64,000 nucleotides of DNA from Terriglobia bacterium (GTDB lineage: Bacteria > Acidobacteriota > Terriglobia > Terriglobales > Acidobacteriaceae), in assembly GCA_020073665.1 (NCBI GenBank), contig JAIQEU010000003.1:1-64000 (forward strand). Reading direction: 5' to 3'. Positions 1 to 64,000 of this stretch are shown here, one piece after another. The notes under the pieces were generated by a model. It worked only from the letters and a program-made list of their open reading frames with translations. It was not told where the DNA came from and searched no databases. The position numbers and the translations under genes are program-made. The stretch's first letter is position 1. The number at the start of each line of letters is the position of its first letter.

Positions 1-1
1 C

Positions 2-61
2 ATCCGCGCTGCCGTGGCGCTCAATCTCAAGGGCAAGAGCAAGCCCCCGTTTCCTCGTTGA
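2..61 (+). CDS. 3' end of an upstream gene (partial)
   Basis: An open frame enters from the left edge and stops at TGA 59-61, leaving 19 codons rich in Lys, Pro and Arg. Only the tail is in the window, so no family can be named. It could be chance read-through; the frame is supported only by its position just before a clean intergenic stretch and a new ribosome binding site. Confidence 0.35.
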   Translation: MRAAVALNLKGKSKPPFPR

Positions 62-153
62 AATATAGCAGGGCCGCTCCGGTGACTGGAGGAAGCAGCA
101 ACTTCCCCAGGGTATTCCTTCAGCTAGGATGCCGTTAGATCCAGGGAGCTGAA

Positions 154-924
154 ATGAACCTTGTTTTTGCCAGCGGATTTCTTTTCCCGCAGAAAGTCGT
201 TGGCGGGAACTACTTCCAAGGCCTGTCCAGCAAGTATCCGGATGCCTGTTTTCCCGAGGTCCCGGTGGCAGGGACAGTGCAACAGCGGGCCCAGACGCTG
301 GCCGATCAGATCGCAGCGCGCTTTCCGCAGGGCGAGGTAGACATCGTTGCACACAGCATGGGTGGGCTGGACGCACGCTACCTGCTGTCGCACAACCTGC
401 TGGGATTGGCCGATCCTGGCCGAGTGGTATCGTTGTCAACCATTGCGACCCCACACCACGGCAGCCCTGTAGCCGACCTGCTGGTAGGACCACAGCCCGA
501 CTCGAAGGATCCACGGAGTCTTGCTTATGAAGCGATAAGCCGCACCCTGGCTCGCCTGTCCATCCCATTCGGCGCCTTGGGGGACCTTACGAGCGGGGCG
601 GCAGACCGATTCAATCAGGAAAACACTAAGCTCGAGCACATTCGCTATCTTCCTTACACGGGGTCTGGAACCGGTTCGTTCGTCCTCAAACCACTACATA
701 CTTACATCGCAAGTTGTGGAATTACGGAAGAGGAGAAGAACAATGACGGCTTGGTGAGTGTGGCCTCAGCTAAGTGGCCGAGAGACCTGGTCGAGCCTCC
801 ATGGCCGACCGATCATCTGGGGGAAGTAGGCCATAATCTGAACAGTCTCGACCGAACTTTGACCTTCGACCATCTCGCCGCCTTTGACCGAGTAGTACAG
901 AACGCGGTTGCACCCGGGCCATGA
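154..924 (+). CDS. Lipase-like alpha/beta hydrolase
   Basis: A 256-residue alpha/beta hydrolase of the bacterial triacylglycerol lipase type, expected to cleave carboxylic esters. The nucleophile elbow AHSMGG places Ser68 as nucleophile; ATPHHGS follows the next strand as in lipases; NNDGLVS supplies a likely catalytic Asp198, and His227 (EVGHN) or His221 the base. The N-terminus runs straight into the first core strand, so no signal peptide is visible and the enzyme is probably cytoplasmic. The ATG at 154 follows an AGGGAG ribosome binding site. It ends 27 bases before a patatin phospholipase, so the two may be one lipid-hydrolysing transcription unit. The fold is well supported; the substrate is inferred. 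Confidence 0.8.
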   Translation: MNLVFASGFLFPQKVVGGNYFQGLSSKYPDACFPEVPVAGTVQQRAQTLADQIAARFPQGEVDIVAHSMGGLDARYLLSHNLLGLADPGRVVSLSTIATPHHGSPVADLLVGPQPDSKDPRSLAYEAISRTLARLSIPFGALGDLTSGAADRFNQENTKLEHIRYLPYTGSGTGSFVLKPLHTYIASCGITEEEKNNDGLVSVASAKWPRDLVEPPWPTDHLGEVGHNLNSLDRTLTFDHLAAFDRVVQNAVAPGP

Positions 925-951
925 AAGCCACTGCTGTTGTCAGGGGGAACT

Positions 952-3822
952 ATGGAATCGCCCACGAACATACTTCGCAAGAAACTATGTCCCGAGAGTT
1001 CGCCTGCCCTGTCTTTGTGGGAGGCGCTGGGCGAGGAATATTGGTCGCTCAACCAGGCTAACCCGGACGCGCATTACGAAGCGCTGCTCGCTGCCTACGT
1101 CAATGCCCGCACTGAAATGGAGAAGGCTAAGGACGACCTTGCCACGGCGGAGGCCAGAGGGTTAACAAAGCCGTGCGAACAGGCCAGAACGCGATGCGAA
1201 GACGTCACCGAAAAGCATGAGCAGGCGAAAACGAATCTTGCGAACTACTTGGTCGCCTGCTTCCACCAGAACCCGCGGAATGCTCTGTGTTTCTCGGGTG
1301 GAGGCATTCGCAGTGCCAGCTTCTGCCTGGGAGTGTTGCAAGCCCTGGCGCGGTATTCCGTGCCGGGTGTGAAAATGTTTTCCGAGTTTCAGTATTTGTC
1401 CACCGTGTCGGGCGGGGGTTACACAGGAGGGTGGCTCTCCAGTTGGATCAAGCAGGAAAATAGCACCGCCGCAGTCATCGAAAAACTGGCCGAGGTACCA
1501 ACGGAAAAGCTCGACCCCGAGCCCAAGCCGTTACTCTATCTGCGAAACTTCGTCAGCTATTTGAATCCTAAGTTGGGGCTCTTATCGGCGGACAGCTGGA
1601 CCCTGGTTTCGACGATCCTCCGCAATGTGGTCCTCAATTGGCTGGTGCTGCTCCCCATGTTGGCGGCGGTTCTTGCCCTCCCGCGACTGATGTATGCGGC
1701 CCTGCTGGATGGAGCCGCCTTCGGAGGCAATGAGTCGGTATTGACCCTTTTACTGGTGGCGAGTGGGATCGGCGCCGCCATCTCCACCGCGTACATCGTT
1801 TACGATCTTCCGAAGGCCATCAATGCCCGGAAAACTCAGACGTCGTACTTGCGTTATTGTCTGCTGCCGGTCTCCCTCTCTTCTTTAGGGCTGACGTTTT
1901 ATTGGGCTTGGTACATCGGTGCGGGTGGGCAGGAGTTCTCTTCGTGGCGCCCCGTCGAGTATGTGGTGGCCTCGGTTGCGACGGGATTGTTGATTGCATT
2001 GGTGATCGCATATCGTCGGGGTGTTCCGCGTCCTTGGGTCTGGATCATACTGGCCGCAGTCTCGACCCTGACGGCAGCCGGGTTGGCAGCCTTTGGCGGA
2101 TATCGCCTGGCTGTGCTCTTCCTGAACAGTCAGCATCATTCGAGCGACGAAGTCAAACTATTCGCTTGGCTGGCGGTTCCCGGCGCGTTGATGATCATTG
2201 GGGTAATGCAATTCCTTACCGTCGGCCTGACCAGCAAAATGATGGAGGATGAGGACCGGGAGTGGTACGCGCGATCGATGGCTTGGCTATTGCTTACAGT
2301 TTTGTTGTGGGCGTCGCTGGCGGGGATCGTGTTACACGCCACTTGGCTGCTCGACAAATTGAAGCTAGCCATCAGCGGTCCGGTCACCGCCGCGCTGGGA
2401 ACTCTCGCCAGCAGGTTGGGGTCGAGTTCGAAGACCAAAGCCGGCCCCAGCGGGGAACAGGCGGGTGCCGCCAGCAAGTCACTGTGGTCGGCTATCCCGG
2501 CTGACCTTGCCTTGAAACTGATCGTACCGGCTTTTCTGGTGTTGTTGGTCATATCGCTGGCCAGTGTCAATGAGGTGGTTAGCCGATACCTGGCAGTGTC
2601 TTCCTGGTTTGTGTGGTGGCCGGGGCTACATCGGCCCGCTGGCCAACCGTCATTCGGTAACGAAGGGCTCCTGCTTCTGCTCCTGATCATCCCTTCTTTG
2701 ATCGCCGCGGTCTTTGTCAACGTAAACAAGTTCTCGCTGCACGCCATGTACCGCCTGCGGTTGATTCGAACCTTCTTGGGGGCATCCAATGAAAAGCGCC
2801 GTCCTAACCCTTTTACCGGATTTGACCCCGAGGACAACCTCGCCATGTCTTCTCTACCTGCAGAGCAACCGATGCATGTGGTCAATATGGCACTGAACCT
2901 GGTGAAGGGCGATAAGCTCGCCTGGCAACAACGGAAAGCGGAATCCTTCACCGTTACCCGTCTGCACAGCGGAAGCTGCCGCGTGGGCTACCAGCGCTCG
3001 GAAAATTACGGCCGCGCGAGAAATGTCAAGGATAGAACTCTTGGCGGCATAACTCTTGGCGGCGCGATTACAATTTCCGGCGCCGCTGCCAGTCCTAACA
3101 TGGGGTACCACTCTTCGCCCCTGGTCACCATCATCATGACCTTGTTCAACGCCCGGCTTGGAGTCTGGCTGGCTAATCCAGGCAATGCAGGAAGGTGCAT
3201 TTGGGATAAAGAAGGGCCCACATACGCGGTTCGCCCGTTCATCGACGAGGCGTTCGGGCTGACCACCGACACCAATGCCTGGGTCTATCTTTCCGATGGC
3301 GGTCATTTCGAGAACTTGGGGCTGTATGAAATGGTGCTGCGTCGCTGCCGCAATATTGTGGTCATCGACGCCAGTGCCGACCCACAGTTCAACTACGAGG
3401 ACATGGGAAACGCGATCCGGAAAATCCGCATCGACCTGGGCATCCCAATCGAGTTTCCTGACCAGCCTCACATACCCAAGGTTCCCGGCGAGAAAGGCCC
3501 GCACTGGGCAGTAGGCGAGATTCAGTACTCGTGCGTGGACGGCAAGGTCACGAACGGGACGTTGCTATATATCAAGCCAAGCATAAACGGCAACGAGCCC
3601 AGAGATATCCTGGCGTATTCCAAGTTACAGCCCGACTTCCCGCACCAGTCGACCGCGGACCAATGGTTTGATGAACCCCAATTCGAAAGTTATCGGAGAC
3701 TTGGATTTCACAGCGTTGACGAGCTACTCGAATTCAGCGGCGAGGCGTGCAGTTTGTCGGAGTTACTTAAGAAGGCCTGCATTGCAAACGGGGTTGAATT
3801 CAAGCCGGTTGCTGGAGAGTGA
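952..3822 (+). CDS. Polytopic membrane patatin-like phospholipase
   Basis: A 956-residue protein with the two halves of a patatin active site separated by a membrane domain. The oxyanion motif GGGIRS is at about residues 116-121, the nucleophile motif TVSGGG follows at Ser153 (the first Gly of GxSxG is Thr), and the catalytic Asp lies in SDGGHFEN at Asp782. Between them I see about nine hydrophobic segments (roughly 227-252, 263-284, 302-323, 336-356, 361-391, 403-426, 442-467, 521-543, 571-594). Residues 50-105 look like a charged coiled coil. Patatins hydrolyse acyl esters of phospholipids. ATG 952 is chosen over an in-frame TTG at 937 because AGGGGG sits five bases upstream of the ATG. Substrate and topology are inferred. 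Confidence 0.82.
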   Translation: MESPTNILRKKLCPESSPALSLWEALGEEYWSLNQANPDAHYEALLAAYVNARTEMEKAKDDLATAEARGLTKPCEQARTRCEDVTEKHEQAKTNLANYLVACFHQNPRNALCFSGGGIRSASFCLGVLQALARYSVPGVKMFSEFQYLSTVSGGGYTGGWLSSWIKQENSTAAVIEKLAEVPTEKLDPEPKPLLYLRNFVSYLNPKLGLLSADSWTLVSTILRNVVLNWLVLLPMLAAVLALPRLMYAALLDGAAFGGNESVLTLLLVASGIGAAISTAYIVYDLPKAINARKTQTSYLRYCLLPVSLSSLGLTFYWAWYIGAGGQEFSSWRPVEYVVASVATGLLIALVIAYRRGVPRPWVWIILAAVSTLTAAGLAAFGGYRLAVLFLNSQHHSSDEVKLFAWLAVPGALMIIGVMQFLTVGLTSKMMEDEDREWYARSMAWLLLTVLLWASLAGIVLHATWLLDKLKLAISGPVTAALGTLASRLGSSSKTKAGPSGEQAGAASKSLWSAIPADLALKLIVPAFLVLLVISLASVNEVVSRYLAVSSWFVWWPGLHRPAGQPSFGNEGLLLLLLIIPSLIAAVFVNVNKFSLHAMYRLRLIRTFLGASNEKRRPNPFTGFDPEDNLAMSSLPAEQPMHVVNMALNLVKGDKLAWQQRKAESFTVTRLHSGSCRVGYQRSENYGRARNVKDRTLGGITLGGAITISGAAASPNMGYHSSPLVTIIMTLFNARLGVWLANPGNAGRCIWDKEGPTYAVRPFIDEAFGLTTDTNAWVYLSDGGHFENLGLYEMVLRRCRNIVVIDASADPQFNYEDMGNAIRKIRIDLGIPIEFPDQPHIPKVPGEKGPHWAVGEIQYSCVDGKVTNGTLLYIKPSINGNEPRDILAYSKLQPDFPHQSTADQWFDEPQFESYRRLGFHSVDELLEFSGEACSLSELLKKACIANGVEFKPVAGE

Positions 3823-3897
3823 TAACCCGGTCCCGCGAGCGGCGTGAGGTTCGCCGTGGGTTGGCCCTTGGCCGCGATTTGCCTCCGGGGCGCGGTG

Positions 3898-6771
3898 CTA
3901 CTTCTTCGGTGCGGCTGCCAGCAGGCTTGCGACTTCGTGGGGGTCTCTCGCCAGGAAGCCATCGGGGCTGATGTGGGACGGGTTAGAAATCTTCCGCCAC
4001 GTGCTAAGGCTTTTCTCATACCAGTTGCGAGCATCGTTCGAGTACCGGGCCTGCTGGTCAGGATCGTGTGCTTTGCGGGCGAGGGTTGCCGAGACATCAC
4101 CCAGCCCGGCGTAGGCATCGGCGGCTGGGTAGAGAGCGGCAATGTCCTGGTGCTCGAGGGAGAAGGTTAGATTAGCAGTGTCGAGAGCCTTGGTGTAGGC
4201 GTCTGAGGCTTCACGCAGCTTTCCCATCTTGAGCAGCGCACTGCCGATCTTGGTATAGGTGGTGGCTAAGTCACAGCGAGCGTCGTCGTACATCCCTTGG
4301 TCTGCTGTGAGGGCGGTTACGGCCTTCTGGTAACTCTTCAATGCCTCAGGGTAGTTGCGCATGCCAGCCTGGGCCTCCCCGATCCAGATCTGCATGGGGC
4401 CGGCGCCGGGCCCGGTGTCGCCTTCCAAGTGCAGCTTTTCAAATCCCTGCGCTGCACGTTGTACGGCGGCGAGTGCCTCGGCGTACTTGCCGGTCGAGCC
4501 CAGTGCCCGACCGTCATCGTATTCAAGGCTCCACAGGTCCGATTGCAGCAGTTTGTTTTCCGGGTCCAGCTTGAGCAGGCGCGCTTCAGAGGCGCGAGCT
4601 TGCGCGAAACTTGCGTGTGCCGCCGCGGGATTACCATCCATCAATTGAACATCGCCGAGGCGAAGCTGGGAAGCAGAGAGCTCGCGAACGACGTCCGGGC
4701 TTCCGTCGGCCTTGACCAGCGCCTCATAGTCGGCGATGCCGGTTTGCATCAGCTGCAGCGCCTCCTGACGCGAGCCGACATGGGACAGCTGATAGGCGAG
4801 GTTGATGGTGGCCATGGCGATGCTTCGGCGGATGTTGCGAAAATCAGGATTGGTGCGCAGGATGTCCTGTTTCAAAGCCAGAAATTTTCGAAACGACTCC
4901 ACCGCTTGGGTGCGATCGCCAGCGGCGTCCTGCGAACTGGCCAGTACCTGGTACTCCAGGGCTCTTTCATTCTTGACCTCGACTTTGGTGCCATCGGTCT
5001 GCATCAGAGGTTCGGTGAAGGCCATCGCTTGGTCGATTTCCTTGCGGCCCTTGGGCGTATAGATGTCGGCGAAGGCCTGGGTGCGGTGAACCATGGCAAC
5101 ATTGAGCTGGTCGGTCACGTTGTGGGGATTTGCCCTGGCGACGGCCTCGAAGAGGGCGGTAGCCTTGCTGGTGCTGACCTCGGCGGTGCTAATCTGGTCG
5201 AGATTGGGTTGCGTGGTGTCGCCCTGCACTACCGCCAGACGCTGGTAGCCCCATGCCAATTCGCGCTGAAGGTTAACGTCGCCGCCGGAGTCTTGAGCGA
5301 GCTTGTCCAGATACTCGACAGCGCGATCGAGCAGCAGTTTGCGGGCGGGCGTGGCGCCAGGCAAGTTCTGGATGGAATCGTGAATTTCGAAGATCAGGGA
5401 GTTCGCCAATTTGCGCACATCCTCGAAGCGCTTTTCTGCGCGGGCTCGTTCGGCTTTTGCGATTTCAGCTTGCTGGCGAGCGATGTGCGCCTCGCGTAAC
5501 GTGGCGCCGATTCCAACGGCCAGTGCCAAAAATACAGCCGCCGCAGCCGCAACGCCCACCTTGTGACGAGCCACGAACTTGGAGGCTCGATATTTCCAGG
5601 AACCCTTGCTGGCGGTGACCGGCAGACCCTCCAGATGGCGCCGGATGTCGTCGCCCAACTGTTCTACCGATGCGTAGCGGAGGTTAGGTTCTTTGCGCAG
5701 AGCCTTCAGCGCGATGTTGTCGAGGTCGCCGGCCAGGCGTCGGCGGAGTTTGGCGGGCGATCCCTCGCGAGTAAGGCTGACCTCCTCGGCTGTAAGCAAC
5801 GGATCCCGTTCCTTGAGTGAGGTTCCAGACTTGAGCACGACGGTGCTGGGGCGGCCCGGCTGGGTTTCACAAATAGCGCGCGCGAATTCGTGAGGGCTGC
5901 GGGTTTCAGGCGGGTAGGGTGAGCGGCCGGTCATCAACTGGTAGAAGACGACTCCTAACGAGTAGACATCGCTGGCAGTGGTGATGGGCTCACCGCGCAC
6001 TTGCTCCGGGCTGGCGTACTCCGGCGTCATGGGACGCGCCATCGTGGTTTCCGAGCTGGCGGCTGGGTCAAGGAGTTTGGCGATGCCGAAATCCAGCAGC
6101 TTGGGAGTGCCATCCTCGGTGACGAGAATGTTATTGGGCTTGATGTCGCGATGAATTACCAGTCGCTGGTGGGCGTACTGCACAGCGGCGCAGACCTGGC
6201 GAAAGAGCTGCAGCCGCTCCGTGATGGAGAGCTTGCGCGCATCGCAGTAGGAGTCGATGGAGGCTCCTTCAATCAACTCCATCACTAGGTAGGGGAGGCC
6301 GTCGTCGGTGGTGCCGCCGTCAAGCAAGCGGGCGATGTTGGGGTGATCCAGCGAAGCCAGGATCTGGCGCTCGTTGCGGAAGCGCTCCAGCACCGAGGCG
6401 GTGTCGAAGCCGCCCCGCACCAGTTTGATCGCCACTTCCTTGGTGTATTGGCCGTCGGCGCGGACCGCCCGGTAGACCTCACCCATGCCGCCGTGGCCAA
6501 TTTGGTCCAGAATGTTGTAGGCGCCGAGCCGGCGTCCGACGCGGGTCGGGACAGGACTTGCGTCTTCGGGCCGGCTCTTCAAGTCGATGGCAGGAGTATT
6601 CAAGAACCGGCTCCCGGCCTTCTGGTCGGAGGAAAGTAGTGATTCCACTTCGCGACGAAGTTCGGGATCGCCCGAGCAGGCTTTGTCCAAATGCGACGAG
6701 CGCTCGGCGGCTTGGAGGGAAACGGCTTCATCGAACAGCTGCCGCACTTGTTGCCAGCGTTCGGGGTTCAT
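3898..6771 (-). CDS. Ser/Thr protein kinase with TPR C-terminal region
   Basis: A 957-residue receptor-type Hanks kinase. The kinase domain spans about residues 82-380, with glycine loop GHGGMGEVY (92-100), VAIK Lys116, catalytic loop HRDIKPNN (Asp209) and DFG (Asp227), so it should be active. One hydrophobic segment (about 402-422) is followed by a short coiled coil and a long helical region (about 450-950) with repeated A-L-Y/A-G TPR-like periodicity, probably a scaffold or sensing domain. Residues 1-60 match the short helical leader seen in acidobacterial kinases of this type. Its ATG overlaps the stop of the upstream ECF sigma gene by four bases, so the pair is translationally coupled and the kinase probably acts in the same signalling path. 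Convergent with the patatin gene. Confidence 0.9.
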   Translation of the reverse strand: MNPERWQQVRQLFDEAVSLQAAERSSHLDKACSGDPELRREVESLLSSDQKAGSRFLNTPAIDLKSRPEDASPVPTRVGRRLGAYNILDQIGHGGMGEVYRAVRADGQYTKEVAIKLVRGGFDTASVLERFRNERQILASLDHPNIARLLDGGTTDDGLPYLVMELIEGASIDSYCDARKLSITERLQLFRQVCAAVQYAHQRLVIHRDIKPNNILVTEDGTPKLLDFGIAKLLDPAASSETTMARPMTPEYASPEQVRGEPITTASDVYSLGVVFYQLMTGRSPYPPETRSPHEFARAICETQPGRPSTVVLKSGTSLKERDPLLTAEEVSLTREGSPAKLRRRLAGDLDNIALKALRKEPNLRYASVEQLGDDIRRHLEGLPVTASKGSWKYRASKFVARHKVGVAAAAAVFLALAVGIGATLREAHIARQQAEIAKAERARAEKRFEDVRKLANSLIFEIHDSIQNLPGATPARKLLLDRAVEYLDKLAQDSGGDVNLQRELAWGYQRLAVVQGDTTQPNLDQISTAEVSTSKATALFEAVARANPHNVTDQLNVAMVHRTQAFADIYTPKGRKEIDQAMAFTEPLMQTDGTKVEVKNERALEYQVLASSQDAAGDRTQAVESFRKFLALKQDILRTNPDFRNIRRSIAMATINLAYQLSHVGSRQEALQLMQTGIADYEALVKADGSPDVVRELSASQLRLGDVQLMDGNPAAAHASFAQARASEARLLKLDPENKLLQSDLWSLEYDDGRALGSTGKYAEALAAVQRAAQGFEKLHLEGDTGPGAGPMQIWIGEAQAGMRNYPEALKSYQKAVTALTADQGMYDDARCDLATTYTKIGSALLKMGKLREASDAYTKALDTANLTFSLEHQDIAALYPAADAYAGLGDVSATLARKAHDPDQQARYSNDARNWYEKSLSTWRKISNPSHISPDGFLARDPHEVASLLAAAPKK

Positions 6772-7346
6772 CCCATCGCGCTCCGGTCGATCTCGCGATG
6801 CAGCCAGGCACGGGCAGAGGTCCAGTCCCGCTTTACCGTAGCGGGAGAAATTCCCAGGACTTCGGAAGTATCTTCGATGGTCAAGCCGGCAAAGAACCGC
6901 AGTTCGACAATACGGCTTTGCTGCTCATCGAGCACGGCAAGGTTTTTCAGGGCGTCATCGAGGGCGACGATGTCTATGTTGCACGGTTCGGGTACGGCGA
7001 GGGCTGCGTCCAGGGTCAACTTGTAAGCGCTTCCGCCGCGTTTGGCGGCGCTGTGCCCGCGGGCGTATTCCACCAGGATCTGACGCATGATGTGGGCGGC
7101 AATGCCGAAAAAGTGGGCTCGATTTTGCCACTGCGGAACATTCCCCCCGGCCAGTCGCAGGTAGGCCTCATGCACCAGTGCGGTGCTCTGCAGGGTGTGG
7201 TCGCTTCGCTCGCGCTGCAGGTAGTGATGGGCCAGGCGACGCAGCTCCTCATAGACCAAGGGCATTAACTGCTCGAGGGCGGCGCGGTCCCCCTCGCGCC
7301 AGCGCACGAGTAGCTTGGTCACCGGACTTGAAGCCTCGCGATGCAA
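6768..7346 (-). CDS. ECF-family RNA polymerase sigma factor (Sig-70_X6 type)
   Basis: A 192-residue sigma factor. Region 2 is seen as LVYEELRRLAHHYL through LVHEAYLRLAG, and region 4 as RIVELRFFAGLTIEDTSEVL with the helix-turn-helix at ISPATVKRDW. This matches the ECF subfamily common in Acidobacteria and Planctomycetes that is typically encoded beside a TPR-tailed Ser/Thr kinase, as here (four-base ATGA overlap). No anti-sigma gene is adjacent; in this family the kinase is thought to provide control. The start is uncertain: TTG at 7346 gives the usual leader length, while GTG at 7322 has a better spaced GAGG upstream. Confidence 0.88.
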   Translation of the reverse strand: MHREASSPVTKLLVRWREGDRAALEQLMPLVYEELRRLAHHYLQRERSDHTLQSTALVHEAYLRLAGGNVPQWQNRAHFFGIAAHIMRQILVEYARGHSAAKRGGSAYKLTLDAALAVPEPCNIDIVALDDALKNLAVLDEQQSRIVELRFFAGLTIEDTSEVLGISPATVKRDWTSARAWLHREIDRSAMG

Positions 7347-7562
7347 AACGGTTACGCCCCAGCGCCGGAGGAGAGCGCATTGGTGGGCGCAGCATATCCC
7401 GTCTCTCCTCGCATGTCAAGAAGCTGAAAACACGGGAGTTAGGCGATTCAGGCTCCACGCTGGCTGGGATACTCCTTGATTTCGCGCAAGATTGATTGAG
7501 CCAATCCGGTGGCGTTTCTCACATTACTAGTCAGAACGGATTGCAAAACCCAGGAGTGCCCC

Positions 7563-9182
7563 ATGACTCGTCCCACAATGCTCCGCCATCGGTTCTTGCT
7601 GGTTGTTCTGACTCTGCTTGCGGCTTCTTCACTGGTGCAAGCCCAAACCTACACTGACCTATTTGATTTCGACGGTGCCGCTCATGGTTGTTGCCAGACG
7701 TACCCAGGCGTAATGGCGCAGGGGCGAGATGGGAATCTTTACGGGGCAACGAATTCCGGCGGCAGCTTTGGGGAGGGCGCCATCTTCAAGCTCGTGCCCA
7801 GTACCGGTACGCTGACCCTTCTCCACAGCTTCAATTTCACCGATGGCTTGGGGCCGCGAGGCGGACTCAGCCTCGGACTTGACGGGAATTTTTACGGAAC
7901 GACTTATCAGGGTGGGGCGCATTCCGCGGGAACTGTTTTCCAAGTCACGCCCAGCGGGACCCTGACCACGATTTACAGTTTTGCCAACGGCACGGATTCG
8001 GCCTATCCGTTCACACCTCCGGTCCCGGCCCCGGACGGTAATCTCTACGGCACTACCGCGAACTCAGCGGGAAGGACGGTATATAAAATCACCACGGCTG
8101 GCGTGCTGACTACGCTGGCGACACTTCCGGCGGAGAGCGATGGAGCGCTGACGGTGGGAGTCGATGGAAAACTCTACGGCACGACACTGTATGGTGGGGC
8201 ATTTAATGCGGGTACGGCCTTTCAAATCACCACCAAGGGCGTGTTGAAGACAATCTTCAACTTCGACAATGCTCACGGGGGCAACCCCCAGACGTCTCTT
8301 TTCCAGGCCAGTGATGGGAACTTCTATGGAACGGCTTCGACCGGTGGCACTTTGGGTGGAGGCGTCGTATTCAAGCTAACGCCGGCCGGAGTGTTGACCG
8401 TCTTTCACAATTTCGACGGCACTGTCGGTGCCACGGATGGCAAGGGGCCCACGTGTGGAGTGGTGCAGGGAAGTGACGGGTTCCTGTACGGAGCCACTGC
8501 TAACGGAGGTACGAGCGGGTTTGGCACTTTGTACAAGGTCAAAACCAACGGCACCAGCTACGCGGTGATCTACAACTTCGATAAGACGAACGGCGCGAAT
8601 CCCAACTCCCAGCCCTTTCTGCTGACGACCGGAGTGATTTACGGGCTGACCTCGACGGGAGGCTCTCACAGCGAAGGCGTACTCTACAGCCTGGATGCGA
8701 GTCTAAAGGCATTCACTTCACCGGTGGTGATCACGTCGGGCAAGGTGGGGGCGTCAGTCGGGCTGCTCGGCCAGGGATTCAATACCGCTACCGGAGTGCT
8801 TTTCGGGCTGGGCGCTGGGACCTTTACCATCACCAATGATACTTACCTGACGGGGAAAGTGGCGACGAACGACACCACCGGCCTCATCACGGTGCAGGAA
8901 CCGGGAGGCAATCTGCTTTCGCCGCAGAAATTCAAAGTTGTGCCCGCGATCAAGACGTTCAGTCCGCCCAGCGGCCCGGTGGGGACGTCGGTAGTAATCA
9001 CCGGCACCAGCTTCCTGCAGGCGAGCGCGGTGAAATTTGGCGGCGTGGCAGCGACGGTCTTCACGGTGAATTCTGATTCCCAAGTCACGGCGACGGTGCC
9101 CACGGGAGCGGTGACGGGAAAGATTTCCATCACTACACCGGGGGGAACGGCCAACAGTGCGACCAACTTTACCGTCATGTAG
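7563..9182 (+). CDS. Secreted GloVer-repeat protein with IPT/TIG domain
   Basis: A 539-residue exported protein. A signal peptide (hydrophobic core LLVVLTLLAASS, cleavage near VQAQ) is followed by seven repeats of about 50 residues built on DGNLYG-T--GG----G--F/Y, the GloVer tandem repeat of secreted acidobacterial and verrucomicrobial proteins. Seven copies suggest a beta-propeller, which is inference. The last 85 residues form an IPT/TIG immunoglobulin-like domain (FSPPSGPVGTSVVITG). Function is unknown; surface binding or a sensor role is possible. ATG 7563 is preferred over an upstream GTG because AGGAG lies six bases before it. It is transcribed away from the sigma factor gene, with a 216-base spacer in which I see no clear promoter. 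Confidence 0.85.
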   Translation: MTRPTMLRHRFLLVVLTLLAASSLVQAQTYTDLFDFDGAAHGCCQTYPGVMAQGRDGNLYGATNSGGSFGEGAIFKLVPSTGTLTLLHSFNFTDGLGPRGGLSLGLDGNFYGTTYQGGAHSAGTVFQVTPSGTLTTIYSFANGTDSAYPFTPPVPAPDGNLYGTTANSAGRTVYKITTAGVLTTLATLPAESDGALTVGVDGKLYGTTLYGGAFNAGTAFQITTKGVLKTIFNFDNAHGGNPQTSLFQASDGNFYGTASTGGTLGGGVVFKLTPAGVLTVFHNFDGTVGATDGKGPTCGVVQGSDGFLYGATANGGTSGFGTLYKVKTNGTSYAVIYNFDKTNGANPNSQPFLLTTGVIYGLTSTGGSHSEGVLYSLDASLKAFTSPVVITSGKVGASVGLLGQGFNTATGVLFGLGAGTFTITNDTYLTGKVATNDTTGLITVQEPGGNLLSPQKFKVVPAIKTFSPPSGPVGTSVVITGTSFLQASAVKFGGVAATVFTVNSDSQVTATVPTGAVTGKISITTPGGTANSATNFTVM

Positions 9183-9297
9183 GCAAGCGTTTTAGCTGTC
9201 CATGACAAACCGGCAGGGTCGCGGGTTGGGATGCCCGCGGCCCCGGCGGGGTAACCTGGATTTGCTCTCCTCCCCCGGCTGGCCTACAATCCGCGGG

Positions 9298-9660
9298 ATG
9301 TCTTCTGAAGAGTTCATCGTCGAGAGGTTGGGGGACGCTACCGGAGGCCAAGGCGTGCTTCGCCTGAAGGGTCCGCTGACTTTTGAAAGCCTCTCTAACT
9401 TTCAGAACGCCATCCGCCGCGAAGACGCAGCGACTGTGATTCTCGACCTGACCGAAGTTCCTTATGTGGATTCGGCCGGATTGGGGTCACTGGTCAGTAC
9501 TTATGTGACCGGTCAGAAGGCTGGGCGGCGGGTGATACTCACCGGGGTAAATGACCGGGTCCTGAAACTGTTTGAGATCACCCGGGTGGAGCCGTTGTTC
9601 CTGATTTTCCCCACGGTGTGGGATGCCATCGAGGCGCTTACCGGTGCGGGCAGGGCCTGA
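9298..9660 (+). CDS. STAS-domain anti-sigma factor antagonist
   Basis: A 120-residue single-domain STAS protein of the SpoIIAA/RsbV type. Strand-helix order fits, and the phospho-acceptor motif is VDSAGLGSL, with the Ser that a partner kinase would phosphorylate. Such proteins release a sigma factor by binding its anti-sigma kinase when unphosphorylated. No anti-sigma kinase or cognate sigma factor is adjacent, so it probably acts in trans or in another STAS-dependent switch. ATG 9298 begins the domain naturally; a longer in-frame extension to 9202 is low-complexity and lacks homologous character. Confidence 0.85.
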   Translation: MSSEEFIVERLGDATGGQGVLRLKGPLTFESLSNFQNAIRREDAATVILDLTEVPYVDSAGLGSLVSTYVTGQKAGRRVILTGVNDRVLKLFEITRVEPLFLIFPTVWDAIEALTGAGRA

Positions 9661-9963
9661 GCCGTTTTCCGCCGCGGTGGATATTTTGTGCCGCAGTTTC
9701 CCTCGTTTGAAAGAGCTCTTGCCCTGCAAATACAGCACCTTGGCGACCGTATCGTTCTTTAGTTCCGCCACTGCAAGCTGACCAGCGTATACTGAATACG
9801 TTCCTTAATTACGAAGACACACTGCCAGAGACCGACCTTGCGCCTTCGAGATTGAGAGACATGGCTCACTTCGGGCGCTGACTACCGAGAATCCAGCCAT
9901 TTCAGCGGGCTCGCTGGCGAGCCCAGGGTTGCGGTGTAGTTGCTCCCACCGAGAGGAAGGTCT
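9661..9963 (+). other. Intergenic spacer with hairpin and small palindrome
   Basis: 303 bases without a convincing gene. Two structures are visible: an inverted repeat CGTAT-ACTGA-ATACG at 9786-9800, which could be an operator, and a hairpin GGGCTCGC/GCGAGCCC at 9907-9924 that would lie in the leader of the downstream small basic protein gene. AGGAAGG at 9953-9959 is the ribosome binding site of that gene. No clear -35/-10 pair was recognised. Confidence 0.4.
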
Positions 9964-10125
9964 ATGTCCCAAGTCAACGGCGATAAATCCCGGTTCAACC
10001 GGAAGCGCAAGCAGAACATCGCGCGCAGGCAACGAAATCGAAAGCTGATCGAATCGCTCGCCCGACGCGGGGATGCCGCGTCCGCAAGTCCGGCCGCGGT
10101 TTCGCTGAAGAAAGCCACGTCATGA
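9964..10125 (+). CDS. Small Arg/Lys-rich protein
   Basis: A 53-residue, strongly basic protein with an RKRK patch and a RRQRNRKL helix, resembling short nucleic-acid-binding or ribosome-associated peptides; I do not recognise a named family. ATG 9964 has a strong AGGAAGG Shine-Dalgarno four bases upstream, which supports real translation. Its TGA overlaps the ATG of the following pseudo-receiver gene by four bases (ATGA), so the two are coupled. RNA binding is an inference from charge and from the RRM gene that follows. Confidence 0.6.
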   Translation: MSQVNGDKSRFNRKRKQNIARRQRNRKLIESLARRGDAASASPAAVSLKKATS

Positions 10126-10679
10126 ACAAACCGGGGAACGGCTCGGCGCTGCCTCCGATCACAACCAAGAAGAGAATCTTGCTGGTGGACAGCTTTGGTA
10201 CCCGGCGCGACCTGCGCGCTCGCGTGATGCGAAAGCTGGGCATCGAAGTGGATTGCGCCGCCGACATCAGCGAAGCGCGGTCGCTGTGGCGAGTCGACTC
10301 TTATAACCTGGTGCTGATGAACGTGCGTAACGAACCCGACAACGTGGATGCATTCTGCTGCGAGGTGCGGGCCGCCACGCCGCCGCAAGTAGTAGCGTTT
10401 CTGGTGGGCAAGCCGGGGTATCTCGCGGCTGCCCAGGACCTGGCCAGTCCGATTGTGGACGAGCAGAACGGGGATGGCCCATGGGCTGCGATGGTAGAAA
10501 AGTTGTTCGCCGATAGCTGCGAATCGCTGCCCAACCGGTGGGGGATTCGCGAAGCTTCGTGGCGCATTCGGGCGGCGCGGTCACTGAAGGATCCCCGCAG
10601 TAATGGCCGGCCGACCAACGGACGAGTTTCATCGTGGGCCGATGCCGTTACCCGGCATTCGAAAGATCTTACGAACTAA
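10122..10679 (+). CDS. Degenerate response-regulator receiver protein
   Basis: A 185-residue protein whose first 120 residues have the receiver pattern: KKRILLVDSF with Asp23 at the acidic pocket, then SYNLVLMNVRN where the phospho-acceptor Asp is replaced by Asn67. Only one of the two pocket acids is kept. It therefore probably cannot be phosphorylated in the normal way and may act as a constitutive or protein-interaction module. The last 60 residues are basic and unassigned. It starts inside the stop of the small basic protein gene and is followed 19 bases later by the RRM protein gene, suggesting one operon linking a pseudo-receiver with RNA-binding proteins. Confidence 0.65.
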   Translation: MNKPGNGSALPPITTKKRILLVDSFGTRRDLRARVMRKLGIEVDCAADISEARSLWRVDSYNLVLMNVRNEPDNVDAFCCEVRAATPPQVVAFLVGKPGYLAAAQDLASPIVDEQNGDGPWAAMVEKLFADSCESLPNRWGIREASWRIRAARSLKDPRSNGRPTNGRVSSWADAVTRHSKDLTN

Positions 10680-10698
10680 CACTACTTATGAGGAAGCT

Positions 10699-11058
10699 AT
10701 GAAGAACCTTTTTGTTGGGAATCTCCCGCACAGCACTACCGAAGCTGAACTGCGATCTTTGTTTGAGCCCCACGGGGCAATCGATCGGGTCAGCGTGGTT
10801 ACTGACCGTGAGACTGGCCGCTCCCGCGGTTTCGCATTCGTGGAAATGACAAACGCCGACGAGGCCGACAAGGCCGTTGCCGCGCTGAACGGAACCGAAC
10901 TGGAAGGCCGCGCGTTGAAGATCAACGAAGCGCGTCCCAAAGAGAAAAGCGGCCCCGGCAGCGGTCGCCCGGGAGGCCGTGGCTTTGGCGGAGGCGGAGG
11001 CGGAGGCCGTGACGACTATCGCGGACACGCGCGCCAGCCGCGGGAGCCTCGCTGGTAG
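10699..11058 (+). CDS. RRM-type RNA-binding protein
   Basis: A 119-residue protein with one RNA recognition motif: RNP2 LFVGNL near the N-terminus, RNP1 RGFAFVEM at about 50-57, and a Gly/Arg-rich tail (GGRGFGGGGGGG). This is the bacterial Rbp/cold-inducible type found in cyanobacteria and Acidobacteria, which binds single-stranded RNA and often responds to cold. ATG 10699 is chosen because GAGGAAG lies four bases upstream and the RRM begins three codons later; the longer frame from 10603 overlaps the previous gene. Family call is firm, target RNAs unknown. Confidence 0.92.
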   Translation: MKNLFVGNLPHSTTEAELRSLFEPHGAIDRVSVVTDRETGRSRGFAFVEMTNADEADKAVAALNGTELEGRALKINEARPKEKSGPGSGRPGGRGFGGGGGGGRDDYRGHARQPREPRW

Positions 11059-11137
11059 CTGGCGGTTTCCGGCAAGTTAGCAAAACTAGTCACCATGCGC
11101 CACGGTTGTAACCGGGCCAATATTCAGGAGGGTGCAG

Positions 11138-11350
11138 ATGTCTGGTCGAGGTCGATCGAGTTTCACCAAACGCCTAAAAGAGCGCTCGCGGCAAGAGAAG
11201 CAACGCGAAAAAGCGGAGCGCAAGAGCCAACGGAAACAAGACAAGCCGGCGCGTAACCCGGAAGATGATTTCGGCACCAACGTTGTGGTCGACGACATAG
11301 ATGATTTCGGCGTAGATCTGGAGCCATCCCACTCCTCCGATTCGGAGTGA
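11138..11350 (+). CDS. Small charged hypothetical protein
   Basis: A 70-residue protein with two halves: residues 1-44 are a Lys/Arg/Glu/Gln-rich single helix (KRLKERSRQEKQREK) and the tail is acidic (VVVDDIDDFGVDLE). Short proteins of this pattern, beginning MSRGR-xSFxKRxKE, are widespread in soil bacteria but uncharacterised, to my knowledge. AGGAGG at 11126-11131 sits six bases before ATG 11138, and a probable terminator follows 24 bases after the stop, so the gene is well framed. Binding to nucleic acid or the ribosome is only a guess from charge. Confidence 0.65.
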   Translation: MSGRGRSSFTKRLKERSRQEKQREKAERKSQRKQDKPARNPEDDFGTNVVVDDIDDFGVDLEPSHSSDSE

Positions 11351-11374
11351 TGCAGCGGCTGAAATTGACAATTG

Positions 11375-11418
11375 GGGTCGTTTGACAGGGAGCGTGAACC
11401 CAGTCAAACGGCCCTTTT
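11375..11418 (+). terminator. Probable rho-independent terminator
   Basis: A 12-base-pair stem (left arm 11375-11386, right arm 11403-11414, one G-T pair, core CGTTTGAC/GTCAAACG) with a 16-base loop is followed by TTTT. It lies just past the small charged protein and before the export operon, so it should insulate the two units. Confidence 0.65.
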
Positions 11419-11541
11419 GCCTTCTAACGGGGTGTCTGTTTTCGGACACTTACATCCCACGAGCGGACAGCCGAGCCTGTCCTAATCCCCGCCAGCCGAA
11501 GACATCTGACTGAACAATAAGAACTTAATCCCACCGAGGGC

Positions 11542-11556
11542 TGGCATTGCACTTGC
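11542..11556 (+). promoter_or_regulatory. Candidate sigma-54 (-24/-12) promoter
   Basis: TGGCATTGCACTTGC matches the RpoN consensus TGGCAC-N5-TTGC with the invariant GG and GC exactly 12 bases apart. It lies upstream of the membrane-fusion gene of an operon that also encodes an NtrC-type sigma-54 activator. A caveat is that the predicted transcription start (about 11568) is only some five bases before ATG 11573, and would leave the AGAGG ribosome binding site outside the mRNA. Confidence 0.55.
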
Positions 11557-11572
11557 CTCACCAGAGGTTGAA

Positions 11573-12829
11573 ATGGACATAGTTCGCAACTCCGGAGTGA
11601 AGCAACAACGGCGTCGGCGCCAAATTATTTATGCGGCGGTGGGGATCGTGGTGGTCGTACTGGTCACCATGGGGCTCTCGCGACTGAAGCCGGCTGCGCC
11701 GAGCGTAGAAAGGTCCACCGTCTGGGTTGATACCGTCAAGCGTGGGCCGATGCTTCGTCAGGTCCGTGGGCTGGGTACGCTGGTACCAGAGGACATCCGG
11801 TTTATCCCGGCGGTCACCGAGGGCCGGGTGGATCGCATTCCAGTCTTGCCGGGCGCCGCGGTAAAGCCTGACACCATCCTTCTGGAGCTGAGCAATCCCC
11901 AATTGCAGCAGGAATCGCTGGATGCCGAGTGGAAGCTCAAGGCCGCAGAAGCTGACTATAAGAATATGGAGATGCAGCTCGCCAGCCAGGTGTTGGCGCA
12001 GAAGTCTGAGTCGGCCAAAGCCGAATCGGAATACAGCCAGGCCAAGATGCAGGCTGATACCGACGCGGAATTGCAGAAATTGGGAGTCATTTCCGAAAAC
12101 AGTTTGAAGGTTTCCAACGCCAAAGCCCAGGAGTCGGCCACTCGAAACCAGATTGAGCACCAGCGGCTGGCCAACAGCGGGCAAGTGTTGGAAGCTCAGC
12201 TCCAGTTGAAGCAGGCAGAGGTGGAGCAGTTTCGTGCCCTGGCGCAACTCAAGCGCAGCCAGGTCGAGGGCTTGCATGTGCGCGCAGGCACGACCGGGGT
12301 GCTGCAGGAACAGACATTAAAGGTAGGCCAATTCGTGACCCCGGGAACCACACTGGCGAAGGTGGTCCAGCCCGAACGGCTCAAGGCAGAGCTGAAAGTG
12401 GCCGAAACCCAGGCGAAAGACATTCAGCTGGGCCAGCCGGCGTCCGTTGATACCCACAACGGCGTGATCTCAGGACACGTGACCCGCATCGATCCCTCGG
12501 TGCAGAACGGTACGGTCACGGTGGATGTCGGCCTCGACGGGACCCTTCCGCAGGGAGCCCGCCCGGATCTCAGCGTGGATGGGACCATCGACCTGGAACG
12601 GATTGCCAACATCCTAAATGTGGGCAGGCCGGCATTTGGCCAGGAGAAGAGCACAGTGGGCATCTTCAAGCTTGAGCCCGACGGACAAACCGCGGTGCGT
12701 GCACAGGTACAACTTGGCCGCAGCTCCGTCAATACAGTGGAGATCATTCAGGGGTTGAAGGAGGGCGACCAGGTCATTTTGTCCGACATGTCGCGCTGGG
12801 ACAGTTTTGACCGGGTCCGCCTGGAATAG
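11573..12829 (+). CDS. Periplasmic membrane-fusion protein (HlyD/MacA type)
   Basis: A 418-residue adaptor that should bridge inner-membrane ABC permeases to a TolC-type channel. One N-terminal membrane anchor (about 20-38, after an Arg-rich cytoplasmic start) is followed by a half-lipoyl strand region (GRVDRIPVLPGAAVKPD), a long Gln/Ala/Glu/Lys-rich coiled-coil hairpin (about 105-230), the second half-lipoyl (VRAGTTGVLQEQTLKVGQFV) and beta-barrel/membrane-proximal domains. It is the first gene of the unit and is followed after 53 bases by the ATPase. It is the only adaptor for seven permeases, implying sharing. Confidence 0.88.
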   Translation: MDIVRNSGVKQQRRRRQIIYAAVGIVVVVLVTMGLSRLKPAAPSVERSTVWVDTVKRGPMLRQVRGLGTLVPEDIRFIPAVTEGRVDRIPVLPGAAVKPDTILLELSNPQLQQESLDAEWKLKAAEADYKNMEMQLASQVLAQKSESAKAESEYSQAKMQADTDAELQKLGVISENSLKVSNAKAQESATRNQIEHQRLANSGQVLEAQLQLKQAEVEQFRALAQLKRSQVEGLHVRAGTTGVLQEQTLKVGQFVTPGTTLAKVVQPERLKAELKVAETQAKDIQLGQPASVDTHNGVISGHVTRIDPSVQNGTVTVDVGLDGTLPQGARPDLSVDGTIDLERIANILNVGRPAFGQEKSTVGIFKLEPDGQTAVRAQVQLGRSSVNTVEIIQGLKEGDQVILSDMSRWDSFDRVRLE

Positions 12830-12882
12830 GTGCCTGGCTCTAGTCTCGGGTCAACCGAAACCCTAAAAAGAAGGGAAATGCA

Positions 12883-13581
12883 ATGACTGATGCGGGAACC
12901 ATGATTCGCATGGAGAACATCACCAAGGTGTTTTACACCGACGAAGTGGAGACGCACGCCCTGTCGGGCATCCACATGGAGATTCGCAAAGGGGAGTACG
13001 TCTCTATCGCGGGACCGTCGGGCTCGGGGAAATCCACCCTGCTGGCGCTGATCGGCCTGCTCGATTCGCCCAGCGACGGAAGCTACGTGCTGAACTCGCA
13101 GCCGGTTGCCAGTTTAAACATCAGCGAGCGGTCGCGCATTCGCAACCGGGAGATCGGCTTCATCTTCCAGAGTTTCAACCTGATCGGCGATCTAAACGTG
13201 TACGAGAACGTCGAGTTGCCTCTGACCTACCGTGGCATGCCCGCCGCCGAGCGCAAGACCCGGGTGCAGCAGGCGCTGGAACGGGTCGGGATGAACCACC
13301 GCACCAAGCACTATCCCTCGCAGCTCTCCGGAGGCCAGCAGCAGCGTGTCGCCGTGGCCCGGGCGCTGGCCGGCAGCCCAGCCATCCTGCTGGCCGACGA
13401 GCCCACCGGCAACCTGGATTCGCGCAATGCGGAAGCCGTCATGGATCTGCTGCGTGACCTTCACCGCGAAGGCGCCACCATCTGCATGGTGACCCACGAT
13501 CCACGCTTCGCCCGCCATGCCGACCGCACCATTCACCTGTTTGACGGAAGAGTGGTTGAGGAAACAGTCGAGGTGAACTGA
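12883..13581 (+). CDS. ABC transporter ATP-binding protein, MacB/LolD type
   Basis: A 232-residue nucleotide-binding protein with a complete set of ATPase motifs: Walker [10 protein letters not shown] (44-52), Q-loop FQSFN, signature [15 protein letters not shown], Walker [10 protein letters not shown], canonical D-loop GNLDS and switch His in VTHDP. The family powers mechanotransmission by FtsX-like permeases rather than classical import. It sits between the adaptor gene and the first permease and is likely the main partner of permeases 1-3. A downstream ATG at 12901 is possible, but AAGGGA upstream favours 12883. Confidence 0.93.
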
Positions 13582-13665
13582 GGGACTTTGCGCGTGCTGC
13601 GGATGACACGCCAGCAGTGACATTGGCACCGTAAGTCGCAGTCTTGCTCTCTCCAGGGGTGAACG

Positions 13666-16104
13666 ATGGACACTCTGCTTCAAGACATCCGCTACAGCTT
13701 CCGAGTTCTGGCGAAGTCACCAGGCTTTGCCATGGTGGCGGTGCTGACACTGGCGCTCGGCATCGGTGCCAATACCGCCGTCTTCAGCGTGATGAACGCG
13801 GTCATGCTGAATCCCAGCGGGGTTCCTCATCCTGACAGCGTGGTGGCGCTGCGTAGCCACTACTCCGTGGGAAACCTGCAGAACATCAACCTTTCTCCGA
13901 CAGATTTTGGCGACGCGGTCGCCGGGAAAGACGTTTTCACTTCGGCCGCAGTCTTAAACGGAGCGAGTTTCAATTACAGCGATGCTGGGACTACGCCGGA
14001 GCGGCTCACCGGAGCCAAGGTTTCGTGGCAATGGTTCGATGTTTTTTGGGCGCGTCCGCAACTGGGACGGGTGTTTCGCCCGGAAGAAGACCAGCCCGGA
14101 GCCGAACACGAAGTCGTACTTTCCTACCAGACGTGGAGGCGAAGGTTCGGCGGCGATCCCGCAATTCTCGGGCGCAGCCTGCGGCTGAACCAGGAGTCCT
14201 ACCAGGTGGTTGGCGTGATGGGGCCGGAGTTCAACTGGCCGAATCAGGCGGAACTCTGGGTGCCCATCGCCTTGCCGCCCGGGCAATACTTCGATCGCAA
14301 GTACCGCTATAACGAGTACCTTTTCAGCGTTGCGCGCCTGCGACCCGGAGTGTCAGCGCAGCAGGCGGATTCATATTTGAAGTTGCGGTCGGCGCAGCAG
14401 GTGGCTTCCGAGGGCGAGAACAGTTACGGCAAGGCTTCGGGCTGGGGCATGTTTTGCATGCCGCTTATTCAGTTCGTGGCGGGAAACCTGAGCCAACCGC
14501 TGCTGGTGCTGCTGGGAGCAGTGGGAGTGGTGCTGCTGATTGCTTGCGCCAACATCGCCGGCTTGCAGTTGGCGCGTGCATCGGGCAGGCAGCGTGAGGT
14601 GTCAATCCAGATCGCGCTGGGTGCGGGGCGGGGACGTCTGATCCAGCAAGCCCTGATCGAGAGTCTGATCCTGGCGGTGGCGGGAGTCGGCCTGGGCCTG
14701 GTAGTTGCCCAGGCGGCGATTCCACTCTTGCTGTTGCTGGCGCCCCAAGGTCTGATGCAGAACGTTCAGGTGCATGTGGGTGGTCCGGTCTTACTGTTTG
14801 TGACAGTCCTCGGTGTGATCTGCGCTCTGCTCTGTGGAGCCGCTCCGGCCTGGCACATGACGCGCGTGGCGTTCTACGAAGCGCTGAAGGAAGGTGGCCG
14901 CTCGGAGACGTCCAGCCACTCGCGGCAGCGTCTGCGGTCCGCGCTGGTGGTGGGCGAGATCGCGATGGCCATGGTGCTGCTGGTGGGCGCTGGACTTCTC
15001 TTGCGCAGCATGCAGCAGTTGGAACGAGTGGAGACAGGGTTTGATCCCCACGGTTTGATGTCCGCTGGTCTTTCCCTTCCTTCCACAGTTTATAAGAGTG
15101 ACGAGCAACAGGCGGCCTTCTTCGCCGCCGCAGAAGAACGCTTACGGAGCATACCGGGCGTGACTAGTGCAGCGATGGCAGACTCGCTGCCCTTCGACAA
15201 CAATGGAGGGAGTTCGTCGTTTGAGATCGAGGGTCGAACCCTGCCGGCCAATGATCCCGGGCCGCATGGCAACCTCCGCCAAATCTCCGCTGATTACTTC
15301 AAGACGTTGCGCATCCCGCTGCTGCGGGGACGAGAGTTCAGCGATGAGGACCGTCCCAAAACACAACCAGTGGCAGTGATCGACCAGACTCTCGCACACC
15401 AGTATTGGCCAAATGAAGAGCCCCTCGGGCAGCGCCTTCGTTTTGGTTCGGGCGACCCGTGGAGGACCATCGTGGGCGTGGTGCAGCACGCCAAGAGCTC
15501 TTCCCTTGAGGCGGATACAACCGAAGGCTTCTACTTTCTGCCACTGGCACAGTTGCCTACGAACAGTGCCGCCATGGTGGTGCGGACCAGCAGTTCAGGT
15601 GCGGAAGGCTTAGCGGAGGCGATGAAGTCTGCCATTCGCGGTGTGGATCCGAGCCAGCCACTCTACGATTTCAAGACCATGGAGCAGCGCGTGGACAGTT
15701 CACTGCTGGGCCGGCGCTTTCTGGTAATCCTGCTTTCGGTCTTTGCCGGACTGGCGTTGTTGCTCGCGGCGCTGGGCCTGTATGGCGTAATTACCTACAC
15801 GGTGCGACTGCGGACGCGCGAACTTGGCATCCGCATGGCGCTTGGTGCTCAGCCAGCAGATGTCCTGCGCCTGGTGCTGGGCAAGGGTGCGCGCCTGGCT
15901 GCGGTTGGACTGGTCCTGGGCATGATTGCCACTTTTGCCCTCGGGCGTACGCTCTCCAGTTTGCTGTTTCGGGTAAGCCTGTTTAATCCCGTCACTCTGA
16001 TCTTGACCTCGGTGGTTCTAGGTTCCACCGTCCTGTTCGCCAGCTACCTGCCCGCACAGCGCGCCGCAAAAGTCGACCCGGTGGTGGCGCTGCGGTACGA
16101 GTGA
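13666..16104 (+). CDS. ADOP-family FtsX/MacB permease 1
   Basis: An 812-residue acidobacterial duplicated orphan permease: two FtsX modules in one chain. The signature start (LLQDIRYSFRVL, then LALGIGANTAVFS in TM1) is followed by a periplasmic MacB-type domain (about 50-270), three TMs (about 278-400, ending in the coupling motif EALKEGGR), a fourth TM, a second periplasmic domain and three final TMs. The chain ends in DPVVALRYE, the tail kept in all seven permeases here. AGGGGTGA precedes ATG 13666. It has no ATPase domain and must use the separate ATPases of the operon. Substrate unknown; export of a toxic compound or envelope lipid/peptide is possible. Confidence 0.9.
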   Translation: MDTLLQDIRYSFRVLAKSPGFAMVAVLTLALGIGANTAVFSVMNAVMLNPSGVPHPDSVVALRSHYSVGNLQNINLSPTDFGDAVAGKDVFTSAAVLNGASFNYSDAGTTPERLTGAKVSWQWFDVFWARPQLGRVFRPEEDQPGAEHEVVLSYQTWRRRFGGDPAILGRSLRLNQESYQVVGVMGPEFNWPNQAELWVPIALPPGQYFDRKYRYNEYLFSVARLRPGVSAQQADSYLKLRSAQQVASEGENSYGKASGWGMFCMPLIQFVAGNLSQPLLVLLGAVGVVLLIACANIAGLQLARASGRQREVSIQIALGAGRGRLIQQALIESLILAVAGVGLGLVVAQAAIPLLLLLAPQGLMQNVQVHVGGPVLLFVTVLGVICALLCGAAPAWHMTRVAFYEALKEGGRSETSSHSRQRLRSALVVGEIAMAMVLLVGAGLLLRSMQQLERVETGFDPHGLMSAGLSLPSTVYKSDEQQAAFFAAAEERLRSIPGVTSAAMADSLPFDNNGGSSSFEIEGRTLPANDPGPHGNLRQISADYFKTLRIPLLRGREFSDEDRPKTQPVAVIDQTLAHQYWPNEEPLGQRLRFGSGDPWRTIVGVVQHAKSSSLEADTTEGFYFLPLAQLPTNSAAMVVRTSSSGAEGLAEAMKSAIRGVDPSQPLYDFKTMEQRVDSSLLGRRFLVILLSVFAGLALLLAALGLYGVITYTVRLRTRELGIRMALGAQPADVLRLVLGKGARLAAVGLVLGMIATFALGRTLSSLLFRVSLFNPVTLILTSVVLGSTVLFASYLPAQRAAKVDPVVALRYE

Positions 16105-16108
16105 ACTT

Positions 16109-18532
16109 ATGGATAGAGTCTTTCAAGATCTTCGCTATGGATGGCGCCTGCTGCGCAAGAACCCCGGCTTCGCAGCCGTCGCGGCGCTCACGCTCGCTCT
16201 CGGAATCGGCGCCAACACCGCAATGTTCAGCGTGATCAATGTTGTGCTATTGCGGCCCTTACCTTTCAAGGATCCTGATCACTTGATGTTCGTCTATCAG
16301 ACCATGGCGAACGGCAATCCCAACGTGTTCTCGACGCCAGCCTACCTGGAGTGGAAACAGCAGCAAGGCCCTCTCGCCGATATGGCAGCGCTGTCCCCGG
16401 TGCAGCTCAACTTGAGCGGTGGAGCCCTGCCGGAAAGAGTCACCGGCGCCAGAGTATCGCAGAACCTGTTTCCTGTGGTGGGTGCAGAGCCCCTGCTAGG
16501 GCGCAATTTTGCTGTCGACGAAGACCGGCCCGGCTCGGGACGAACGATCATCCTGAGCCATGCCTTGTGGAAGACGCGATTCGATTCCCGCGCGGATTTG
16601 CTGGGAAGTCCCATTACGTTGAACGGCGCACCCTACACCGTCGTAGGGGTGATGCCGCCCGGCTTCCACGTTTTGAACGACAACGAATTATTTTGGGTGC
16701 CCTTACAACTGGAGACGGTGAACGCGCAGACTTCGGCGCGCAACATCCATTGGTTATATGCGCTGGCGCGGCTGCCGCAAGGAGCCGACCAGGCGCAGGC
16801 GGACGCGGTGCTGAAAGCCATAGCCGCCCGCCTCAAGGCCCAGGACCCGACGGGCGATGGGGGCTTTGGAATCTTTCTGCAATCCATCCGCGAGTTCCTG
16901 ACGGGTAATGTGAAACCAGCTCTGCTGTTGCTGATGGGATCAGTAGGTTTTGTTCTGCTGATCGCCTGCTCCAACGTGGCGAATCTGCTGCTGGCGCGTG
17001 GCACTGCACGGCAACGCGAGATGTCGATCCGGACCGCGATGGGTGCGATGCGCATTCGCGTGGTGCGACAGCTTCTGACTGAGAGCCTACTGCTGGCCTT
17101 AATCGGAGGAGTACTTGGACTGGGGCTGGCATATGGAGCGATCGCCGTGTTGCGGGCGCTTCGTCCGCCGAGCATTCCCCAGATTGCCTCGGTCGCCATT
17201 GATGGCCAGGTCCTCGGGTACACGCTCTTGCTGTGCATGGTTGTGGGAGTGGTGTTCGGCATCGTGCCGGCACTGGAAGCTTCACGAACCGACGTCAATG
17301 AGGCTTTGAAAGAGGGCGCGCGTGGAGCCAGCCGGGGATTCGGAAAGCATCGCATGGTGCTGGTGGTGACCGAGACCGCCTTGGCATCGATCCTCTTGAT
17401 CGGAGCTGGGCTGTCGTTGAAAAGCCTGTGGGTGGCGGCCAAGGTTGACCCTGGCTTCGACCCCTCCGGTGTGCTGACTTTCCGAATGGCGGCGCCAACC
17501 GGACTTCCCGTCGAGCAAATCCCACTTTTCTACCAACAAGTGCTGGATAAGGTGAGGGCGCTGCCGGGAGTGCAGTCGGCGGTACTGGCGCGCAATCTTC
17601 CCATGAGCGGCGGAGATCCGTCGATGCCCATCGCGATTGAAGGCACGCCTCCGCCGCCTTCGCAGACTCCGGTCGTGAGCCGCTTCCGATCCATCGGTCC
17701 GGGTTATTTCCATGGCTTGCAGACGGCGATGCTGCGGGGAAGGGAATTCGACGAAAACGACAGCAAGGCCGCACCCTCGGTCGCCATCGTCAGCCAGAGC
17801 CTGGCGCATCTCTACTGGCCGAACGAAGATCCGATCGGAAAACGCCTGAAGCCGGAGATGCCGGGCGGCCAATGGTGCACGGTGGTGGGGCTGGCGGCGG
17901 ATGTGCGGCACTGGGCGGCCGACGTCGATATCGAGCCGACGGTGTATTACCCCTACACCCAGGTGCCCGATTCCTACCTGCCTCTTCTCGAGGGCAGCAT
18001 GAGCATCGCCGTTCGCAGCAGCGGCAGCCAGGCAGGCTTGCTCAGCGAGATCCGATCCGTTGTGGCCGAAGTCAATAAAGGTGTGCCAGTCAGCGATGTG
18101 AAAACCATGGACGAGATGGTGGAGGATTCCGGCTCGCTGCGCCGCTTCGATATGTGGCTGATTGGAACGTTTGCCGTACTGGCGCTGGCCCTGGCAGGAA
18201 TCGGAATCTACGGGGTGATGGCTTACTCGGTGTCGCAGCGCACACGCGAAATTGGCATTCGCATCGCCCTTGGGGCCCAGCAGGAAAGCGTCTTGCGTCT
18301 GATTGTGGGCCAGGGAGCAAAGCTGGCCGGCACAGGCGTAGTGGTTGGACTTCTGGGCGCATTCGCGTTGACACGGGTCATGGCCAGCCTGCTGTACGGG
18401 GTCAGTCCGACCGATTGCTGGACTTTCGTGATTGTGCCGTTGCTGGTCCTGTTCTTTATTGTGCTGGCCTGCTATGTGCCGGCACGGCGGGCGGCGAGGG
18501 TGGATCCGATCATAGCGCTGAGGTACGAGTGA
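16109..18532 (+). CDS. ADOP-family FtsX/MacB permease 2
   Basis: An 807-residue paralogue beginning only four bases after permease 1 stops. TM1 carries [16 protein letters not shown]; the mid-protein module contains [20 protein letters not shown] and the coupling stretch NEALKEGARG; the last module has [19 protein letters not shown]. It ends DPIIALRYE. The start lacks an independent strong ribosome binding site, so it is probably translated by coupling. The junction with permease 1 is identical over 18 bases to that between permeases 4 and 5. Confidence 0.9.
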   Translation: MDRVFQDLRYGWRLLRKNPGFAAVAALTLALGIGANTAMFSVINVVLLRPLPFKDPDHLMFVYQTMANGNPNVFSTPAYLEWKQQQGPLADMAALSPVQLNLSGGALPERVTGARVSQNLFPVVGAEPLLGRNFAVDEDRPGSGRTIILSHALWKTRFDSRADLLGSPITLNGAPYTVVGVMPPGFHVLNDNELFWVPLQLETVNAQTSARNIHWLYALARLPQGADQAQADAVLKAIAARLKAQDPTGDGGFGIFLQSIREFLTGNVKPALLLLMGSVGFVLLIACSNVANLLLARGTARQREMSIRTAMGAMRIRVVRQLLTESLLLALIGGVLGLGLAYGAIAVLRALRPPSIPQIASVAIDGQVLGYTLLLCMVVGVVFGIVPALEASRTDVNEALKEGARGASRGFGKHRMVLVVTETALASILLIGAGLSLKSLWVAAKVDPGFDPSGVLTFRMAAPTGLPVEQIPLFYQQVLDKVRALPGVQSAVLARNLPMSGGDPSMPIAIEGTPPPPSQTPVVSRFRSIGPGYFHGLQTAMLRGREFDENDSKAAPSVAIVSQSLAHLYWPNEDPIGKRLKPEMPGGQWCTVVGLAADVRHWAADVDIEPTVYYPYTQVPDSYLPLLEGSMSIAVRSSGSQAGLLSEIRSVVAEVNKGVPVSDVKTMDEMVEDSGSLRRFDMWLIGTFAVLALALAGIGIYGVMAYSVSQRTREIGIRIALGAQQESVLRLIVGQGAKLAGTGVVVGLLGAFALTRVMASLLYGVSPTDCWTFVIVPLLVLFFIVLACYVPARRAARVDPIIALRYE

Positions 18533-21054
18533 TGATAGATGCTCTGCTGCAAGACTTGCGTTATGCCGTTCGTATGGTTCGAAACAATCCGGGCTTCTCG
18601 CTGATCGTCGCTATGACACTGGCACTCGGCATCGGCGCCAATACGGCCATCTTCACGCTGCTTGACCAGATCCTGCTGCGCAGCCTGCCGGTCCGCGATC
18701 CTCAACAATTAGTACAACTGCAATTTGTGGGATCGGACAGCGGGAGGACAAGTTCCCGCGGCGGAAGTCCCGGCGACTATTTTTCATACCCGATGTACCG
18801 CGATCTGCGTGACCGCAGCACGGTCTTCAACGGGGTTCTGGCAACCTACGCAACCCAGGTTGGAGTGCAATGGCACAACCAGCCTGACTTGGCCACCGCG
18901 GAACTGGTGAGCGGCAATTATTTCGAGACCCTCGGTGTGCATCCTGCGATGGGAAGGTTGTTCGTGCAATCCGACGACGTGGTGCAGCAAGCCAAGCCGG
19001 TCGCGGTGCTCAGTTTCAACTACTGGCAGCGCCGCTTCGGTGGTGATCCGGGCATTCTGAACCAGACGGTTGTAATCAACGCGCATCCCTTCACGGTGAT
19101 TGGCATTGCGCCCAAGAACTTCCACAGCATTGTGGTTGAAGATGCCCCAGACGTGTTTGCAACGATGATGATGAAGGCGGAGATCACTCCGGGATGGAAT
19201 GATCTGGACAATCGTCGCTCCCGCTGGCTCAACATCTTTGCCCGATTGAAGCCCGGCGTCAGCCGCAACCAGGGCGAAGCGGAAATCAACAACCTGTGGC
19301 ATTCAATTCGTACCGACGAATTGAAGGACATGAAAGTTCATTCCGCCACTTTTCGCGAGAAGTTTGTGGAGAAGAGCCGGGTCAACCTGCTCGATGGCGC
19401 GCGCGGTTTCTCCCCCCTGCGGGACGTTCTTCGCACCCCGCTTCTGATCGTGATGGGCATGGTCGGCCTGGTGATGCTCATCGCTTGCGCCAATGTAGCC
19501 GGCCTCCTTTCGGTGCGGGCGGTGGGGAGAATGAAGGAGATTTCTGTTCGTTACGCCCTGGGCGCAAGGCGCAGTCGAATCTTGCAGCAGTTGTTGATCG
19601 AAGGACTGCTGCTGGGGCTGGCGGGAGGAGCGGTGGGCGTCATGCTGTCGCCGTATATCTCGGCTTTGCTGGTACAGCGCATGGCATCCGGTTCGCCGAA
19701 CAACCTCCCGTTCTCGGTGAGTCCGGATTTGCGCATTCTGGCTTTCAGCTTTGTTTTGTCTTTGGTGGTCAGCATCCTGTTCAGCCTGGCGCCAGCGTTC
19801 CACTTCTGGCGACCTGACTTGACTCCCGCGCTCAAACAGCAGACTACGACAGCCGCTGGCGGAACCATGCGATTCCGGCGAGCCTCCGTGGGAATACAGA
19901 TAGGTTTGAGTCTACTGCTGCTATTCGGCGCGGGACTTTTTGCGCGCACGCTCTACAACCTCCGGACGCTGGACGCAGGCTTTGCTACCGATCATTTGCT
20001 GACGTTTGGCATTGACCCCAAGCTGGCCGGCTATCAACCCGAACAAATCCCGGCGCTGTATCAGCGATTGCTGACGACCTTGGGCGCGCTTCCGGGTGTA
20101 CGTATGGCGGCGGCGACGAACGACCCGCTGCTGGCAAACAACAACGAAAGCACGAACGTTACGGTTAGCGGCTACAACGCCAAAGAGGACGAGGACATGA
20201 ACGTGGAGTGGTCCATCGTAACGCCCAGCTTCTTCTCCACGCTCGAAATCCCGCTCGTGGCCGGCCGCGGCATAGGCGAGCAGGATGGGCCGGACGCTGC
20301 CAAGGTTGTGGTCATCAACGAGAGCATGGCCCGTCATTTCTTCGGCGATCCGCAGCGGGCCATCGGCCAATCTCTGGGCAGCGGTGCAGGGAACGGCGTA
20401 AAGATGGCTCTGCAGATTGTTGGAGTAGTTAGTGACGCCAAGCACGAAACTCTGCGCAATGAGGTGCCGCGCACCGTCTTCGTTCCGCTTCTGCAAAGTA
20501 AGGAGGCGGGTTTCATACCGCTTCAGTTTTACGCGCGCACGTCGCAAGCCCCAGAGTCCACGGCAACCACTATTCGAGCCGCTCTGCAGCGTATCGATTC
20601 CGGGCTGGTGCCCGACACCATGCGTAGCATGGAGGCACAGATCGACGACAGCCTGAACACCGAACGTATGATCGCGCTGCTGGCGGCCAGCTTTGGCGTG
20701 CTGGCCGCCCTGCTCGCTGCCGTCGGACTCTATGGTGTGCTGGCGTACTCCACGGCGCAGCGCACTCGTGAGATTGGCATCCGCATCGCTCTCGGCGCGA
20801 GCCGCACTGCGGTAGTACGGTTGGTTCTGTCGGAAGTAGCCATGCTGGTGGGCTTGAGCATCGCCGTGGCCGTGCCTCTGGCTCTGAGCTTGAGCCGCCT
20901 GCTGCGCAGTCAACTTTTTGGAGTTTCCAACAATGATCCATGGACGCTGGCCGCAATCACTGGATTGGTGGCCGCGATGGCGCTGCTGGCCGCTTGGATC
21001 CCTATGCGCCGGGCGGCCGGAGTCGATCCCATGGTGGCACTGAGGTATGAGTAG
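18532..21054 (+). CDS. ADOP-family FtsX/MacB permease 3
   Basis: The longest of the set at 840 residues. ATG 18532 overlaps the TGA of permease 2 (TGATG), which fixes the start; the longer frame open to 18154 lies entirely inside permease 2. A Ser/Gly-rich insert after TM1 (SDSGRTSSRGGSPGDYFS) and a periplasmic section with VEDAPDVFATMMM distinguish it from its neighbours, so it is likely a separate specificity. Module 1 shows ANVAGLLSVRAVGRMKEISVR and coupling ALKQQT in place of ALKEG. It ends DPMVALRYE and is followed by the second ATPase. Confidence 0.9.
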   Translation: MIDALLQDLRYAVRMVRNNPGFSLIVAMTLALGIGANTAIFTLLDQILLRSLPVRDPQQLVQLQFVGSDSGRTSSRGGSPGDYFSYPMYRDLRDRSTVFNGVLATYATQVGVQWHNQPDLATAELVSGNYFETLGVHPAMGRLFVQSDDVVQQAKPVAVLSFNYWQRRFGGDPGILNQTVVINAHPFTVIGIAPKNFHSIVVEDAPDVFATMMMKAEITPGWNDLDNRRSRWLNIFARLKPGVSRNQGEAEINNLWHSIRTDELKDMKVHSATFREKFVEKSRVNLLDGARGFSPLRDVLRTPLLIVMGMVGLVMLIACANVAGLLSVRAVGRMKEISVRYALGARRSRILQQLLIEGLLLGLAGGAVGVMLSPYISALLVQRMASGSPNNLPFSVSPDLRILAFSFVLSLVVSILFSLAPAFHFWRPDLTPALKQQTTTAAGGTMRFRRASVGIQIGLSLLLLFGAGLFARTLYNLRTLDAGFATDHLLTFGIDPKLAGYQPEQIPALYQRLLTTLGALPGVRMAAATNDPLLANNNESTNVTVSGYNAKEDEDMNVEWSIVTPSFFSTLEIPLVAGRGIGEQDGPDAAKVVVINESMARHFFGDPQRAIGQSLGSGAGNGVKMALQIVGVVSDAKHETLRNEVPRTVFVPLLQSKEAGFIPLQFYARTSQAPESTATTIRAALQRIDSGLVPDTMRSMEAQIDDSLNTERMIALLAASFGVLAALLAAVGLYGVLAYSTAQRTREIGIRIALGASRTAVVRLVLSEVAMLVGLSIAVAVPLALSLSRLLRSQLFGVSNNDPWTLAAITGLVAAMALLAAWIPMRRAAGVDPMVALRYE

Positions 21055-21075
21055 AAAGCAACGAGGTCCCGAAAA

Positions 21076-21783
21076 ATGATTCAACTTCGCAACGTGGAGC
21101 GTTCTTACAAGACCGGCGCCGGCGCGACCTACGTGCTGCGCCGCATCAACCTCGATATCCAGGCCGGCGACTTTGTCACCGTCATGGGGCCGTCGGGGGC
21201 GGGCAAGTCAACCATGCTCAGCATACTGGGCATGCTCGATGACGGCTGGGCCGGCGAATATCACTTTCTCGACCATGCCGTGCACAAGCTCGACCGCAAG
21301 AAGCGCGCCGACTTGAACCGGCAATATATCGGGTTTGTATTTCAGAGTTATCACCTGCTCGACAATCTGACGGTCTACGAGAATCTCGACGTTCCGCTTT
21401 CATACCGCAACGTTTCTCGCGGGCAGCGCGCCAGCATGGTGGCCGAGGTGCTCGACCGTTTCCAGATCGTTGGCAAAAAGGATTTGTATCCCAGCCAGTT
21501 GTCCGGGGGGCAGCAGCAACTCGTGGGAGTCGCCCGTGCGGTCGTGGGCAATCCGAAATTGATTTTGGCCGACGAACCTACCGGCAACCTGCATTCCAGC
21601 CAGGCAAAGGAAATCATGGAGCTGTTCAAGAAGCTGAATGACCAGGGCACGACCATTGTCCAGGTGACGCACTCCGAGGCCAATGCGGCCTACGGGAACC
21701 GGACCATTCAGTTGTTCGACGGATGGATCGCAAATGATCCGAAGAACGAGCCGGTGCCGAATACGACCGCTTCGATTGGATGA
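21076..21783 (+). CDS. ABC ATP-binding protein with variant D-loop
   Basis: A 235-residue LolD/MacB-type ATPase. Walker A GPSGAGKST (38-46), Gln90 in the Q-loop, signature LSGGQQQ (142-148), Walker B LILADE and switch His199 are all present. Two positions differ from the first ATPase: the Arg after the signature is Leu149, and the D-loop Asp is His173 (GNLHSSQ). The D-loop Asp links the two ATP sites in ABC dimers, so this protein may be catalytically altered or work best as a heterodimer with the first ATPase; that is inference. It lies between permeases 3 and 4 with spacing of 21 and 3 bases. Confidence 0.9.
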   Translation: MIQLRNVERSYKTGAGATYVLRRINLDIQAGDFVTVMGPSGAGKSTMLSILGMLDDGWAGEYHFLDHAVHKLDRKKRADLNRQYIGFVFQSYHLLDNLTVYENLDVPLSYRNVSRGQRASMVAEVLDRFQIVGKKDLYPSQLSGGQQQLVGVARAVVGNPKLILADEPTGNLHSSQAKEIMELFKKLNDQGTTIVQVTHSEANAAYGNRTIQLFDGWIANDPKNEPVPNTTASIG

Positions 21784-21786
21784 GAC

Positions 21787-24237
21787 ATGGGAACCATTCT
21801 TCAGGACATTCGCTACGGCCTGCGCATGCTGCGGACGTCCCCAGGCTTTACGGTGGTGGCAATCGTCACCCTGGCGCTGGGCATTGGCACGAACGTCGCC
21901 ATCTTCAGCTTCGTAGACGAACTCTGGTTGCGGCCCATGCCTGTACCCCATGCCGATCAACTGGTGCGGATCTTCACCAGTAATCCCAGTAGCGAGGGAG
22001 AGATCGAGCGCGGTTGGAATTCTTACCCGGATTTCGCCGACCTGCGAACCAGCGCCAAAACGCTCGCCGGAGTGGCGCTGCTGGAGCGCCGGGGCGCTTT
22101 CTACGACGATGGCGTGCAGAACAGCCTGGTGACCGCGGCCGTTCTGTCGGACAACTTCTTTGACGTTCTCCAGCCGGTGCCCGCTGTAGGGAGGCGCTTT
22201 ACCGAAAACGAACTCAAGAGTCCGCAGGCGTTGCCGGTCATGCTGAGTTATCCGTTCTGGCGCCGCCAGTTCGGGGGTGACCTGTCCCTGGTTGGCCGGA
22301 CCATCATCGTGGACCGTCGGCAGGTCGCGGTCGTGGGTATTCTGCCCCGCGGATTTCGCGGCACCGAAGCCATGCAGGTGCCGGACCTATGGATCCCCAT
22401 GACGACGTGGGGGCAGTTCGTTCCCGGGGAGCAGCAGAGGCTGGTCTCTCGGAGCTTCCGGGACTACGAGTTGTTCGGTCGACTACAGCCCGGCGTGACC
22501 TTGCAACAGGCGGGAGTAGAACTCGCGGCTGTGGCCAACGCACTTGCGCAGAGTTTCCCCAGTACCAATTCCGGTCGCAAAATGACGGCCGTGCCGGAAG
22601 GCCAGACCCGCGGGGACTGGACTGCGATGGTTGGTTTGGTGCTGCTGGGGATCGCGGCGCTGGTGTTGCTGATTGCCTGTGCCAATGTAGCCGGCCTGCT
22701 GCTCGCCCGCGCCGAGCACCGCCGCAAGGAGATCGCGACCCGCGTGGCTTTGGGTGCGACCGCCGGACAGATCGTGCGCCAGTTGCTGACCGAGACCATG
22801 TTGCTGACCGTCCTGGGCACCGTGGCGGCGCTGGTCTTCGGCAACTTAGTGCTCCAGTTGCTGCCTGCGCTGATGCCGCCAACCACGGTTCCGTCGGGAG
22901 TCGATGCTTACCTGAGCCTGCGTGGGTTCTGGTTTGCAATGGTCGTCGCGGTGGTCTCGTTGTTTCTCTTCGGACTCGTGCCCGCGTTGCAGGCGTCCCA
23001 CCTGGCTCCGGCGCTGGCCCTCAAGCAATTTGGTGCAACTGGGGCCGCGCCGCGGAGGCCGTTCCGCAGCGTGCTGGTGGTAGCTCAAGTAGCTCTATCG
23101 GTAGTGATGGTGGTGAGCGCCGGATTGCTGGTGCGCTCGGTGCTGAACGCGCTCAATGCCAACCCGGGGTTCAACGCCCACCAGAACATGCTGGTCTTGG
23201 AACTTTCGCCGAGTTTCGGCACCCGCACCGCGCAGGAGAGCCTCGCGTATGTGCGCGAGATACGGCGGCGCCTGGAGGCTCTGCCGCAAGTGACGGCGAC
23301 CAGTATCGCCATGCGGTTTCCTTTTGGCATGAGCGGTGGTGGCGCAACCCGCAAAGTTTTTCTTCCGGGAGATTTCGGATCCAACGATCGTGAAGGTGTC
23401 ACCATCAATTTTGATCCGGTCGGTGATGGCTTCTTCAGCGTGTTGGGGACGCGAATTCTGCGAGGTCGCACCATCGAGGCGCACGACCTTCAGACCAGCG
23501 CTCACGTGACGGTGGTGAACCAGCAGATGGCCAGCCGCTTCTGGCCGAATGGCGACGCGGTGGGGAAACGCTTTCGCTTGGATAAGGCGGATGGCGACGA
23601 GTACCAGGTCGTCGGGGTCGCGGAAGACAGCAAGTACAACGACTACCAGGAAGCTCCCATTCCCTTGCTGTATCTGCCGATGGGCAGTGACGACTACGGC
23701 GAATTGGCGCTGGCCGTGGGCACCAGGAACGATCCAGGGGCTCTCGCCGCGACCGTGCGGCGGATTCTGCGCGAAGTCAATCGAAACATACCCGTGCTCG
23801 GAATCCTCACCTGGCGCGACCAGATTCGTGAGGCGCTCTACGAAGAGCGAATGACCGCGCGGTTGATCGTGGCTTTGGGCGGGCTTGGCTTGCTGCTCGC
23901 CGCAGCGGGCATCTACGGACTCATGGCATTTTTGGTGGCGCGACGTACCCAGGAGATTGGAATCCGCGTAGCCCTGGGTGCACCACGAAACGCGATTCTC
24001 CGGCTGGTGGTGCGGCACGCTTTTGGGCTTACCGCGGTTGGACTGGCCGCCGGGATCCTGGGTTCGGTGGCTGCGACCCGCGCCCTGCGCAGCTTTTTGT
24101 TCGGCGTGGCGCCCACGGATGTGCTGGTGTTCGCAGGAGCGATAGCGGTCTTGCTGGTGGTGACTCTGGCGGCGACGCTAGTACCCGCGATGAGGGCCAT
24201 CCGCGTCGATCCCATGGTCGCCCTGCACTACGAGTGA
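21787..24237 (+). CDS. ADOP-family FtsX/MacB permease 4
   Basis: An 816-residue permease three bases after the second ATPase. It is the most divergent at the N-terminal periplasmic domain (RRGAFYDDGVQNSLVT) and replaces the usual GANTA of TM1 with GTNVA. The second module carries LVARRTQEIGIRVALGAPR rather than the SQRTREIG form of most others. It lacks the ALKEG coupling sequence, having LALKQFGATG. It ends DPMVALHYE. These differences fit a permease dedicated to the second ATPase, though that pairing is inferred only from gene order. Confidence 0.9.
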   Translation: MGTILQDIRYGLRMLRTSPGFTVVAIVTLALGIGTNVAIFSFVDELWLRPMPVPHADQLVRIFTSNPSSEGEIERGWNSYPDFADLRTSAKTLAGVALLERRGAFYDDGVQNSLVTAAVLSDNFFDVLQPVPAVGRRFTENELKSPQALPVMLSYPFWRRQFGGDLSLVGRTIIVDRRQVAVVGILPRGFRGTEAMQVPDLWIPMTTWGQFVPGEQQRLVSRSFRDYELFGRLQPGVTLQQAGVELAAVANALAQSFPSTNSGRKMTAVPEGQTRGDWTAMVGLVLLGIAALVLLIACANVAGLLLARAEHRRKEIATRVALGATAGQIVRQLLTETMLLTVLGTVAALVFGNLVLQLLPALMPPTTVPSGVDAYLSLRGFWFAMVVAVVSLFLFGLVPALQASHLAPALALKQFGATGAAPRRPFRSVLVVAQVALSVVMVVSAGLLVRSVLNALNANPGFNAHQNMLVLELSPSFGTRTAQESLAYVREIRRRLEALPQVTATSIAMRFPFGMSGGGATRKVFLPGDFGSNDREGVTINFDPVGDGFFSVLGTRILRGRTIEAHDLQTSAHVTVVNQQMASRFWPNGDAVGKRFRLDKADGDEYQVVGVAEDSKYNDYQEAPIPLLYLPMGSDDYGELALAVGTRNDPGALAATVRRILREVNRNIPVLGILTWRDQIREALYEERMTARLIVALGGLGLLLAAAGIYGLMAFLVARRTQEIGIRVALGAPRNAILRLVVRHAFGLTAVGLAAGILGSVAATRALRSFLFGVAPTDVLVFAGAIAVLLVVTLAATLVPAMRAIRVDPMVALHYE

Positions 24238-24241
24238 ACTT

Positions 24242-26653
24242 ATGGAAACTTTACTGCACGACTTGCGTTATGGCGTACGCATGCTGCGGAAGAGCCCGAG
24301 CTTCACCGCAATCGCAGTCCTCACGCTGGCACTCGGAATTGGCAGCACGGTCGCGATTTTCAGCGTCGTGGATCAGGTGCTTTTGCATTCGCTGCCTTAT
24401 CCCGATGCCGATCGCATCATGTATGTCAGCCAGACGGAGCGCGGAGGCAATGAGCTGCACTATGCCTCATCGCCTGCCAACTACCTCGATTGGGTTGCGC
24501 AGAACCATGTGTTCTCCGTGATGGCGGCTTCGCGAGGATGGCAGGGAAATCTTGGAGGAGACCGTCCGGAACGCGTCCGTCTCTCGATGACGACGGCGAG
24601 CCTGTTCCCGTTGTTTGCGGTACATCCGATGTTAGGGCGCGGCCTGGAGTCCGAGGATGAGGAGCCGAGCAATGACCACGTCGCGGTATTGAGCTATGGA
24701 TTGTGGAATCGCCGCTTTGGCGCGGACCCAGGGCTAATCAATCAAAGCATCACGCTGAACAATGAAACTTACACCGTCGTGGGCGTTATGCCCTCGAACT
24801 TCTTGCCTGACGGATATGGCGAACTCTGGGTGCCGTCGCCGTGGGGAGTGCCGAGCCACCCGCTTGTGCCTAGTCAGGATCCGCGGCAGTTCCGTGACCG
24901 CAATTATCTCGACGTGTGGGGACGGCTGAAGCCGGGAGTGACCCAGCACCAGGCGGAGCAGGAGATGAGTGCAATTGCCCGACGCCTGGAGAAGCAATAT
25001 CCGGACAGTAATGACGGTATCGGCGTCGGAATGATGAGCTTGCAGGACAGCGTCGTCAGTGACATCCGGCCGGTGCTTTACGTTCTGCTGGCGGCGGTAG
25101 CTTTCGTGCTTCTCATAGGATGCACGAACGTGGCTAACCTGCTCTTGGCCCGCAGCAGTGGCAGAACTAGAGAGATTTCAATTCGAATTGCTTTAGGAGC
25201 TGGACGCCGCCGCATTGTTTCTCAACTACTCACAGAGAGTGTGCTGCTCGCCGTGGCGGGAGGACTGCTCGGCATCGTGATCGCGGCTTGGGCGGTTCCA
25301 ACTCTCGTAGCGCTTGGGCCCTCGGAGATTCGCGACTACGGCAACATCGGCGTGAATTTAGAAGCGCTGGCTTTTGCGGTGGTGGTCTCGATTTTGACCG
25401 GAGTGCTTTTCGGCCTTGCACCTGCACTTCACGCATCGGAAGGGAAAGTAAGTGATTCGCTGAAGGAAGGAGAGCGGGGAAGCACGGCCCAGCGTGGCCG
25501 CACTCGCACCGCGCTGGTGGTGGCCGAGGTCGCACTGTCGCTGATTCTTCTGATTGGAGCGGGCCTTACGGTAAGGAGCTTCGTTAGAGTGTTGCGAGTC
25601 GATCCTGGGTTCGATGCGAGTCATTTGCTGGTTTTCGGCGTGGGCTTACCACCCTCCGCGTCTGCCGATGAGCAAGACAGGTTTTACAGGCAGGTGGCGG
25701 AGAAATTAGAGACGCTGCCCGGTGTGCAGTCCGCCGGCGCAGTGAGCCGCCTGCCTCTCTCCGGAGGAAACAGCGGACGCAGCTTCAAACTTCCCGGGAG
25801 TGCCAAGGACTACTCCGCGGACATTCGGGTTGAGACCCCTCGCTACCTGCAAACCATGGGCGTGTCTCTATTGAAAGGACGCTATCTGGATGAGCATGAC
25901 ATCGCAGGCGCGACGCCTGTGATTGTCGTGAACGAGGCATTCACGAAAAGCGTTTTTCCGGGAGAGGATCCGATTGGCAAATACATTACCGACTTCGGGC
26001 CGGGTATGGACAAGCTGCAAATCGTAGGCGTAGTCGGCAACGTGCGCCATGTCGCATTGGAAGCCGCACCCCGAGCCGAAGTCTATCTGCCCTTTGGGCA
26101 GGCGCACTGGACCTCTGCCTTCGTGGCAGTTCGCACCAAGACTTCCGATCCTCTCGCCTTGGTTCCGGCGGTGCAGAACGCGGTTTGGAGTGTCGACAAG
26201 ACTGTGCCGCTGGCAGGCGTGCGGACGATGCAGGATCTGATTGCCCGCTCCCTGGTCCAGCGCAAATTCACTATGACTCTGCTGGCGATTTTCGCCGCGC
26301 TGGCAGTGGTACTGGCTGCCATCGGGCTCTACGGCGCCATGTCCTACTCGGTTTCTCAACGCACGCGCGAAATCGGTATTCGCATGGCACTGGGCGCGCA
26401 GAAAAAAGATGTACTCAAGATGGTGGTCGGGCAGGGCATGGGGTTGGCGGCGATAGGCGTCGCGGTAGGCATTGCGGGATCGCTGGGCATGATGCGGCTG
26501 ATCTCTGGTCTTCTGTTTGGGGTGAGCGCAACTGACCCTGTGACCTTCATATTATTGGCAATGGTGCTGGCGGGTGTGGCGTTTGCCGCGAATTACATTC
26601 CAGCGCGGCGCGCCACTGCCGTCGATCCGATGGTGGCGCTGCGTTACGAGTGA
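24242..26653 (+). CDS. ADOP-family FtsX/MacB permease 5
   Basis: An 803-residue permease that starts four bases after permease 4. TM1 contains [19 protein letters not shown]; module 1 has [20 protein letters not shown] and DSLKEGERG; the last module has [19 protein letters not shown], close to permease 2. It ends DPMVALRYE. The region upstream of its start repeats the permease 1/2 junction exactly for 18 bases, consistent with an old copy event of a gene boundary. Confidence 0.9.
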
Positions 26654-26661
26654 GGATAGGG

Positions 26662-29094
26662 ATGGAGACTCTGCGGCAGGACCTGCGCTACGGCTGGCGC
26701 ATGCTGGCCAAGAATCCAGGGTTCACCCTGGTGGCGGTGCTCACGCTGGCGGTGGGCATTGGCGCCAACACGGCGATCTTCAGCGTGGTGAACGCGGTCA
26801 TGCTACGCGACCTGCCGTACGCGCATCCCGACAAACTGGTTCTGCTCTGGGGTGACGAGCAGGCTGCTGGAGATCATCGCGACCAGCTTTCCTACACCGA
26901 TGTGGACGACTACCGGACGCAAAGCCAGGCGTTTGAGAACGTGGTGGCCTTCGGCACCTGGACCGCGGTGTTCTCGGGCGATGGAACCATGCCGGAGCGC
27001 ATTCCGGGCATGCAGGTGGCGGATGGATACCTTGGGCTGATGGGCGGGAAGCCGCTGCTGGGCCGCGATTTCCTGCCGGAAGAGCAGGTTGACGGCAAAG
27101 ACCAGGTGGTCATCCTGGGGTACGGATTGTGGCAGAGCCGGTTTGGCGGTGACCGGCAGATTGTGGGGAAGAAGATCACGCTGAGCGCGCGTCCGTACAC
27201 CGTCGTGGGTGTAATGCCGAAGGAGTTTCCATTCCTGCCCACCAGCCTGGTGGATGGGCCAGCGCAGTTCTACCGGCCAGCCGCTGAGAAACATGACGAT
27301 AAAGAGCGGAGATCGCGCCACCTGCGCGCAATTGCACGGCTGAGGCCCGGGGTCTCGGTCGAGCAGGCGCAAGCGGAACTGAATGTGATCAACCGGAGTT
27401 TGGCGCGGCAGTTTCCCAACGATTACGCAACCATCGGAGTGCGGGTGGTCGGACTGCAGGATGATATTGCTTCCGGACTGCGCCCCGCCTTGATCGTACT
27501 ACTGGCGGCGATCGGGTTTCTGCTGCTGATTGCTTGCGCGAACGTATCGAACCTGCTGCTGGCGCGGGCGACGGTGCGCGAGAAGGAGATGGCCATACGG
27601 GTGGCGGTGGGGGCCGATCGTTGGCGGCTGGTGCGGCAAGCGTTGACCGAGAGTGTGCTGCTGGCGGTGGGAGGCGGAGCGCTGGGGATACTGCTGGCGT
27701 TCTGGGGGACCGGAGCGATTACGGCGATCGGAGCGAATGTGATTCCGCAACTCGCCGGAGTGCAGATGGATTGGCGCGTGCTCACTTTCACGGCAGCGAT
27801 CAGCGTGGCCACCGGACTCCTGTTCGGACTGGTGCCAGCTTTGCATGCTTCCTCGGCAGCCCTGCACCAGACGTTGAAGGAAGGCGGCAGGACCAGCAGC
27901 GCGGCTCACGGAAACTTCCGAAAGTTTCTGGCCGTGACCGAGATGGCTCTGGCATTGGTGTTGCTTGCGGGCGCAGGTCTGCTGCTGCGCACCTTCAGCA
28001 AGCTTCGCGAGGTGGATCCGGGATTCCGCACCGACCACATTCTGACCATGGATATCGGCCTGCCTTCGGCAAAGTATCCGCCGGGGACGACGAAGCCGGC
28101 AATTTTCTATCGTGAGCTGCTGGCCGGGATCGGCGCGTTGCCGGGAGTGGAATCTGCGGCAGCGGTGAGCATTCTGCCGCTGGGGGTAAACTTCGACACC
28201 GTGGGCACTGATCCGGAAGGACTCACCTATGGTCCCAGCGAGCAACCCTATCCGGAACGCTACGTGGTTACGCCCGGCTATCTGAAGACATTGGGAATTG
28301 GCGTGGTGCGCGGGCGCGGCTTCGCGGATGCGGACGACGAAAATGCGCCGCTGGTGGCCATGGTGTCCGAAACGGCTGCGCGCAACTGGTGGCCACACCA
28401 GGATCCGGTAGGCAAGCATATCCGGGTGCCTGGGTTTGACCACGGGCCGCTGCCATGGCGCACGGTGGTGGGGGTGGTGAAGGACGTGAAGCAGAGCGGG
28501 TTAGATGCGCCGCACACCATGCAGATTTACTTGCCGCATGCGCAGTATCGGAACGGATATCTGACGCTGGTAGTGCGGGCAAAGCAGGACCCGGTAAACC
28601 TGGTTTCCCAGGTACGCCAGCAAGTGCAGAACGTGGATCCGGACCAGGCGGTTTCAAATATCGCCAGCATGGACCAGGTGCTGTCGAATTCCATTGCGTC
28701 CCGCCGGTTTACAGCCGTGCTGCTGGGCACGCTGGCCGCCGTCGGGCTATTGCTGGCTTCGACCGGGGTATACGGAATTCTCTCCTACGGAGTGGCGCAA
28801 CGCACCCGGGAAATCGGCATTCGCATAGCGCTGGGCGCGGCGCAAAGAGATGTTTTGTCCCTTATCGTCGGGCAAGGGCTGAAATTGCTGTTGCTGGGCG
28901 TGGGGACGGGGATGGTGGCGGCGTTTGCGCTGACCCGATTGATGTCGGGCTTGCTTTTTGGAGTCAGCGCTGGCGACCCCATGACGTTTTCGAGCATTGC
29001 GTTGTTCCTGGGAGCAGTAGCGCTGGTGGCCTGTTACCTGCCGGCACGACAGGCGACCAGGGTGGATCCGATGGTAGCGCTGCGGCACGAATGA
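26662..29094 (+). CDS. ADOP-family FtsX/MacB permease 6
   Basis: An 810-residue permease. The start [15 protein letters not shown] aligns with its paralogues at ATG 26662, preceded by GAGGATAGG; an in-frame GTG at 26650 would overlap the previous stop and is less likely. TM1 is [18 protein letters not shown], and module 1 has [20 protein letters not shown] with QTLKEGGRT. It ends DPMVALRHE. Confidence 0.9.
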
Positions 29095-29104
29095 GGTGAA
29101 CACG

Positions 29105-31537
29105 GTGGAAACCTTGCTCCACGATATACGTTACGGTTGGCGCATGCTGGTCAAGAATCCCGGAGTTACAGCTGTGATCGTCGCCATGCTGGCGGTTGGG
29201 GTTGGCGCGAACACCGCCGTGTTTACCATTTTTCGCGCGATCCTGCTAAGGCCTTTGCCCTACGACAAACCGGAAGAAGTGGTCCAGCTGGATGGGTGGC
29301 GCACCGACGGCCCGTTCCAGGAAATGCCAGTGTCGTTTCCTAACTTCTCCGACATGCGGGATCAGAACCAGGTTTTCTCCCAAATAGGGGCGTACTCGGA
29401 GACCAGCGCCACGCTGTTGGGTGAAGATGGCGCCGAGCAGGTCACTACGCCAGTAGCGAGCGCCGGCTTCTTTGAGGCGTTGGGCGTCAAACCGATCCTG
29501 GGACGTACCTTCCAGCGGTCGGACGAACGTGCTCTCGATCAGCCCGCAGCAATGCTTACCTATGGCGGTTGGCAGCGGCGCTTTGGCGGCGACCCGGGCA
29601 TCGTCGGAAAGACATTGGTGCTCGACGGGTTGCAGCACACCATCATCGGGGTGCTGCCCCAAAGCTTCCAGTTTGGCCTGACCCAGGCGGGCGACATCTG
29701 GCAGTCTCTGCGGTTGAAAGGATGGAGATTGAGGCGGAATGCCTACTGGCTCCATCCCGTTGGGCGTCTGAAACGGGGAGTGAGTCTCGCCCAGGCCCAA
29801 GCCGGGATGGGGACTGTAGCCCGTCAGCTTGAGCAACAGTACCCCGATGACGACAAGGGGATCAGCGTACGCCTGGTTCCACTGCAGGAAAAGATAGTCG
29901 GGTCGGTGCGGCCCATCCTGCTGTTGTTGATGGCCACGGTGGGGGTCGTCCTGTTGATCACCTGTGCAAACGTGGCCGGACTGCTGCTGGCTCGTTCGGT
30001 GCAGAGGCAGAAAGAGATCTCAGTCCGCACCGCGCTCGGGGCAGGGCCTGGAAGGATCTTCCGGCAACTGCTGACCGAGAGCGTTCTGCTGGCGCTGCTG
30101 GGCGGGGCCGTAGGCGCTCTGGTGGCGTACTGGACAGTCCCATCCCTCGTCGCTGCTCTTCCTAAGGCTGAGGTAGCTGCGCTGCCATCGCTGGACGGAC
30201 TCCAGGTCAATGGAGGCGTGCTGCTGTTCTCTCTGGCGCTTTCTCTCGGTACGGGAATCTTGTTTGGTATGTTTCCGGCCATTCAGGTTCTGCGGCCAAA
30301 CCTGCGCCAGGAGCTCCAGGAAATCGGCCGTGCTTCGGTCAGCTCCGGGCATCACCGTTTTCGCAACGCACTGGTGGTATCGGAAATCGCGCTGGCAGCG
30401 GTCCTCCTGGTAGGCGCGGGGCTCATGCTCAAGAGTCTGCGACAGGTTCTGCAGCAGGATCCGGGTTTCAAGACCGAGAAGCTACTGACACTGTCTCTCG
30501 CCATGCCACGCAATGGCTATCCCGACGCCCCGAAGCAGTTGGCGTTCGTGCGCCAATTGCTGCAGACAATCAACGCCATGCCGGGTGTGAATGGAGCGGC
30601 CGCGGTCACGACCGTGCCTTTGTCGGGCAGCGGCAATACCTCACGCTTCGATCTGGAAGGTCATCCCAAGGGCAGTGGAGGGGCGGAATACGAAGCCGGT
30701 TCCCCCTCGATCAGCACTGACTATTTCAAAGTGATGGGGATTCCCCTGCGCGCCGGACGTTTCTTTACCGACCAGGACAATGCCACGTCCAAACACGTTG
30801 CGATTATCAATCAGGCGCTGGCGGATGAGGTGTTCCCGGGCCAGGACCCGATTGGAAAGCGTATCAACTTCACCTATACGAACGCTCCGAATCTCTGGGA
30901 GATCATCGGAGTAGTCGGCAACGAGAACCAGGATCGTCTGGACGTCAAGCCGAAGCCGATCGTCTACGACAATCTCGAGCAGGATCCGACTCCTTATATC
31001 AGCCTGGTGGTTCGAACCCGGCAATCCCCGGAAGCGCAGGCTACCAGTGTGCCGAAGAAGATTCGGGAACTTGACCGGACAGTGCCCGTCTATGACGTAG
31101 CCACCATGACGCAGATTATCTCCACTTCTCCCGCCATGGTCTTGCGCGCATACCCCGCGTATGTGCTGGCATTTCTGGCTGCGATCGCGCTGCTGCTCGC
31201 TGTGCTTGGGATTTACGGGCTGCTGGCGTACTCGGTGGTGCAGAGGACCCGCGAACTTGGCCTCCGCATGGCTCTGGGGGCCGCGCCGCGTGACCTGCTT
31301 CGAATGGTGGTCAACGGCGGAATGAAGCTGACGCTGATTGGCACCGGGTTGGGGGTTGTGGGAGCGCTGGCAGCTGCACGCTTGATTCGCAGCCTGTTGT
31401 TTGAGGTGGCGCCTACGGACGGTGCAACGTTCATTGGCGTCTGCGGCTTGCTGATCGGGATCGCATATCTCGCCAGCTATGTTCCGGGGAGACGCGCGAC
31501 CCAGGTTGATCCCATGGTGGCATTGCACCACGAATAA
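29105..31537 (+). CDS. ADOP-family FtsX/MacB permease 7
   Basis: An 810-residue permease, last of the series and placed 26 bases before the TolC gene. GTG 29105 is preferred because it reads (V/M)ETLLHDIRYGWRML like the other members and has AGGTGA upstream; GTG 29096 adds three residues. TM1 lacks the usual LTLALG and has MLAVGVGANTAVFTIF. The first periplasmic domain has an unusually basic stretch (LRLKGWRLRRNAYW). It ends DPMVALHHE and stops with TAA. Confidence 0.88.
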   Translation: METLLHDIRYGWRMLVKNPGVTAVIVAMLAVGVGANTAVFTIFRAILLRPLPYDKPEEVVQLDGWRTDGPFQEMPVSFPNFSDMRDQNQVFSQIGAYSETSATLLGEDGAEQVTTPVASAGFFEALGVKPILGRTFQRSDERALDQPAAMLTYGGWQRRFGGDPGIVGKTLVLDGLQHTIIGVLPQSFQFGLTQAGDIWQSLRLKGWRLRRNAYWLHPVGRLKRGVSLAQAQAGMGTVARQLEQQYPDDDKGISVRLVPLQEKIVGSVRPILLLLMATVGVVLLITCANVAGLLLARSVQRQKEISVRTALGAGPGRIFRQLLTESVLLALLGGAVGALVAYWTVPSLVAALPKAEVAALPSLDGLQVNGGVLLFSLALSLGTGILFGMFPAIQVLRPNLRQELQEIGRASVSSGHHRFRNALVVSEIALAAVLLVGAGLMLKSLRQVLQQDPGFKTEKLLTLSLAMPRNGYPDAPKQLAFVRQLLQTINAMPGVNGAAAVTTVPLSGSGNTSRFDLEGHPKGSGGAEYEAGSPSISTDYFKVMGIPLRAGRFFTDQDNATSKHVAIINQALADEVFPGQDPIGKRINFTYTNAPNLWEIIGVVGNENQDRLDVKPKPIVYDNLEQDPTPYISLVVRTRQSPEAQATSVPKKIRELDRTVPVYDVATMTQIISTSPAMVLRAYPAYVLAFLAAIALLLAVLGIYGLLAYSVVQRTRELGLRMALGAAPRDLLRMVVNGGMKLTLIGTGLGVVGALAAARLIRSLLFEVAPTDGATFIGVCGLLIGIAYLASYVPGRRATQVDPMVALHHE

Positions 31538-31563
31538 CAATTTGTAGAAAAAACGGGAGTTTC

Positions 31564-33519
31564 ATGATTCAGAATCTTTCTCGCACTTTCGGCTCCAAGG
31601 TCGGTTTCTGGGTTGTGCTGGCGGCGCTGTCTTCCAGCGCCGCTGCCCAGAATTACTTCGTCCAACCCTCATCGCATTTCCCCAATCCCGTAGGCCCTTA
31701 TCTGGCCAAACAGGTTCCGGAGCCGACTTTTGGCAATACGCCGCGAGTGGAGAGCCTGCTGAAAGATGGCAAGCTGATGCTGTCGCTGGGCGATGCTGTG
31801 ACGCTGGCGCTGGAAAACAACCTCGATCTGGCGATTGCTCGTTACAACCTAACGATTGCGGACACTGACATCTTGCGCGCCAAGTCGGGCGCCACGGTAC
31901 GCGGCGTGGCAACGGGATTAGTGCAGGGCACGCCCGGAGGCGGAATCGGCGGTTTCGGAACAGGCGCAGCCGGCGCCGGTGCCGGGGGAACCAGCGGCGG
32001 AGCGGGTGGCGCGGGAACTGGAGCCTCTGGGCTGGTGCAATCCACCCTAGGCATCGGTGCCCCAGTCGACTCCTATGACCCAACCCTCAACGCCGGTCTC
32101 CGCATCGAGCACGGGACCTTTCCTTTGTCCAGCAGCGTGTTGAGCGGATCGATCCCGTTTCTGCAGCAGAACCTGGGCACCGCGAATTTCAACTACTCCC
32201 AGGCTTTTTCTTTCGGTACCAGCATGGCGGTGGAGTTTGACAATGCCCGCAGCACCGACAACACGACGACCAGTTCGCTGGTGCCCCAGGTACAGTCCGG
32301 TTTTCGCCTTACCCTCCGGCAGAGATTGCTCTCCGGCTTTGGCATTGGACCGAACACTCGGTTCATCCACATCGCTCGTAACAACCGCGAGATTTCCGAT
32401 GTCGCCTTCCGCGACCAGGTGATCGCCACCGTTTCCCAGATCCAGAACATCTACTGGGACCTGGTCAACGCGTACGAGGACGTGAAGGTGAAAGAACGCT
32501 CGCTTTCCCTGGCTGATAAGACGCTGAGCGACGACCGCGACCAGGTGAAGCTAGGGGCCATGGCCCCCATCGAAGTGATGCGCGCGGAAAGCGAAGTTGC
32601 GTCGCGCAATCAGGACCTGATTCTCGCGCAAAATGAGCTGCAGTTGCAGGAGTTGCTGATCAAGAATGCGATTACGCGCGACCTGAGCGACGCGGTGATG
32701 GCGTCGGCCCCGGTCGTGCCCACCGACACCATGAGCATTGCGGAGGAGGAGGCGGTCACGCCGGTGCAGGACCTCATCAGCGACGCGCTCTCGCACCGCC
32801 CCGAACTGGCGGAAGGACGTATTGATCTGCACAACCGCGACCTCAGCCGCAAGGCCGCCGCCAATGCCTTGCTGCCCAGCGTGGATTTGGTGGCCTGGTA
32901 CGGAGCGTCGGGGATTGCGGGCCAGCAGAACCTCAACAATCCCGATCTGCCACCGAATTCGATTCCGCGCTCGGGACTTCCCAATGCCTTCGCCACATTG
33001 TTTCGCAACGATTTCCCCGATTATGCCGTTGGTTTCAATATCAGCATTCCGCTGCGCAACCGCGCGGCGCAGGCCGACGAGATCCGCTCGCAACTGGAAT
33101 ACCGCCAGGCCCAACTGCGCCTGCAACAATTACAGAACCAGGTGGGAATTGAAGTCCGCAATGCGCAGTTTGCTTTGCAGCAGAATCGCGCGCGCGTGAT
33201 CACCGCCCGCAAGGCGCGAGACCTGGCACAGCAGTCTTTGGAGATCGAACAGAAGAAATACGTCCTGGGAGCTTCTACCAGCTACCAGGTACTGCAATTG
33301 CAGAGAGACTTGGCCCAGGCTGGGTCCAATTTTGTGGCGGCAATGTCCGCTTATGAAAAATCGCGAGTCGAACTGGATCGAGTCACCGGTTTGACGCTGG
33401 CTCACACCGGGATCGAAATCCAGGATGCGGAAAGCGGACACGTCCGCTCCGTTCCCATCCTACCTGGCGTCGGCCCACGACCTGAAACCACCCCGGCCGA
33501 GAAATCGCCCGGTAGCTAA
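31564..33519 (+). CDS. TolC-family outer-membrane efflux protein
   Basis: A 651-residue TolC/OEP protein providing the exit duct for the operon. A signal peptide (cleavage near SSAAAQ) precedes the first repeat (LSLGDAVTLALENNLDLAIAR), and the second repeat begins about residue 395 with helical heptads such as SRKAANALLPSVDL. Residues about 118-163 are an inserted Gly/Ala/Ser-rich segment (GGGIGGFGTGAAGAGAGG) not found in Escherichia coli TolC; its location suggests an extracellular or loop extension. The protein is larger than the usual 430-500 residues. It follows permease 7 after 26 bases and precedes the regulator gene by 16. Confidence 0.9.
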   Translation: MIQNLSRTFGSKVGFWVVLAALSSSAAAQNYFVQPSSHFPNPVGPYLAKQVPEPTFGNTPRVESLLKDGKLMLSLGDAVTLALENNLDLAIARYNLTIADTDILRAKSGATVRGVATGLVQGTPGGGIGGFGTGAAGAGAGGTSGGAGGAGTGASGLVQSTLGIGAPVDSYDPTLNAGLRIEHGTFPLSSSVLSGSIPFLQQNLGTANFNYSQAFSFGTSMAVEFDNARSTDNTTTSSLVPQVQSGFRLTLRQRLLSGFGIGPNTRFIHIARNNREISDVAFRDQVIATVSQIQNIYWDLVNAYEDVKVKERSLSLADKTLSDDRDQVKLGAMAPIEVMRAESEVASRNQDLILAQNELQLQELLIKNAITRDLSDAVMASAPVVPTDTMSIAEEEAVTPVQDLISDALSHRPELAEGRIDLHNRDLSRKAAANALLPSVDLVAWYGASGIAGQQNLNNPDLPPNSIPRSGLPNAFATLFRNDFPDYAVGFNISIPLRNRAAQADEIRSQLEYRQAQLRLQQLQNQVGIEVRNAQFALQQNRARVITARKARDLAQQSLEIEQKKYVLGASTSYQVLQLQRDLAQAGSNFVAAMSAYEKSRVELDRVTGLTLAHTGIEIQDAESGHVRSVPILPGVGPRPETTPAEKSPGS

Positions 33520-33535
33520 AGGGGAAGCCTTGCAC

Positions 33536-34945
33536 GTGAACAGCGTAGAATCCTTGAGTCAAGCGGCCCTGATGACAGCCCTTACCAATCCACGGGTGTT
33601 GATTGCGGACGACCAGCGTGATGTGCTGGAAGCCTTGCGCCTTCTGCTGAAGGGCGAAGGCTATGGCATTGAAACTGTATCGTCTCCCTCCGGCGTGCTG
33701 GACGCAGTGCAGTCGCGGGAGTTCGAAGCGGTCCTGATCGACCTGAACTACACCCGCGACACGACTTCCGGGCAGGAAGGTCTGGACCTGCTCTCGAAGA
33801 TCCAGAGCATCGACAGCACGCTTCCGGTGATCGTCATGACCGCGTGGGGAAGCGTGGACCTGGCGGTGGAAGCCATGCGGCGGGGTGCCCGCGACTTCAT
33901 TCAGAAACCCTGGGAGAATGCGCGCTTGCTGGCGATTGTGCGCACCCAGGTCGAGCTCAGCGGCGCGGTTCGTCGCAGCCACCAACTGGAGGCGGAGAAC
34001 CGGCTGTTGCGTGCCGAAGGCGCCCCCACGTTCATTGCTGAGTCCGACGTGATGCAGCCGGTGTTGCGAGTCACCAGCCGCATCGGGCCGTCCGACGCGA
34101 ATGTGCTGATCACGGGTGAGCACGGCAGCGGTAAGGAAGTGGTCGCACGTACCTTGCACGCGCTTTCCCGGCGGGCTTCTCGTCCCCTGGTCGCGGTGAA
34201 CACCGGTGGTCTTTCCGAAGGCATTTTTGAAAGCGAGCTCTTTGGCCATGTGCGGGGCGCCTTTACCGATGCCAAAACCGACCGTATCGGGCGCTTCGAA
34301 CTGGCCCACGGCGGAACTCTTTTCCTTGACGAGATTGCCAACGTTCCGCTTTCCCAGCAAGCCAAGTTGCTGCGCGTGCTGGAAAGCGGAGAGATGGAGC
34401 GGGTGGGCTCGTCGCGAACCGTCCGTGTCGATGTGCGCATCATTTCCGCCACCAACGCCGATCTTAATAAAGAGGTGGTGAACGGACGCTTTCGCCAGGA
34501 CCTGCTATTCCGGCTGAACACGGTGGAGATCAACGTTCCGCCGTTGCGGGAGCGACGGCGCGATATTCCGTTGCTGGCCATGCACTTTCTGACGCGGTAC
34601 GCCGAGCGTTACCGCAAGCCGACCACCACCTTCGATCCCGTGGCCATGCAATCTATGTTGGATTACTCGTGGCCCGGTAACGTTCGCGAACTCGACCACG
34701 CCGTGGAACGCGCGGTCCTGCTTTCCCAGGGCGATGCGGTACGGGTCAGCGATCTCGGTCTGCGCGAAGCTCGGGAGGCCCTGCCCAAGATGGAGGACTT
34801 AAGCTTGGAGGAAGTAGAAGCCCTGCTCGTCCGCAAGGCAATTGACCGCTACGGAGGTAACATAAGCCAGGCAGCGGAAGCGCTGGGGCTGAGCCGGAGC
34901 GCGCTCTACCGCCGCCTGCAAAAATATGGAATCAGTAGCCCCTAA
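33536..34945 (+). CDS. NtrC-family sigma-54-dependent response regulator
   Basis: A 469-residue activator. Receiver: acidic pocket Asp25-Asp26, phospho-Asp69 (VLIDL) and Lys124. AAA+ domain: Walker A GEHGSGKE (194-201), Walker B LFLDE, arginine finger region RQDLLFRL. The sigma-54 contact loop reads GAFTDA (241-246) instead of GAFTGA. The C-terminal Fis-type helix-turn-helix is NISQAAEALGLSRSALYRRL. The start is probably GTG 33536, eight bases after AGGGGAAG. It should activate RNA polymerase-sigma-54, and the -24/-12 match before the adaptor gene is an obvious target, giving positive autoregulation. Coupled with the kinase 24 bases downstream. Confidence 0.9.
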   Translation: MNSVESLSQAALMTALTNPRVLIADDQRDVLEALRLLLKGEGYGIETVSSPSGVLDAVQSREFEAVLIDLNYTRDTTSGQEGLDLLSKIQSIDSTLPVIVMTAWGSVDLAVEAMRRGARDFIQKPWENARLLAIVRTQVELSGAVRRSHQLEAENRLLRAEGAPTFIAESDVMQPVLRVTSRIGPSDANVLITGEHGSGKEVVARTLHALSRRASRPLVAVNTGGLSEGIFESELFGHVRGAFTDAKTDRIGRFELAHGGTLFLDEIANVPLSQQAKLLRVLESGEMERVGSSRTVRVDVRIISATNADLNKEVVNGRFRQDLLFRLNTVEINVPPLRERRRDIPLLAMHFLTRYAERYRKPTTTFDPVAMQSMLDYSWPGNVRELDHAVERAVLLSQGDAVRVSDLGLREAREALPKMEDLSLEEVEALLVRKAIDRYGGNISQAAEALGLSRSALYRRLQKYGISSP

Positions 34946-34969
34946 GAAATCCTACGGACGAAGGCGCGG

Positions 34970-36325
34970 ATGACGGCAGGAACCCAGTTCCGACCTGCTC
35001 CACGAAGATCCAGGCGCAGACTGACCCACGAAAACCACATCTTCGTGCTGGCCCTTGGGGCCGGCGCCCCCGCGCTGTTGATCTCCGTCATCCTGCTTTG
35101 GGCGGGCAATTACACCGACAGCACCCGCTGGACGCTCACCATTTTGCTGGTATGCCTCTGGCTGGGGTTCTCTTCTGCAGTGCGGTCCACCGTGGTCCGG
35201 CCGCTCCAGACCCTTTCCAACATGCAATCCGCGCTGCGGGAAGGGGACTTTTCCTTCCGCGTGCGAGGGGCAAATTCTGGAGATGCCTTGGGCGAACTCA
35301 TGCTCGAGGTCAACACGCTCTCCGAACTGTTGCGCGAACAACGGCTCGGAGCCATGGAAGCCAGCGCGCTGCTCTCCACTGTCATGGCCGAAATCGACGT
35401 AGCCGTGTTCGCATTTGACAGCGATCACCGGTTGCGATTGGTGAACCGGGCAGCAGAACGCGTTCTGGGCCAGCACGGCGAGCGCCTGCTGGGAAAGACC
35501 GCCGAAGAACTCGATATGGCGGACTGCCTGGAAGGGGAGTCTGCCCGTACCCTGCAGCGGAACTTTCCAGGGAACTCCGGACGCTGGGGCATGCGGCGCA
35601 GCACCTTCCGCCAGGGCGGCGTGCCCCACCAGTTGGTCGTTCTTACAGACCTCAGCCGCACCCTGCGCGAAGAGGAGCGACAGGCCTGGCAACGGTTGGT
35701 TCGTGTCCTGGGCCACGAACTCAACAATTCCCTGGCGCCCATATGTTCCATCGCCGGCAGCCTGGAGGACATGCTGAAGCGGGAGAAGCGGCCTTCCGAC
35801 TGGGAAGAAGATCTACGTCGCGGTATGCGGGTGATTGCGGACCGTTCCGAAGCCCTGAGCCGCTTCATGAAGGACTATGGCCGCCTGGCGCGGCTTCCCA
35901 AGCCACAACTGCGACCGGTAACCGTCGGTTCGTTGGTCAGCGGAGCGATTGGGCTCGAGAGGAGAATGGAAATCGAACTGGTGTCCGCGCCCGAAGTCAC
36001 CATCCAGGCAGATCCCGACCAGTTGCAGCAGTTGCTGATTAACCTGATCCGCAACGCCGTCGATGCCTCGCTGGAGACCGGGGGAAAAGTGCGGATCGGG
36101 TGGTCAAAGAACGGCAGTTCGCTCCACCTTTTCGTGCAGGATGAAGGCCCGGGCATTGCCAATGCCGCCAACCTGTTCGTGCCGTTCTTCACCACTAAAC
36201 CGGGCGGTTCCGGTATCGGATTGGTGCTGAGCCGGCAGATTGCGGAAGCCCACGGTGGCAGCTTGACCCTGGCCAATCGCCAAGCGGAGCGGGGATGCCA
36301 GGCCAGCCTACAGCTGCCGCTGTAA
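34970..36325 (+). CDS. NtrY-like sensor histidine kinase
   Basis: A 451-residue membrane kinase. Two hydrophobic segments (about 24-45 and 55-72) flank a very short loop, so sensing is probably within the membrane or cytoplasm. A HAMP linker (about 73-125) and PAS domain (about 130-230) follow. The phospho-acceptor is His249 in GHELNNSLAP, the HisKA form typical of NtrY/NtrB kinases. ATP-binding boxes are N (NLIRNAVDAS), G1 (DEGPGI) and G2 (GSGIGL). It is the natural partner of the NtrC-type regulator just upstream. The tiny periplasmic loop fits detection of membrane stress, which is inference. Confidence 0.9.
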   Translation: MTAGTQFRPAPRRSRRRLTHENHIFVLALGAGAPALLISVILLWAGNYTDSTRWTLTILLVCLWLGFSSAVRSTVVRPLQTLSNMQSALREGDFSFRVRGANSGDALGELMLEVNTLSELLREQRLGAMEASALLSTVMAEIDVAVFAFDSDHRLRLVNRAAERVLGQHGERLLGKTAEELDMADCLEGESARTLQRNFPGNSGRWGMRRSTFRQGGVPHQLVVLTDLSRTLREEERQAWQRLVRVLGHELNNSLAPICSIAGSLEDMLKREKRPSDWEEDLRRGMRVIADRSEALSRFMKDYGRLARLPKPQLRPVTVGSLVSGAIGLERRMEIELVSAPEVTIQADPDQLQQLLINLIRNAVDASLETGGKVRIGWSKNGSSLHLFVQDEGPGIANAANLFVPFFTTKPGGSGIGLVLSRQIAEAHGGSLTLANRQAERGCQASLQLPL

Positions 36326-36360
36326 TCTGGCCTGGCGAATGAGCGATGGGGCGTGGCTGC

Positions 36361-37629
36361 TTACCCGATGGGAGTAAACAGCACCAGCGTCCGTGGAATG
36401 ATCAGGAAGCCCGTCTCCGGGTCCGTACCATTCTGCGCGAAGGCCCCGACACCCCACACATTCCCGGTGTCCGGCAGGGCAAAGGCTCCGTTCAGTTGCT
36501 GCGCCAATGCCTTGGTTGGGCTGGGAATGATAGTCCACGTGTGTCCGTCGAAATGCTCCACCAGGGTTTCCTGCTGACCATTGGTAGCGGCGGTGGCAAA
36601 GAAGCCAACCGCATACAAGTCGGTGCCAGAAATCGCGGCCACGCTTTGCAGCGAATTGAAGTCTCCTACGGCTTGGCCCTGGTTGGGGCTGGGAATGACC
36701 TTCCACTGAGTGCCGTTCCAGTGTTCCACCAGGGTGACCGTATCCAGAGCATTTCCGTCACGAACGCGGCCGACGGCAGTGACATCGTTCGCGCTCACGG
36801 CCTGCACGCTAAGCAGTTCGTTGGCCGTCAGGAAGCCCGTCAGAACCGGGTTGGGGCTGGGCACCACCTTCCATGCGGTGCCATCGAAATGCAGGGTCAG
36901 CGTCTTGACCGCTACATTGGGCGCGACCTTGTCGCCCACCGCCCAGATGTCGGTCGGCGAGGTCCCCGAAATGGCGAACAGTACGTTCCCGGTGTTGTTG
37001 GCGTTGGGGCTGGCGACGACCTTCCAGGAGTTTCCGTCCCAGTGTTCGATCAGGGTCAGGACAGCCCCGTTGGCTGCTGGTTGATACCCAACCGCATAGA
37101 TATTGTCCGAAGCGAAGGCCGCGATGCCATTGAACGCGGAGTTGTCATTGGTGCGCAAGGCCGGGGTGGGAACCACATTCCACATCGCACCGTCCCAGTG
37201 CATCGCCATCGGCACCAGGTCGGTTGAGCAGGTAAATGAAAAACCAACTGCCCACACATCGTCGCTCGCGACGGCAGCCACGGCGGTCAGGACATTGCCC
37301 GTGTTGCTGTTCCTGCAGGCCGGGGTAGAGCCCGGATTGGGACTGGGAATTACGGTCCAGTTGGTTCCGTCCCAGTGCATGGTCAGAGTCCGGGAGTCAT
37401 TCAAGTTGTTGTCGTTCTTGTAGCCCACTGCCCAGGCGTCACTGGCGGAAACGGCTGCGACCGCGTTTAACGTGTTGCCCACCGGGTTAGGGCTGGGACT
37501 GTTCTGAATGCTAAAGATGGATGTCTGGGCAACAGAGGAGACAGGCAGGCCAAACGCCACCAACAGCAGGGCCGAGCGCAAGACAATTTTCTGACAGTTG
37601 TGCCATTGAATGGGAAACTTCTTCATCAT
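36361..37629 (-). CDS. Secreted seven-repeat protein, probable beta-propeller
   Basis: A 422-residue exported protein with signal peptide (LLLVAFGLPVSSVAQ). The mature part is seven repeats of about 57 residues, each with an AVG-type strand (DAWAVGYK, DVWAVGFS, DIWAVGDK), a HWDG-x-W-x-V turn and a PSPN loop. Seven blades of this size and the W/DG spacing fit a seven-bladed propeller; no named family was recognised. Two ATGs are in tandem at 37629; GGAG lies ten bases upstream of the first. Convergent with the NtrY-like kinase gene and divergent from the OmpR-type regulator. Function unknown; extracellular binding is plausible. Confidence 0.75.
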   Translation of the reverse strand: MMKKFPIQWHNCQKIVLRSALLLVAFGLPVSSVAQTSIFSIQNSPSPNPVGNTLNAVAAVSASDAWAVGYKNDNNLNDSRTLTMHWDGTNWTVIPSPNPGSTPACRNSNTGNVLTAVAAVASDDVWAVGFSFTCSTDLVPMAMHWDGAMWNVVPTPALRTNDNSAFNGIAAFASDNIYAVGYQPAANGAVLTLIEHWDGNSWKVVASPNANNTGNVLFAISGTSPTDIWAVGDKVAPNVAVKTLTLHFDGTAWKVVPSPNPVLTGFLTANELLSVQAVSANDVTAVGRVRDGNALDTVTLVEHWNGTQWKVIPSPNQGQAVGDFNSLQSVAAISGTDLYAVGFFATAATNGQQETLVEHFDGHTWTIIPSPTKALAQQLNGAFALPDTGNVWGVGAFAQNGTDPETGFLIIPRTLVLFTPIG

Positions 37630-37717
37630 AACGGTTTCGCTCCAAGAGTGAGTAAGTGGTACAGCTGGGTACTAGAAATCAACTTATAGACGGGCGAATG
37701 TGCCAAATGTCGGTAGC

Positions 37718-37735
37718 TTGTCAAAAGATTGTCAA
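37718..37735 (+). promoter_or_regulatory. Pho-box-like direct repeat
   Basis: TTGTCAA, a four-base AAGA spacer and TTGTCAA again give two identical heptamers with an 11-base period. This is the architecture bound by PhoB/OmpR-type regulators (Pho box CTGTCAT-N4-CTGTCAT). It lies between the divergent propeller gene and an OmpR-type regulator gene, 159 bases before the latter. Assignment is by pattern only. Confidence 0.5.
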
Positions 37736-37738
37736 CAA

Positions 37739-37753
37739 TGTGTTTACAACACA
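37739..37753. promoter_or_regulatory. Palindrome, possible operator
   Basis: TGTGTT-TAC-AACACA, a perfect inverted repeat with six-base arms, lies three bases after the Pho-box-like repeat. It may be a second regulator site in the divergent promoter region; no regulator can be assigned. Confidence 0.35.
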
Positions 37754-37893
37754 CTCACAGGGAAAGAGTGGTAGTAAGCTTGTTCGAGTAGTGGGGCCCG
37801 AAGCGGAAAAAAGGCAATGGAGCAGATATGATAAGACTAGAAGGAATCCGACCATCGGTGATGCCGCGGCCGCAGCCCATGCGAGGAGATTCC

Positions 37894-38598
37894 ATGTCGT
37901 TTGATCCCGGAACACTCAATATGGAACGGATCTTGGTTGTCGAAGATGATCGCGCGGTGCAAAAGGCGATGAAGCGCCTGTTCGAGGCAGAGGGCTTTGT
38001 GGTGGAAATCAGCGGCGACGGCAAGTCGGCGCTGGAGGCTTTCCGTGCCGCCGCTCCATCGGCCGTCGTCCTTGACCTGCGTCTGCCCGCCATGTCGGGC
38101 CGGGACGTTTGTCGCGAAATCAAACAACAGTCGCCCGGGTTGCCGATTATTGTGGTCAGCGCAACCAGCGACGTTTCCGACAAGGTCCTGTTGCTGGAAC
38201 TTGGCGCCGACGATTACGTCACTAAGCCGTTTAGCCCCCGGGAATTGTTGGCTCGCGTGCGAGCGGCGTTGCGTCGTACGGTGCGCAGCGGTGGCGGCGA
38301 AGTGGTGTCTTTTGCCGGCATCTCCGTGGACTTCACCAAGATGGAAGTGGTACGTGAGGGACAGCCGGTGGTGCTGACCGCCCAGGAGTTCAAGACTTTG
38401 AAATTCCTGGTGCAGAACCCGGACCGGGTGATCAGCCGCGACGAGTTGCTGAACGAGGTCTGGGGCTACCAGAACTATCCTTCCACTCGCACCGTGGACA
38501 ACCACATTCTGAAGCTGCGGCAGAAGTTGGAGAAAGATCCGGCAAATCCCGTGCATTTCCGTACCGTCCATGGCATGGGTTATAAGTTCGTGCGGTAG
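37894..38598 (+). CDS. OmpR/PhoB-family response regulator
   Basis: A 234-residue two-domain regulator. Receiver: Asp18-Asp19 pocket, phospho-Asp61 (VVLDLRLP), Lys111 (VTKPF). The winged-helix DNA-binding domain begins about residue 138 and contains LTAQEFKTLKFLVQNP and the recognition helix TRTVDNHILKLRQKL, ending HGMGYKFVR. ATG 37894 is chosen for its GAGGAGAT ribosome binding site; an in-frame ATG at 37828 lacks one. It is followed after 50 bases by a sensor kinase. The direct repeat at 37718 is a candidate autoregulatory site. Confidence 0.93.
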   Translation: MSFDPGTLNMERILVVEDDRAVQKAMKRLFEAEGFVVEISGDGKSALEAFRAAAPSAVVLDLRLPAMSGRDVCREIKQQSPGLPIIVVSATSDVSDKVLLLELGADDYVTKPFSPRELLARVRAALRRTVRSGGGEVVSFAGISVDFTKMEVVREGQPVVLTAQEFKTLKFLVQNPDRVISRDELLNEVWGYQNYPSTRTVDNHILKLRQKLEKDPANPVHFRTVHGMGYKFVR

Positions 38599-38648
38599 CC
38601 ACTATCAGGCGCGGTGATCGCCAAGAAGCAGACCCGGGGAGAGCGAGC

Positions 38649-40454
38649 ATGAGACTAAGAATGCGGACCAAGTTCCTGCTCTCCATGCTGCTCATCACCG
38701 CCGGCCTGACTTGTACCAGCCTGCTGCTGGTGCGCAGCAGCGTTCAGGGCCAGGTCAAGAAAGAAATTTTCGCCGACTTGCATAACTCCGTCAGCACCTT
38801 TCAGAATTTCCAGCGGGAAAGGGAACTGACGCTGACGCGGTCTGCGGAGTTGCTGGCCGACTTGCCCAACCTGCGGGCGCTGATGACCACCCAGGACGAG
38901 GCCACCATCCAGGATGCCTCGAATGACCTGTGGCGGTTGGCCGGTAGCGACTTGTTTGTGCTGGCGGACCGCACCGGACGCGTGGTGGCGCTGCATACCA
39001 CTTCCCCTGGCTTTACCCGCCAGATGGCGCAGGATTCGTTTGCCGGTTCGTTGGATCAGGAGGGTTCGGACCATTGGTGGTTCGGCGCGCACCATCTCTA
39101 CGAAGTTTTTCATAGACCCATCTACTTCGGCCGTGCCTCTGAGAACCGCCCCCTGGGGTTCCTGGTGATCGGCTTCGAGATCGACGACAGCGTGGCATCC
39201 CAAGTGAGCCGCATTGCCGCCAGCCAGGTCGCATTCGCTTACGGTGACACCATCGTGCGGAGCACGCTCACGCCTTCCGAAGAAGCCGCACTCACGCGCT
39301 GGAAGGTGCCTCGCTCGGTCACCGGGGCCGCCGAGCCTGAAGAGGTTCACCTCGGCGACGAGCGCTTCCTGGGTACAACCCTGGAACTGGCGTCCGAGAA
39401 AGCGCCTTCAGTTCGCCTGACGGTCCTCAAGTCCTACGATCAGGCCACCACGTTTCTTGACAGTTTGAACCGGTTGCTGCTGGCCCTCGGCCTGGCTGCG
39501 GTAGTGGGTGGCAGTGCGCTGGTGTTTCTCATCTCCCACACATTTACGCGCCCGCTGGGCAACCTTGTAGCCGGTGTCCGCGCCCTGGAGAAAGGCGATT
39601 ACTCCTATCCGCTGGACGCGCGGGGTGGCGATGAAGTCGCAGAGGTGACTGGCGCTTTTGACCGCATGCGCACCAGCCTGCTGCAAACCCAGCAGGAACT
39701 GCTGGAGGCGGAGCGCCTGGCCACCATCGGGCGCATGGCCAGTTCTATATCGCACGACCTGCGCCATTCCCTCGCTGCCATCGTCGCCAATGCCGAGTTT
39801 CTGTGCGAGAGCCGGCTGTCGACCGAGCAACGTGAAGAGCTCTACCAGGAAGTCCGGGTGGCAGTGAACCAGATGACCGACCTGCTCGACTCTCTGCTGG
39901 AGTTTTCCCGCACCCGGGAGTCGCTGCGCCCGTCCTTTGGCAGCGTGAAGGAATCGGTAGAGCACGCGGTGCAGGCAATCCGTTCGCATCCGGAGTACCA
40001 CCTGGTGCGTTTTTCCGTCAACCAGGTGGGGAACAGTGTCGGATGGTTTGACAGCAAGCGACTGGAACGCGCGCTGTATAACCTGCTCCTGAACGCCTGT
40101 GAGGCGGTCGCCACGGACCGGGGCTGCATCGATATCGACCTGAAAGAAGTCGACGGCGGCGTCGAGATACGTGTTTCTGACAACGGCCGTGGGATTCCCG
40201 AGTCGATTCGCGGTAAACTCTTCGAGCCGTTTATCAGCTATGGCAAGGAGAATGGCACCGGGCTTGGCTTGACCGTGGTGCAGAAGATTGTGCAGGACCA
40301 TGGTGGCGACGTGAGCGTAGAAAAGACGTCAGAACACGGCACGGTTTTCCGGCTGCTGCTTCCCCTCGCCTCCGTTCAAACTGGAGAGGACAACCGAGGG
40401 GAAAAGTTGTCCTCTCCTCCCATTGCGCAGACAAAGAGAGTGCTGCCGGAGTAG
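38649..40454 (+). CDS. Sensor histidine kinase with extracytoplasmic sensor domain
   Basis: A 601-residue kinase. TM1 (about 8-28) and TM2 (about 275-296) enclose a roughly 245-residue extracytoplasmic region with a helical start and a Cache-like fold pattern (LFVLADRTGRVVALH, GFLVIGFEID). A HAMP linker (297-349) leads to HisKA with phospho-acceptor His369 (SSISHDLRHSL) and a HATPase domain (N box NLLLNACEAV, G1 DNGRGI, G2 GTGLGL). The Cache-like call is from motif feel only. It pairs with the preceding OmpR-type regulator; the porin and cupredoxin genes that follow are plausible targets or partners. Confidence 0.9.
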   Translation: MRLRMRTKFLLSMLLITAGLTCTSLLLVRSSVQGQVKKEIFADLHNSVSTFQNFQRERELTLTRSAELLADLPNLRALMTTQDEATIQDASNDLWRLAGSDLFVLADRTGRVVALHTTSPGFTRQMAQDSFAGSLDQEGSDHWWFGAHHLYEVFHRPIYFGRASENRPLGFLVIGFEIDDSVASQVSRIAASQVAFAYGDTIVRSTLTPSEEAALTRWKVPRSVTGAAEPEEVHLGDERFLGTTLELASEKAPSVRLTVLKSYDQATTFLDSLNRLLLALGLAAVVGGSALVFLISHTFTRPLGNLVAGVRALEKGDYSYPLDARGGDEVAEVTGAFDRMRTSLLQTQQELLEAERLATIGRMASSISHDLRHSLAAIVANAEFLCESRLSTEQREELYQEVRVAVNQMTDLLDSLLEFSRTRESLRPSFGSVKESVEHAVQAIRSHPEYHLVRFSVNQVGNSVGWFDSKRLERALYNLLLNACEAVATDRGCIDIDLKEVDGGVEIRVSDNGRGIPESIRGKLFEPFISYGKENGTGLGLTVVQKIVQDHGGDVSVEKTSEHGTVFRLLLPLASVQTGEDNRGEKLSSPPIAQTKRVLPE

Positions 40455-40539
40455 GATTTCCTTATCGATGTGCCCGGCTGCGACGGGGTCGCGGCCTGTG
40501 TCGGGTGGGGTAATTCCAGATTTGCTGCGGGAGGCGAAC

Positions 40540-42129
40540 GTGAAGCAGGGGAATGGTTTGCCTGTACGGATAGGAGACTGCGGCAGGCTGCTTTTGGTGC
40601 TGCTGCTCGGAGCTGCCGTGGGGTGGGCGCAAGAAAGCAAACCCGCGGCGGCACCGCCTGACCAGTCGATGGCGGACGCCGTCCGCGAACTCCAGGAGCA
40701 AGTGCGTGAATTGCGCGCCGCGGTGGCGGAAGTGCGCAGCGAAGCCGCCCAGTACCGCGCCGAAACCCTGGAACTGCGCCACGAGCTGGAAGCCAATCGG
40801 CAGGCCCCGGCCACCGCCCCGACCGTATCTGCGGCCGCGCCTTCCGGAGCAGTCCGCACCGCATCGAGCGGTGGAGAGTCCCAGCCTGACACGGCGTCGC
40901 TCGAACAGCGTGTGGCCTCACTGGAAGAAGCGTCGCAGCTACAGGGCGGCAAAATCGACGAGCAGTACCAGACCAAAGTTGAGGGCGCGTCGAAATACCG
41001 GGTGCGGCTCTCCGGGCTGGTGTTGTTGAATCTCTTCAGCAATCGTGGAACTACCGACAACCCGGATTTCCCCACCTGGGCGGATCCTCCCGGGCCCTTT
41101 GATTCCAACGGGAACTTCGGAGCCACCCTCCGCCAGTCCGAGTTGGGGCTTGAGGTTTTTGGCCCACGCCTGGCGGGTGCGAAGACTTCCGCCAACTTGC
41201 AGCTGGATTTTTCCGGAGGCTTTGCCACGACCGCCAACGGAAACAACTTCGGCCTGGTTCGCATGCGCATCGCCAGCATGCGGCTGGACTGGGAGAACAC
41301 CTCGGTCGTGGCCGGGCAGGACAACCTGTTCCTTTCTCCGCTCTCGCCAACCTCGTTCGCTTCGCTGGCAGTTCCGGCCTTCGGCTACGCCGGAAACCTG
41401 TGGGGTTGGATTCCGCAGGTGCGAGTGGAGCATCGCTTTGATTTGTCCCCGCAGCAAAGCGTGACCGTGCAAGGCGGCATTATTGACAATGTTACGGGCG
41501 AGTTCCCCTACGATCCGATTGCCCGCATCCCGCAAGCCGGAGAAAAATCCAGCCAGCCTGCCTATGGCGCACGCGTGGCTTGGACGCGGAATCTCTTTGG
41601 GCAGCCCGTGACTCTGGGGACGGGGGGCTACTATAGCCGGCAGAACTGGAGCTTCGGTCACCACGTGGATGGCTGGGCTGGCATGACTGACTGGGACATT
41701 CCCTTGGCTCCCCGGGTGCGTCTTTCCGGCGAGTTCTACCGCGGGCGAGCGGTGGCAGGCTTGGCGGGCGCGATTGGGACCGACGTGCTGCTCAGCAGTA
41801 ACACGTTTGGCCCCACCACCCAGGTGCGGGGTTTGAATTCCATGGGCGGGTGGTCGCAGTTGAAGCTCAAGGCTACCGCCAAACTCGAGTTCAACGGCGC
41901 ATATGGCGTGGACAGTCCATTTGCCAGCGATTTCCGGGCGATTCCGGGAGGCTTGGCCAATTACACCAACGCGCTGGTACAGAATCGCAGCACCCTGGTG
42001 AACTTCATCTATCGGCCACGCTCGAACCTACTGTTCTCCACCGAGTATCGGCACTTGCGGACCAGCCAACTCGACAACGGCCCCTATACGGCGGAGCAGG
42101 TCAATCTGATGATGGGAATTTTGTTCTGA
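40540..42129 (+). CDS. Outer-membrane porin, DcaP-like
   Basis: A 529-residue outer-membrane protein. After a signal peptide (LLLVLLLGAAVGWAQ) comes a coiled coil (about 40-85, ELQEQVRELRAAVAEV) and a Pro/Ala linker, a second short heptad (VASLEEASQL), then a beta-rich barrel that starts with RVRLSGLVLLNLF and ends with an aromatic terminal residue (LMMGILF). A trimerising coiled coil before the barrel is characteristic of DcaP-type and related phosphate-selective porins. GTG 40540 is chosen because GGGAGGCG sits five bases upstream; the 39-codon extension is not signal-like. Substrate unknown. The next gene begins two bases after its stop. Confidence 0.72.
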   Translation: MKQGNGLPVRIGDCGRLLLVLLLGAAVGWAQESKPAAAPPDQSMADAVRELQEQVRELRAAVAEVRSEAAQYRAETLELRHELEANRQAPATAPTVSAAAPSGAVRTASSGGESQPDTASLEQRVASLEEASQLQGGKIDEQYQTKVEGASKYRVRLSGLVLLNLFSNRGTTDNPDFPTWADPPGPFDSNGNFGATLRQSELGLEVFGPRLAGAKTSANLQLDFSGGFATTANGNNFGLVRMRIASMRLDWENTSVVAGQDNLFLSPLSPTSFASLAVPAFGYAGNLWGWIPQVRVEHRFDLSPQQSVTVQGGIIDNVTGEFPYDPIARIPQAGEKSSQPAYGARVAWTRNLFGQPVTLGTGGYYSRQNWSFGHHVDGWAGMTDWDIPLAPRVRLSGEFYRGRAVAGLAGAIGTDVLLSSNTFGPTTQVRGLNSMGGWSQLKLKATAKLEFNGAYGVDSPFASDFRAIPGGLANYTNALVQNRSTLVNFIYRPRSNLLFSTEYRHLRTSQLDNGPYTAEQVNLMMGILF

Positions 42130-42131
42130 CC

Positions 42132-42848
42132 ATGAAACCATCGCTTGTCCATTACTGGTGCTGCCTGGTGCTGCTGCTGCTGGCGAGCGTCCCTGCCCGG
42201 ACCCAGGTTACGCTCAGCGCGCACGTAGAACTGGGGAGCAGGCGCAGCGTGCACCAGTCCGGCAATGTGGTGCTCTGGCTTTCGCCAGTCGGAGGCCGGG
42301 CTGATTTTCCGCCTTCCGCATTGCAGACTCCGCGGTTGGTGCAAAGGAACAAGAGCTTCGATCCTCATGTGCTGGTGGTGCCGGTGGGTGCGGTGGTGGA
42401 ATTCCCCAACCGCGATCCCTTCTTTCACAACGTGTTTTCGTTGTTCGAGGGCAAGCGCTTCGACCTTGGCCTGTACGAGGCCGGAAGCACTCGGGATGTG
42501 CGCTTTGACAAGGCCGGCATCTCTTACATCTTCTGCAATATTCATGCCGAGATGAGCGCCGTGGTTATCGCTTTGGACACACCCTATTACGGAATCTCGA
42601 ACCCTCGCGGCGAAGTGATCATTCCCCAGGTTCCTGCTGGCCGCTACACCTTGCACGTCTGGTACGAGGCCGCACTCCCCGACAATTTGAAGGGGTTGAC
42701 CCGGGAGATCAACGTTTCCGAGAACAGTTCTACCCTGGGAGTGATTCGACTTCCTCAAGCCCAGTTGCAGCAGGCCCACAAGAACAAGTACGGACGCGAC
42801 TACGACCAGCCTGTGCCCGCCGATAGTCCGGGCTACCAACGCCCCTGA
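42132..42848 (+). CDS. Periplasmic cupredoxin-like protein
   Basis: A 238-residue exported protein of the methylamine-utilisation-like cupredoxin group. Signal peptide (CCLVLLLLASVPARTQ). Four residues match a type-1 copper site: His99 (PFFHNVFS), Cys135, His138 and Met141 (FCNIHAEM). A Greek-key domain (about 75-150) is followed by a beta-sandwich extension with IIPQVPAGRYTLHVWYE, like carboxypeptidase-regulatory domains. It probably transfers electrons or binds copper in the periplasm. It begins two bases after the porin stop, so the two are almost certainly co-transcribed. The copper ligands are seen; the redox partner is unknown. Confidence 0.78.
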   Translation: MKPSLVHYWCCLVLLLLASVPARTQVTLSAHVELGSRRSVHQSGNVVLWLSPVGGRADFPPSALQTPRLVQRNKSFDPHVLVVPVGAVVEFPNRDPFFHNVFSLFEGKRFDLGLYEAGSTRDVRFDKAGISYIFCNIHAEMSAVVIALDTPYYGISNPRGEVIIPQVPAGRYTLHVWYEAALPDNLKGLTREINVSENSSTLGVIRLPQAQLQQAHKNKYGRDYDQPVPADSPGYQRP

Positions 42849-42954
42849 AAATGGGCCTCCGTGCCTCCCCGCCCTGTGTAACCAGAAAATTACAATTGCG
42901 TGAGAAATCCGTGACAACTGCCGTCTTGAACCGGCCTAACCTTCAAGCAATGGG

Positions 42955-42979
42955 AACGGGCGATCGCTGCTCGCCCGTT
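42955..42979. other. Strong hairpin in intergenic region 42849-43119
   Basis: Nine-base perfect arms AACGGGCGA and TCGCCCGTT enclose a seven-base loop. No U-tract follows on either strand, so it is not a typical intrinsic terminator; it could protect the 3' end of the cupredoxin mRNA. The rest of 42849-43119 shows no gene that I can support. Confidence 0.5.
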
Positions 42980-43119
42980 GCAAACGCGATTGATCCCGGG
43001 ATCATTCTTTCGCGCGGTGCTCGAAATCAGTTGTCCGCAGCTCGTCGGTTTCTAATCGACAGATGTTTCTCCGCGTGTTCCTCTCTCTGGGCCAGCTGCT
43101 GCTGGCCTTTTTTCTTGCA

Positions 43120-43398
43120 CTATCGGGAATTGGGGTCCGGGTCGACGAGACGCTGGTGGACGTAGCGCCGGATGTCGAGGCTGGGTTCGCCCTGCCTGGT
43201 GCGCACTACCAGCACGCTCTCTCCGAGCACATCGAGAATCTCGGAGTCGCCCGGATTAGGAAGCTGTTCCTCCCGTCCCCCGCAGAATCATTCCCGGAAG
43301 AAGATGTGCTCCTTTTCACGGGCAAAAATTTCGTCTAAGAGATACCAGGAACTGGGCAGCGACTTCTGCAGGCCGGTCGTATTAGCGGACGTCGTCAT
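43120..43398 (-). pseudogene. Decayed Rieske ring-hydroxylating oxygenase (N-terminal remnant)
   Basis: On the minus strand an ATG at 43398 reads LPSSWYLLDEIFAREKEHIFF-RE, then TGA at 43288-43290 where the family has Trp, then continues in the same frame with FCGGREEQLPNPGD and LDVLGESVLVVRTRQGE. This is the conserved N-terminus of Rieske non-haem iron oxygenase alpha subunits. Beyond about codon 72 similarity fades (the expected CxH cluster motif is garbled), and a stop follows at 43120-43122; no catalytic domain is found further on. It lies at the downstream end of the methyltransferase/oxidase gene series. The remnant differs clearly in sequence from the intact Rieske protein at 48169. The plus-strand frame here (43063-43338) is an antisense shadow. 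Confidence 0.8.
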
Positions 43399-43451
43399 AG
43401 GATACGAACCGGGACGCGGCGGAACGGATGGCCCCTCCGCGTCCTCTGTGG

Positions 43452-44450
43452 TCACGGTTTTTTCGCAGTTGCCTCGTCGTGGCCGTAATACTCATACGCC
43501 GACATGGGCTTTTCGCCGCCTTTTACCCACAACCGCTGGTCGTCCGGCAGCTTGCCCAGCGCACGGGCCATCTCGCGCACGTGAATCGCCACCGAGCCGC
43601 AGCAGGAACCGATGTAGTTGATCCCCAGGTTGCGCGCGTCCACGGCGTACTGGCCCATCTCCTTGCGCGTGAGTTGCAGCGGGTCAAGCGCACACGGAAA
43701 CTCCGGCAGGCTGGTGAAGTCCGGCTTGTCCTTGGGGGTACGGTAGCCGACCGGCTGGCATGCCAAATAGCCGGAAACAGCTTTGCGCATCTTCTCCATG
43801 CTGGGCAGCATATGCACGGGTGGCCGCAGGCAGTTCATGCCCACGATGTCGGCCCCGGCGTCGAGCAGTGTCTTCGCGGCATCGGCAGCGCTCTTGCCTT
43901 CCATGGTCTCATCTTTGTTCTCGAAACAGATGGTGACCATAACCGGCAGTCCGGTTTTCTTGCCCCGTTCGACGGCAATCAATGCTTCTCCCAGCCAGGA
44001 GAAAGTCTCGCCGATGATGAAGTCCACGCCTTCGGCGACCTGCACTGCCAGTTGCTCGTCGAAGGTCTTGCGCACGCGGTCGGCAGCCGAGGGACTATTT
44101 GGCTCGTACATCCAGGTAAGACTGATATTGCCCGCGACCAGGCACTTGTCCCCTGCGACTTCGCGTGCCACGCGGACCGCCGAGCGATTCAAGTCTTCCA
44201 GCCGGTCTTGTAAGCCGACGGTGGCCAACTTGTCGCGGCTGGCGTAGAAAGTCAGCGCCTGGAGGACGTCCGCCCCGGCTTCGCGAAACTCTACGTGCAG
44301 TTCACGCAATGCATCGGGATAAGTAAGCGCGACTTCGGGAGTGAACGGACCCGCGCGTACCCAGCCGCGTTTTTCCAGTTCCAGCAGGTAACCGCCATCG
44401 CCGAGGACTGGGCCTTCTTTGAGGCGTTCGAGGATGCCTTTTTTCTTCAT
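43452..44450 (-). CDS. Zinc-dependent homocysteine S-methyltransferase (betaine type)
   Basis: A 332-residue member of the homocysteine methyltransferase family (pfam S-methyl_trans), which moves a methyl group from betaine, S-methylmethionine or a similar donor to homocysteine. The three zinc Cys are seen: Cys207 (GMNC) and Cys283-Cys284 (GSCCG). The barrel start GDGGYLLELEKRG and the C-terminal aromatic segment YEYYG resemble betaine-homocysteine methyltransferases. AAGGAG precedes ATG 44450. Its neighbours are amine oxidases and Rieske oxygenases, which points to a betaine-like methyl donor, but the donor is inferred. Last intact gene of the minus-strand series. Confidence 0.85.
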   Translation of the reverse strand: MKKKGILERLKEGPVLGDGGYLLELEKRGWVRAGPFTPEVALTYPDALRELHVEFREAGADVLQALTFYASRDKLATVGLQDRLEDLNRSAVRVAREVAGDKCLVAGNISLTWMYEPNSPSAADRVRKTFDEQLAVQVAEGVDFIIGETFSWLGEALIAVERGKKTGLPVMVTICFENKDETMEGKSAADAAKTLLDAGADIVGMNCLRPPVHMLPSMEKMRKAVSGYLACQPVGYRTPKDKPDFTSLPEFPCALDPLQLTRKEMGQYAVDARNLGINYIGSCCGSVAIHVREMARALGKLPDDQRLWVKGGEKPMSAYEYYGHDEATAKKP

Positions 44451-44474
44451 GCGGTGCTCCTTGAGTGCTTCGTG

Positions 44475-44495
44475 GCCGGCGAGACGCCGGCGCTA
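44475..44495 (-). repeat. Small GC-rich palindromic repeat, copy 1
   Basis: A perfect seven-base stem GCCGGCG/CGCCGGC with AGA loop lies in the 47-base gap between the oxidase and methyltransferase genes. Fifteen bases (TAGCGCCGGCGTCTC on the minus strand, 44481-44495) are identical to a second copy at 48129-48143. It resembles REP-type dispersed elements. Confidence 0.6.
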
Positions 44496-44497
44496 AC

Positions 44498-45679
44498 CTA
44501 GTCGTCCTTGTATTCGAACTCTGCCTTGATCGGCTTGCCTTCTGCAAAGCGGCTGGGACGAAAGCTGCTGATGTCCACCGTCTTGCCTTTACCGTCGAGC
44601 AGTAACTCTGACATGACCAGCCCGATGGCTGGCGCAATCTTGAAGCCCATCCCCGAAAATCCCGCGCACACGTGCAGGCCGTCGATCCCGGGTACTTCGC
44701 CCAGTAGTGGGCGCGCATCCGGTGACATGTCGTAGACACCAGTCACTCCGCGCATCACTTCCGCGTTTTCGAGCTTGGGAACCCGGCAGCAGGTGCGCTC
44801 GATGATCGCTTCCAACGATTCGTCGGATGCTCGCTGCGGGAAGTTATCGGGATCAACCGGGCGCTTTCCATAAAAATCGCCGACCAGGAATTTGTCCTGC
44901 CCATCCGAGCGGAAATAGGTTGCGGTGATCGAGTCAATGCAAGCCATCCCTCCGCCCTTCATGCCAGGGGCATTTTTCAGGATGGCGACCTGGTGGTACT
45001 CAGGCTCGATGGGCAAGTCATAGCCGACCTGCTGGAACAGGGGTCGAGTCCACGGGCCAGTGGCTGCCACTACCACCGGTGCTGCGATTTGTCCATGTTC
45101 GGTGACCACGCCGCGGACTCGTCCTTCGGCCACCTGAAAGGCAGTGACCTGGGTCTTGGGCACGTAGGTCACACCCAGGTCGCGGGCGCGGGAAAGAAAG
45201 TCATTGGCCACATTCGCCCCGTCACCGTAACCGGAATCGGGTTCATAAGCCGCTAGTTCGATGTCGTCGGTATTCCAGTCGGGCTCCAGCTCTTTTAGTT
45301 CTTGTCCCGTAATCAGCCGCACGTTGACTCCGAGCTTGGCCTGCATGGCCACATTCTGTTTCAGGCGCTCGATTTCATTGGCGGGCACCGTGCGGACAAA
45401 GCCGGTTTTGCGGAAGTCACCAGCTTCTCCCACGATTTCGCGCCAGTGCTGGAACATGTGCAGGCTTACCAGCGCCAGTTGCACCTCGGGCGGATAGCTG
45501 TAGTGCATGCGAATGAGGGCAGAGGAGCGACCTGTACCACCAAAGCCCACATGGTCTTTGTCGATGAGTACTACATTTCCGGCCTTGCGCCTGGCCAGAT
45601 GAAAAGCCAATGAGGCTCCCATAATTCCGGCGCCAACGATCACCACGTCGGCCGTCCTGGGAAGGGAATTGCTGCTCAT
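44498..45679 (-). CDS. FAD-dependent oxidoreductase, sarcosine/dimethylglycine oxidase type
   Basis: A 393-residue DAO-family flavoenzyme. The dinucleotide-binding motif GAGIMG is at 16-21, the glycine/serine stretch GFGGTGRSSALIR follows the second strand as in sarcosine oxidase, and the C-terminal FAD contact is CAGFSGMGFKIAPAIG. Such enzymes oxidise N-methyl or secondary amino acids. ATG 45679 has AAGGAGG six bases upstream and overlaps the stop of the upstream gene by four bases (ATGA), so translation is coupled. Together with the methyltransferase it fits stepwise removal of N-methyl groups; the exact substrate is not readable from sequence. Confidence 0.87.
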   Translation of the reverse strand: MSSNSLPRTADVVIVGAGIMGASLAFHLARRKAGNVVLIDKDHVGFGGTGRSSALIRMHYSYPPEVQLALVSLHMFQHWREIVGEAGDFRKTGFVRTVPANEIERLKQNVAMQAKLGVNVRLITGQELKELEPDWNTDDIELAAYEPDSGYGDGANVANDFLSRARDLGVTYVPKTQVTAFQVAEGRVRGVVTEHGQIAAPVVVAATGPWTRPLFQQVGYDLPIEPEYHQVAILKNAPGMKGGGMACIDSITATYFRSDGQDKFLVGDFYGKRPVDPDNFPQRASDESLEAIIERTCCRVPKLENAEVMRGVTGVYDMSPDARPLLGEVPGIDGLHVCAGFSGMGFKIAPAIGLVMSELLLDGKGKTVDISSFRPSRFAEGKPIKAEFEYKDD

Positions 45680-47322
45680 GCGGCGGCCTCCTTGAAACGT
45701 CCCTTTTTCCAGTCGCGCAGCACTTGCTGGGCCGCGTTGTGGCCAGGCGCGCCCGTGACCCCGCCGCCGGGATGCGTGCCTGCCCCACATAGATAGAGAC
45801 CGTCGATGGGCGTGCGATATTGCGACCAGCCGGACACCGGGCGCATAAAGAAGAGCTGCTCCAGACGCAGATCGCCGTGGAAGATGTTGCCTTCGGTTAG
45901 ACCGTAGGTGCGCTCCAGATCGAGAGGCGTGAGCACCTGGCGCGCAAGAATGGAATTCGGCACGTTGGGCGCGTACTCACCGATCTTCCTTACTACCCGG
46001 TCGCCCAGCAGTTCGCGATTCTCATCCCACGTGCCCTGGCGCAAATGGTAGGGAACGTACTGCACGAAGCAGGTAAGAATGTGTTTGCCCCTGGGCGCCA
46101 GTGAGTCGTCGGCATTCGACGAGACCACGCAGTCCACCCAGAGTTCTTCAGGGATCTCCCCGAACTTGCAGGTGTCATAGCAACGCTCGGCAAACTCGAG
46201 CGACGGCACCAGGGTGTAGAACGACCGCTCCAGTGGAGTGTATTGCGACGGAGTCCCGGTGAAACGTGGCTCTTCGTTCAGCACCAGGTTTACCTTCGCG
46301 CAGGGACCCGCCATCTTGATACCGCGAATCGCGTGCACGAAATCGCCGGGCAGCTCGCTCTCGGGAATCATCCCCAGGAAAGTGCGCTTGGGGTCGGCGT
46401 TGGAAAGCACCATGCGCGCCCGGATCTCGGTGCAGTCCTGCAGCACCACGCCGCGGGCGCGGCCGTTGCGAATATCAATCTGCGCGACCGGCGCCGCAGT
46501 GCGAATTTCGACGCCGAGCTTGCGTCCGGCCGCCGCCAGCGCTTGCGTGATCGAACCCATGCCGCCGATCACGTGTCCCGAGAAGCCTTGCAGGTTGTGC
46601 TCGCCGCCGCTCAGCAAGTGAAAGAGCAATCCGATGGCAGTACCGGGCTGGTACGGACCCCCGTGCTTGCCATACACGTTGTTGGCCAGGAACATCGTCT
46701 TGATGATGTCGGATTCGTAGTTGTGGTCGAGGAATTCACCCAGGCTGCCGGTGAGGAAAGCCACCAGCTGCGAAATTTCATCGCTCGAAATGCCGCGGAA
46801 GCGTTTGCCCACGCGGAACAGGTCGGCCCAGCCGCCGATGCTGCCGGCATCAATCTCCGGCGGTGGCTCCATGAAGAACGGTTGCAGGTAGCGCGCCAGC
46901 TTTTTCAGTTGGTCATCGACGCGGACGAATGTCTCGGCATCTTTCGCGGAGAATTTTCCGAACTCCGCCTTCGCGCGGGTGCGGTCCACCCACCACGGGA
47001 CAACTCGCCCATCCGGAAAGGCCACTTGGATGGCGGGGTCGCAGGGCACCATGCGCAGCCCATGTTCGGCCAGCTTGAGATCCTCAATCACTTCCGGCCG
47101 CAGCATGCTGGCAATGTAGGAAGTGGTCGAGACCCGGCAACCGGGCGCAATCTCTTCGGTCACGCAACAACCGCCTACAATATCGCGGCGCTCCAGCACC
47201 AGCACGGAGAGTCCGGTGCGCGCCAGGTAAGAAGCGGCGGTCAAGCCGTTGTGGCCGGCGCCGATCACGATCGCGTCGTAAATCCTGTTTGAGCTCAACC
47301 CCACGTTTTGCCCATGACCCAC
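45676..47322 (-). CDS. NAD(P)/FAD oxidoreductase, phytoene-desaturase/PYROXD2-like
   Basis: A 548-residue flavoprotein of the carotenoid desaturase/amine oxidase superfamily. The FAD motif GAGHNGLTAASYLA is at 21-34 with Glu44 to bind ribose, and the C-terminal FAD region reads GLYLCGAGTHPGGGVTGAPG. It belongs to the PYROXD2-like branch, whose substrates are poorly known. No ATG is in frame near the start; GTG 47322 or GTG 47304 are possible, neither with a good ribosome binding site. It opens the minus-strand series and diverges from a TetR-family gene that probably controls it. Confidence 0.85.
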   Translation of the reverse strand: MGHGQNVGLSSNRIYDAIVIGAGHNGLTAASYLARTGLSVLVLERRDIVGGCCVTEEIAPGCRVSTTSYIASMLRPEVIEDLKLAEHGLRMVPCDPAIQVAFPDGRVVPWWVDRTRAKAEFGKFSAKDAETFVRVDDQLKKLARYLQPFFMEPPPEIDAGSIGGWADLFRVGKRFRGISSDEISQLVAFLTGSLGEFLDHNYESDIIKTMFLANNVYGKHGGPYQPGTAIGLLFHLLSGGEHNLQGFSGHVIGGMGSITQALAAAGRKLGVEIRTAAPVAQIDIRNGRARGVVLQDCTEIRARMVLSNADPKRTFLGMIPESELPGDFVHAIRGIKMAGPCAKVNLVLNEEPRFTGTPSQYTPLERSFYTLVPSLEFAERCYDTCKFGEIPEELWVDCVVSSNADDSLAPRGKHILTCFVQYVPYHLRQGTWDENRELLGDRVVRKIGEYAPNVPNSILARQVLTPLDLERTYGLTEGNIFHGDLRLEQLFFMRPVSGWSQYRTPIDGLYLCGAGTHPGGGVTGAPGHNAAQQVLRDWKKGRFKEAAA

Positions 47323-47412
47323 AGTCAGAACAACTTAGCTGTAGGGGAGATACATTAGCGTAGGACTACTAAAAATAGAATTGAAATGCGAGGTTTTTTT
47401 CGGTACAGTTCC

Positions 47413-47427
47413 ATGACTTGAGGTCAT
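47413..47427. promoter_or_regulatory. Possible TetR-family operator
   Basis: ATGAC-TTGAG-GTCAT is a perfect inverted repeat placed four bases before the TetR-family start codon and overlapping its GAGGT ribosome binding site, in the 108-base divergent spacer. Occupancy would repress the regulator itself and possibly the oppositely oriented oxidase genes. Based on symmetry and position alone. Confidence 0.4.
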
Positions 47428-47430
47428 TCT

Positions 47431-48117
47431 ATGAGTGGGATCAGTAGCAGCTTGGTTTCTCCGCCGCGCTACCGGAACCTGCCCGCGCGGCCGCGTTCCG
47501 AGGGCAAGCGGGCCCGGATCGTGGACGCGGCCATGCGGCATTTCGCCGAGCAGGGCTATAACGCGGCGCGTGTCGGTGACATTGCCGCCGCCCTAGGCAT
47601 TGCCAAGGGATCGATTTTCCAGCACTTTGGGAGCAAAGACGGCTTGTTCTTCGAGGTCTACAAGAAAGCGGTGCGCTCGTTTCCGCGCTACCTCGACGCT
47701 CCCGTCGAGGTGCGCGACCGCGGGTTCTTCGAAGTTCTTCGCTACTGGCTGGCCCGCACCGAACACCTGGTGCATGAGGACTGGATTCCCTACCGCGTGT
47801 CGCTGCTGGGCAACTACGGAACTGACCTGGCGTTGAAGCGCGAAATCAACCGCTTCTTCATGGCGGAAGATCCGTATGGCACCGTGACCTTCGTCCGCTT
47901 CGGGTTGCAACGCGGAGAACTGCGCAAAGATCTTGACCAGGAGATGATCGTTTCCATCCTGGATTGGACCATGGAGCGCTTTCAGGACGCGCTGCTCACC
48001 GAGGAACTGGATCCCGGACTTTTCCGCCGCCAGGGCGATCCTTCCGAGAAAAAAGATGCACGCATCGCCCAGTTTCTGGATGTGCTGCAGCGGGCGATCG
48101 GTGCCGAGCGGCGCTAA
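47431..48117 (+). CDS. TetR/AcrR-family transcriptional regulator
   Basis: A 228-residue regulator. The N-terminal helix-turn-helix is clear: RIVDAAMRHFAEQGY, then VGDIAAALGIAKGSIFQHFGSKDGLF at about 45-72. The ligand domain is unassigned. ATG 47431 follows GAGGT. The gene diverges from the flavoenzyme series and precedes the intact Rieske gene by 51 bases, so it could coordinate both arms of the island. An inverted repeat overlapping its ribosome binding site suggests autorepression. Confidence 0.9.
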   Translation: MSGISSSLVSPPRYRNLPARPRSEGKRARIVDAAMRHFAEQGYNAARVGDIAAALGIAKGSIFQHFGSKDGLFFEVYKKAVRSFPRYLDAPVEVRDRGFFEVLRYWLARTEHLVHEDWIPYRVSLLGNYGTDLALKREINRFFMAEDPYGTVTFVRFGLQRGELRKDLDQEMIVSILDWTMERFQDALLTEELDPGLFRRQGDPSEKKDARIAQFLDVLQRAIGAERR

Positions 48118-48128
48118 GGAAACCGACG

Positions 48129-48148
48129 TAGCGCCGGCGTCTCCGGCG
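48129..48148 (+). repeat. Small GC-rich palindromic repeat, copy 2
   Basis: Stem CGCCGG/CCGGCG with a CGTCT loop, between the TetR and Rieske genes. TAGCGCCGGCGTCTC (48129-48143) matches copy 1 at 44481-44495 in opposite orientation; the outer arm has diverged. Confidence 0.6.
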
Positions 48149-48168
48149 GCCGAAGGGCACAACTCCTG

Positions 48169-49305
48169 ATGATCAAGGGCATGTCAGTACAACAGATTCT
48201 TGCCAGCTACGACGACCGGGCCCCACTCTCGGAAGCCTCCACCATCCCGGCGCCGTGGTACGTAGACGCGCGTATCGCAGAACTGGAAACGAAGACTGTT
48301 TTCAGCCAGACCTGGCAGATGGTCGGACGCATCGAGCAGGTGGAGAAAGCGGGCCAGTTTGTGACCGCCACCGTGGCTGGCGAGCCGATCGTCGTCGTCC
48401 GCGGCAATGACGGGGTTCTGCGCGGCTTCTACAACGTTTGCCGGCATCACGCGGCTGCCGTGGTTACCGAGCCCTGCGGGCAAGCGTCGATCCTGCATTG
48501 TCCGTATCACGGCTGGAATTACGGGTTGGATGGCGCGCTGAAAGGCATGCCGGAATTCGACGGCGTGAAAGACTTCGATCGCCAGAAAAATGGCCTGGTC
48601 CCGGTGCGGGCCGAGATTTGGGAGAAATTCGTTTTCATCAACCTGGATCCGCAGGCTGCCCCGCTGCATGAGTTCCTCGGAGGACTGGTCCGCAAGGCGG
48701 CGCCGCTTGGCCTGGCAAAGCTCAATTACTTTGACAGCCGCTCCTACGACATCCACTGCAACTGGAAAGTCTTCATCGACAACTATCTGGATGGCGGGTA
48801 CCACGTTCCCCACCTGCACAAGGCCCTGAGCTCGGTGCTCGATTACAAGGCGTACACCATCGAGAACGAAGATCGTTACTGCCTGCAGTCGAGCCCGATG
48901 GTGTCGTCCGACGAAGACGCAGCCACCGGAGCCACGCGCAAGGGCGACCGCGCCTGGTACTTCTGGCAATATCCCAACCTGATGATCAATTGCTACGAAG
49001 GCTACATGGACACGAACCTGGTGATCCCGATTGATGTCGATCATTGCCGGGTGATCTTTGATTTTTACTTCAGCGACGTCAGCGAAGCGCGGCGGGAGTA
49101 CAACACGCAAAGCGTCGCCGTCGGCAATCGCGTGCAAGACGAAGACCTGGGCATCTGCGAAGCGGTACAACGAGGCTTGAAGTCGAGAGCTTATGGCGCG
49201 GGCAGGCTTTCGGTTCGCCGTGAAGCTGGGGAACAATTATTCCATCAGTTGCTGGCGGCAGACTTAAAGCGCGGCTTAGGAGCAGGGGCCGCGGCAGCAG
49301 ATTGA
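48169..49305 (+). CDS. Rieske non-haem iron oxygenase, choline-monooxygenase-like
   Basis: A 378-residue oxygenase alpha subunit. Rieske [2Fe-2S] ligands are Cys91-x-His93 (CRHH) and Cys111-x2-His114 (CPYHGW). The mononuclear iron site is in DNYLDGGYHVPHLH with His212 and His217; this string is nearly that of plant choline monooxygenase, and related bacterial enzymes demethylate glycine betaine, carnitine or stachydrine. It should hydroxylate a trimethyl- or dimethyl-ammonium compound, releasing formaldehyde if it demethylates. No reductase gene is adjacent, so electrons must come from elsewhere. ATG 48169 is kept; ATG 48181 is too close to AAGGG. The substrate is inferred from motif and neighbours. 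Confidence 0.88.
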   Translation: MIKGMSVQQILASYDDRAPLSEASTIPAPWYVDARIAELETKTVFSQTWQMVGRIEQVEKAGQFVTATVAGEPIVVVRGNDGVLRGFYNVCRHHAAAVVTEPCGQASILHCPYHGWNYGLDGALKGMPEFDGVKDFDRQKNGLVPVRAEIWEKFVFINLDPQAAPLHEFLGGLVRKAAPLGLAKLNYFDSRSYDIHCNWKVFIDNYLDGGYHVPHLHKALSSVLDYKAYTIENEDRYCLQSSPMVSSDEDAATGATRKGDRAWYFWQYPNLMINCYEGYMDTNLVIPIDVDHCRVIFDFYFSDVSEARREYNTQSVAVGNRVQDEDLGICEAVQRGLKSRAYGAGRLSVRREAGEQLFHQLLAADLKRGLGAGAAAAD

Positions 49306-49355
49306 AACACTTTTCGAATTCCAACATTTTTCCTTTCTGAAACTGGGGTGACCGG

Positions 49356-50633
49356 TTGAAACGACTCGTTCTGCAGCTCTCCGTCTTGTGGCTGTCGTGC
49401 ACGCTTCTCGCCGCCGCGCAAACCACCGCTATTAAAGCCGGACGCCTCGTCGATCCGGACACGGCCAGCGTGCTGACCGATCAGATCATCCTGATCCAGG
49501 ACAACAAGGTGCAGGCAGTCGGCAAGGGTCTCCCGATCCCTGCCGGCGCCAAAGTCATCGATCTCTCCAACATGACCGTCCTCCCCGGCCTGATCGATTG
49601 CCACACCCACGTGGCCGACGCCGGAGACGCCGAACCCTTTGACGTTCTGAAGCACACTGCCGCGGAAACCGTTCTGGCTGCGATTCCCAACGCCCGCAAG
49701 ATGCTCGAGTCCGGTTTCACCACGGTCCGCGACGTGGGCACGTATCGCGCGCTGAACGACGTTGCACTGCGCGACGCGATTGCCAAGGGCATCGTGGTTG
49801 GCCCGCGCATGTACGTAGCCGGAGCTTACATCACGATCACCGGAGGCGCCGGCGCCATGACCGGCATGGCGCCCGACATCCAGTTGCCCTGGGACCTGCA
49901 CTACGGAGAAGCCAACAGCCCGTGGGAAGTGCGGCAGAAAGTCCGGCTGCTGGCCCATAACGGGGTTGACATGATTAAAGTTCTCTCCACCGGCGCGGTG
50001 CTTACGCACGGCAGCAGTCCGAAATCGATCGAGTTCACTCCCGAAGAACTGCAGGCGGTGGTGGACGAAGCCAGCCACTTCGGCCTGAAAGTGGCGTCGC
50101 ACGCGCACGCTGCCGAAGGCATCAAGAACGCGATCCGGGCAGGCGTTGCTTCCGTCGAACACGCGACTTTGATTGACGACGAAGGCATCGCTCTGGCCAA
50201 GCAGCATGGCACTTATCTCGACATGGATATCTACGACGAAGAGTGCATCCAGGAAAACGGCCGGAAGGGAACAGAGCCCAAAGATTTTCTGCAGCACGAT
50301 GCCGACCTGGGCGAGGCGCAGCGGCAGAATTTTCGCAAGGCGGTGAAAGCTGGAGTGAAGATGGCGTTCGGCACCGATGCAGGAGTGTGTCCGTACGGTA
50401 CCAGCGGCAAGCAGTTCGCCTTCATGGTGAAGTACGGCATGACGCCGATGCAGGCCATTCAGGCGGCAACAACCAACGCTGCAGACTTGCTGGGACACAG
50501 CGACGTGATCGGTTCGATCAAGGCCGGTAAGTACGCCGACATTGTTGCAGTTTCGGGAGACCCGCTCGCGGATGTCGGCGTGCTGGAGAATGTGCAGTTT
50601 GTTATGAAGGATGGGAAGGTCTACAAGGAGTAA
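49356..50633 (+). CDS. Secreted amidohydrolase, Xaa-Pro dipeptidase/imidazolonepropionase-like
   Basis: A 425-residue metal-dependent amidohydrolase with signal peptide (LSVLWLSCTLLAAAQ). Metal ligands follow the family order: His83-x-His85 (DCHTH), carbamylated Lys208 (MIKVLSTG), His249 (SHAHA), His269 (VEHAT) and Asp341 (GTDAG). Close relatives hydrolyse Xaa-Pro or other C-terminal dipeptide bonds with two zinc ions. The start is TTG 49356, preceded by GGGGTGA. It lies 50 bases after the Rieske gene and may be co-transcribed. Peptidase activity is inference from the family. Confidence 0.88.
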   Translation: MKRLVLQLSVLWLSCTLLAAAQTTAIKAGRLVDPDTASVLTDQIILIQDNKVQAVGKGLPIPAGAKVIDLSNMTVLPGLIDCHTHVADAGDAEPFDVLKHTAAETVLAAIPNARKMLESGFTTVRDVGTYRALNDVALRDAIAKGIVVGPRMYVAGAYITITGGAGAMTGMAPDIQLPWDLHYGEANSPWEVRQKVRLLAHNGVDMIKVLSTGAVLTHGSSPKSIEFTPEELQAVVDEASHFGLKVASHAHAAEGIKNAIRAGVASVEHATLIDDEGIALAKQHGTYLDMDIYDEECIQENGRKGTEPKDFLQHDADLGEAQRQNFRKAVKAGVKMAFGTDAGVCPYGTSGKQFAFMVKYGMTPMQAIQAATTNAADLLGHSDVIGSIKAGKYADIVAVSGDPLADVGVLENVQFVMKDGKVYKE

Positions 50634-50780
50634 ACTCGACGGGAACGCCCTATTAGTGGCTTGTGTGCATAACTGATGTAACCGCCTGATTGCGGCAGTG
50701 ATCTTGGCAAAGCTGAGATTTCATTTGGATTGCAACTGAAACTTGGCCTAGGATAGCTACCGTAGCGGACTGGTACTGAG

Positions 50781-51722
50781 ATGAAACGCATCCTCGCGTT
50801 CGGTGGTCACCTACTTGCCGCGACGCTCGCCGTGCCGTTGCTCACTATCATGGCTTCCGGTTTGGCATACGGCGTCTTCAGCCCTTTTCTTACTTCCGTC
50901 AAGACGCCACAGCAATTCTACTCTGATCATTTGATATTTCTGGTAGTCGTCGTCGGAGCGTTGCTTTCATTTGCAATGAGTGGCACATTCACGGGCAGAT
51001 CTGCCCTGTGGGTTTGGATTCCGGCCGCCATAGTCTTTCTCTCCCGGCTCTTAGACTGGCGCGCAACTGGAAGTGCCCTTATTGGGTCAGGTTCCTTTGT
51101 TGAGCACTTCTTCACAGCGAATTGCCAGATCCAGAACTGGCGCGAAGGAGGATTTGTCGCAAGGTGCTCCGATAAGCTTTATGTGACACAGTTGTTCGCC
51201 GGGAGTGTGGCCTATTCGGCAGGCGCTGCGATTCGCAGTGTCATCTACCGTCGGCGTCTTGCCAACGATGCGCCTACCGCGCCGGTCATGGCTATGCCCA
51301 GTCAGCATCAAATTGTCACGACTCGCTTCGGGGCGTTTCTGGCTCTGGTATTGACTGGTTGTTTTCTTGGTCTTCGGTTTCATGCAGGAGTGAGTACCCA
51401 GCACTCTTCGTGGACATTGCTGGATTCTAAGGCCTTTCCGACTTGGCTGGCAGTGACGTTCAACGTTGCGATCTGGGGTGTTATCTACCTGATGGGGATT
51501 GGATTCATCCGTACCCCATTACAAAAGAACGAAAAGGCCCTGTTTGTCTCCCTTATGGGGAGCCTAATGCTCACTCCGGTTGGCAGTCTGCTCCCAAGAA
51601 TCAGCGGAGTTGTGCATGTCACGCAGACATTGTTGAGTCTGTCGGCATTTCTCGCAGCACTGGCAATTCTCCTGTCGTTTCAGAACGAGCACGCCGGTTC
51701 GTCACAATCCGATAACGGTTAG
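50781..51722 (+). CDS. Polytopic membrane protein of unknown function
   Basis: A 313-residue protein that I do not recognise. It has about six to eight hydrophobic segments (first at about 8-35, then 48-68, 75-93, 185-203, 222-243, 280-300), and a soluble Cys-containing loop (FTANCQIQNWREGGFVARCSDK) between them. The base composition is visibly more AT-rich than the neighbouring genes, with many codons ending in A/T, suggesting a separate origin. No operon partner: the 147-base spacer upstream shows no clear promoter, and the downstream gene is convergent. It may be a recent acquisition or a fast-evolving lineage-specific protein. Confidence 0.7.
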   Translation: MKRILAFGGHLLAATLAVPLLTIMASGLAYGVFSPFLTSVKTPQQFYSDHLIFLVVVVGALLSFAMSGTFTGRSALWVWIPAAIVFLSRLLDWRATGSALIGSGSFVEHFFTANCQIQNWREGGFVARCSDKLYVTQLFAGSVAYSAGAAIRSVIYRRRLANDAPTAPVMAMPSQHQIVTTRFGAFLALVLTGCFLGLRFHAGVSTQHSSWTLLDSKAFPTWLAVTFNVAIWGVIYLMGIGFIRTPLQKNEKALFVSLMGSLMLTPVGSLLPRISGVVHVTQTLLSLSAFLAALAILLSFQNEHAGSSQSDNG

Positions 51723-51819
51723 CGGCTGCGCCAGCGTTATGGTAGCTTCACCGTGCACCATAGTTGTTGATAAATCGCGATTACACCAGCAATGCCCAGT
51801 TTGCGCAGAACGACAAGAA

Positions 51820-53868
51820 TTATTGGTGATCCCGCGGGACCTTCTCCTCCCAGCTCTTAGTCTTAACCAGCACCCCGTCGTTCAAAACTTCCCGCGTGTA
51901 CTTGTAATAGAAGTTCTTCTGGTCAGTAGTCACCGACAGATGCCCGCGCCAGGTCAGCGTGCGGCCCTTCAGCGCGAAAATGCTTTCCGCTTCGCCTTTC
52001 ACGGCGCATGCTTCCGGATGGGCGTCGTCCACGTCGTAGGTCAGGGCTTCGTAGTCGGTTTCTTTTCCCCAGGGGAAGGTGCTCTCGTCTTTGCCTTTCC
52101 AGTGGACGGTGGTTTTCTGGCGTCCTTCGTCGCGTAGCAGGGTCCATTCTCCGGGCCAGGGGAAGCCGATGGTTTGGACGTCTTTTCGTTCCTCGGAAGG
52201 CTCGGGCGGCGCGAGCGCCGGGGGCTTGGCTCCCTCGATCGGCACCACCGGCAGCACCAGCCGCGAGCCTTGCTCACCGCCTAATTCCAGCGACGTGGTC
52301 ATTGCGTACGGCGTGGGCAAGATCATCGGCCACATCGCGTTTGAAATCGCTATGCGGATGCGGTGTCCCCTGGGAAACACCCATGACGTCAAATGCATTT
52401 CGATGTCGAGCGCGTAGGTTGTGCCGGGCACCAGGTCTTTGGGGTCGCTCATCGACTCGCGCTGTGCTCCGTTTAGACCTGCGCCGGTAATTTGCGTGAC
52501 ACTGCCGTCGGGCGCTACATCCGACAAGCGCGCAAACCAGTCGGCCAGCGGTGCCGTCGCCGAAGCCCGCAGCAGGGCGTGCGGATGCCCGAGGATCGCA
52601 ACTTCTTCCGTCAGCGGCGCGGTTTCGTACACCAGGCTGAAGGCGTCCACCGGGCGCACGTCGCTGAGCAACTCGCCCCACCAGAAGCCTGCTTCCACGC
52701 CGATAGACGGAACATATTTAAGGTGATGCACATCCGCCGGAGGCGCTGAAACCGCCAGCGTGTGGTTCGGTTGCAGAAACAACGCGGATTGTTTCTGGTT
52801 TGCCGGCGGCCACTGGTCCTCGCGTCGCCATTCTCCGGGCACCGTCTCCAGGTTGGGATCGGGCGGCCGCCAATGCTGCATGAAGACCACCAGCTTCGGG
52901 TCCTGCAGCACGCCGGTGTCGCGTCCCTTCAGCCAGTAATCCCACCAGCGCACGGCCTGGTCGCGCCACTCCACGTGCGGACCGAAGTCGGCGTCGTTGG
53001 GCCAACCGTGATTCCACGGGCCAATCAGCGCGCGCACCGGCACTTTGGCTTGCTCGAGAATGGCCGGGATGCTGTCGCGATATCCGTCCTGCATGCCTCC
53101 GATCAGAAATGCGGGCACCTTGATTTCGCTGTACGGACGCACCGGGCTGCGCCAGAAGGGGCCGTCATGCTGGTGCTTTAGATACATCAACGACCACGGT
53201 GGCGTTTCGAAGCGAGTGTTCAGGATGTAGTCGTCGAGAGCATAGTCCGGCGCGGCGGCGAAACCCTCCGCCATGTCCATGTTCAGTTCGAACTCGTCGA
53301 CGTGCGCCATGCCGTCCATGTAGTGGACGTCGTCGTGAAAGAGTTCTGAAGTCGCGGCGGTGGCGATGATGGCTTTCAACTCCGGCGGATGGCGCATCGC
53401 CATCTGCAGGGAATTGAATCCTCCCCAGGAGATGCCGAACATGCCTACGTTGCCGTTCGACCACGGTTGCGTAGCCAGCCAGTGAATGACCTGCTCGCCG
53501 TCGAGTTGTTCCTGCTCGGAATATTCGCGGTCGGTCGGAGTGCCCTTACTGGCGCCGAACCCGCGGATATCAACGCGCGCGCCCACATAGCCGCGGCGGG
53601 CGAAGTAGGCATGCTTGGGATAGTCGCCGGCGGCGGTGCCGTCGTCCTTGCGGTAGGGCAGGTATTCGAGCAGGGCCGGGAACTTCTCTCCGGGCCTGGC
53701 GCCATCGGGCATATATAAGGTAGCTGCCAGGTGCACGCCGTCTTTCATGGGAATCCACGCCTGCTCCACGCGGACTCCGTAAGTTGGTGGGGAAGGCGGC
53801 TCAGCCGTCCAGGCAGACAAAGTTACGGCCAGCAATAGCAGCAGTAATAAGTAAGGACGTGGGCCCAA
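51820..53868 (-). CDS. Secreted CocE/NonD (X-Pro dipeptidyl-peptidase S15-type) hydrolase
   Basis: A 682-residue exported serine hydrolase. Signal peptide (LLLLLLLAVTLSAW). The alpha/beta domain has nucleophile Ser147 in FGISWGG; a strand with ARVDIRGFGASKG precedes it; the base is probably His in GPWNHGWP. The C-terminal third is the jelly-roll X-Pro peptidase domain (LHLTSWVFPRGHRIRIAIS). Family members hydrolyse acyl esters (cocaine esterase), beta-lactam side chains or Xaa-Pro peptides. The start is TTG 53868, supported by AGGAG five bases upstream. It lies 34 bases downstream of the RpiR-family gene and probably shares its transcript. Confidence 0.88.
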   Translation of the reverse strand: MGPRPYLLLLLLLAVTLSAWTAEPPSPPTYGVRVEQAWIPMKDGVHLAATLYMPDGARPGEKFPALLEYLPYRKDDGTAAGDYPKHAYFARRGYVGARVDIRGFGASKGTPTDREYSEQEQLDGEQVIHWLATQPWSNGNVGMFGISWGGFNSLQMAMRHPPELKAIIATAATSELFHDDVHYMDGMAHVDEFELNMDMAEGFAAAPDYALDDYILNTRFETPPWSLMYLKHQHDGPFWRSPVRPYSEIKVPAFLIGGMQDGYRDSIPAILEQAKVPVRALIGPWNHGWPNDADFGPHVEWRDQAVRWWDYWLKGRDTGVLQDPKLVVFMQHWRPPDPNLETVPGEWRREDQWPPANQKQSALFLQPNHTLAVSAPPADVHHLKYVPSIGVEAGFWWGELLSDVRPVDAFSLVYETAPLTEEVAILGHPHALLRASATAPLADWFARLSDVAPDGSVTQITGAGLNGAQRESMSDPKDLVPGTTYALDIEMHLTSWVFPRGHRIRIAISNAMWPMILPTPYAMTTSLELGGEQGSRLVLPVVPIEGAKPPALAPPEPSEERKDVQTIGFPWPGEWTLLRDEGRQKTTVHWKGKDESTFPWGKETDYEALTYDVDDAHPEACAVKGEAESIFALKGRTLTWRGHLSVTTDQKNFYYKYTREVLNDGVLVKTKSWEEKVPRDHQ

Positions 53869-53902
53869 GCTTGCTCCTAGGAAAGATGCTTTCCCGTCAC
53901 CG

Positions 53903-54781
53903 CTACAGCGATTCGTACCAGCGGAACCCGTGCCGCTCTTCTACCTCCACTTTTTTCAGCAGCGCCAGGGTTCGTGACCGCTTATAGTTGGCGCAGGCTA
54001 CCACGATCATGTTCAGGAGCGCCATGGGTGCGACGTACGAGGTGCCGAACGATGGGGTGTCCACGGCGGTGAGAAAACATTCATCGGCAAATTGCACGAT
54101 GGGAGACACCAGGGTATTGGTGATGCCCACACAGTAAGCGTGATTGTCGCGGGCTTGACGCAAGCCCTCCACCGTCTGCCGCAAACCGCGGCCGTAAGAG
54201 ATGGCGATGACCAGATCTTTTCTCCCCACCAATCGGACTCGATGCACCACCTCGCCGGGATTGGTAGCGGTGGAGACCGGCAGCCCCAGCATCATCAGGT
54301 GGTGTCCGAGAAAGTGCACCAGGTTAGCCGCCAAGTCGCCGCCCAGGAGGACAATCTTGCGCGCCTTGTAAATACGCCGCACTAAGGCCACAACTTGGCT
54401 GGGATCGAGACTGTGCAGCAGCCGGTTCAGGTTCTTCTGGTCTTGCTCCAGGGCTGCCCGCGTCTGGGTAGGGACGGTACGTCCGCCCAGGCTGCCGTTC
54501 TGCATGGTGTCCAGCGAGGTGGCATGAGCGATGGAAAGCTCGTGAAGATAGTGCTGGAAGTCGCGATAAGAACCAAACTGCATGCCGCGCACAATGCGCA
54601 CCGTGGTGGCGGGGTCGGTGCCCAGGCGTTGCGCCAGGGCGCGCACGCTCAACAACACAAACTCGCGCGGATGTTCGAGCGCCGGCTGGATAATTTCCCG
54701 CCGCTTGGGGCTCAGCAAGCTGAGGCGGGCCGAGACGCTCATCGGCCGGGCCGCACGTCGGTTCGTCTTTCGCCGTACCAT
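53903..54781 (-). CDS. MurR/RpiR-family transcriptional regulator
   Basis: About 292 residues: an N-terminal HTH_6 domain (RALAQRLGTDPATTVRIVRGMQF) and a SIS phosphosugar-binding domain (about 130-270, KIVLLGGDLAANLVHFLGHHL, DLVIAISYGRG). RpiR proteins sense phosphosugars or related ligands. The start is uncertain: ATG 54781 has a weak AGG nearby; ATG 54796 and a longer frame to 54835 are possible. It is divergent from the aminotransferase gene across a spacer with two inverted repeats, so it likely controls that gene and the hydrolase gene downstream. Confidence 0.87.
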   Translation of the reverse strand: MVRRKTNRRAARPMSVSARLSLLSPKRREIIQPALEHPREFVLLSVRALAQRLGTDPATTVRIVRGMQFGSYRDFQHYLHELSIAHATSLDTMQNGSLGGRTVPTQTRAALEQDQKNLNRLLHSLDPSQVVALVRRIYKARKIVLLGGDLAANLVHFLGHHLMMLGLPVSTATNPGEVVHRVRLVGRKDLVIAISYGRGLRQTVEGLRQARDNHAYCVGITNTLVSPIVQFADECFLTAVDTPSFGTSYVAPMALLNMIVVACANYKRSRTLALLKKVEVEERHGFRWYESL

Positions 54782-54848
54782 TGGCCTAAGAAGCATCTTT
54801 GAATCGGCGGGGATTGTCAACATTAACAACCACAAGGGGTTCGGTTTT

Positions 54849-54863
54849 CAGCGGTAACCGCTG
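54849..54863. promoter_or_regulatory. Palindrome in divergent spacer
   Basis: CAGCGGT-A-ACCGCTG, a perfect inverted repeat with seven-base arms, between the RpiR-family and aminotransferase genes. A plausible operator for the RpiR protein; not proven. Confidence 0.45.
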
Positions 54864-54901
54864 GCCGCCATGCATTCCCGGCAACTTCGGTCACAGTTTG
54901 T

Positions 54902-54917
54902 AGTGATCTTCGTCACT
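54902..54917. promoter_or_regulatory. Second inverted repeat in divergent spacer
   Basis: AGTGA-TCTTCG-TCACT, five-base arms, overlaps a weak TAGAAT (-10-like) element at 54918-54923. It may be a further operator for the aminotransferase promoter. Confidence 0.35.
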
Positions 54918-54988
54918 TAGAATCGGGCGTAGATCACAGCCAGTTGGGCGGCAAACTTCTAGACTAAACAGTTAAGAGGAGGGAAGCG

Positions 54989-56245
54989 ATGTCGACTGCC
55001 TGGACGTCTCGCTATGCCCAGCGTACCAAGGGCATCAAGAGCTCAGCGATTCGTGAACTGCTGAAAATCACCCAGCGCCCCGAAGTGATTTCCTTCGCCG
55101 GAGGCCTGCCCGCACCCGACGTATTTCCCGTGGCGCGCTTCCAGGAAGCTTGCCGCAAAGTGCTGGAGCAGAACGCATCCATGGCGTTGCAGTATGGCGC
55201 CACCGAGGGATACGAACCACTGCGTGAAATGATTGCCCGCCACACCGAGCGCTATGGCATTAAGGCCCAGACCGAGAATGTGCTGATCACCTCGGGCTCG
55301 CAGCAGGCCCTCGACCTGATTGGCAAGCTGCTCATCAATGCCGGGGACCGCGTGCTGGTCGAGGCCCCAACCTACTTGGGCGCGCTGCAGGCCTTTGATG
55401 TATACGGCGCCGAATATGTCAGCGTTCCCAGCGATGGCGATGGCCTGCGCACCGATCTGCTGGAAACGCCGCTTCGTTCCGGCCCCAAGTTCATGTACGT
55501 GCTGCCTAACTTCCAGAATCCCGGGGGCACCACGCTTTCCGAGGGACGCCGCCACGAACTAGTGCTGATGGCTGACCGCTACGGCATCCCCATCATCGAA
55601 GACGACCCTTACGGCCAGTTGCGCTACGAAGGCGAGCACCTGACCCCGCTGGTGGTGCTCGACCGCGAAAACCTGCGGCGCGACAATGGTTACTCCATCG
55701 GGAACGTGATTTACCTGAGCACATTCTCCAAGACGCTGGCTCCCGGCCTGCGCCTGGGCTGGATCGTCGCACCACCCGACGTCATCGCAAAACTGATTCA
55801 GCTCAAGCAGGGCGCCGACCTGCACACTTCTACCTTCGTGCAGATCGTGGCTTACGAGGTTGCCAAGGACGGCTTCCTCGACGAGCACGTGAAGCTCATT
55901 CGCAAGGTCTACCGCGAGCGCCGCGATGTCATGCTCGAAGCGTTGCAGCAATACTTCCCGCCGGAAGTGACCTGGACCCGTCCCAAGGGCGGGTTATTTC
56001 TGTGGGTGAGCCTGCCGGAAGGCATGGACGCGCAAAAGCTGTTCCAGGTCGCGCTCAAGGAGAACGTCGCCTTCGTGCCCGGCGATTCCTTCTACGCGCG
56101 CAACGGATTCAGCGAGGAAGGCAAACGCCATTTCCGGATGAACTTCTCCAACGCAAAGCCAGAGCAGATTCGCGAGGGAGTTCGCCGGCTTTCGGTTGCG
56201 GTGAAACAGCAGATGGAACAGTTGCAACCGGCGCGGGTTGGTTAG
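54989..56245 (+). CDS. PLP-dependent aminotransferase, LysN/2-aminoadipate type
   Basis: A 418-residue fold-type I aminotransferase. The substrate-pocket start SFAGGLPAPDVFP, PNFQNPGG, the PLP-ring contact EDDPYG and the Schiff-base Lys248 in STFSKTLAPGLRLGW are characteristic of the LysN/aromatic/kynurenine-aminoadipate group, also fused to GntR in MocR proteins; no GntR domain is present here. It should transaminate 2-aminoadipate, leucine or aromatic amino acids with 2-oxoglutarate. Strong GAGGAGGGAAG before ATG 54989. An efficient terminator follows the stop by 20 bases, so it is monocistronic. Confidence 0.92.
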   Translation: MSTAWTSRYAQRTKGIKSSAIRELLKITQRPEVISFAGGLPAPDVFPVARFQEACRKVLEQNASMALQYGATEGYEPLREMIARHTERYGIKAQTENVLITSGSQQALDLIGKLLINAGDRVLVEAPTYLGALQAFDVYGAEYVSVPSDGDGLRTDLLETPLRSGPKFMYVLPNFQNPGGTTLSEGRRHELVLMADRYGIPIIEDDPYGQLRYEGEHLTPLVVLDRENLRRDNGYSIGNVIYLSTFSKTLAPGLRLGWIVAPPDVIAKLIQLKQGADLHTSTFVQIVAYEVAKDGFLDEHVKLIRKVYRERRDVMLEALQQYFPPEVTWTRPKGGLFLWVSLPEGMDAQKLFQVALKENVAFVPGDSFYARNGFSEEGKRHFRMNFSNAKPEQIREGVRRLSVAVKQQMEQLQPARVG

Positions 56246-56264
56246 CGCCGATACCAGCTTACCG

Positions 56265-56296
56265 AAGAGACGCTGAATCCAGCGTCTCTTTTTTTT
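56265..56296 (+). terminator. Rho-independent terminator
   Basis: A perfect 11-base stem (AAGAGACGCTG/CAGCGTCTCTT) with an AATC loop leads directly into eight T residues. Placed 20 bases after the aminotransferase stop codon. Confidence 0.93.
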
Positions 56297-56470
56297 GGCT
56301 GGCACGTTTCCGAGTGGACGCAGATTCTTGGGCTAGTACTGATGACCAAGCGATTCATGGAAGTTGGTTCCCAGGAAAGCTGAAGATCCCGCGGTTTCGC
56401 TTTCAGCCTCTGTCGCGATAACTTCTTCACCGGTCCATATCGCTGATAGTCCAATCTCTTACAATTTGCC

Positions 56471-56499
56471 TTGACATCCAGCAGAAACGAAAGTAAAAG
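56471..56499 (+). promoter_or_regulatory. Probable sigma-70-type promoter of the TonB receptor
   Basis: TTGACA at 56471-56476, 17-base spacer, TAAAAG at 56494-56499 (four of six to consensus). The -35 box is perfect and the spacing optimal. It lies 63 bases before the receptor start codon. The preceding 56297-56470 shows no gene that I can support. Confidence 0.6.
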
Positions 56500-56511
56500 T
56501 AAAGTTTCGTA

Positions 56512-56532
56512 ATGATACAGCATGCGTATCGT
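56512..56532. promoter_or_regulatory. Possible repressor operator downstream of the promoter
   Basis: ATGATAC, seven-base spacer, GTATCGT: arms match at six of seven positions. It starts about six bases after the predicted transcription start, a typical repressor position, which would suit substrate induction of the receptor/glycosidase pair. Confidence 0.45.
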
Positions 56533-56561
56533 ATCTTTTCGAAATATCCCGGGAGGGCACC

Positions 56562-59500
56562 ATGTTCCCGCTATCCAACCGCACAAATTCCAGATTCTGG
56601 CTGCTGGCGATTGCCGTCCTCTGCTTAAGCCCGGCCGCGTTCGCACAGGCCAGCTTCACGTCGCAAGTTCGCGGCATTGTCACTGACCAGACGGGTGCCG
56701 TAATTCAGGGAGCCACCGTTACCATCACCAACAACGGCACCAACATATCGACCACCACGCACACAGACGATCACGGTCTATACACCTTCACCGGGCTACG
56801 CCCGGACACGTACACCATTAAGGCGGAAGGGCCGAATTTCCGGGCGTCCGAGCGCCCCGATTTGGTGCTGCAGGTGAATCAGCAGACCACGATTGATTTT
56901 TCCTTAAAGCCGCTGGGCGCGCAGACTACCGTCGATGTGACCGAGTCGCTGCCTACGCTAGACACCGAAAGTGCGGCTATTGGCACCGATGTGACCAATG
57001 AATATGTGCGTGACATCCCGCTCTACAATCGCAGTTTTTTCAGTTTGACGTTCCTGGCGGGAGGAGTCACCGAGACGTCGGGCGCTGGAATCAACGACAA
57101 CTATCCCACCGGCACGAATTTCGTCTCCAACGGACAACGCAACGCGACCGCGCAGATCAGCGTGGATGGAAGTCCGCTGAGCGCGCCCGAACAGGGCGAG
57201 GGTGGCAATTCCAACGTCTACTACGAGCCCTCGGTAGAAATTGTTCAGGAATTCAAAGTCCAGAACAACAGCTTTTCGGCGGAGTTCGGCAACAACGGCG
57301 GGACGGTCGTGAACATCGTCCTGAAACAAGGCACGAATACGTTTCACGGCAGCGGCTGGTGGTACGGGCAGCGTGCCGCATTTGATGCCCGCGACTACTT
57401 CAATAGCGGAGAGAAGCCGGATCACGTTCGCGATCAGTATGGATTTTCACTGGGTGGTCCGCTGCAGAAGAACCATACCTTCTTCTTCGTGGACTTTGAG
57501 AAAATTCGCCAGATTGATCCAGTGAATATCGAAGGCACGGTTCCCACCGACCTGGAACGCATGGGCAATTTCTCACAGAGTCTTGACAGCACGCCGCTGG
57601 GCATTTTTGATCCGACCCAATGCGTACCTTCGGGTCAGACCTGCATTCGTCCGCAATTCGTGGACGCCGGTATCCTTAACAAAATCCCGTCGGCCAAGAT
57701 TGATCAAATCGGCCAGAAACTTCTGGATCTTTACCCGCACGCGAACGTGCCCAACGCGGTATATCCAGATCCGAATTTTCGGACGGTCACACTATCCACC
57801 GATCCCAGTTGGCAGTTTGACGTGAAACTGGATCACCAGATTAACGACCAGCACAAGGTGAGCGGCCGCTACAGCCGGCACCATGATTTGCTAAGCACTC
57901 CGACCGTGGTAGGGAGCGAGGACTTCAACGATGGAATCATTTACACGACCAACGTGCAGAACGGCAGCCTGGAATACAACTGGTCGGTTCGGCCCACCAT
58001 GCTTTGGACCAACCGCGTGAGCGTGGACCGTGTAGTGGCACCCGGCAAGTCCAATAATTACCCGACTCTGAGCGATGTCAACCTGCCTTCGATCCTGGCC
58101 GCGAACGGCCTGGACCGTGTGCCAACCATCAATGTAGGAGATGGGTTTCTCTCTCTATTCACTCAGTGCTGCGTTGACACCGATTTTGCGCACACTCTGC
58201 TCAGCTACGCATCGGGCTTGCAGTGGGTGCATGGTGCGCATTCCATCAAGTTTGGCGGTGAGCAGCGGGTGTTCTACAACAATTTCCGGCAACCCGACAA
58301 TCCGACTGGCATAATCAACTTCGATCGAGACGTAACCACGATGCAGCCTAATGCAGGCTTGGGAAACGACGGAGAAGGCAATCCGTTCGCCACCATCCTA
58401 ACCGGTTTTGCGGCTAATGCGGACTCCCTACTTCACATCGTGCCCTCGGTGGCCGACAGATCCAGAGAGACGGCATTCTACATTCAAGATGACTGGAAAG
58501 TGACGCCTCGGTTGACCATCAATGCTGGATTGCGCTACGAGTGGAGCACACCGTATTCGGAGCGTTTCAATCACCTGCAGTTCAGCGATTTCACTGGCTC
58601 GACGGGAATCAATATTCCCGTTGATCGTGATGCCAGTACGCTGTTCCCTCAATTCGGCCAACTTGGCAACATCGTTGGTACAACGATCTTCGCGAATTCC
58701 AGCAACCGCAATGGCAAGGTTGACCGCAACAACTTTGCGCCGCGCTTGGGGTTCGCCTACCAGTTGGCGACGAACACCGTAATACGTGGCGGCGCCGGAG
58801 TCTTTTACGGCGCGAATGTCGCAACCAACTTCCAGTATGCCGGCCCATCCTTCTCGCACTTGGCCAACTTCTACTTCACCAAAGACAACTACGTCACTCA
58901 ATTCGCGACTCTGGCGAACCCATTTCCTGCGGGTCTGGCCCCGCCGCAAGGCACCAAGTACGGAGCCCTGGCGCAATGGGGATTCGGTAACGGAAGCGAT
59001 CTGGACACCTCGGTGGTGCGGAATCCTGAGATTTACCAGTGGAACCTGGGAGTGCAGCATCTGTTGCCAGGACAAGTCGTCATTGGTGTGGACTATTCCG
59101 CCAATCGCAGCACGCATCTGCCTTGGGCGGGCGCAGCCGGGATAACGACTCGCGACCGCAACTTCCTGCCGTCGAGCGTACGCAATGCGCTGGTAGCGTC
59201 GCTCAATCCCACGCACGATCCCAATAGCACGGCCGTCAACGACTATCTGTCAAGCCTCGTTACCAATCCTTTCCAGTGCTTCTTTGTCTCAGTGGCGTCG
59301 CCGGCGCCTTATTGCCCAGCAAACCCCTTCAACGCGGCCGACGTTGTGGACTCGCGCTATGTCGACCCCATGATTCCGCAGCTCAACCTACTGGAGCCAT
59401 TTCCACAATTCGACGGCGGCTTCCAGGGATTGCCGCTTCTTGCTGCGAGTTCCTGGTATCACTCGCTGCAGATAAGATTTCAGAAGCACACCACCCACTA

Positions 59501-60203
59501 CGTTAGCTTCGAAGGCAACTACACGTTGTCAAAAGCGACCGACAATTCCTCCGCGGGACGCAACGCCTGGGTAGGCAACATTCAGTACGACAACCCGCAG
59601 CTCCTGGACAACTTGAAAGCTGAGCACGGAATCAGCTCGAATGATGCCACCCATCGCCTGACTGCAGCGATCATCCTCGACATACCCGTAGGCCGCGGAC
59701 GGTGGCTGGGCCAGAACCTGAACGCCGTAGTCGATGCGATTGTCGGCGGATGGTCGCTGGATAACATCATTACTTTGCAGTCCGGGCAGCCCATCGCAAT
59801 CTTCAATTCCGCCAGCCGTTTAACTGATGGAAACCAGCGGCCGAATGTGATCTGCCCACAACTCACCACCGGGCTGAGCTATGGAGAAGCGGCCCGGTTT
59901 CAGCTGCCGTACCTGAACCAGAATTGCTTCGCTGATCCGGGCGACAACATTCCGGGTAATGCACCACGCCATTTCTCGCAATTGCGCGGCGACGGCATTA
60001 GGAATCTGGACATGTCGTTTACTAAGGAATTCAACATTAGGGAGCACGTGCAACTTCAGATCCGCGCCGAGATGTTCAATGTCGCCAATCACCAGCGCTT
60101 TACTTTTCCTGACGCAGGCTCCGGGGACGGCAGTTTTGGACAAGTGACGGAGACGGTGAACAACTTCCGTAGAATGCAGTTTGGAGTGCGCCTGCAGTTC
60201 TGA
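56562..60203 (+). CDS. TonB-dependent receptor with carboxypeptidase-regulatory-like N-terminus
   Basis: A 1213-residue outer-membrane receptor of the acidobacterial Oar-like type. Signal peptide (LAIAVLCLSPAAFAQ), a carboxypeptidase-regulatory-like domain (about 30-115, VRGIVTDQTGAVIQGATVTI), a plug (about 130-245, including NGQRNATAQISVDG), then a long barrel ending in the aromatic FGVRLQF. It should take up a large substrate, often a glycan, using TonB energy. GGGAGGG lies before ATG 56562. The next gene starts eight bases after its stop and encodes a secreted glycosidase-like protein, suggesting carbohydrate uptake. Substrate not assigned. Confidence 0.92.
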   Translation: MFPLSNRTNSRFWLLAIAVLCLSPAAFAQASFTSQVRGIVTDQTGAVIQGATVTITNNGTNISTTTHTDDHGLYTFTGLRPDTYTIKAEGPNFRASERPDLVLQVNQQTTIDFSLKPLGAQTTVDVTESLPTLDTESAAIGTDVTNEYVRDIPLYNRSFFSLTFLAGGVTETSGAGINDNYPTGTNFVSNGQRNATAQISVDGSPLSAPEQGEGGNSNVYYEPSVEIVQEFKVQNNSFSAEFGNNGGTVVNIVLKQGTNTFHGSGWWYGQRAAFDARDYFNSGEKPDHVRDQYGFSLGGPLQKNHTFFFVDFEKIRQIDPVNIEGTVPTDLERMGNFSQSLDSTPLGIFDPTQCVPSGQTCIRPQFVDAGILNKIPSAKIDQIGQKLLDLYPHANVPNAVYPDPNFRTVTLSTDPSWQFDVKLDHQINDQHKVSGRYSRHHDLLSTPTVVGSEDFNDGIIYTTNVQNGSLEYNWSVRPTMLWTNRVSVDRVVAPGKSNNYPTLSDVNLPSILAANGLDRVPTINVGDGFLSLFTQCCVDTDFAHTLLSYASGLQWVHGAHSIKFGGEQRVFYNNFRQPDNPTGIINFDRDVTTMQPNAGLGNDGEGNPFATILTGFAANADSLLHIVPSVADRSRETAFYIQDDWKVTPRLTINAGLRYEWSTPYSERFNHLQFSDFTGSTGINIPVDRDASTLFPQFGQLGNIVGTTIFANSSNRNGKVDRNNFAPRLGFAYQLATNTVIRGGAGVFYGANVATNFQYAGPSFSHLANFYFTKDNYVTQFATLANPFPAGLAPPQGTKYGALAQWGFGNGSDLDTSVVRNPEIYQWNLGVQHLLPGQVVIGVDYSANRSTHLPWAGAAGITTRDRNFLPSSVRNALVASLNPTHDPNSTAVNDYLSSLVTNPFQCFFVSVASPAPYCPANPFNAADVVDSRYVDPMIPQLNLLEPFPQFDGGFQGLPLLAASSWYHSLQIRFQKHTTHYVSFEGNYTLSKATDNSSAGRNAWVGNIQYDNPQLLDNLKAEHGISSNDATHRLTAAIILDIPVGRGRWLGQNLNAVVDAIVGGWSLDNIITLQSGQPIAIFNSASRLTDGNQRPNVICPQLTTGLSYGEAARFQLPYLNQNCFADPGDNIPGNAPRHFSQLRGDGIRNLDMSFTKEFNIREHVQLQIRAEMFNVANHQRFTFPDAGSGDGSFGQVTETVNNFRRMQFGVRLQF

Positions 60204-60211
60204 GCCATAAC

Positions 60212-62122
60212 GTGCCTCGCCACTCACATCGACGGGCCCGGCTGGCTTTCGTTCTAAGTCTGACGGGCCTATTTCTCTTGGCGGCGACGGCTTTGTCGCA
60301 CGACATTCCCGCCGGCCAGGATTGGACCAACTACGTTCGCATCGGCGCGTACGGACTGAAAGCGGATAACGCCGACGCGATCGTAAGAGATGCCGCTGCT
60401 GACAACGTCTTCGGCATTGAAGTCGACAATGACATCCCCGGCCGCTACGAGAGTTTTCTCGATCCGACAGAGAAGCTGGCAGCCATAAGCGCCGTAGCCA
60501 GGAAAGCGCATCAGGCGGGCAACCGCGCATTTGTCTACATCGCTGGTACGGAGTGCATTACCGCGAACGCTGATAAGACACCGCACACCGTCGCCAAAGA
60601 ACATCCAGAGTGGCTGCAGAGAAAAATCACAGGCGAGCCCGCCGTGTTTGGCGGCGGCGCCGCGTTCTGGATTGCGCCGGGCGACGAGGATGTGTGGATC
60701 AGTCCGTATGCGGCGGAGTGGCGAAAGACTTACATGCAGCGGGTCCGGCAAATTGCAGCCACGGGGATTGATGGAATCTATGTCGACATCCCTTACTGGA
60801 TGACGCACTTCGACGGCTGGGAGGACACCTGGGCGAGCTTTGACGAAGCCACCGTGGCGGCATTTCGTAAAGAAACCGGACTGGATGCCAGGCACGATTT
60901 GAAAGTTGGAGATTTCTCCGACGCAAACTTCCGGCGCTGGGTTGATTTCCGGATTCAGACGATCACCGATTTTCTTCGCGAGATCGACCAAACCGCGAAG
61001 GCGGTGAATCCGGAGATCAATACGATTCCGGAGATCTATCCCGGGATTGAAGAAGAGTCGGTGCGAGTGGGCGCGGACGTGTACCGCCTGTATCCGGTGG
61101 TGGACGCGGTCGCACACGAGTATGAATTCGGCGGCGGCGATCACATGGCGTCGTCGCGCACCCCCTTGGACTGGTTTCAGTACCAGGTGGGGATGCACTC
61201 CTTCCGTTCGTTTGCCGAGGGCAAGGCCACGTGGATCTTGAATTACTCGTGGGACGGAGACAGCAAAATCGATGCGCGTGAGGCCATGCAGAACCTCGCT
61301 ATGTCGCAAGTGATGGCGGGCGCGAATTTCTGGGATGCGCCAGGACATTCGATGGCGGGGTCGAATGATGCGGCGACCAGGAAGAGAATCTTCGACTGGA
61401 TTGCGGAGCACGAGGCTGCGTTTTATCGTCCACGGTTGCCGATGAAGCCAGTAGGTGTCTACTTTTCGCCGCGGACACGCGATTACTTCGCGAAGGACTT
61501 TGTGGCTTCCTACCGGGGATGCCTGATCCTGCTGATGCAGAAGCACTGGGAGTTTCAAGTGGTCACGCCTAGGAATCTGGCGTCGTTCCATGGGGACGCG
61601 TTGATTCTTCCGGATGTACGCGTACTGAGCGACGAGGAACGCGCGGCTTTGAGGAAACTAGCGGCGGCGGGTACGCGGATCGTTGCTACCGGGCAGAACT
61701 CCACCGGGTTGGCAGGTGTATCGACCTTTCCTGATTGTCCGTGCCGGAAGTACGAGGAATCGCTGGATGCGAATCTGGTGAAGGCGGATCCGGAGCGGGC
61801 GGGAGAATTCCTGGCGTCGCTGCGACACGAAGGAGAAATCGAGATTGTGGCGCCGCCGTCGGTTGCCACCTCCCTCGCAATGGTGGACGGAAAACCGCAC
61901 GTCTTTTTTGCCAATTTCAGTGGGCTGCGGGGTGGGGCGAATGCGGTACCCTCGCCACAAAGTGGTGTCACGCTCCGACTGCGCCGTAGTTCCCGGGTAC
62001 GTTACCTTCCCTTCCTGGCCGATGTGCAGGAGATTCGCGGGGAGAAGGACGGGGATCATACGGTGTACCGGCTCCCAGCTATGCGGCGAGGCGGAGTCGT
62101 GTGGGTAGAAAGCGTTCGGTAG
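60212..62122 (+). CDS. Secreted TIM-barrel glycosidase-like protein
   Basis: A 636-residue exported protein. A signal peptide (LAFVLSLTGLFLLAATALS) is followed by a TIM-barrel-like domain (about 40-390) with strand ends RAFVYIAG, DGIYVDIPYW and NTIPEIYPG carrying Asp/Glu candidates, then a domain (about 410-530) that resembles the beta-galactosidase trimerisation/GATase-like fold (GDALILPDVRVLSDEE), and a C-terminal beta domain. This order matches GH42-like or hypothetical glycoside hydrolase families; I cannot assign a specific one. GTG 60212 is the start in use. It probably degrades the substrate of the receptor encoded eight bases upstream. Confidence 0.65.
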   Translation: MPRHSHRRARLAFVLSLTGLFLLAATALSHDIPAGQDWTNYVRIGAYGLKADNADAIVRDAAADNVFGIEVDNDIPGRYESFLDPTEKLAAISAVARKAHQAGNRAFVYIAGTECITANADKTPHTVAKEHPEWLQRKITGEPAVFGGGAAFWIAPGDEDVWISPYAAEWRKTYMQRVRQIAATGIDGIYVDIPYWMTHFDGWEDTWASFDEATVAAFRKETGLDARHDLKVGDFSDANFRRWVDFRIQTITDFLREIDQTAKAVNPEINTIPEIYPGIEEESVRVGADVYRLYPVVDAVAHEYEFGGGDHMASSRTPLDWFQYQVGMHSFRSFAEGKATWILNYSWDGDSKIDAREAMQNLAMSQVMAGANFWDAPGHSMAGSNDAATRKRIFDWIAEHEAAFYRPRLPMKPVGVYFSPRTRDYFAKDFVASYRGCLILLMQKHWEFQVVTPRNLASFHGDALILPDVRVLSDEERAALRKLAAAGTRIVATGQNSTGLAGVSTFPDCPCRKYEESLDANLVKADPERAGEFLASLRHEGEIEIVAPPSVATSLAMVDGKPHVFFANFSGLRGGANAVPSPQSGVTLRLRRSSRVRYLPFLADVQEIRGEKDGDHTVYRLPAMRRGGVVWVESVR

Positions 62123-62147
62123 CGAGTTCGGACTGACGCGATTCACA

Positions 62148-63230
62148 CTAGCCCGGTTGTGCTGAGCTTTGGCGGTCTTGACTTACTTTCTCTACGACCC
62201 TCCGGACTCCATATACCACTGCGTCAGGCCGATGGTTAGGAACGTCATGGCCGCTGCCCTTGGCGACCATGTAAGTGGCGTTGGTGGAAAGTTCTACCAG
62301 CTCTCGTTGCAGTTTGTTCCAGTGCTGCTCTCGCTGGGGAGAGATTTCATCGGAGGGATCGGCCGGAGTGCGTTCAGGGTCACGCGCAATTACCACCAGG
62401 GGAAGGTCCCCGAGCGGGCCCAGGCCGCGGATCTCGTCTGCGCTCTGGGGAAACTCCATCCATTGGGCATAGGCAGTGCGATAAATCTGGGAGCGGCAGC
62501 CAATGGCCTGCTTGATCGGGCCAATTTCCGGTGGGCCGACGCCGCACCACCGGCGCCAGCGCGGCAGGCCGAGCGGCATGGTGAACTGCATCATGCGAAT
62601 CCAGAGCCGGGTGCGCCAGTAGAAGGGCAGCAACTCGTCGGGATGCGATCCATCCACCAGCACCACGCCGGCCACTTCCTCGCGATACTTGTGGGCAAAC
62701 ATCAGCGCATCGAAGCCGCCGAAGGAGTGTCCAACAATTATGTAGGGCGGCTTTTCTCCGGCCTTGGCGAGCAAGGCGTGCAGTTCTTCCACCATCACGC
62801 TGGGAAGGCGCGGATTGGGGCTGGGGTCGCTCCATCCGTATCCGCCGCGGTCGTAGGAGCAAACACGAGTGAAGCGGGCGACTTCGGGCTGCACCCGGTG
62901 CCAGTCCAGGTACGAACCCTCCAACCCGTAGTCGAGCACAACCGTGGGCCCGCCTTTGCCGGAACAATTAAGATGCAAGCGGTAGCCACCGATGTCGACC
63001 AGTTGTCCCGGAGGTTGATACAAACGCCGTTCGCGGCTCCGGCTTAGTGCCTCGTACACCGCGCCGACGCAGGCCATCACCAGGAGGAACGCCAGTTCCA
63101 CTGCAAGCAGGTAGCGTAACCCGCGCCAAAGATTTCTCGCGGTATCACCGTTCCCAGTGATAGCAGCCGCTGCGGCGAGCAGCAGAAGCATCAGCGGCAG
63201 TGCCACCAGTAGAACTGCGGCCCAGCGCAC
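62148..63230 (-). CDS. Membrane-anchored alpha/beta hydrolase
   Basis: A 360-residue protein with two hydrophobic N-terminal segments (about 4-23 and 39-60), then an alpha/beta hydrolase domain. The elements are the HG-like loop DYGLEGSYLDW, the strand VCSYDRGGYGWSDP, nucleophile Ser169 in VGHSFGG, an Asp in VVLVDGSHPDE and a likely base in GSGHDVPN. The active domain should face one side of the inner membrane. Substrate unknown. GTG 63230 is the apparent start. It is convergent with the glycosidase-like gene and is transcribed in the same direction as the M24 peptidase gene upstream (60-base gap). Confidence 0.85.
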   Translation of the reverse strand: MRWAAVLLVALPLMLLLLAAAAAITGNGDTARNLWRGLRYLLAVELAFLLVMACVGAVYEALSRSRERRLYQPPGQLVDIGGYRLHLNCSGKGGPTVVLDYGLEGSYLDWHRVQPEVARFTRVCSYDRGGYGWSDPSPNPRLPSVMVEELHALLAKAGEKPPYIIVGHSFGGFDALMFAHKYREEVAGVVLVDGSHPDELLPFYWRTRLWIRMMQFTMPLGLPRWRRWCGVGPPEIGPIKQAIGCRSQIYRTAYAQWMEFPQSADEIRGLGPLGDLPLVVIARDPERTPADPSDEISPQREQHWNKLQRELVELSTNATYMVAKGSGHDVPNHRPDAVVYGVRRVVEKVSQDRQSSAQPG

Positions 63231-63290
63231 CGGATGGAACGTACTGGTCAGGTTAAGAAGGTCCTTTCCGCAGCATGGCCCGCAGAATCT

Positions 63291-64000
63291 TCACGCCGCC
63301 CCAAACGGGTCTTCCAGCGACGGACTTTGCGGCGTGAACAACTCGGCGCCGTCGGCAGTGATGTGCATGTCGTCCTCGAGTCGCACGCCGAACTCGCCGC
63401 GGATGTAGATTCCCGGCTCGTCGCTGAACGTCATATTCGCCGCCAGGGACAGAGTGTTGCCGCGCACCAGGTAGGGCCATTCGTGGCCGTCCATGCCCAT
63501 GCCGTGGCCCAGACGGTGGGTGAAGAACTTGTAGTCCGGACCGTAACCGGCGTCGCTAATAACCTTGCGCGCAGCGGCATCGACGGCTTGGCACTCCACT
63601 CCCGGGCGAGCAGTCTTCAGCGCCGCGCTCTGCGCGCGGTGCACGATGTCGAACACCTTCTTCATTTTTTCCGAAGGCTGGCCCAGAACGAATGTCCGCG
63701 AAATGTCGGAGGTGTAGCCTTCCACCTCGCCTCCGCCATCCACCAGCACGATAGTTCCTGCGCGGATGACCTGCGGCGCGATTGAACCATGGGGGAACGC
63801 CGAGTACTCGCCCACTTGCGCGTCGGCTCCGCCCGAAAAGCCGAGCTGTTTATGCGCGGCTTCGATCAAATCTTCCAGTTGCCCTTGGGTCATGCCGTCT
63901 TTCAAAGCCTGGTACGCAGCCTGGTATGCGGTCCATGTGACCTTTGCCGCCAGGCGCATGAGTTCGATTTCGTGATCGCTCTTGTGCATCCGGCAGCCCG
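63291..64000 (-). CDS. M24 Xaa-Pro peptidase (partial, 5' end beyond window)
   Basis: The C-terminal 236 residues of an M24 creatinase/aminopeptidase P-type metallopeptidase. The family start of the catalytic domain (RMHKSDHEIELMR) reads in frame through the window edge, so the N-terminal domain lies outside; the internal ATG at 63989 is not the true start. Metal ligands are visible: Asp pair in LVDGGGEVEGYTSDISRTF, His in HRLGHGMGMDGHE, Glu in FSDEPG and Glu in VRLEDDMHI. It should remove N-terminal residues preceding proline. Complete at the C-terminus. Confidence 0.93.
   Translation of the reverse strand, partial: GCRMHKSDHEIELMRLAAKVTWTAYQAAYQALKDGMTQGQLEDLIEAAHKQLGFSGGADAQVGEYSAFPHGSIAPQVIRAGTIVLVDGGGEVEGYTSDISRTFVLGQPSEKMKKVFDIVHRAQSAALKTARPGVECQAVDAAARKVISDAGYGPDYKFFTHRLGHGMGMDGHEWPYLVRGNTLSLAANMTFSDEPGIYIRGEFGVRLEDDMHITADGAELFTPQSPSLEDPFGAA

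Follow-up and report, generated by a model that had tools for sequence, protein, structure and literature searches.

A divergent gene cluster that is conserved across the Acidobacteriota, and that is found here in a soil acidobacterium, probably forms a TetR-controlled catabolic module for an N-methylated, probably quaternary, amino compound. One arm, on the minus strand, encodes a BHMT-like methyltransferase, a DAO-family oxidoreductase and a PYROXD2-like flavoenzyme. The other, on the plus strand, encodes a TetR regulator, a choline-monooxygenase-like (CMO-like) Rieske oxygenase and sometimes an Xaa-Pro amidohydrolase. The features of the window, meaning the whole 64 kb stretch of DNA that was analysed, are as follows.

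43452..44450, minus strand: BHMT-like zinc homocysteine S-methyltransferase, 332 aa (Pfam S-methyl_trans, 158.6 bits)
44498..45679, minus strand: DAO-family FAD amine/amino-acid oxidoreductase, no folate domain, 393 aa (DAO, 228.6 bits)
45676..47322, minus strand: PYROXD2-like flavoenzyme of the window-type (W) clade (Amino_oxidase, 73.2 bits)
47315..47327, no strand: putative operator 1, TGACCCACAGTCA (TGAC-N5-GTCA)
47414..47426, no strand: putative operator 2, TGACTTGAGGTCA (TGAC-N5-GTCA), just before the TetR start
47431..48117, plus strand: TetR regulator (TetR_N, 62.1 bits)
48169..49305, plus strand: CMO-like Rieske oxygenase with the motif DNYLDGGYHVPH and the group Va marker Tyr206 (Rieske, 66.6 bits; Ring_hydroxyl_A, 115.2 bits)
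49356..50633, plus strand: Xaa-Pro amidohydrolase (NCBIfam NF051886, 520.5, cut-off 500)
51820..53868, minus strand: S15/CocE hydrolase (TIGR00976, 245.1, cut-off 66.3)

All five genes of the original prediction are found, at about the positions it gave them. The extent that it gave the island, 43120-49305, takes in these five, but the island is larger: the Rieske gene is followed by the Xaa-Pro amidohydrolase gene, with which it is perhaps co-transcribed. Neighbours were counted in 80 named relatives of the Rieske locus, using as denominators only the loci long enough for the gene in question. TetR adjoins the Rieske gene in 55/78 of these, the amidohydrolase lies downstream in 22/68, and nearby are found a window-type PYROXD2-like gene (34/59), BHMT (24/45), DAO (16/50) and the S15 hydrolase (33/62). 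Because these neighbours recur, the gene set is judged not to be a product of chance. Counting against a catabolic module, the window-type PYROXD2-like gene is missing upstream of the Rieske gene in 25 of the 59 loci, and DAO is not found near it in 34 of the 50. At five of the 80 loci (L095-L099), an A/B pair of PYROXD2-like genes and a GcvT-like gene stand in place of the window-type gene. All five genes are copied in another family at L121 (G278 C61), where the matches are 76% for BHMT, 72% for the PYROXD2-like protein, 65% for TetR, 60% for DAO, 50% for an APC permease, 44% for the Rieske protein and 30% for a second Rieske gene. The original prediction combined two first steps, Rieske demethylation and methyl transfer to homocysteine, and this pairing is supported: both enzymes are encoded in one cluster, the BHMT position of L069 is occupied by a second Rieske gene, and in G278 a second Rieske gene and BHMT are present together.

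The regulator scores 32.9 bits against the BetI model, under its cut-off of 201.3. The palindrome TGAC-N5-GTCA occurs only twice in the window, both times between the divergent arms; it precedes TetR in 56/56 usable relatives, and 31/38 divergent regions have two or more sites. From these computed sites we infer that TetR binds the palindrome. Because one copy spans 47315-47327, translation of the PYROXD2-like gene probably begins slightly downstream of the listed ORF start, by a few codons. The same palindrome, at position 218,269, recurs 170 kb from the island on the same contig, in a second locus where it separates a tandem PYROXD2-like pair from the gene for a GcvT-like aminomethyltransferase. 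This locus probably belongs to the regulon of the island TetR. Five genomes among 297 bear the TetR. The palindrome lies between a facing PYROXD2 pair and a GcvT-like gene in 3/3 such TetR-bearing genomes, as against 0/15 TetR-less genomes of the same sample (odds of 1 in 816, calculated by hand; Fisher p 0.0018 with the first 13 TetR-less genomes). The G278 site matches the loose pattern only, and with the strict pattern the split is 2/3 vs 0/13 (p 0.025). In favour of the module, 3 of the 16 strict sites in the whole genome fall inside the two divergent regions. Two observations count against it: in G221 the palindromes accompany TetR but are missing from the PYROXD2 and GcvT loci, which lie apart there, and genome-wide the strict palindrome is no commoner than a reversed control (16 vs 19). 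The S15/CocE hydrolase is a possible regulon member in some relatives, a palindrome lying upstream of its gene in 5/32 of them; none was found there in the window.

The association of PYROXD2-like and GcvT-like genes extends beyond the island and is widespread. Of 67 such GcvT-like genes, 51 have a PYROXD2-like gene no more than 3 kb away (about 0.24 expected); of 41 Rieske genes, 10 have a PYROXD2-like gene (0.22 expected) and 10 a GcvT-like gene (0.1 expected) within 10 kb. All these counts are uncorrected for shared ancestry. On four alphaproteobacterial plasmids, the neighbours of two PYROXD2 genes and an aminomethyltransferase gene include TetR, ABC importers, transaminases and other Rieske genes. 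The original prediction knew of no precedent for a PYROXD2-like enzyme in this setting; in fact such genes are found repeatedly next to Rieske and GcvT-like genes, although we know of no such protein with a tested activity. The GcvT-like protein matches TMAO demethylase best, in the C-terminal portion of that model (292.6 bits, above the GcvT models); the model's cut-off of 1100 is set for the whole protein. The open-licence literature yielded no paper linking PYROXD2 with an aminomethyltransferase, none on bacterial PYROXD2 homologs in demethylation, and none on an operon joining Rieske, aminomethyltransferase and phytoene-type genes for methylated compounds. Homarine and trimethyllysine were set aside as known substrates of such operons, since, among the matches listed, no title or abstract was pertinent.

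From the computed gene content, conservation, co-localisation and pocket residues we infer the following reactions and their order. The first methyl would be removed by the Rieske oxygenase or, in a parallel first step, moved to homocysteine by the BHMT-like enzyme. Dehydrogenation of the tertiary and secondary amines would then fall to the two flavoenzymes, DAO and PYROXD2-like, and leave a primary amine and one-carbon units. These units would pass to the GcvT-like folate aminomethyltransferase encoded with the PYROXD2-like pair 170 kb away, and end in folate or methionine. As substrate, we tentatively favour a betaine, or an N-methylated amino acid taken up from outside, over choline.

The Rieske oxygenase, correctly predicted as choline-monooxygenase-like, has the carnitine monooxygenase CntA as its best PDB match (166.3 bits). 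The pair Cys206/Cys209 of CntA is absent from it, with G210 and V213 instead; such a pair beside the iron site is present in some group V enzymes. The marker residue of group V is aromatic in the carnitine/choline subgroup Va and Asn in the betaine/stachydrine subgroup Vb, and the published Va enzymes described there oxidise choline, carnitine and benzalkonium and do not N-demethylate betaine (PMC7948474). Residue mapping places Tyr206 at CntA position 203, which is the Va marker, the Vb Asn being absent; across the 78 named loci that match over the full length, the position holds 75 Tyr and 3 Phe. This marker counts against the proposed module. The predicted N-demethylation role is supported, but neither glycine betaine nor proline betaine is supported as what the Rieske enzyme acts on: the marker is Tyr rather than Asn, and the GbcA model NF058607 gives 133.1 bits, not reaching its cut-off of 670. 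The equivalents of CntA Asn270 and Tyr225 are kept (N274 and Y229), and the pocket aromatics F258, Y315 and F319 are replaced by A, V and V. The AlphaFold model is poor (mean pLDDT 69.7, residues 209-262 under 50). No FAD/2Fe-2S reductase gene is found beside the Rieske gene among the ten proteins scanned (43.4-56.2 kb); the genome has one FAD_binding_6 match, on another contig (26.3 bits vs cut-off 21.1), and a second CMO-like Rieske gene (C2, 42%). With no reductase gene found close by, a bolder possibility arises, in which electrons from the flavoenzymes would reach the Rieske oxygenase.

The zinc homocysteine methyltransferase was also rightly called, on its S-methyl_trans match and three zinc cysteines. 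Its best PDB match is BHMT1 (226.8 bits), and it scores 104.9 bits against NF005718 (Betaine--homocysteine S-methyltransferase), under the cut-off of 338. In all 28 named loci that match over the full length at no less than 55% identity, the cysteines C207, C283 and C284 and the active-site E148 and Y69 are kept. The same 28/28 loci have F36, Y69 and T149 where BHMT has W44, Y77 and Y160, which we take to be its aromatic cage for betaine. The cage is only partly kept, which counts against the proposed module. Methionine synthesis as the sole role of the enzyme is rejected, as the genome encodes two further S-methyl_trans proteins (frames of 1186 and 705 codons). BHMT-like genes adjoin DAO genes in G026 and G221, and the DAO protein of the latter is above the cut-off of the N-methyltryptophan oxidase model (306.6 vs 257).

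The start ATG of the DAO gene and the PYROXD2-like stop codon overlap in the sequence ATGA. The 393-aa DAO product (best PDB match 1y56_B, 157.9 bits) has no GCV_T match and is thus without the fused folate domain of dimethylglycine/sarcosine dehydrogenases; it scores 110.7 bits against soxA_mon (TIGR01377, the monomeric sarcosine oxidase type), under the cut-off of 479.65. The sarcosine/dimethylglycine-type oxidase that was predicted is present as a DAO-family gene, shorn of the folate domain of the dimethylglycine dehydrogenases. The neighbouring flavoenzyme is a PYROXD2/CrtO-like member of the amine-oxidoreductase family, and its W clade has an SH-aLRT of 100. Its membership of the family of human PYROXD2 is presumptive; the name comes from the original prediction and is carried by none of the models listed, nor by any of the 60 best of 159 matches in a profile search of PDB sequences. 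Among solved structures, the fold closest to that of the flavoenzyme belongs to a carotenoid desaturase (Z 32.7, rmsd 3.0 over 473 residues); putrescine, monoamine and nicotine oxidases come next, with Z of roughly 20 to 22.

Variants of human PYROXD2 associate with methyllysines, trimethylamine, dimethylamine, N-methylpipecolate and dimethylarginine. The association reaches P < 1e-307 with one NMR signal in urine that was attributed to trimethylamine (PMC4564198), and a 2022 paper calls its precise function little known (PMC8777681). The recurring bacterial setting fits these associations. Tentatively, the PYROXD2 family may consist of amine dehydrogenases that remove N-methyl groups. Working typically as an A/B pair, they would pass one-carbon units to a GcvT-like protein dedicated to them once a Rieske oxygenase has opened the quaternary amine, and human PYROXD2 would be their mitochondrial counterpart for methyllysine and N-methyl amino acids like it.

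Other readings of the cluster must be weighed. The Rieske enzyme could be a group Va oxygenase of the carnitine/choline type that cleaves a C-N bond or hydroxylates carbon, freeing trimethylamine or dimethylamine for oxidation by the PYROXD2-like and DAO enzymes. The aromatic marker, the kept CntA residues, CntA as best match, the association of human PYROXD2 with these two amines, and the resemblance of the GcvT-like protein to the TMAO demethylase C-terminus all point this way. Yet a BHMT-type enzyme requires a methylated donor prior to cleavage, the pocket aromatics and Cys pair of CntA are missing, no aldehyde/tartrate dehydrogenase, BCCT transporter or CntB-type reductase is present among the same ten proteins, unlike at the two carnitine-type loci compared, and this reading is rather unlikely. 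A classical glycine betaine route, in which Rieske and BHMT give dimethylglycine, and DAO and PYROXD2 then sarcosine and glycine, is unlikely. The methyltransferase is BHMT1-like and the genome has one OpuAC binding protein; at L069, gcvT and apparent gcvH and gcvP genes come after the second Rieske gene and adjoin the island, an arrangement that also favours the proposed module. Here it implies glycine as the product, but this lone case may be chance. The GbcA score and the marker Tyr speak against the route, as do the three GCV_T proteins of the genome (open frames of 401-428 codons), all too short for a fused dimethylglycine dehydrogenase, and the amino-acid permeases that adjoin some related loci (L095-L098, L100, L121 and L129).

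A third reading, in which the Rieske enzyme is a hydroxylase of an aromatic compound, the PYROXD2-like protein is a carotenoid enzyme and their neighbourhood is accidental, is very unlikely. Aromatic dioxygenase models do match the Rieske protein, all under their cut-offs, and bacterial CMO-like oxygenases are described as uncharacterised and of unknown substrate (PMC6157903). The top NCBIfam match of the PYROXD2-like protein is the CrtO ketolase (NF045689, 285.3 bits), and a carotenoid desaturase is its nearest fold. However, the CrtO score is far beneath the cut-off of 1000, the palindromes are shared and conserved, and GcvT-like neighbours recur; on this score and the gene setting, a carotenoid role was rejected despite the fold.

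The proposed catabolic module for an N-methylated amino compound would tie the poorly understood PYROXD2 family, which is present in humans, to the chemistry of N-methyl removal, and it offers a genomic handle on bacterial CMO-like oxygenases. PYROXD2-like, Rieske and folate-type aminomethyltransferase proteins under one probable regulator in this genome suggest a concrete reaction to test.

Compared with known systems, the window Rieske enzyme shares with CntA and group Va its Rieske and mononuclear ligands, the aromatic marker and the Asn270 and Tyr225 equivalents, but it has a CMO-type one-residue insertion (DGGYH) and small pocket residues, and lacks the Cys pair and an adjoining reductase gene. 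Among the plant and bacterial CMO-like oxygenases (cd08883), spinach CMO2 spaces its Tyr281, Asp283, His287 and His292 (PMC6157903) exactly as the Y.D...H....H of the window enzyme does, whereas by ungapped counting the latter has Leu at 295 and Tyr at 301 where CMO2 has Tyr and Phe. Like the glycine betaine monooxygenase GbcA and the stachydrine demethylase Stc2 it would be a Rieske enzyme acting on quaternary amines, and it differs from both in the marker residue and from GbcA in the model score. The methyltransferase retains the zinc cysteines, the Asp, the Glu and one Tyr of the BHMT site, with Phe at W44, Thr at Y160 and a shorter C-terminus (332 vs 407 aa). The PYROXD2-linked aminomethyltransferase scores best with the C-terminal domain of TMAO demethylase, but is a separate protein without the N-terminal demethylase domain. 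Human PYROXD2 is presumed to belong to the same family as the flavoenzyme, and it is variants of the human gene that associate with N-methylated metabolites.

All five genes named in the original prediction (for a BHMT-like protein, a DAO, a PYROXD2-like protein, a TetR regulator and a Rieske enzyme) are present in the window, which is the start of the 320,643-base contig C48 in a 5.4 Mb genome of 62 contigs. A region of about 100 bases separates the two diverging arms of this island:

minus strand, in order of transcription: PYROXD2-like gene; DAO gene, whose ATG overlaps the stop of the PYROXD2-like gene before it; BHMT-like gene
plus strand: TetR gene; 51-base gap; Rieske gene; 50-base gap; Xaa-Pro amidohydrolase gene

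Ahead of the island (34970-42848) stand what we take, from their sequences, to be two-component genes, a porin-like gene and a plastocyanin-like gene. In a few relatives, too, some of these genes precede the island.

Relatives of the Rieske protein came from one scan of 84,980 species genomes (the best 80 of 96 confirmed were used), and each neighbor was counted only over loci with enough sequence to contain it. On this basis, the Rieske gene is accompanied by TetR in 55 of 78 loci, by a window-type PYROXD2-like gene in 34 of 59, by BHMT in 24 of 45, and by DAO in 16 of 50. Other relatives have the Rieske gene without the island, next to what are presumably a Dps-like gene and a two-component pair. 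The titles are those of acidobacterial groups, with the sole exception of L079, labelled Gammaproteobacteria. Its TetR-Rieske pair is of the acidobacterial type (65% and 78% identity), and this is perhaps a mis-binned contig. In G278, the genome of a distant family member, locus L121 retains all five genes and the divergent layout, with an additional amino-acid permease and a second Rieske gene. At locus L069, this second Rieske type occupies the place expected for BHMT, which suggests, without proving it, that the two enzymes do the same job. Downstream of it there, on the same strand, come gcvT (448.0 against a cut-off of 300) and genes that we take from their resemblance to be gcvH and gcvP. 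Against the GbcA model, the second Rieske type scores 201.0 and 205.2 and the window enzyme 133.1, all far below the cut-off of 670. Elsewhere in the window's own genome, close to the end of a contig, lies another CMO-like Rieske gene of 42% identity (L117, C2:219918-220982).

When 38 other divergent regions are aligned with that of the window, a palindrome, TGAC-N5-GTCA, stands out beside each arm. Both copies found in the 64 kb window lie in this region; their placement is unusual, but their number by itself is not, as 33 of 100 shuffles have at least two. The palindrome is upstream of TetR in all 56 usable relatives, at least two copies occur in 31 of the 38 divergent regions, and only seven in 1.19 Mb of relatives' loci fall outside the stretches upstream of TetR and S15. 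It also precedes an S15/CocE hydrolase gene in 5 of 32 relatives (L064, L068, L074, L077, and L078); none is found upstream of the window's S15 hydrolase.

A stricter pattern, TGACYNNNRGTCA, occurs at 16 places genome-wide, versus 19 for its reversed control. Two are in the island region, and one is on the same contig at 218,269 (L129), with a tandem PYROXD2-like pair on one side and, on the other, a divergent gene for a GcvT-like aminomethyltransferase. G210 has this intergenic site too, and G278 a looser version of it. TetR occurs in 5 of 297 phylum genomes: the window's own (G000), G210, G278, G221, and G110. No palindrome lies between the PYROXD2-like and GcvT-like genes of the 15 TetR-less sampled genomes whose divergent stretch was examined, a comparison that covers part of the 67 GcvT-like loci of the sample. 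By hand calculation, three of three versus none of 15 amounts to 1 in 816; for the first 13 TetR-less genomes p is 0.0018, or 0.025 with the strict pattern (two of three), all ignoring kinship, and G000 and G210 belong to one family. The same interval lacks the palindrome at five named loci that stand outside this comparison by TetR (L095-L099). In G221, one palindrome precedes the TetR frame and one is just inside it, with a Rieske gene (29%) adjacent, and there is none at its separate PYROXD2 and GcvT loci. G110 has no GcvT-like match at the threshold, and no palindrome in the TetR stretch examined.

In the 297 phylum genomes, a sample from a larger set, PYROXD2-like genes occur in 96 (E up to 1e-40), and linked-type GcvT-like genes in 64 (E up to 1e-90). 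The GcvT-like genes number 67, and 51 of them have a PYROXD2-like gene no more than 3 kb away, where about 0.24 would be expected given a single average genome size and ignoring ancestry. Among the PYROXD2-like genes listed, 62 of 150 are in tandem. Of 41 Rieske loci, 12 lie no more than 10 kb from a PYROXD2-like or GcvT-like gene (10 for each kind), and 29 have neither at that distance. The best match of the GcvT-like protein is the C-terminal half of TMAO demethylase (292.6 bits). A tree of 65 PYROXD2-like proteins, made by a quick method and with several long branches, resolves a window-type clade (support 100) and clades A and B; alphaproteobacterial pairs have one member in each of the latter, and certain single genes belong to none of the three. 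The 2.4 Mb genome G010, from the same phylum, has 13 PYROXD2-like genes in arrays of six and seven (L148, L149), one adjoined by two GcvT-like genes. At L130, L131, and L132, PYROXD2-like and DAO genes accompany a GltP-like symporter and a protein of the arginine deiminase/dimethylargininase superfamily, beside a gene that we take to be glutamate-dehydrogenase-like.

On four alphaproteobacterial plasmids, a PYROXD2-like pair is found together with an aminomethyltransferase gene. Accompanying them are TetR genes, one to three Rieske genes, and genes for transaminases and ABC importers. The plasmids hold seven Rieske proteins in all, of which six share 24-29% identity with that of the window and one is cut off where the stretch ends. 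Because the partnership recurs with different Rieske enzymes, this argues for a functional link and not common descent alone. Four further plasmid contexts each have a single PYROXD2-like gene: next to a gcvT-annotated gene in Shinella, about 9 kb from an aminomethyltransferase gene in Paracoccus, and with neither partner in Sphingobium and Rhodococcus.

The BHMT-like protein keeps its zinc cysteines and acidic residues. Of three aromatics that we take to form the betaine cage, two are replaced, by Phe and Thr, in all 28 named loci. Close homologues occur in only 6 of 297 genomes; in two, the neighbor is a DAO gene, both DAOs belong to one cluster, and its G221 member exceeds the cut-off of the N-methyltryptophan oxidase model. 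The predicted PYROXD2-like fold (mean pLDDT 77.2) is nearest to carotenoid desaturases, then to renalases, protoporphyrinogen oxidases, and amine oxidases, and does not decide the function.

The simplest account is that the island enzymes would demethylate an N-methylated amino compound stepwise, passing C1 units to folate and methionine, since this covers the palindromes, the BHMT/Rieske swap, the N-methyl oxidase neighbors, the GcvT-like partner, and the presence of amino-acid permeases close to some related loci. The original prediction of quaternary-amine demethylation is thus supported in its general form, but the substrates it names, glycine betaine and proline betaine, are not supported for the Rieske step; the case for glycine betaine rests mainly on one relative. 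The main rival is a carnitine-like C-N cleavage freeing methylamines. The window Rieske protein has the four Rieske ligands and the His-His-Asp site, and its Tyr206 aligns with CntA Tyr203. An aromatic residue at this position is the criterion by which the authors of the CntA structure tell oxygenases of carnitine, choline, and benzalkonium apart from demethylases of glycine betaine and stachydrine (PMC7948474). Unlike CntA, it has Ala or Val in place of several bulky pocket residues (the alignment is unsure around residues 245-262), so that its pocket may be wider than CntA's. These small residues are kept in 70 to 78 of 78 named loci. The ten proteins scanned beside the Rieske gene include no reductase, and the genome's one FAD_binding_6 match (26.3 bits) is on another contig.

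The Rieske motif has the same spacing as in spinach CMO2, whose bacterial group members are termed uncharacterised (PMC6157903). For stepwise N-demethylation, human genetics points the same way, the orthology of bacterial and human PYROXD2 being putative. Human variants are associated with N6-methyllysine and dimethyllysine (PMC9730628), with urinary trimethylamine and plasma dimethylamine (PMC3169529), and, in earlier reports tabulated in PMC4564198, with 1-methyl-2-piperidinecarboxylic acid, caprolactam, and asymmetric dimethylarginine.
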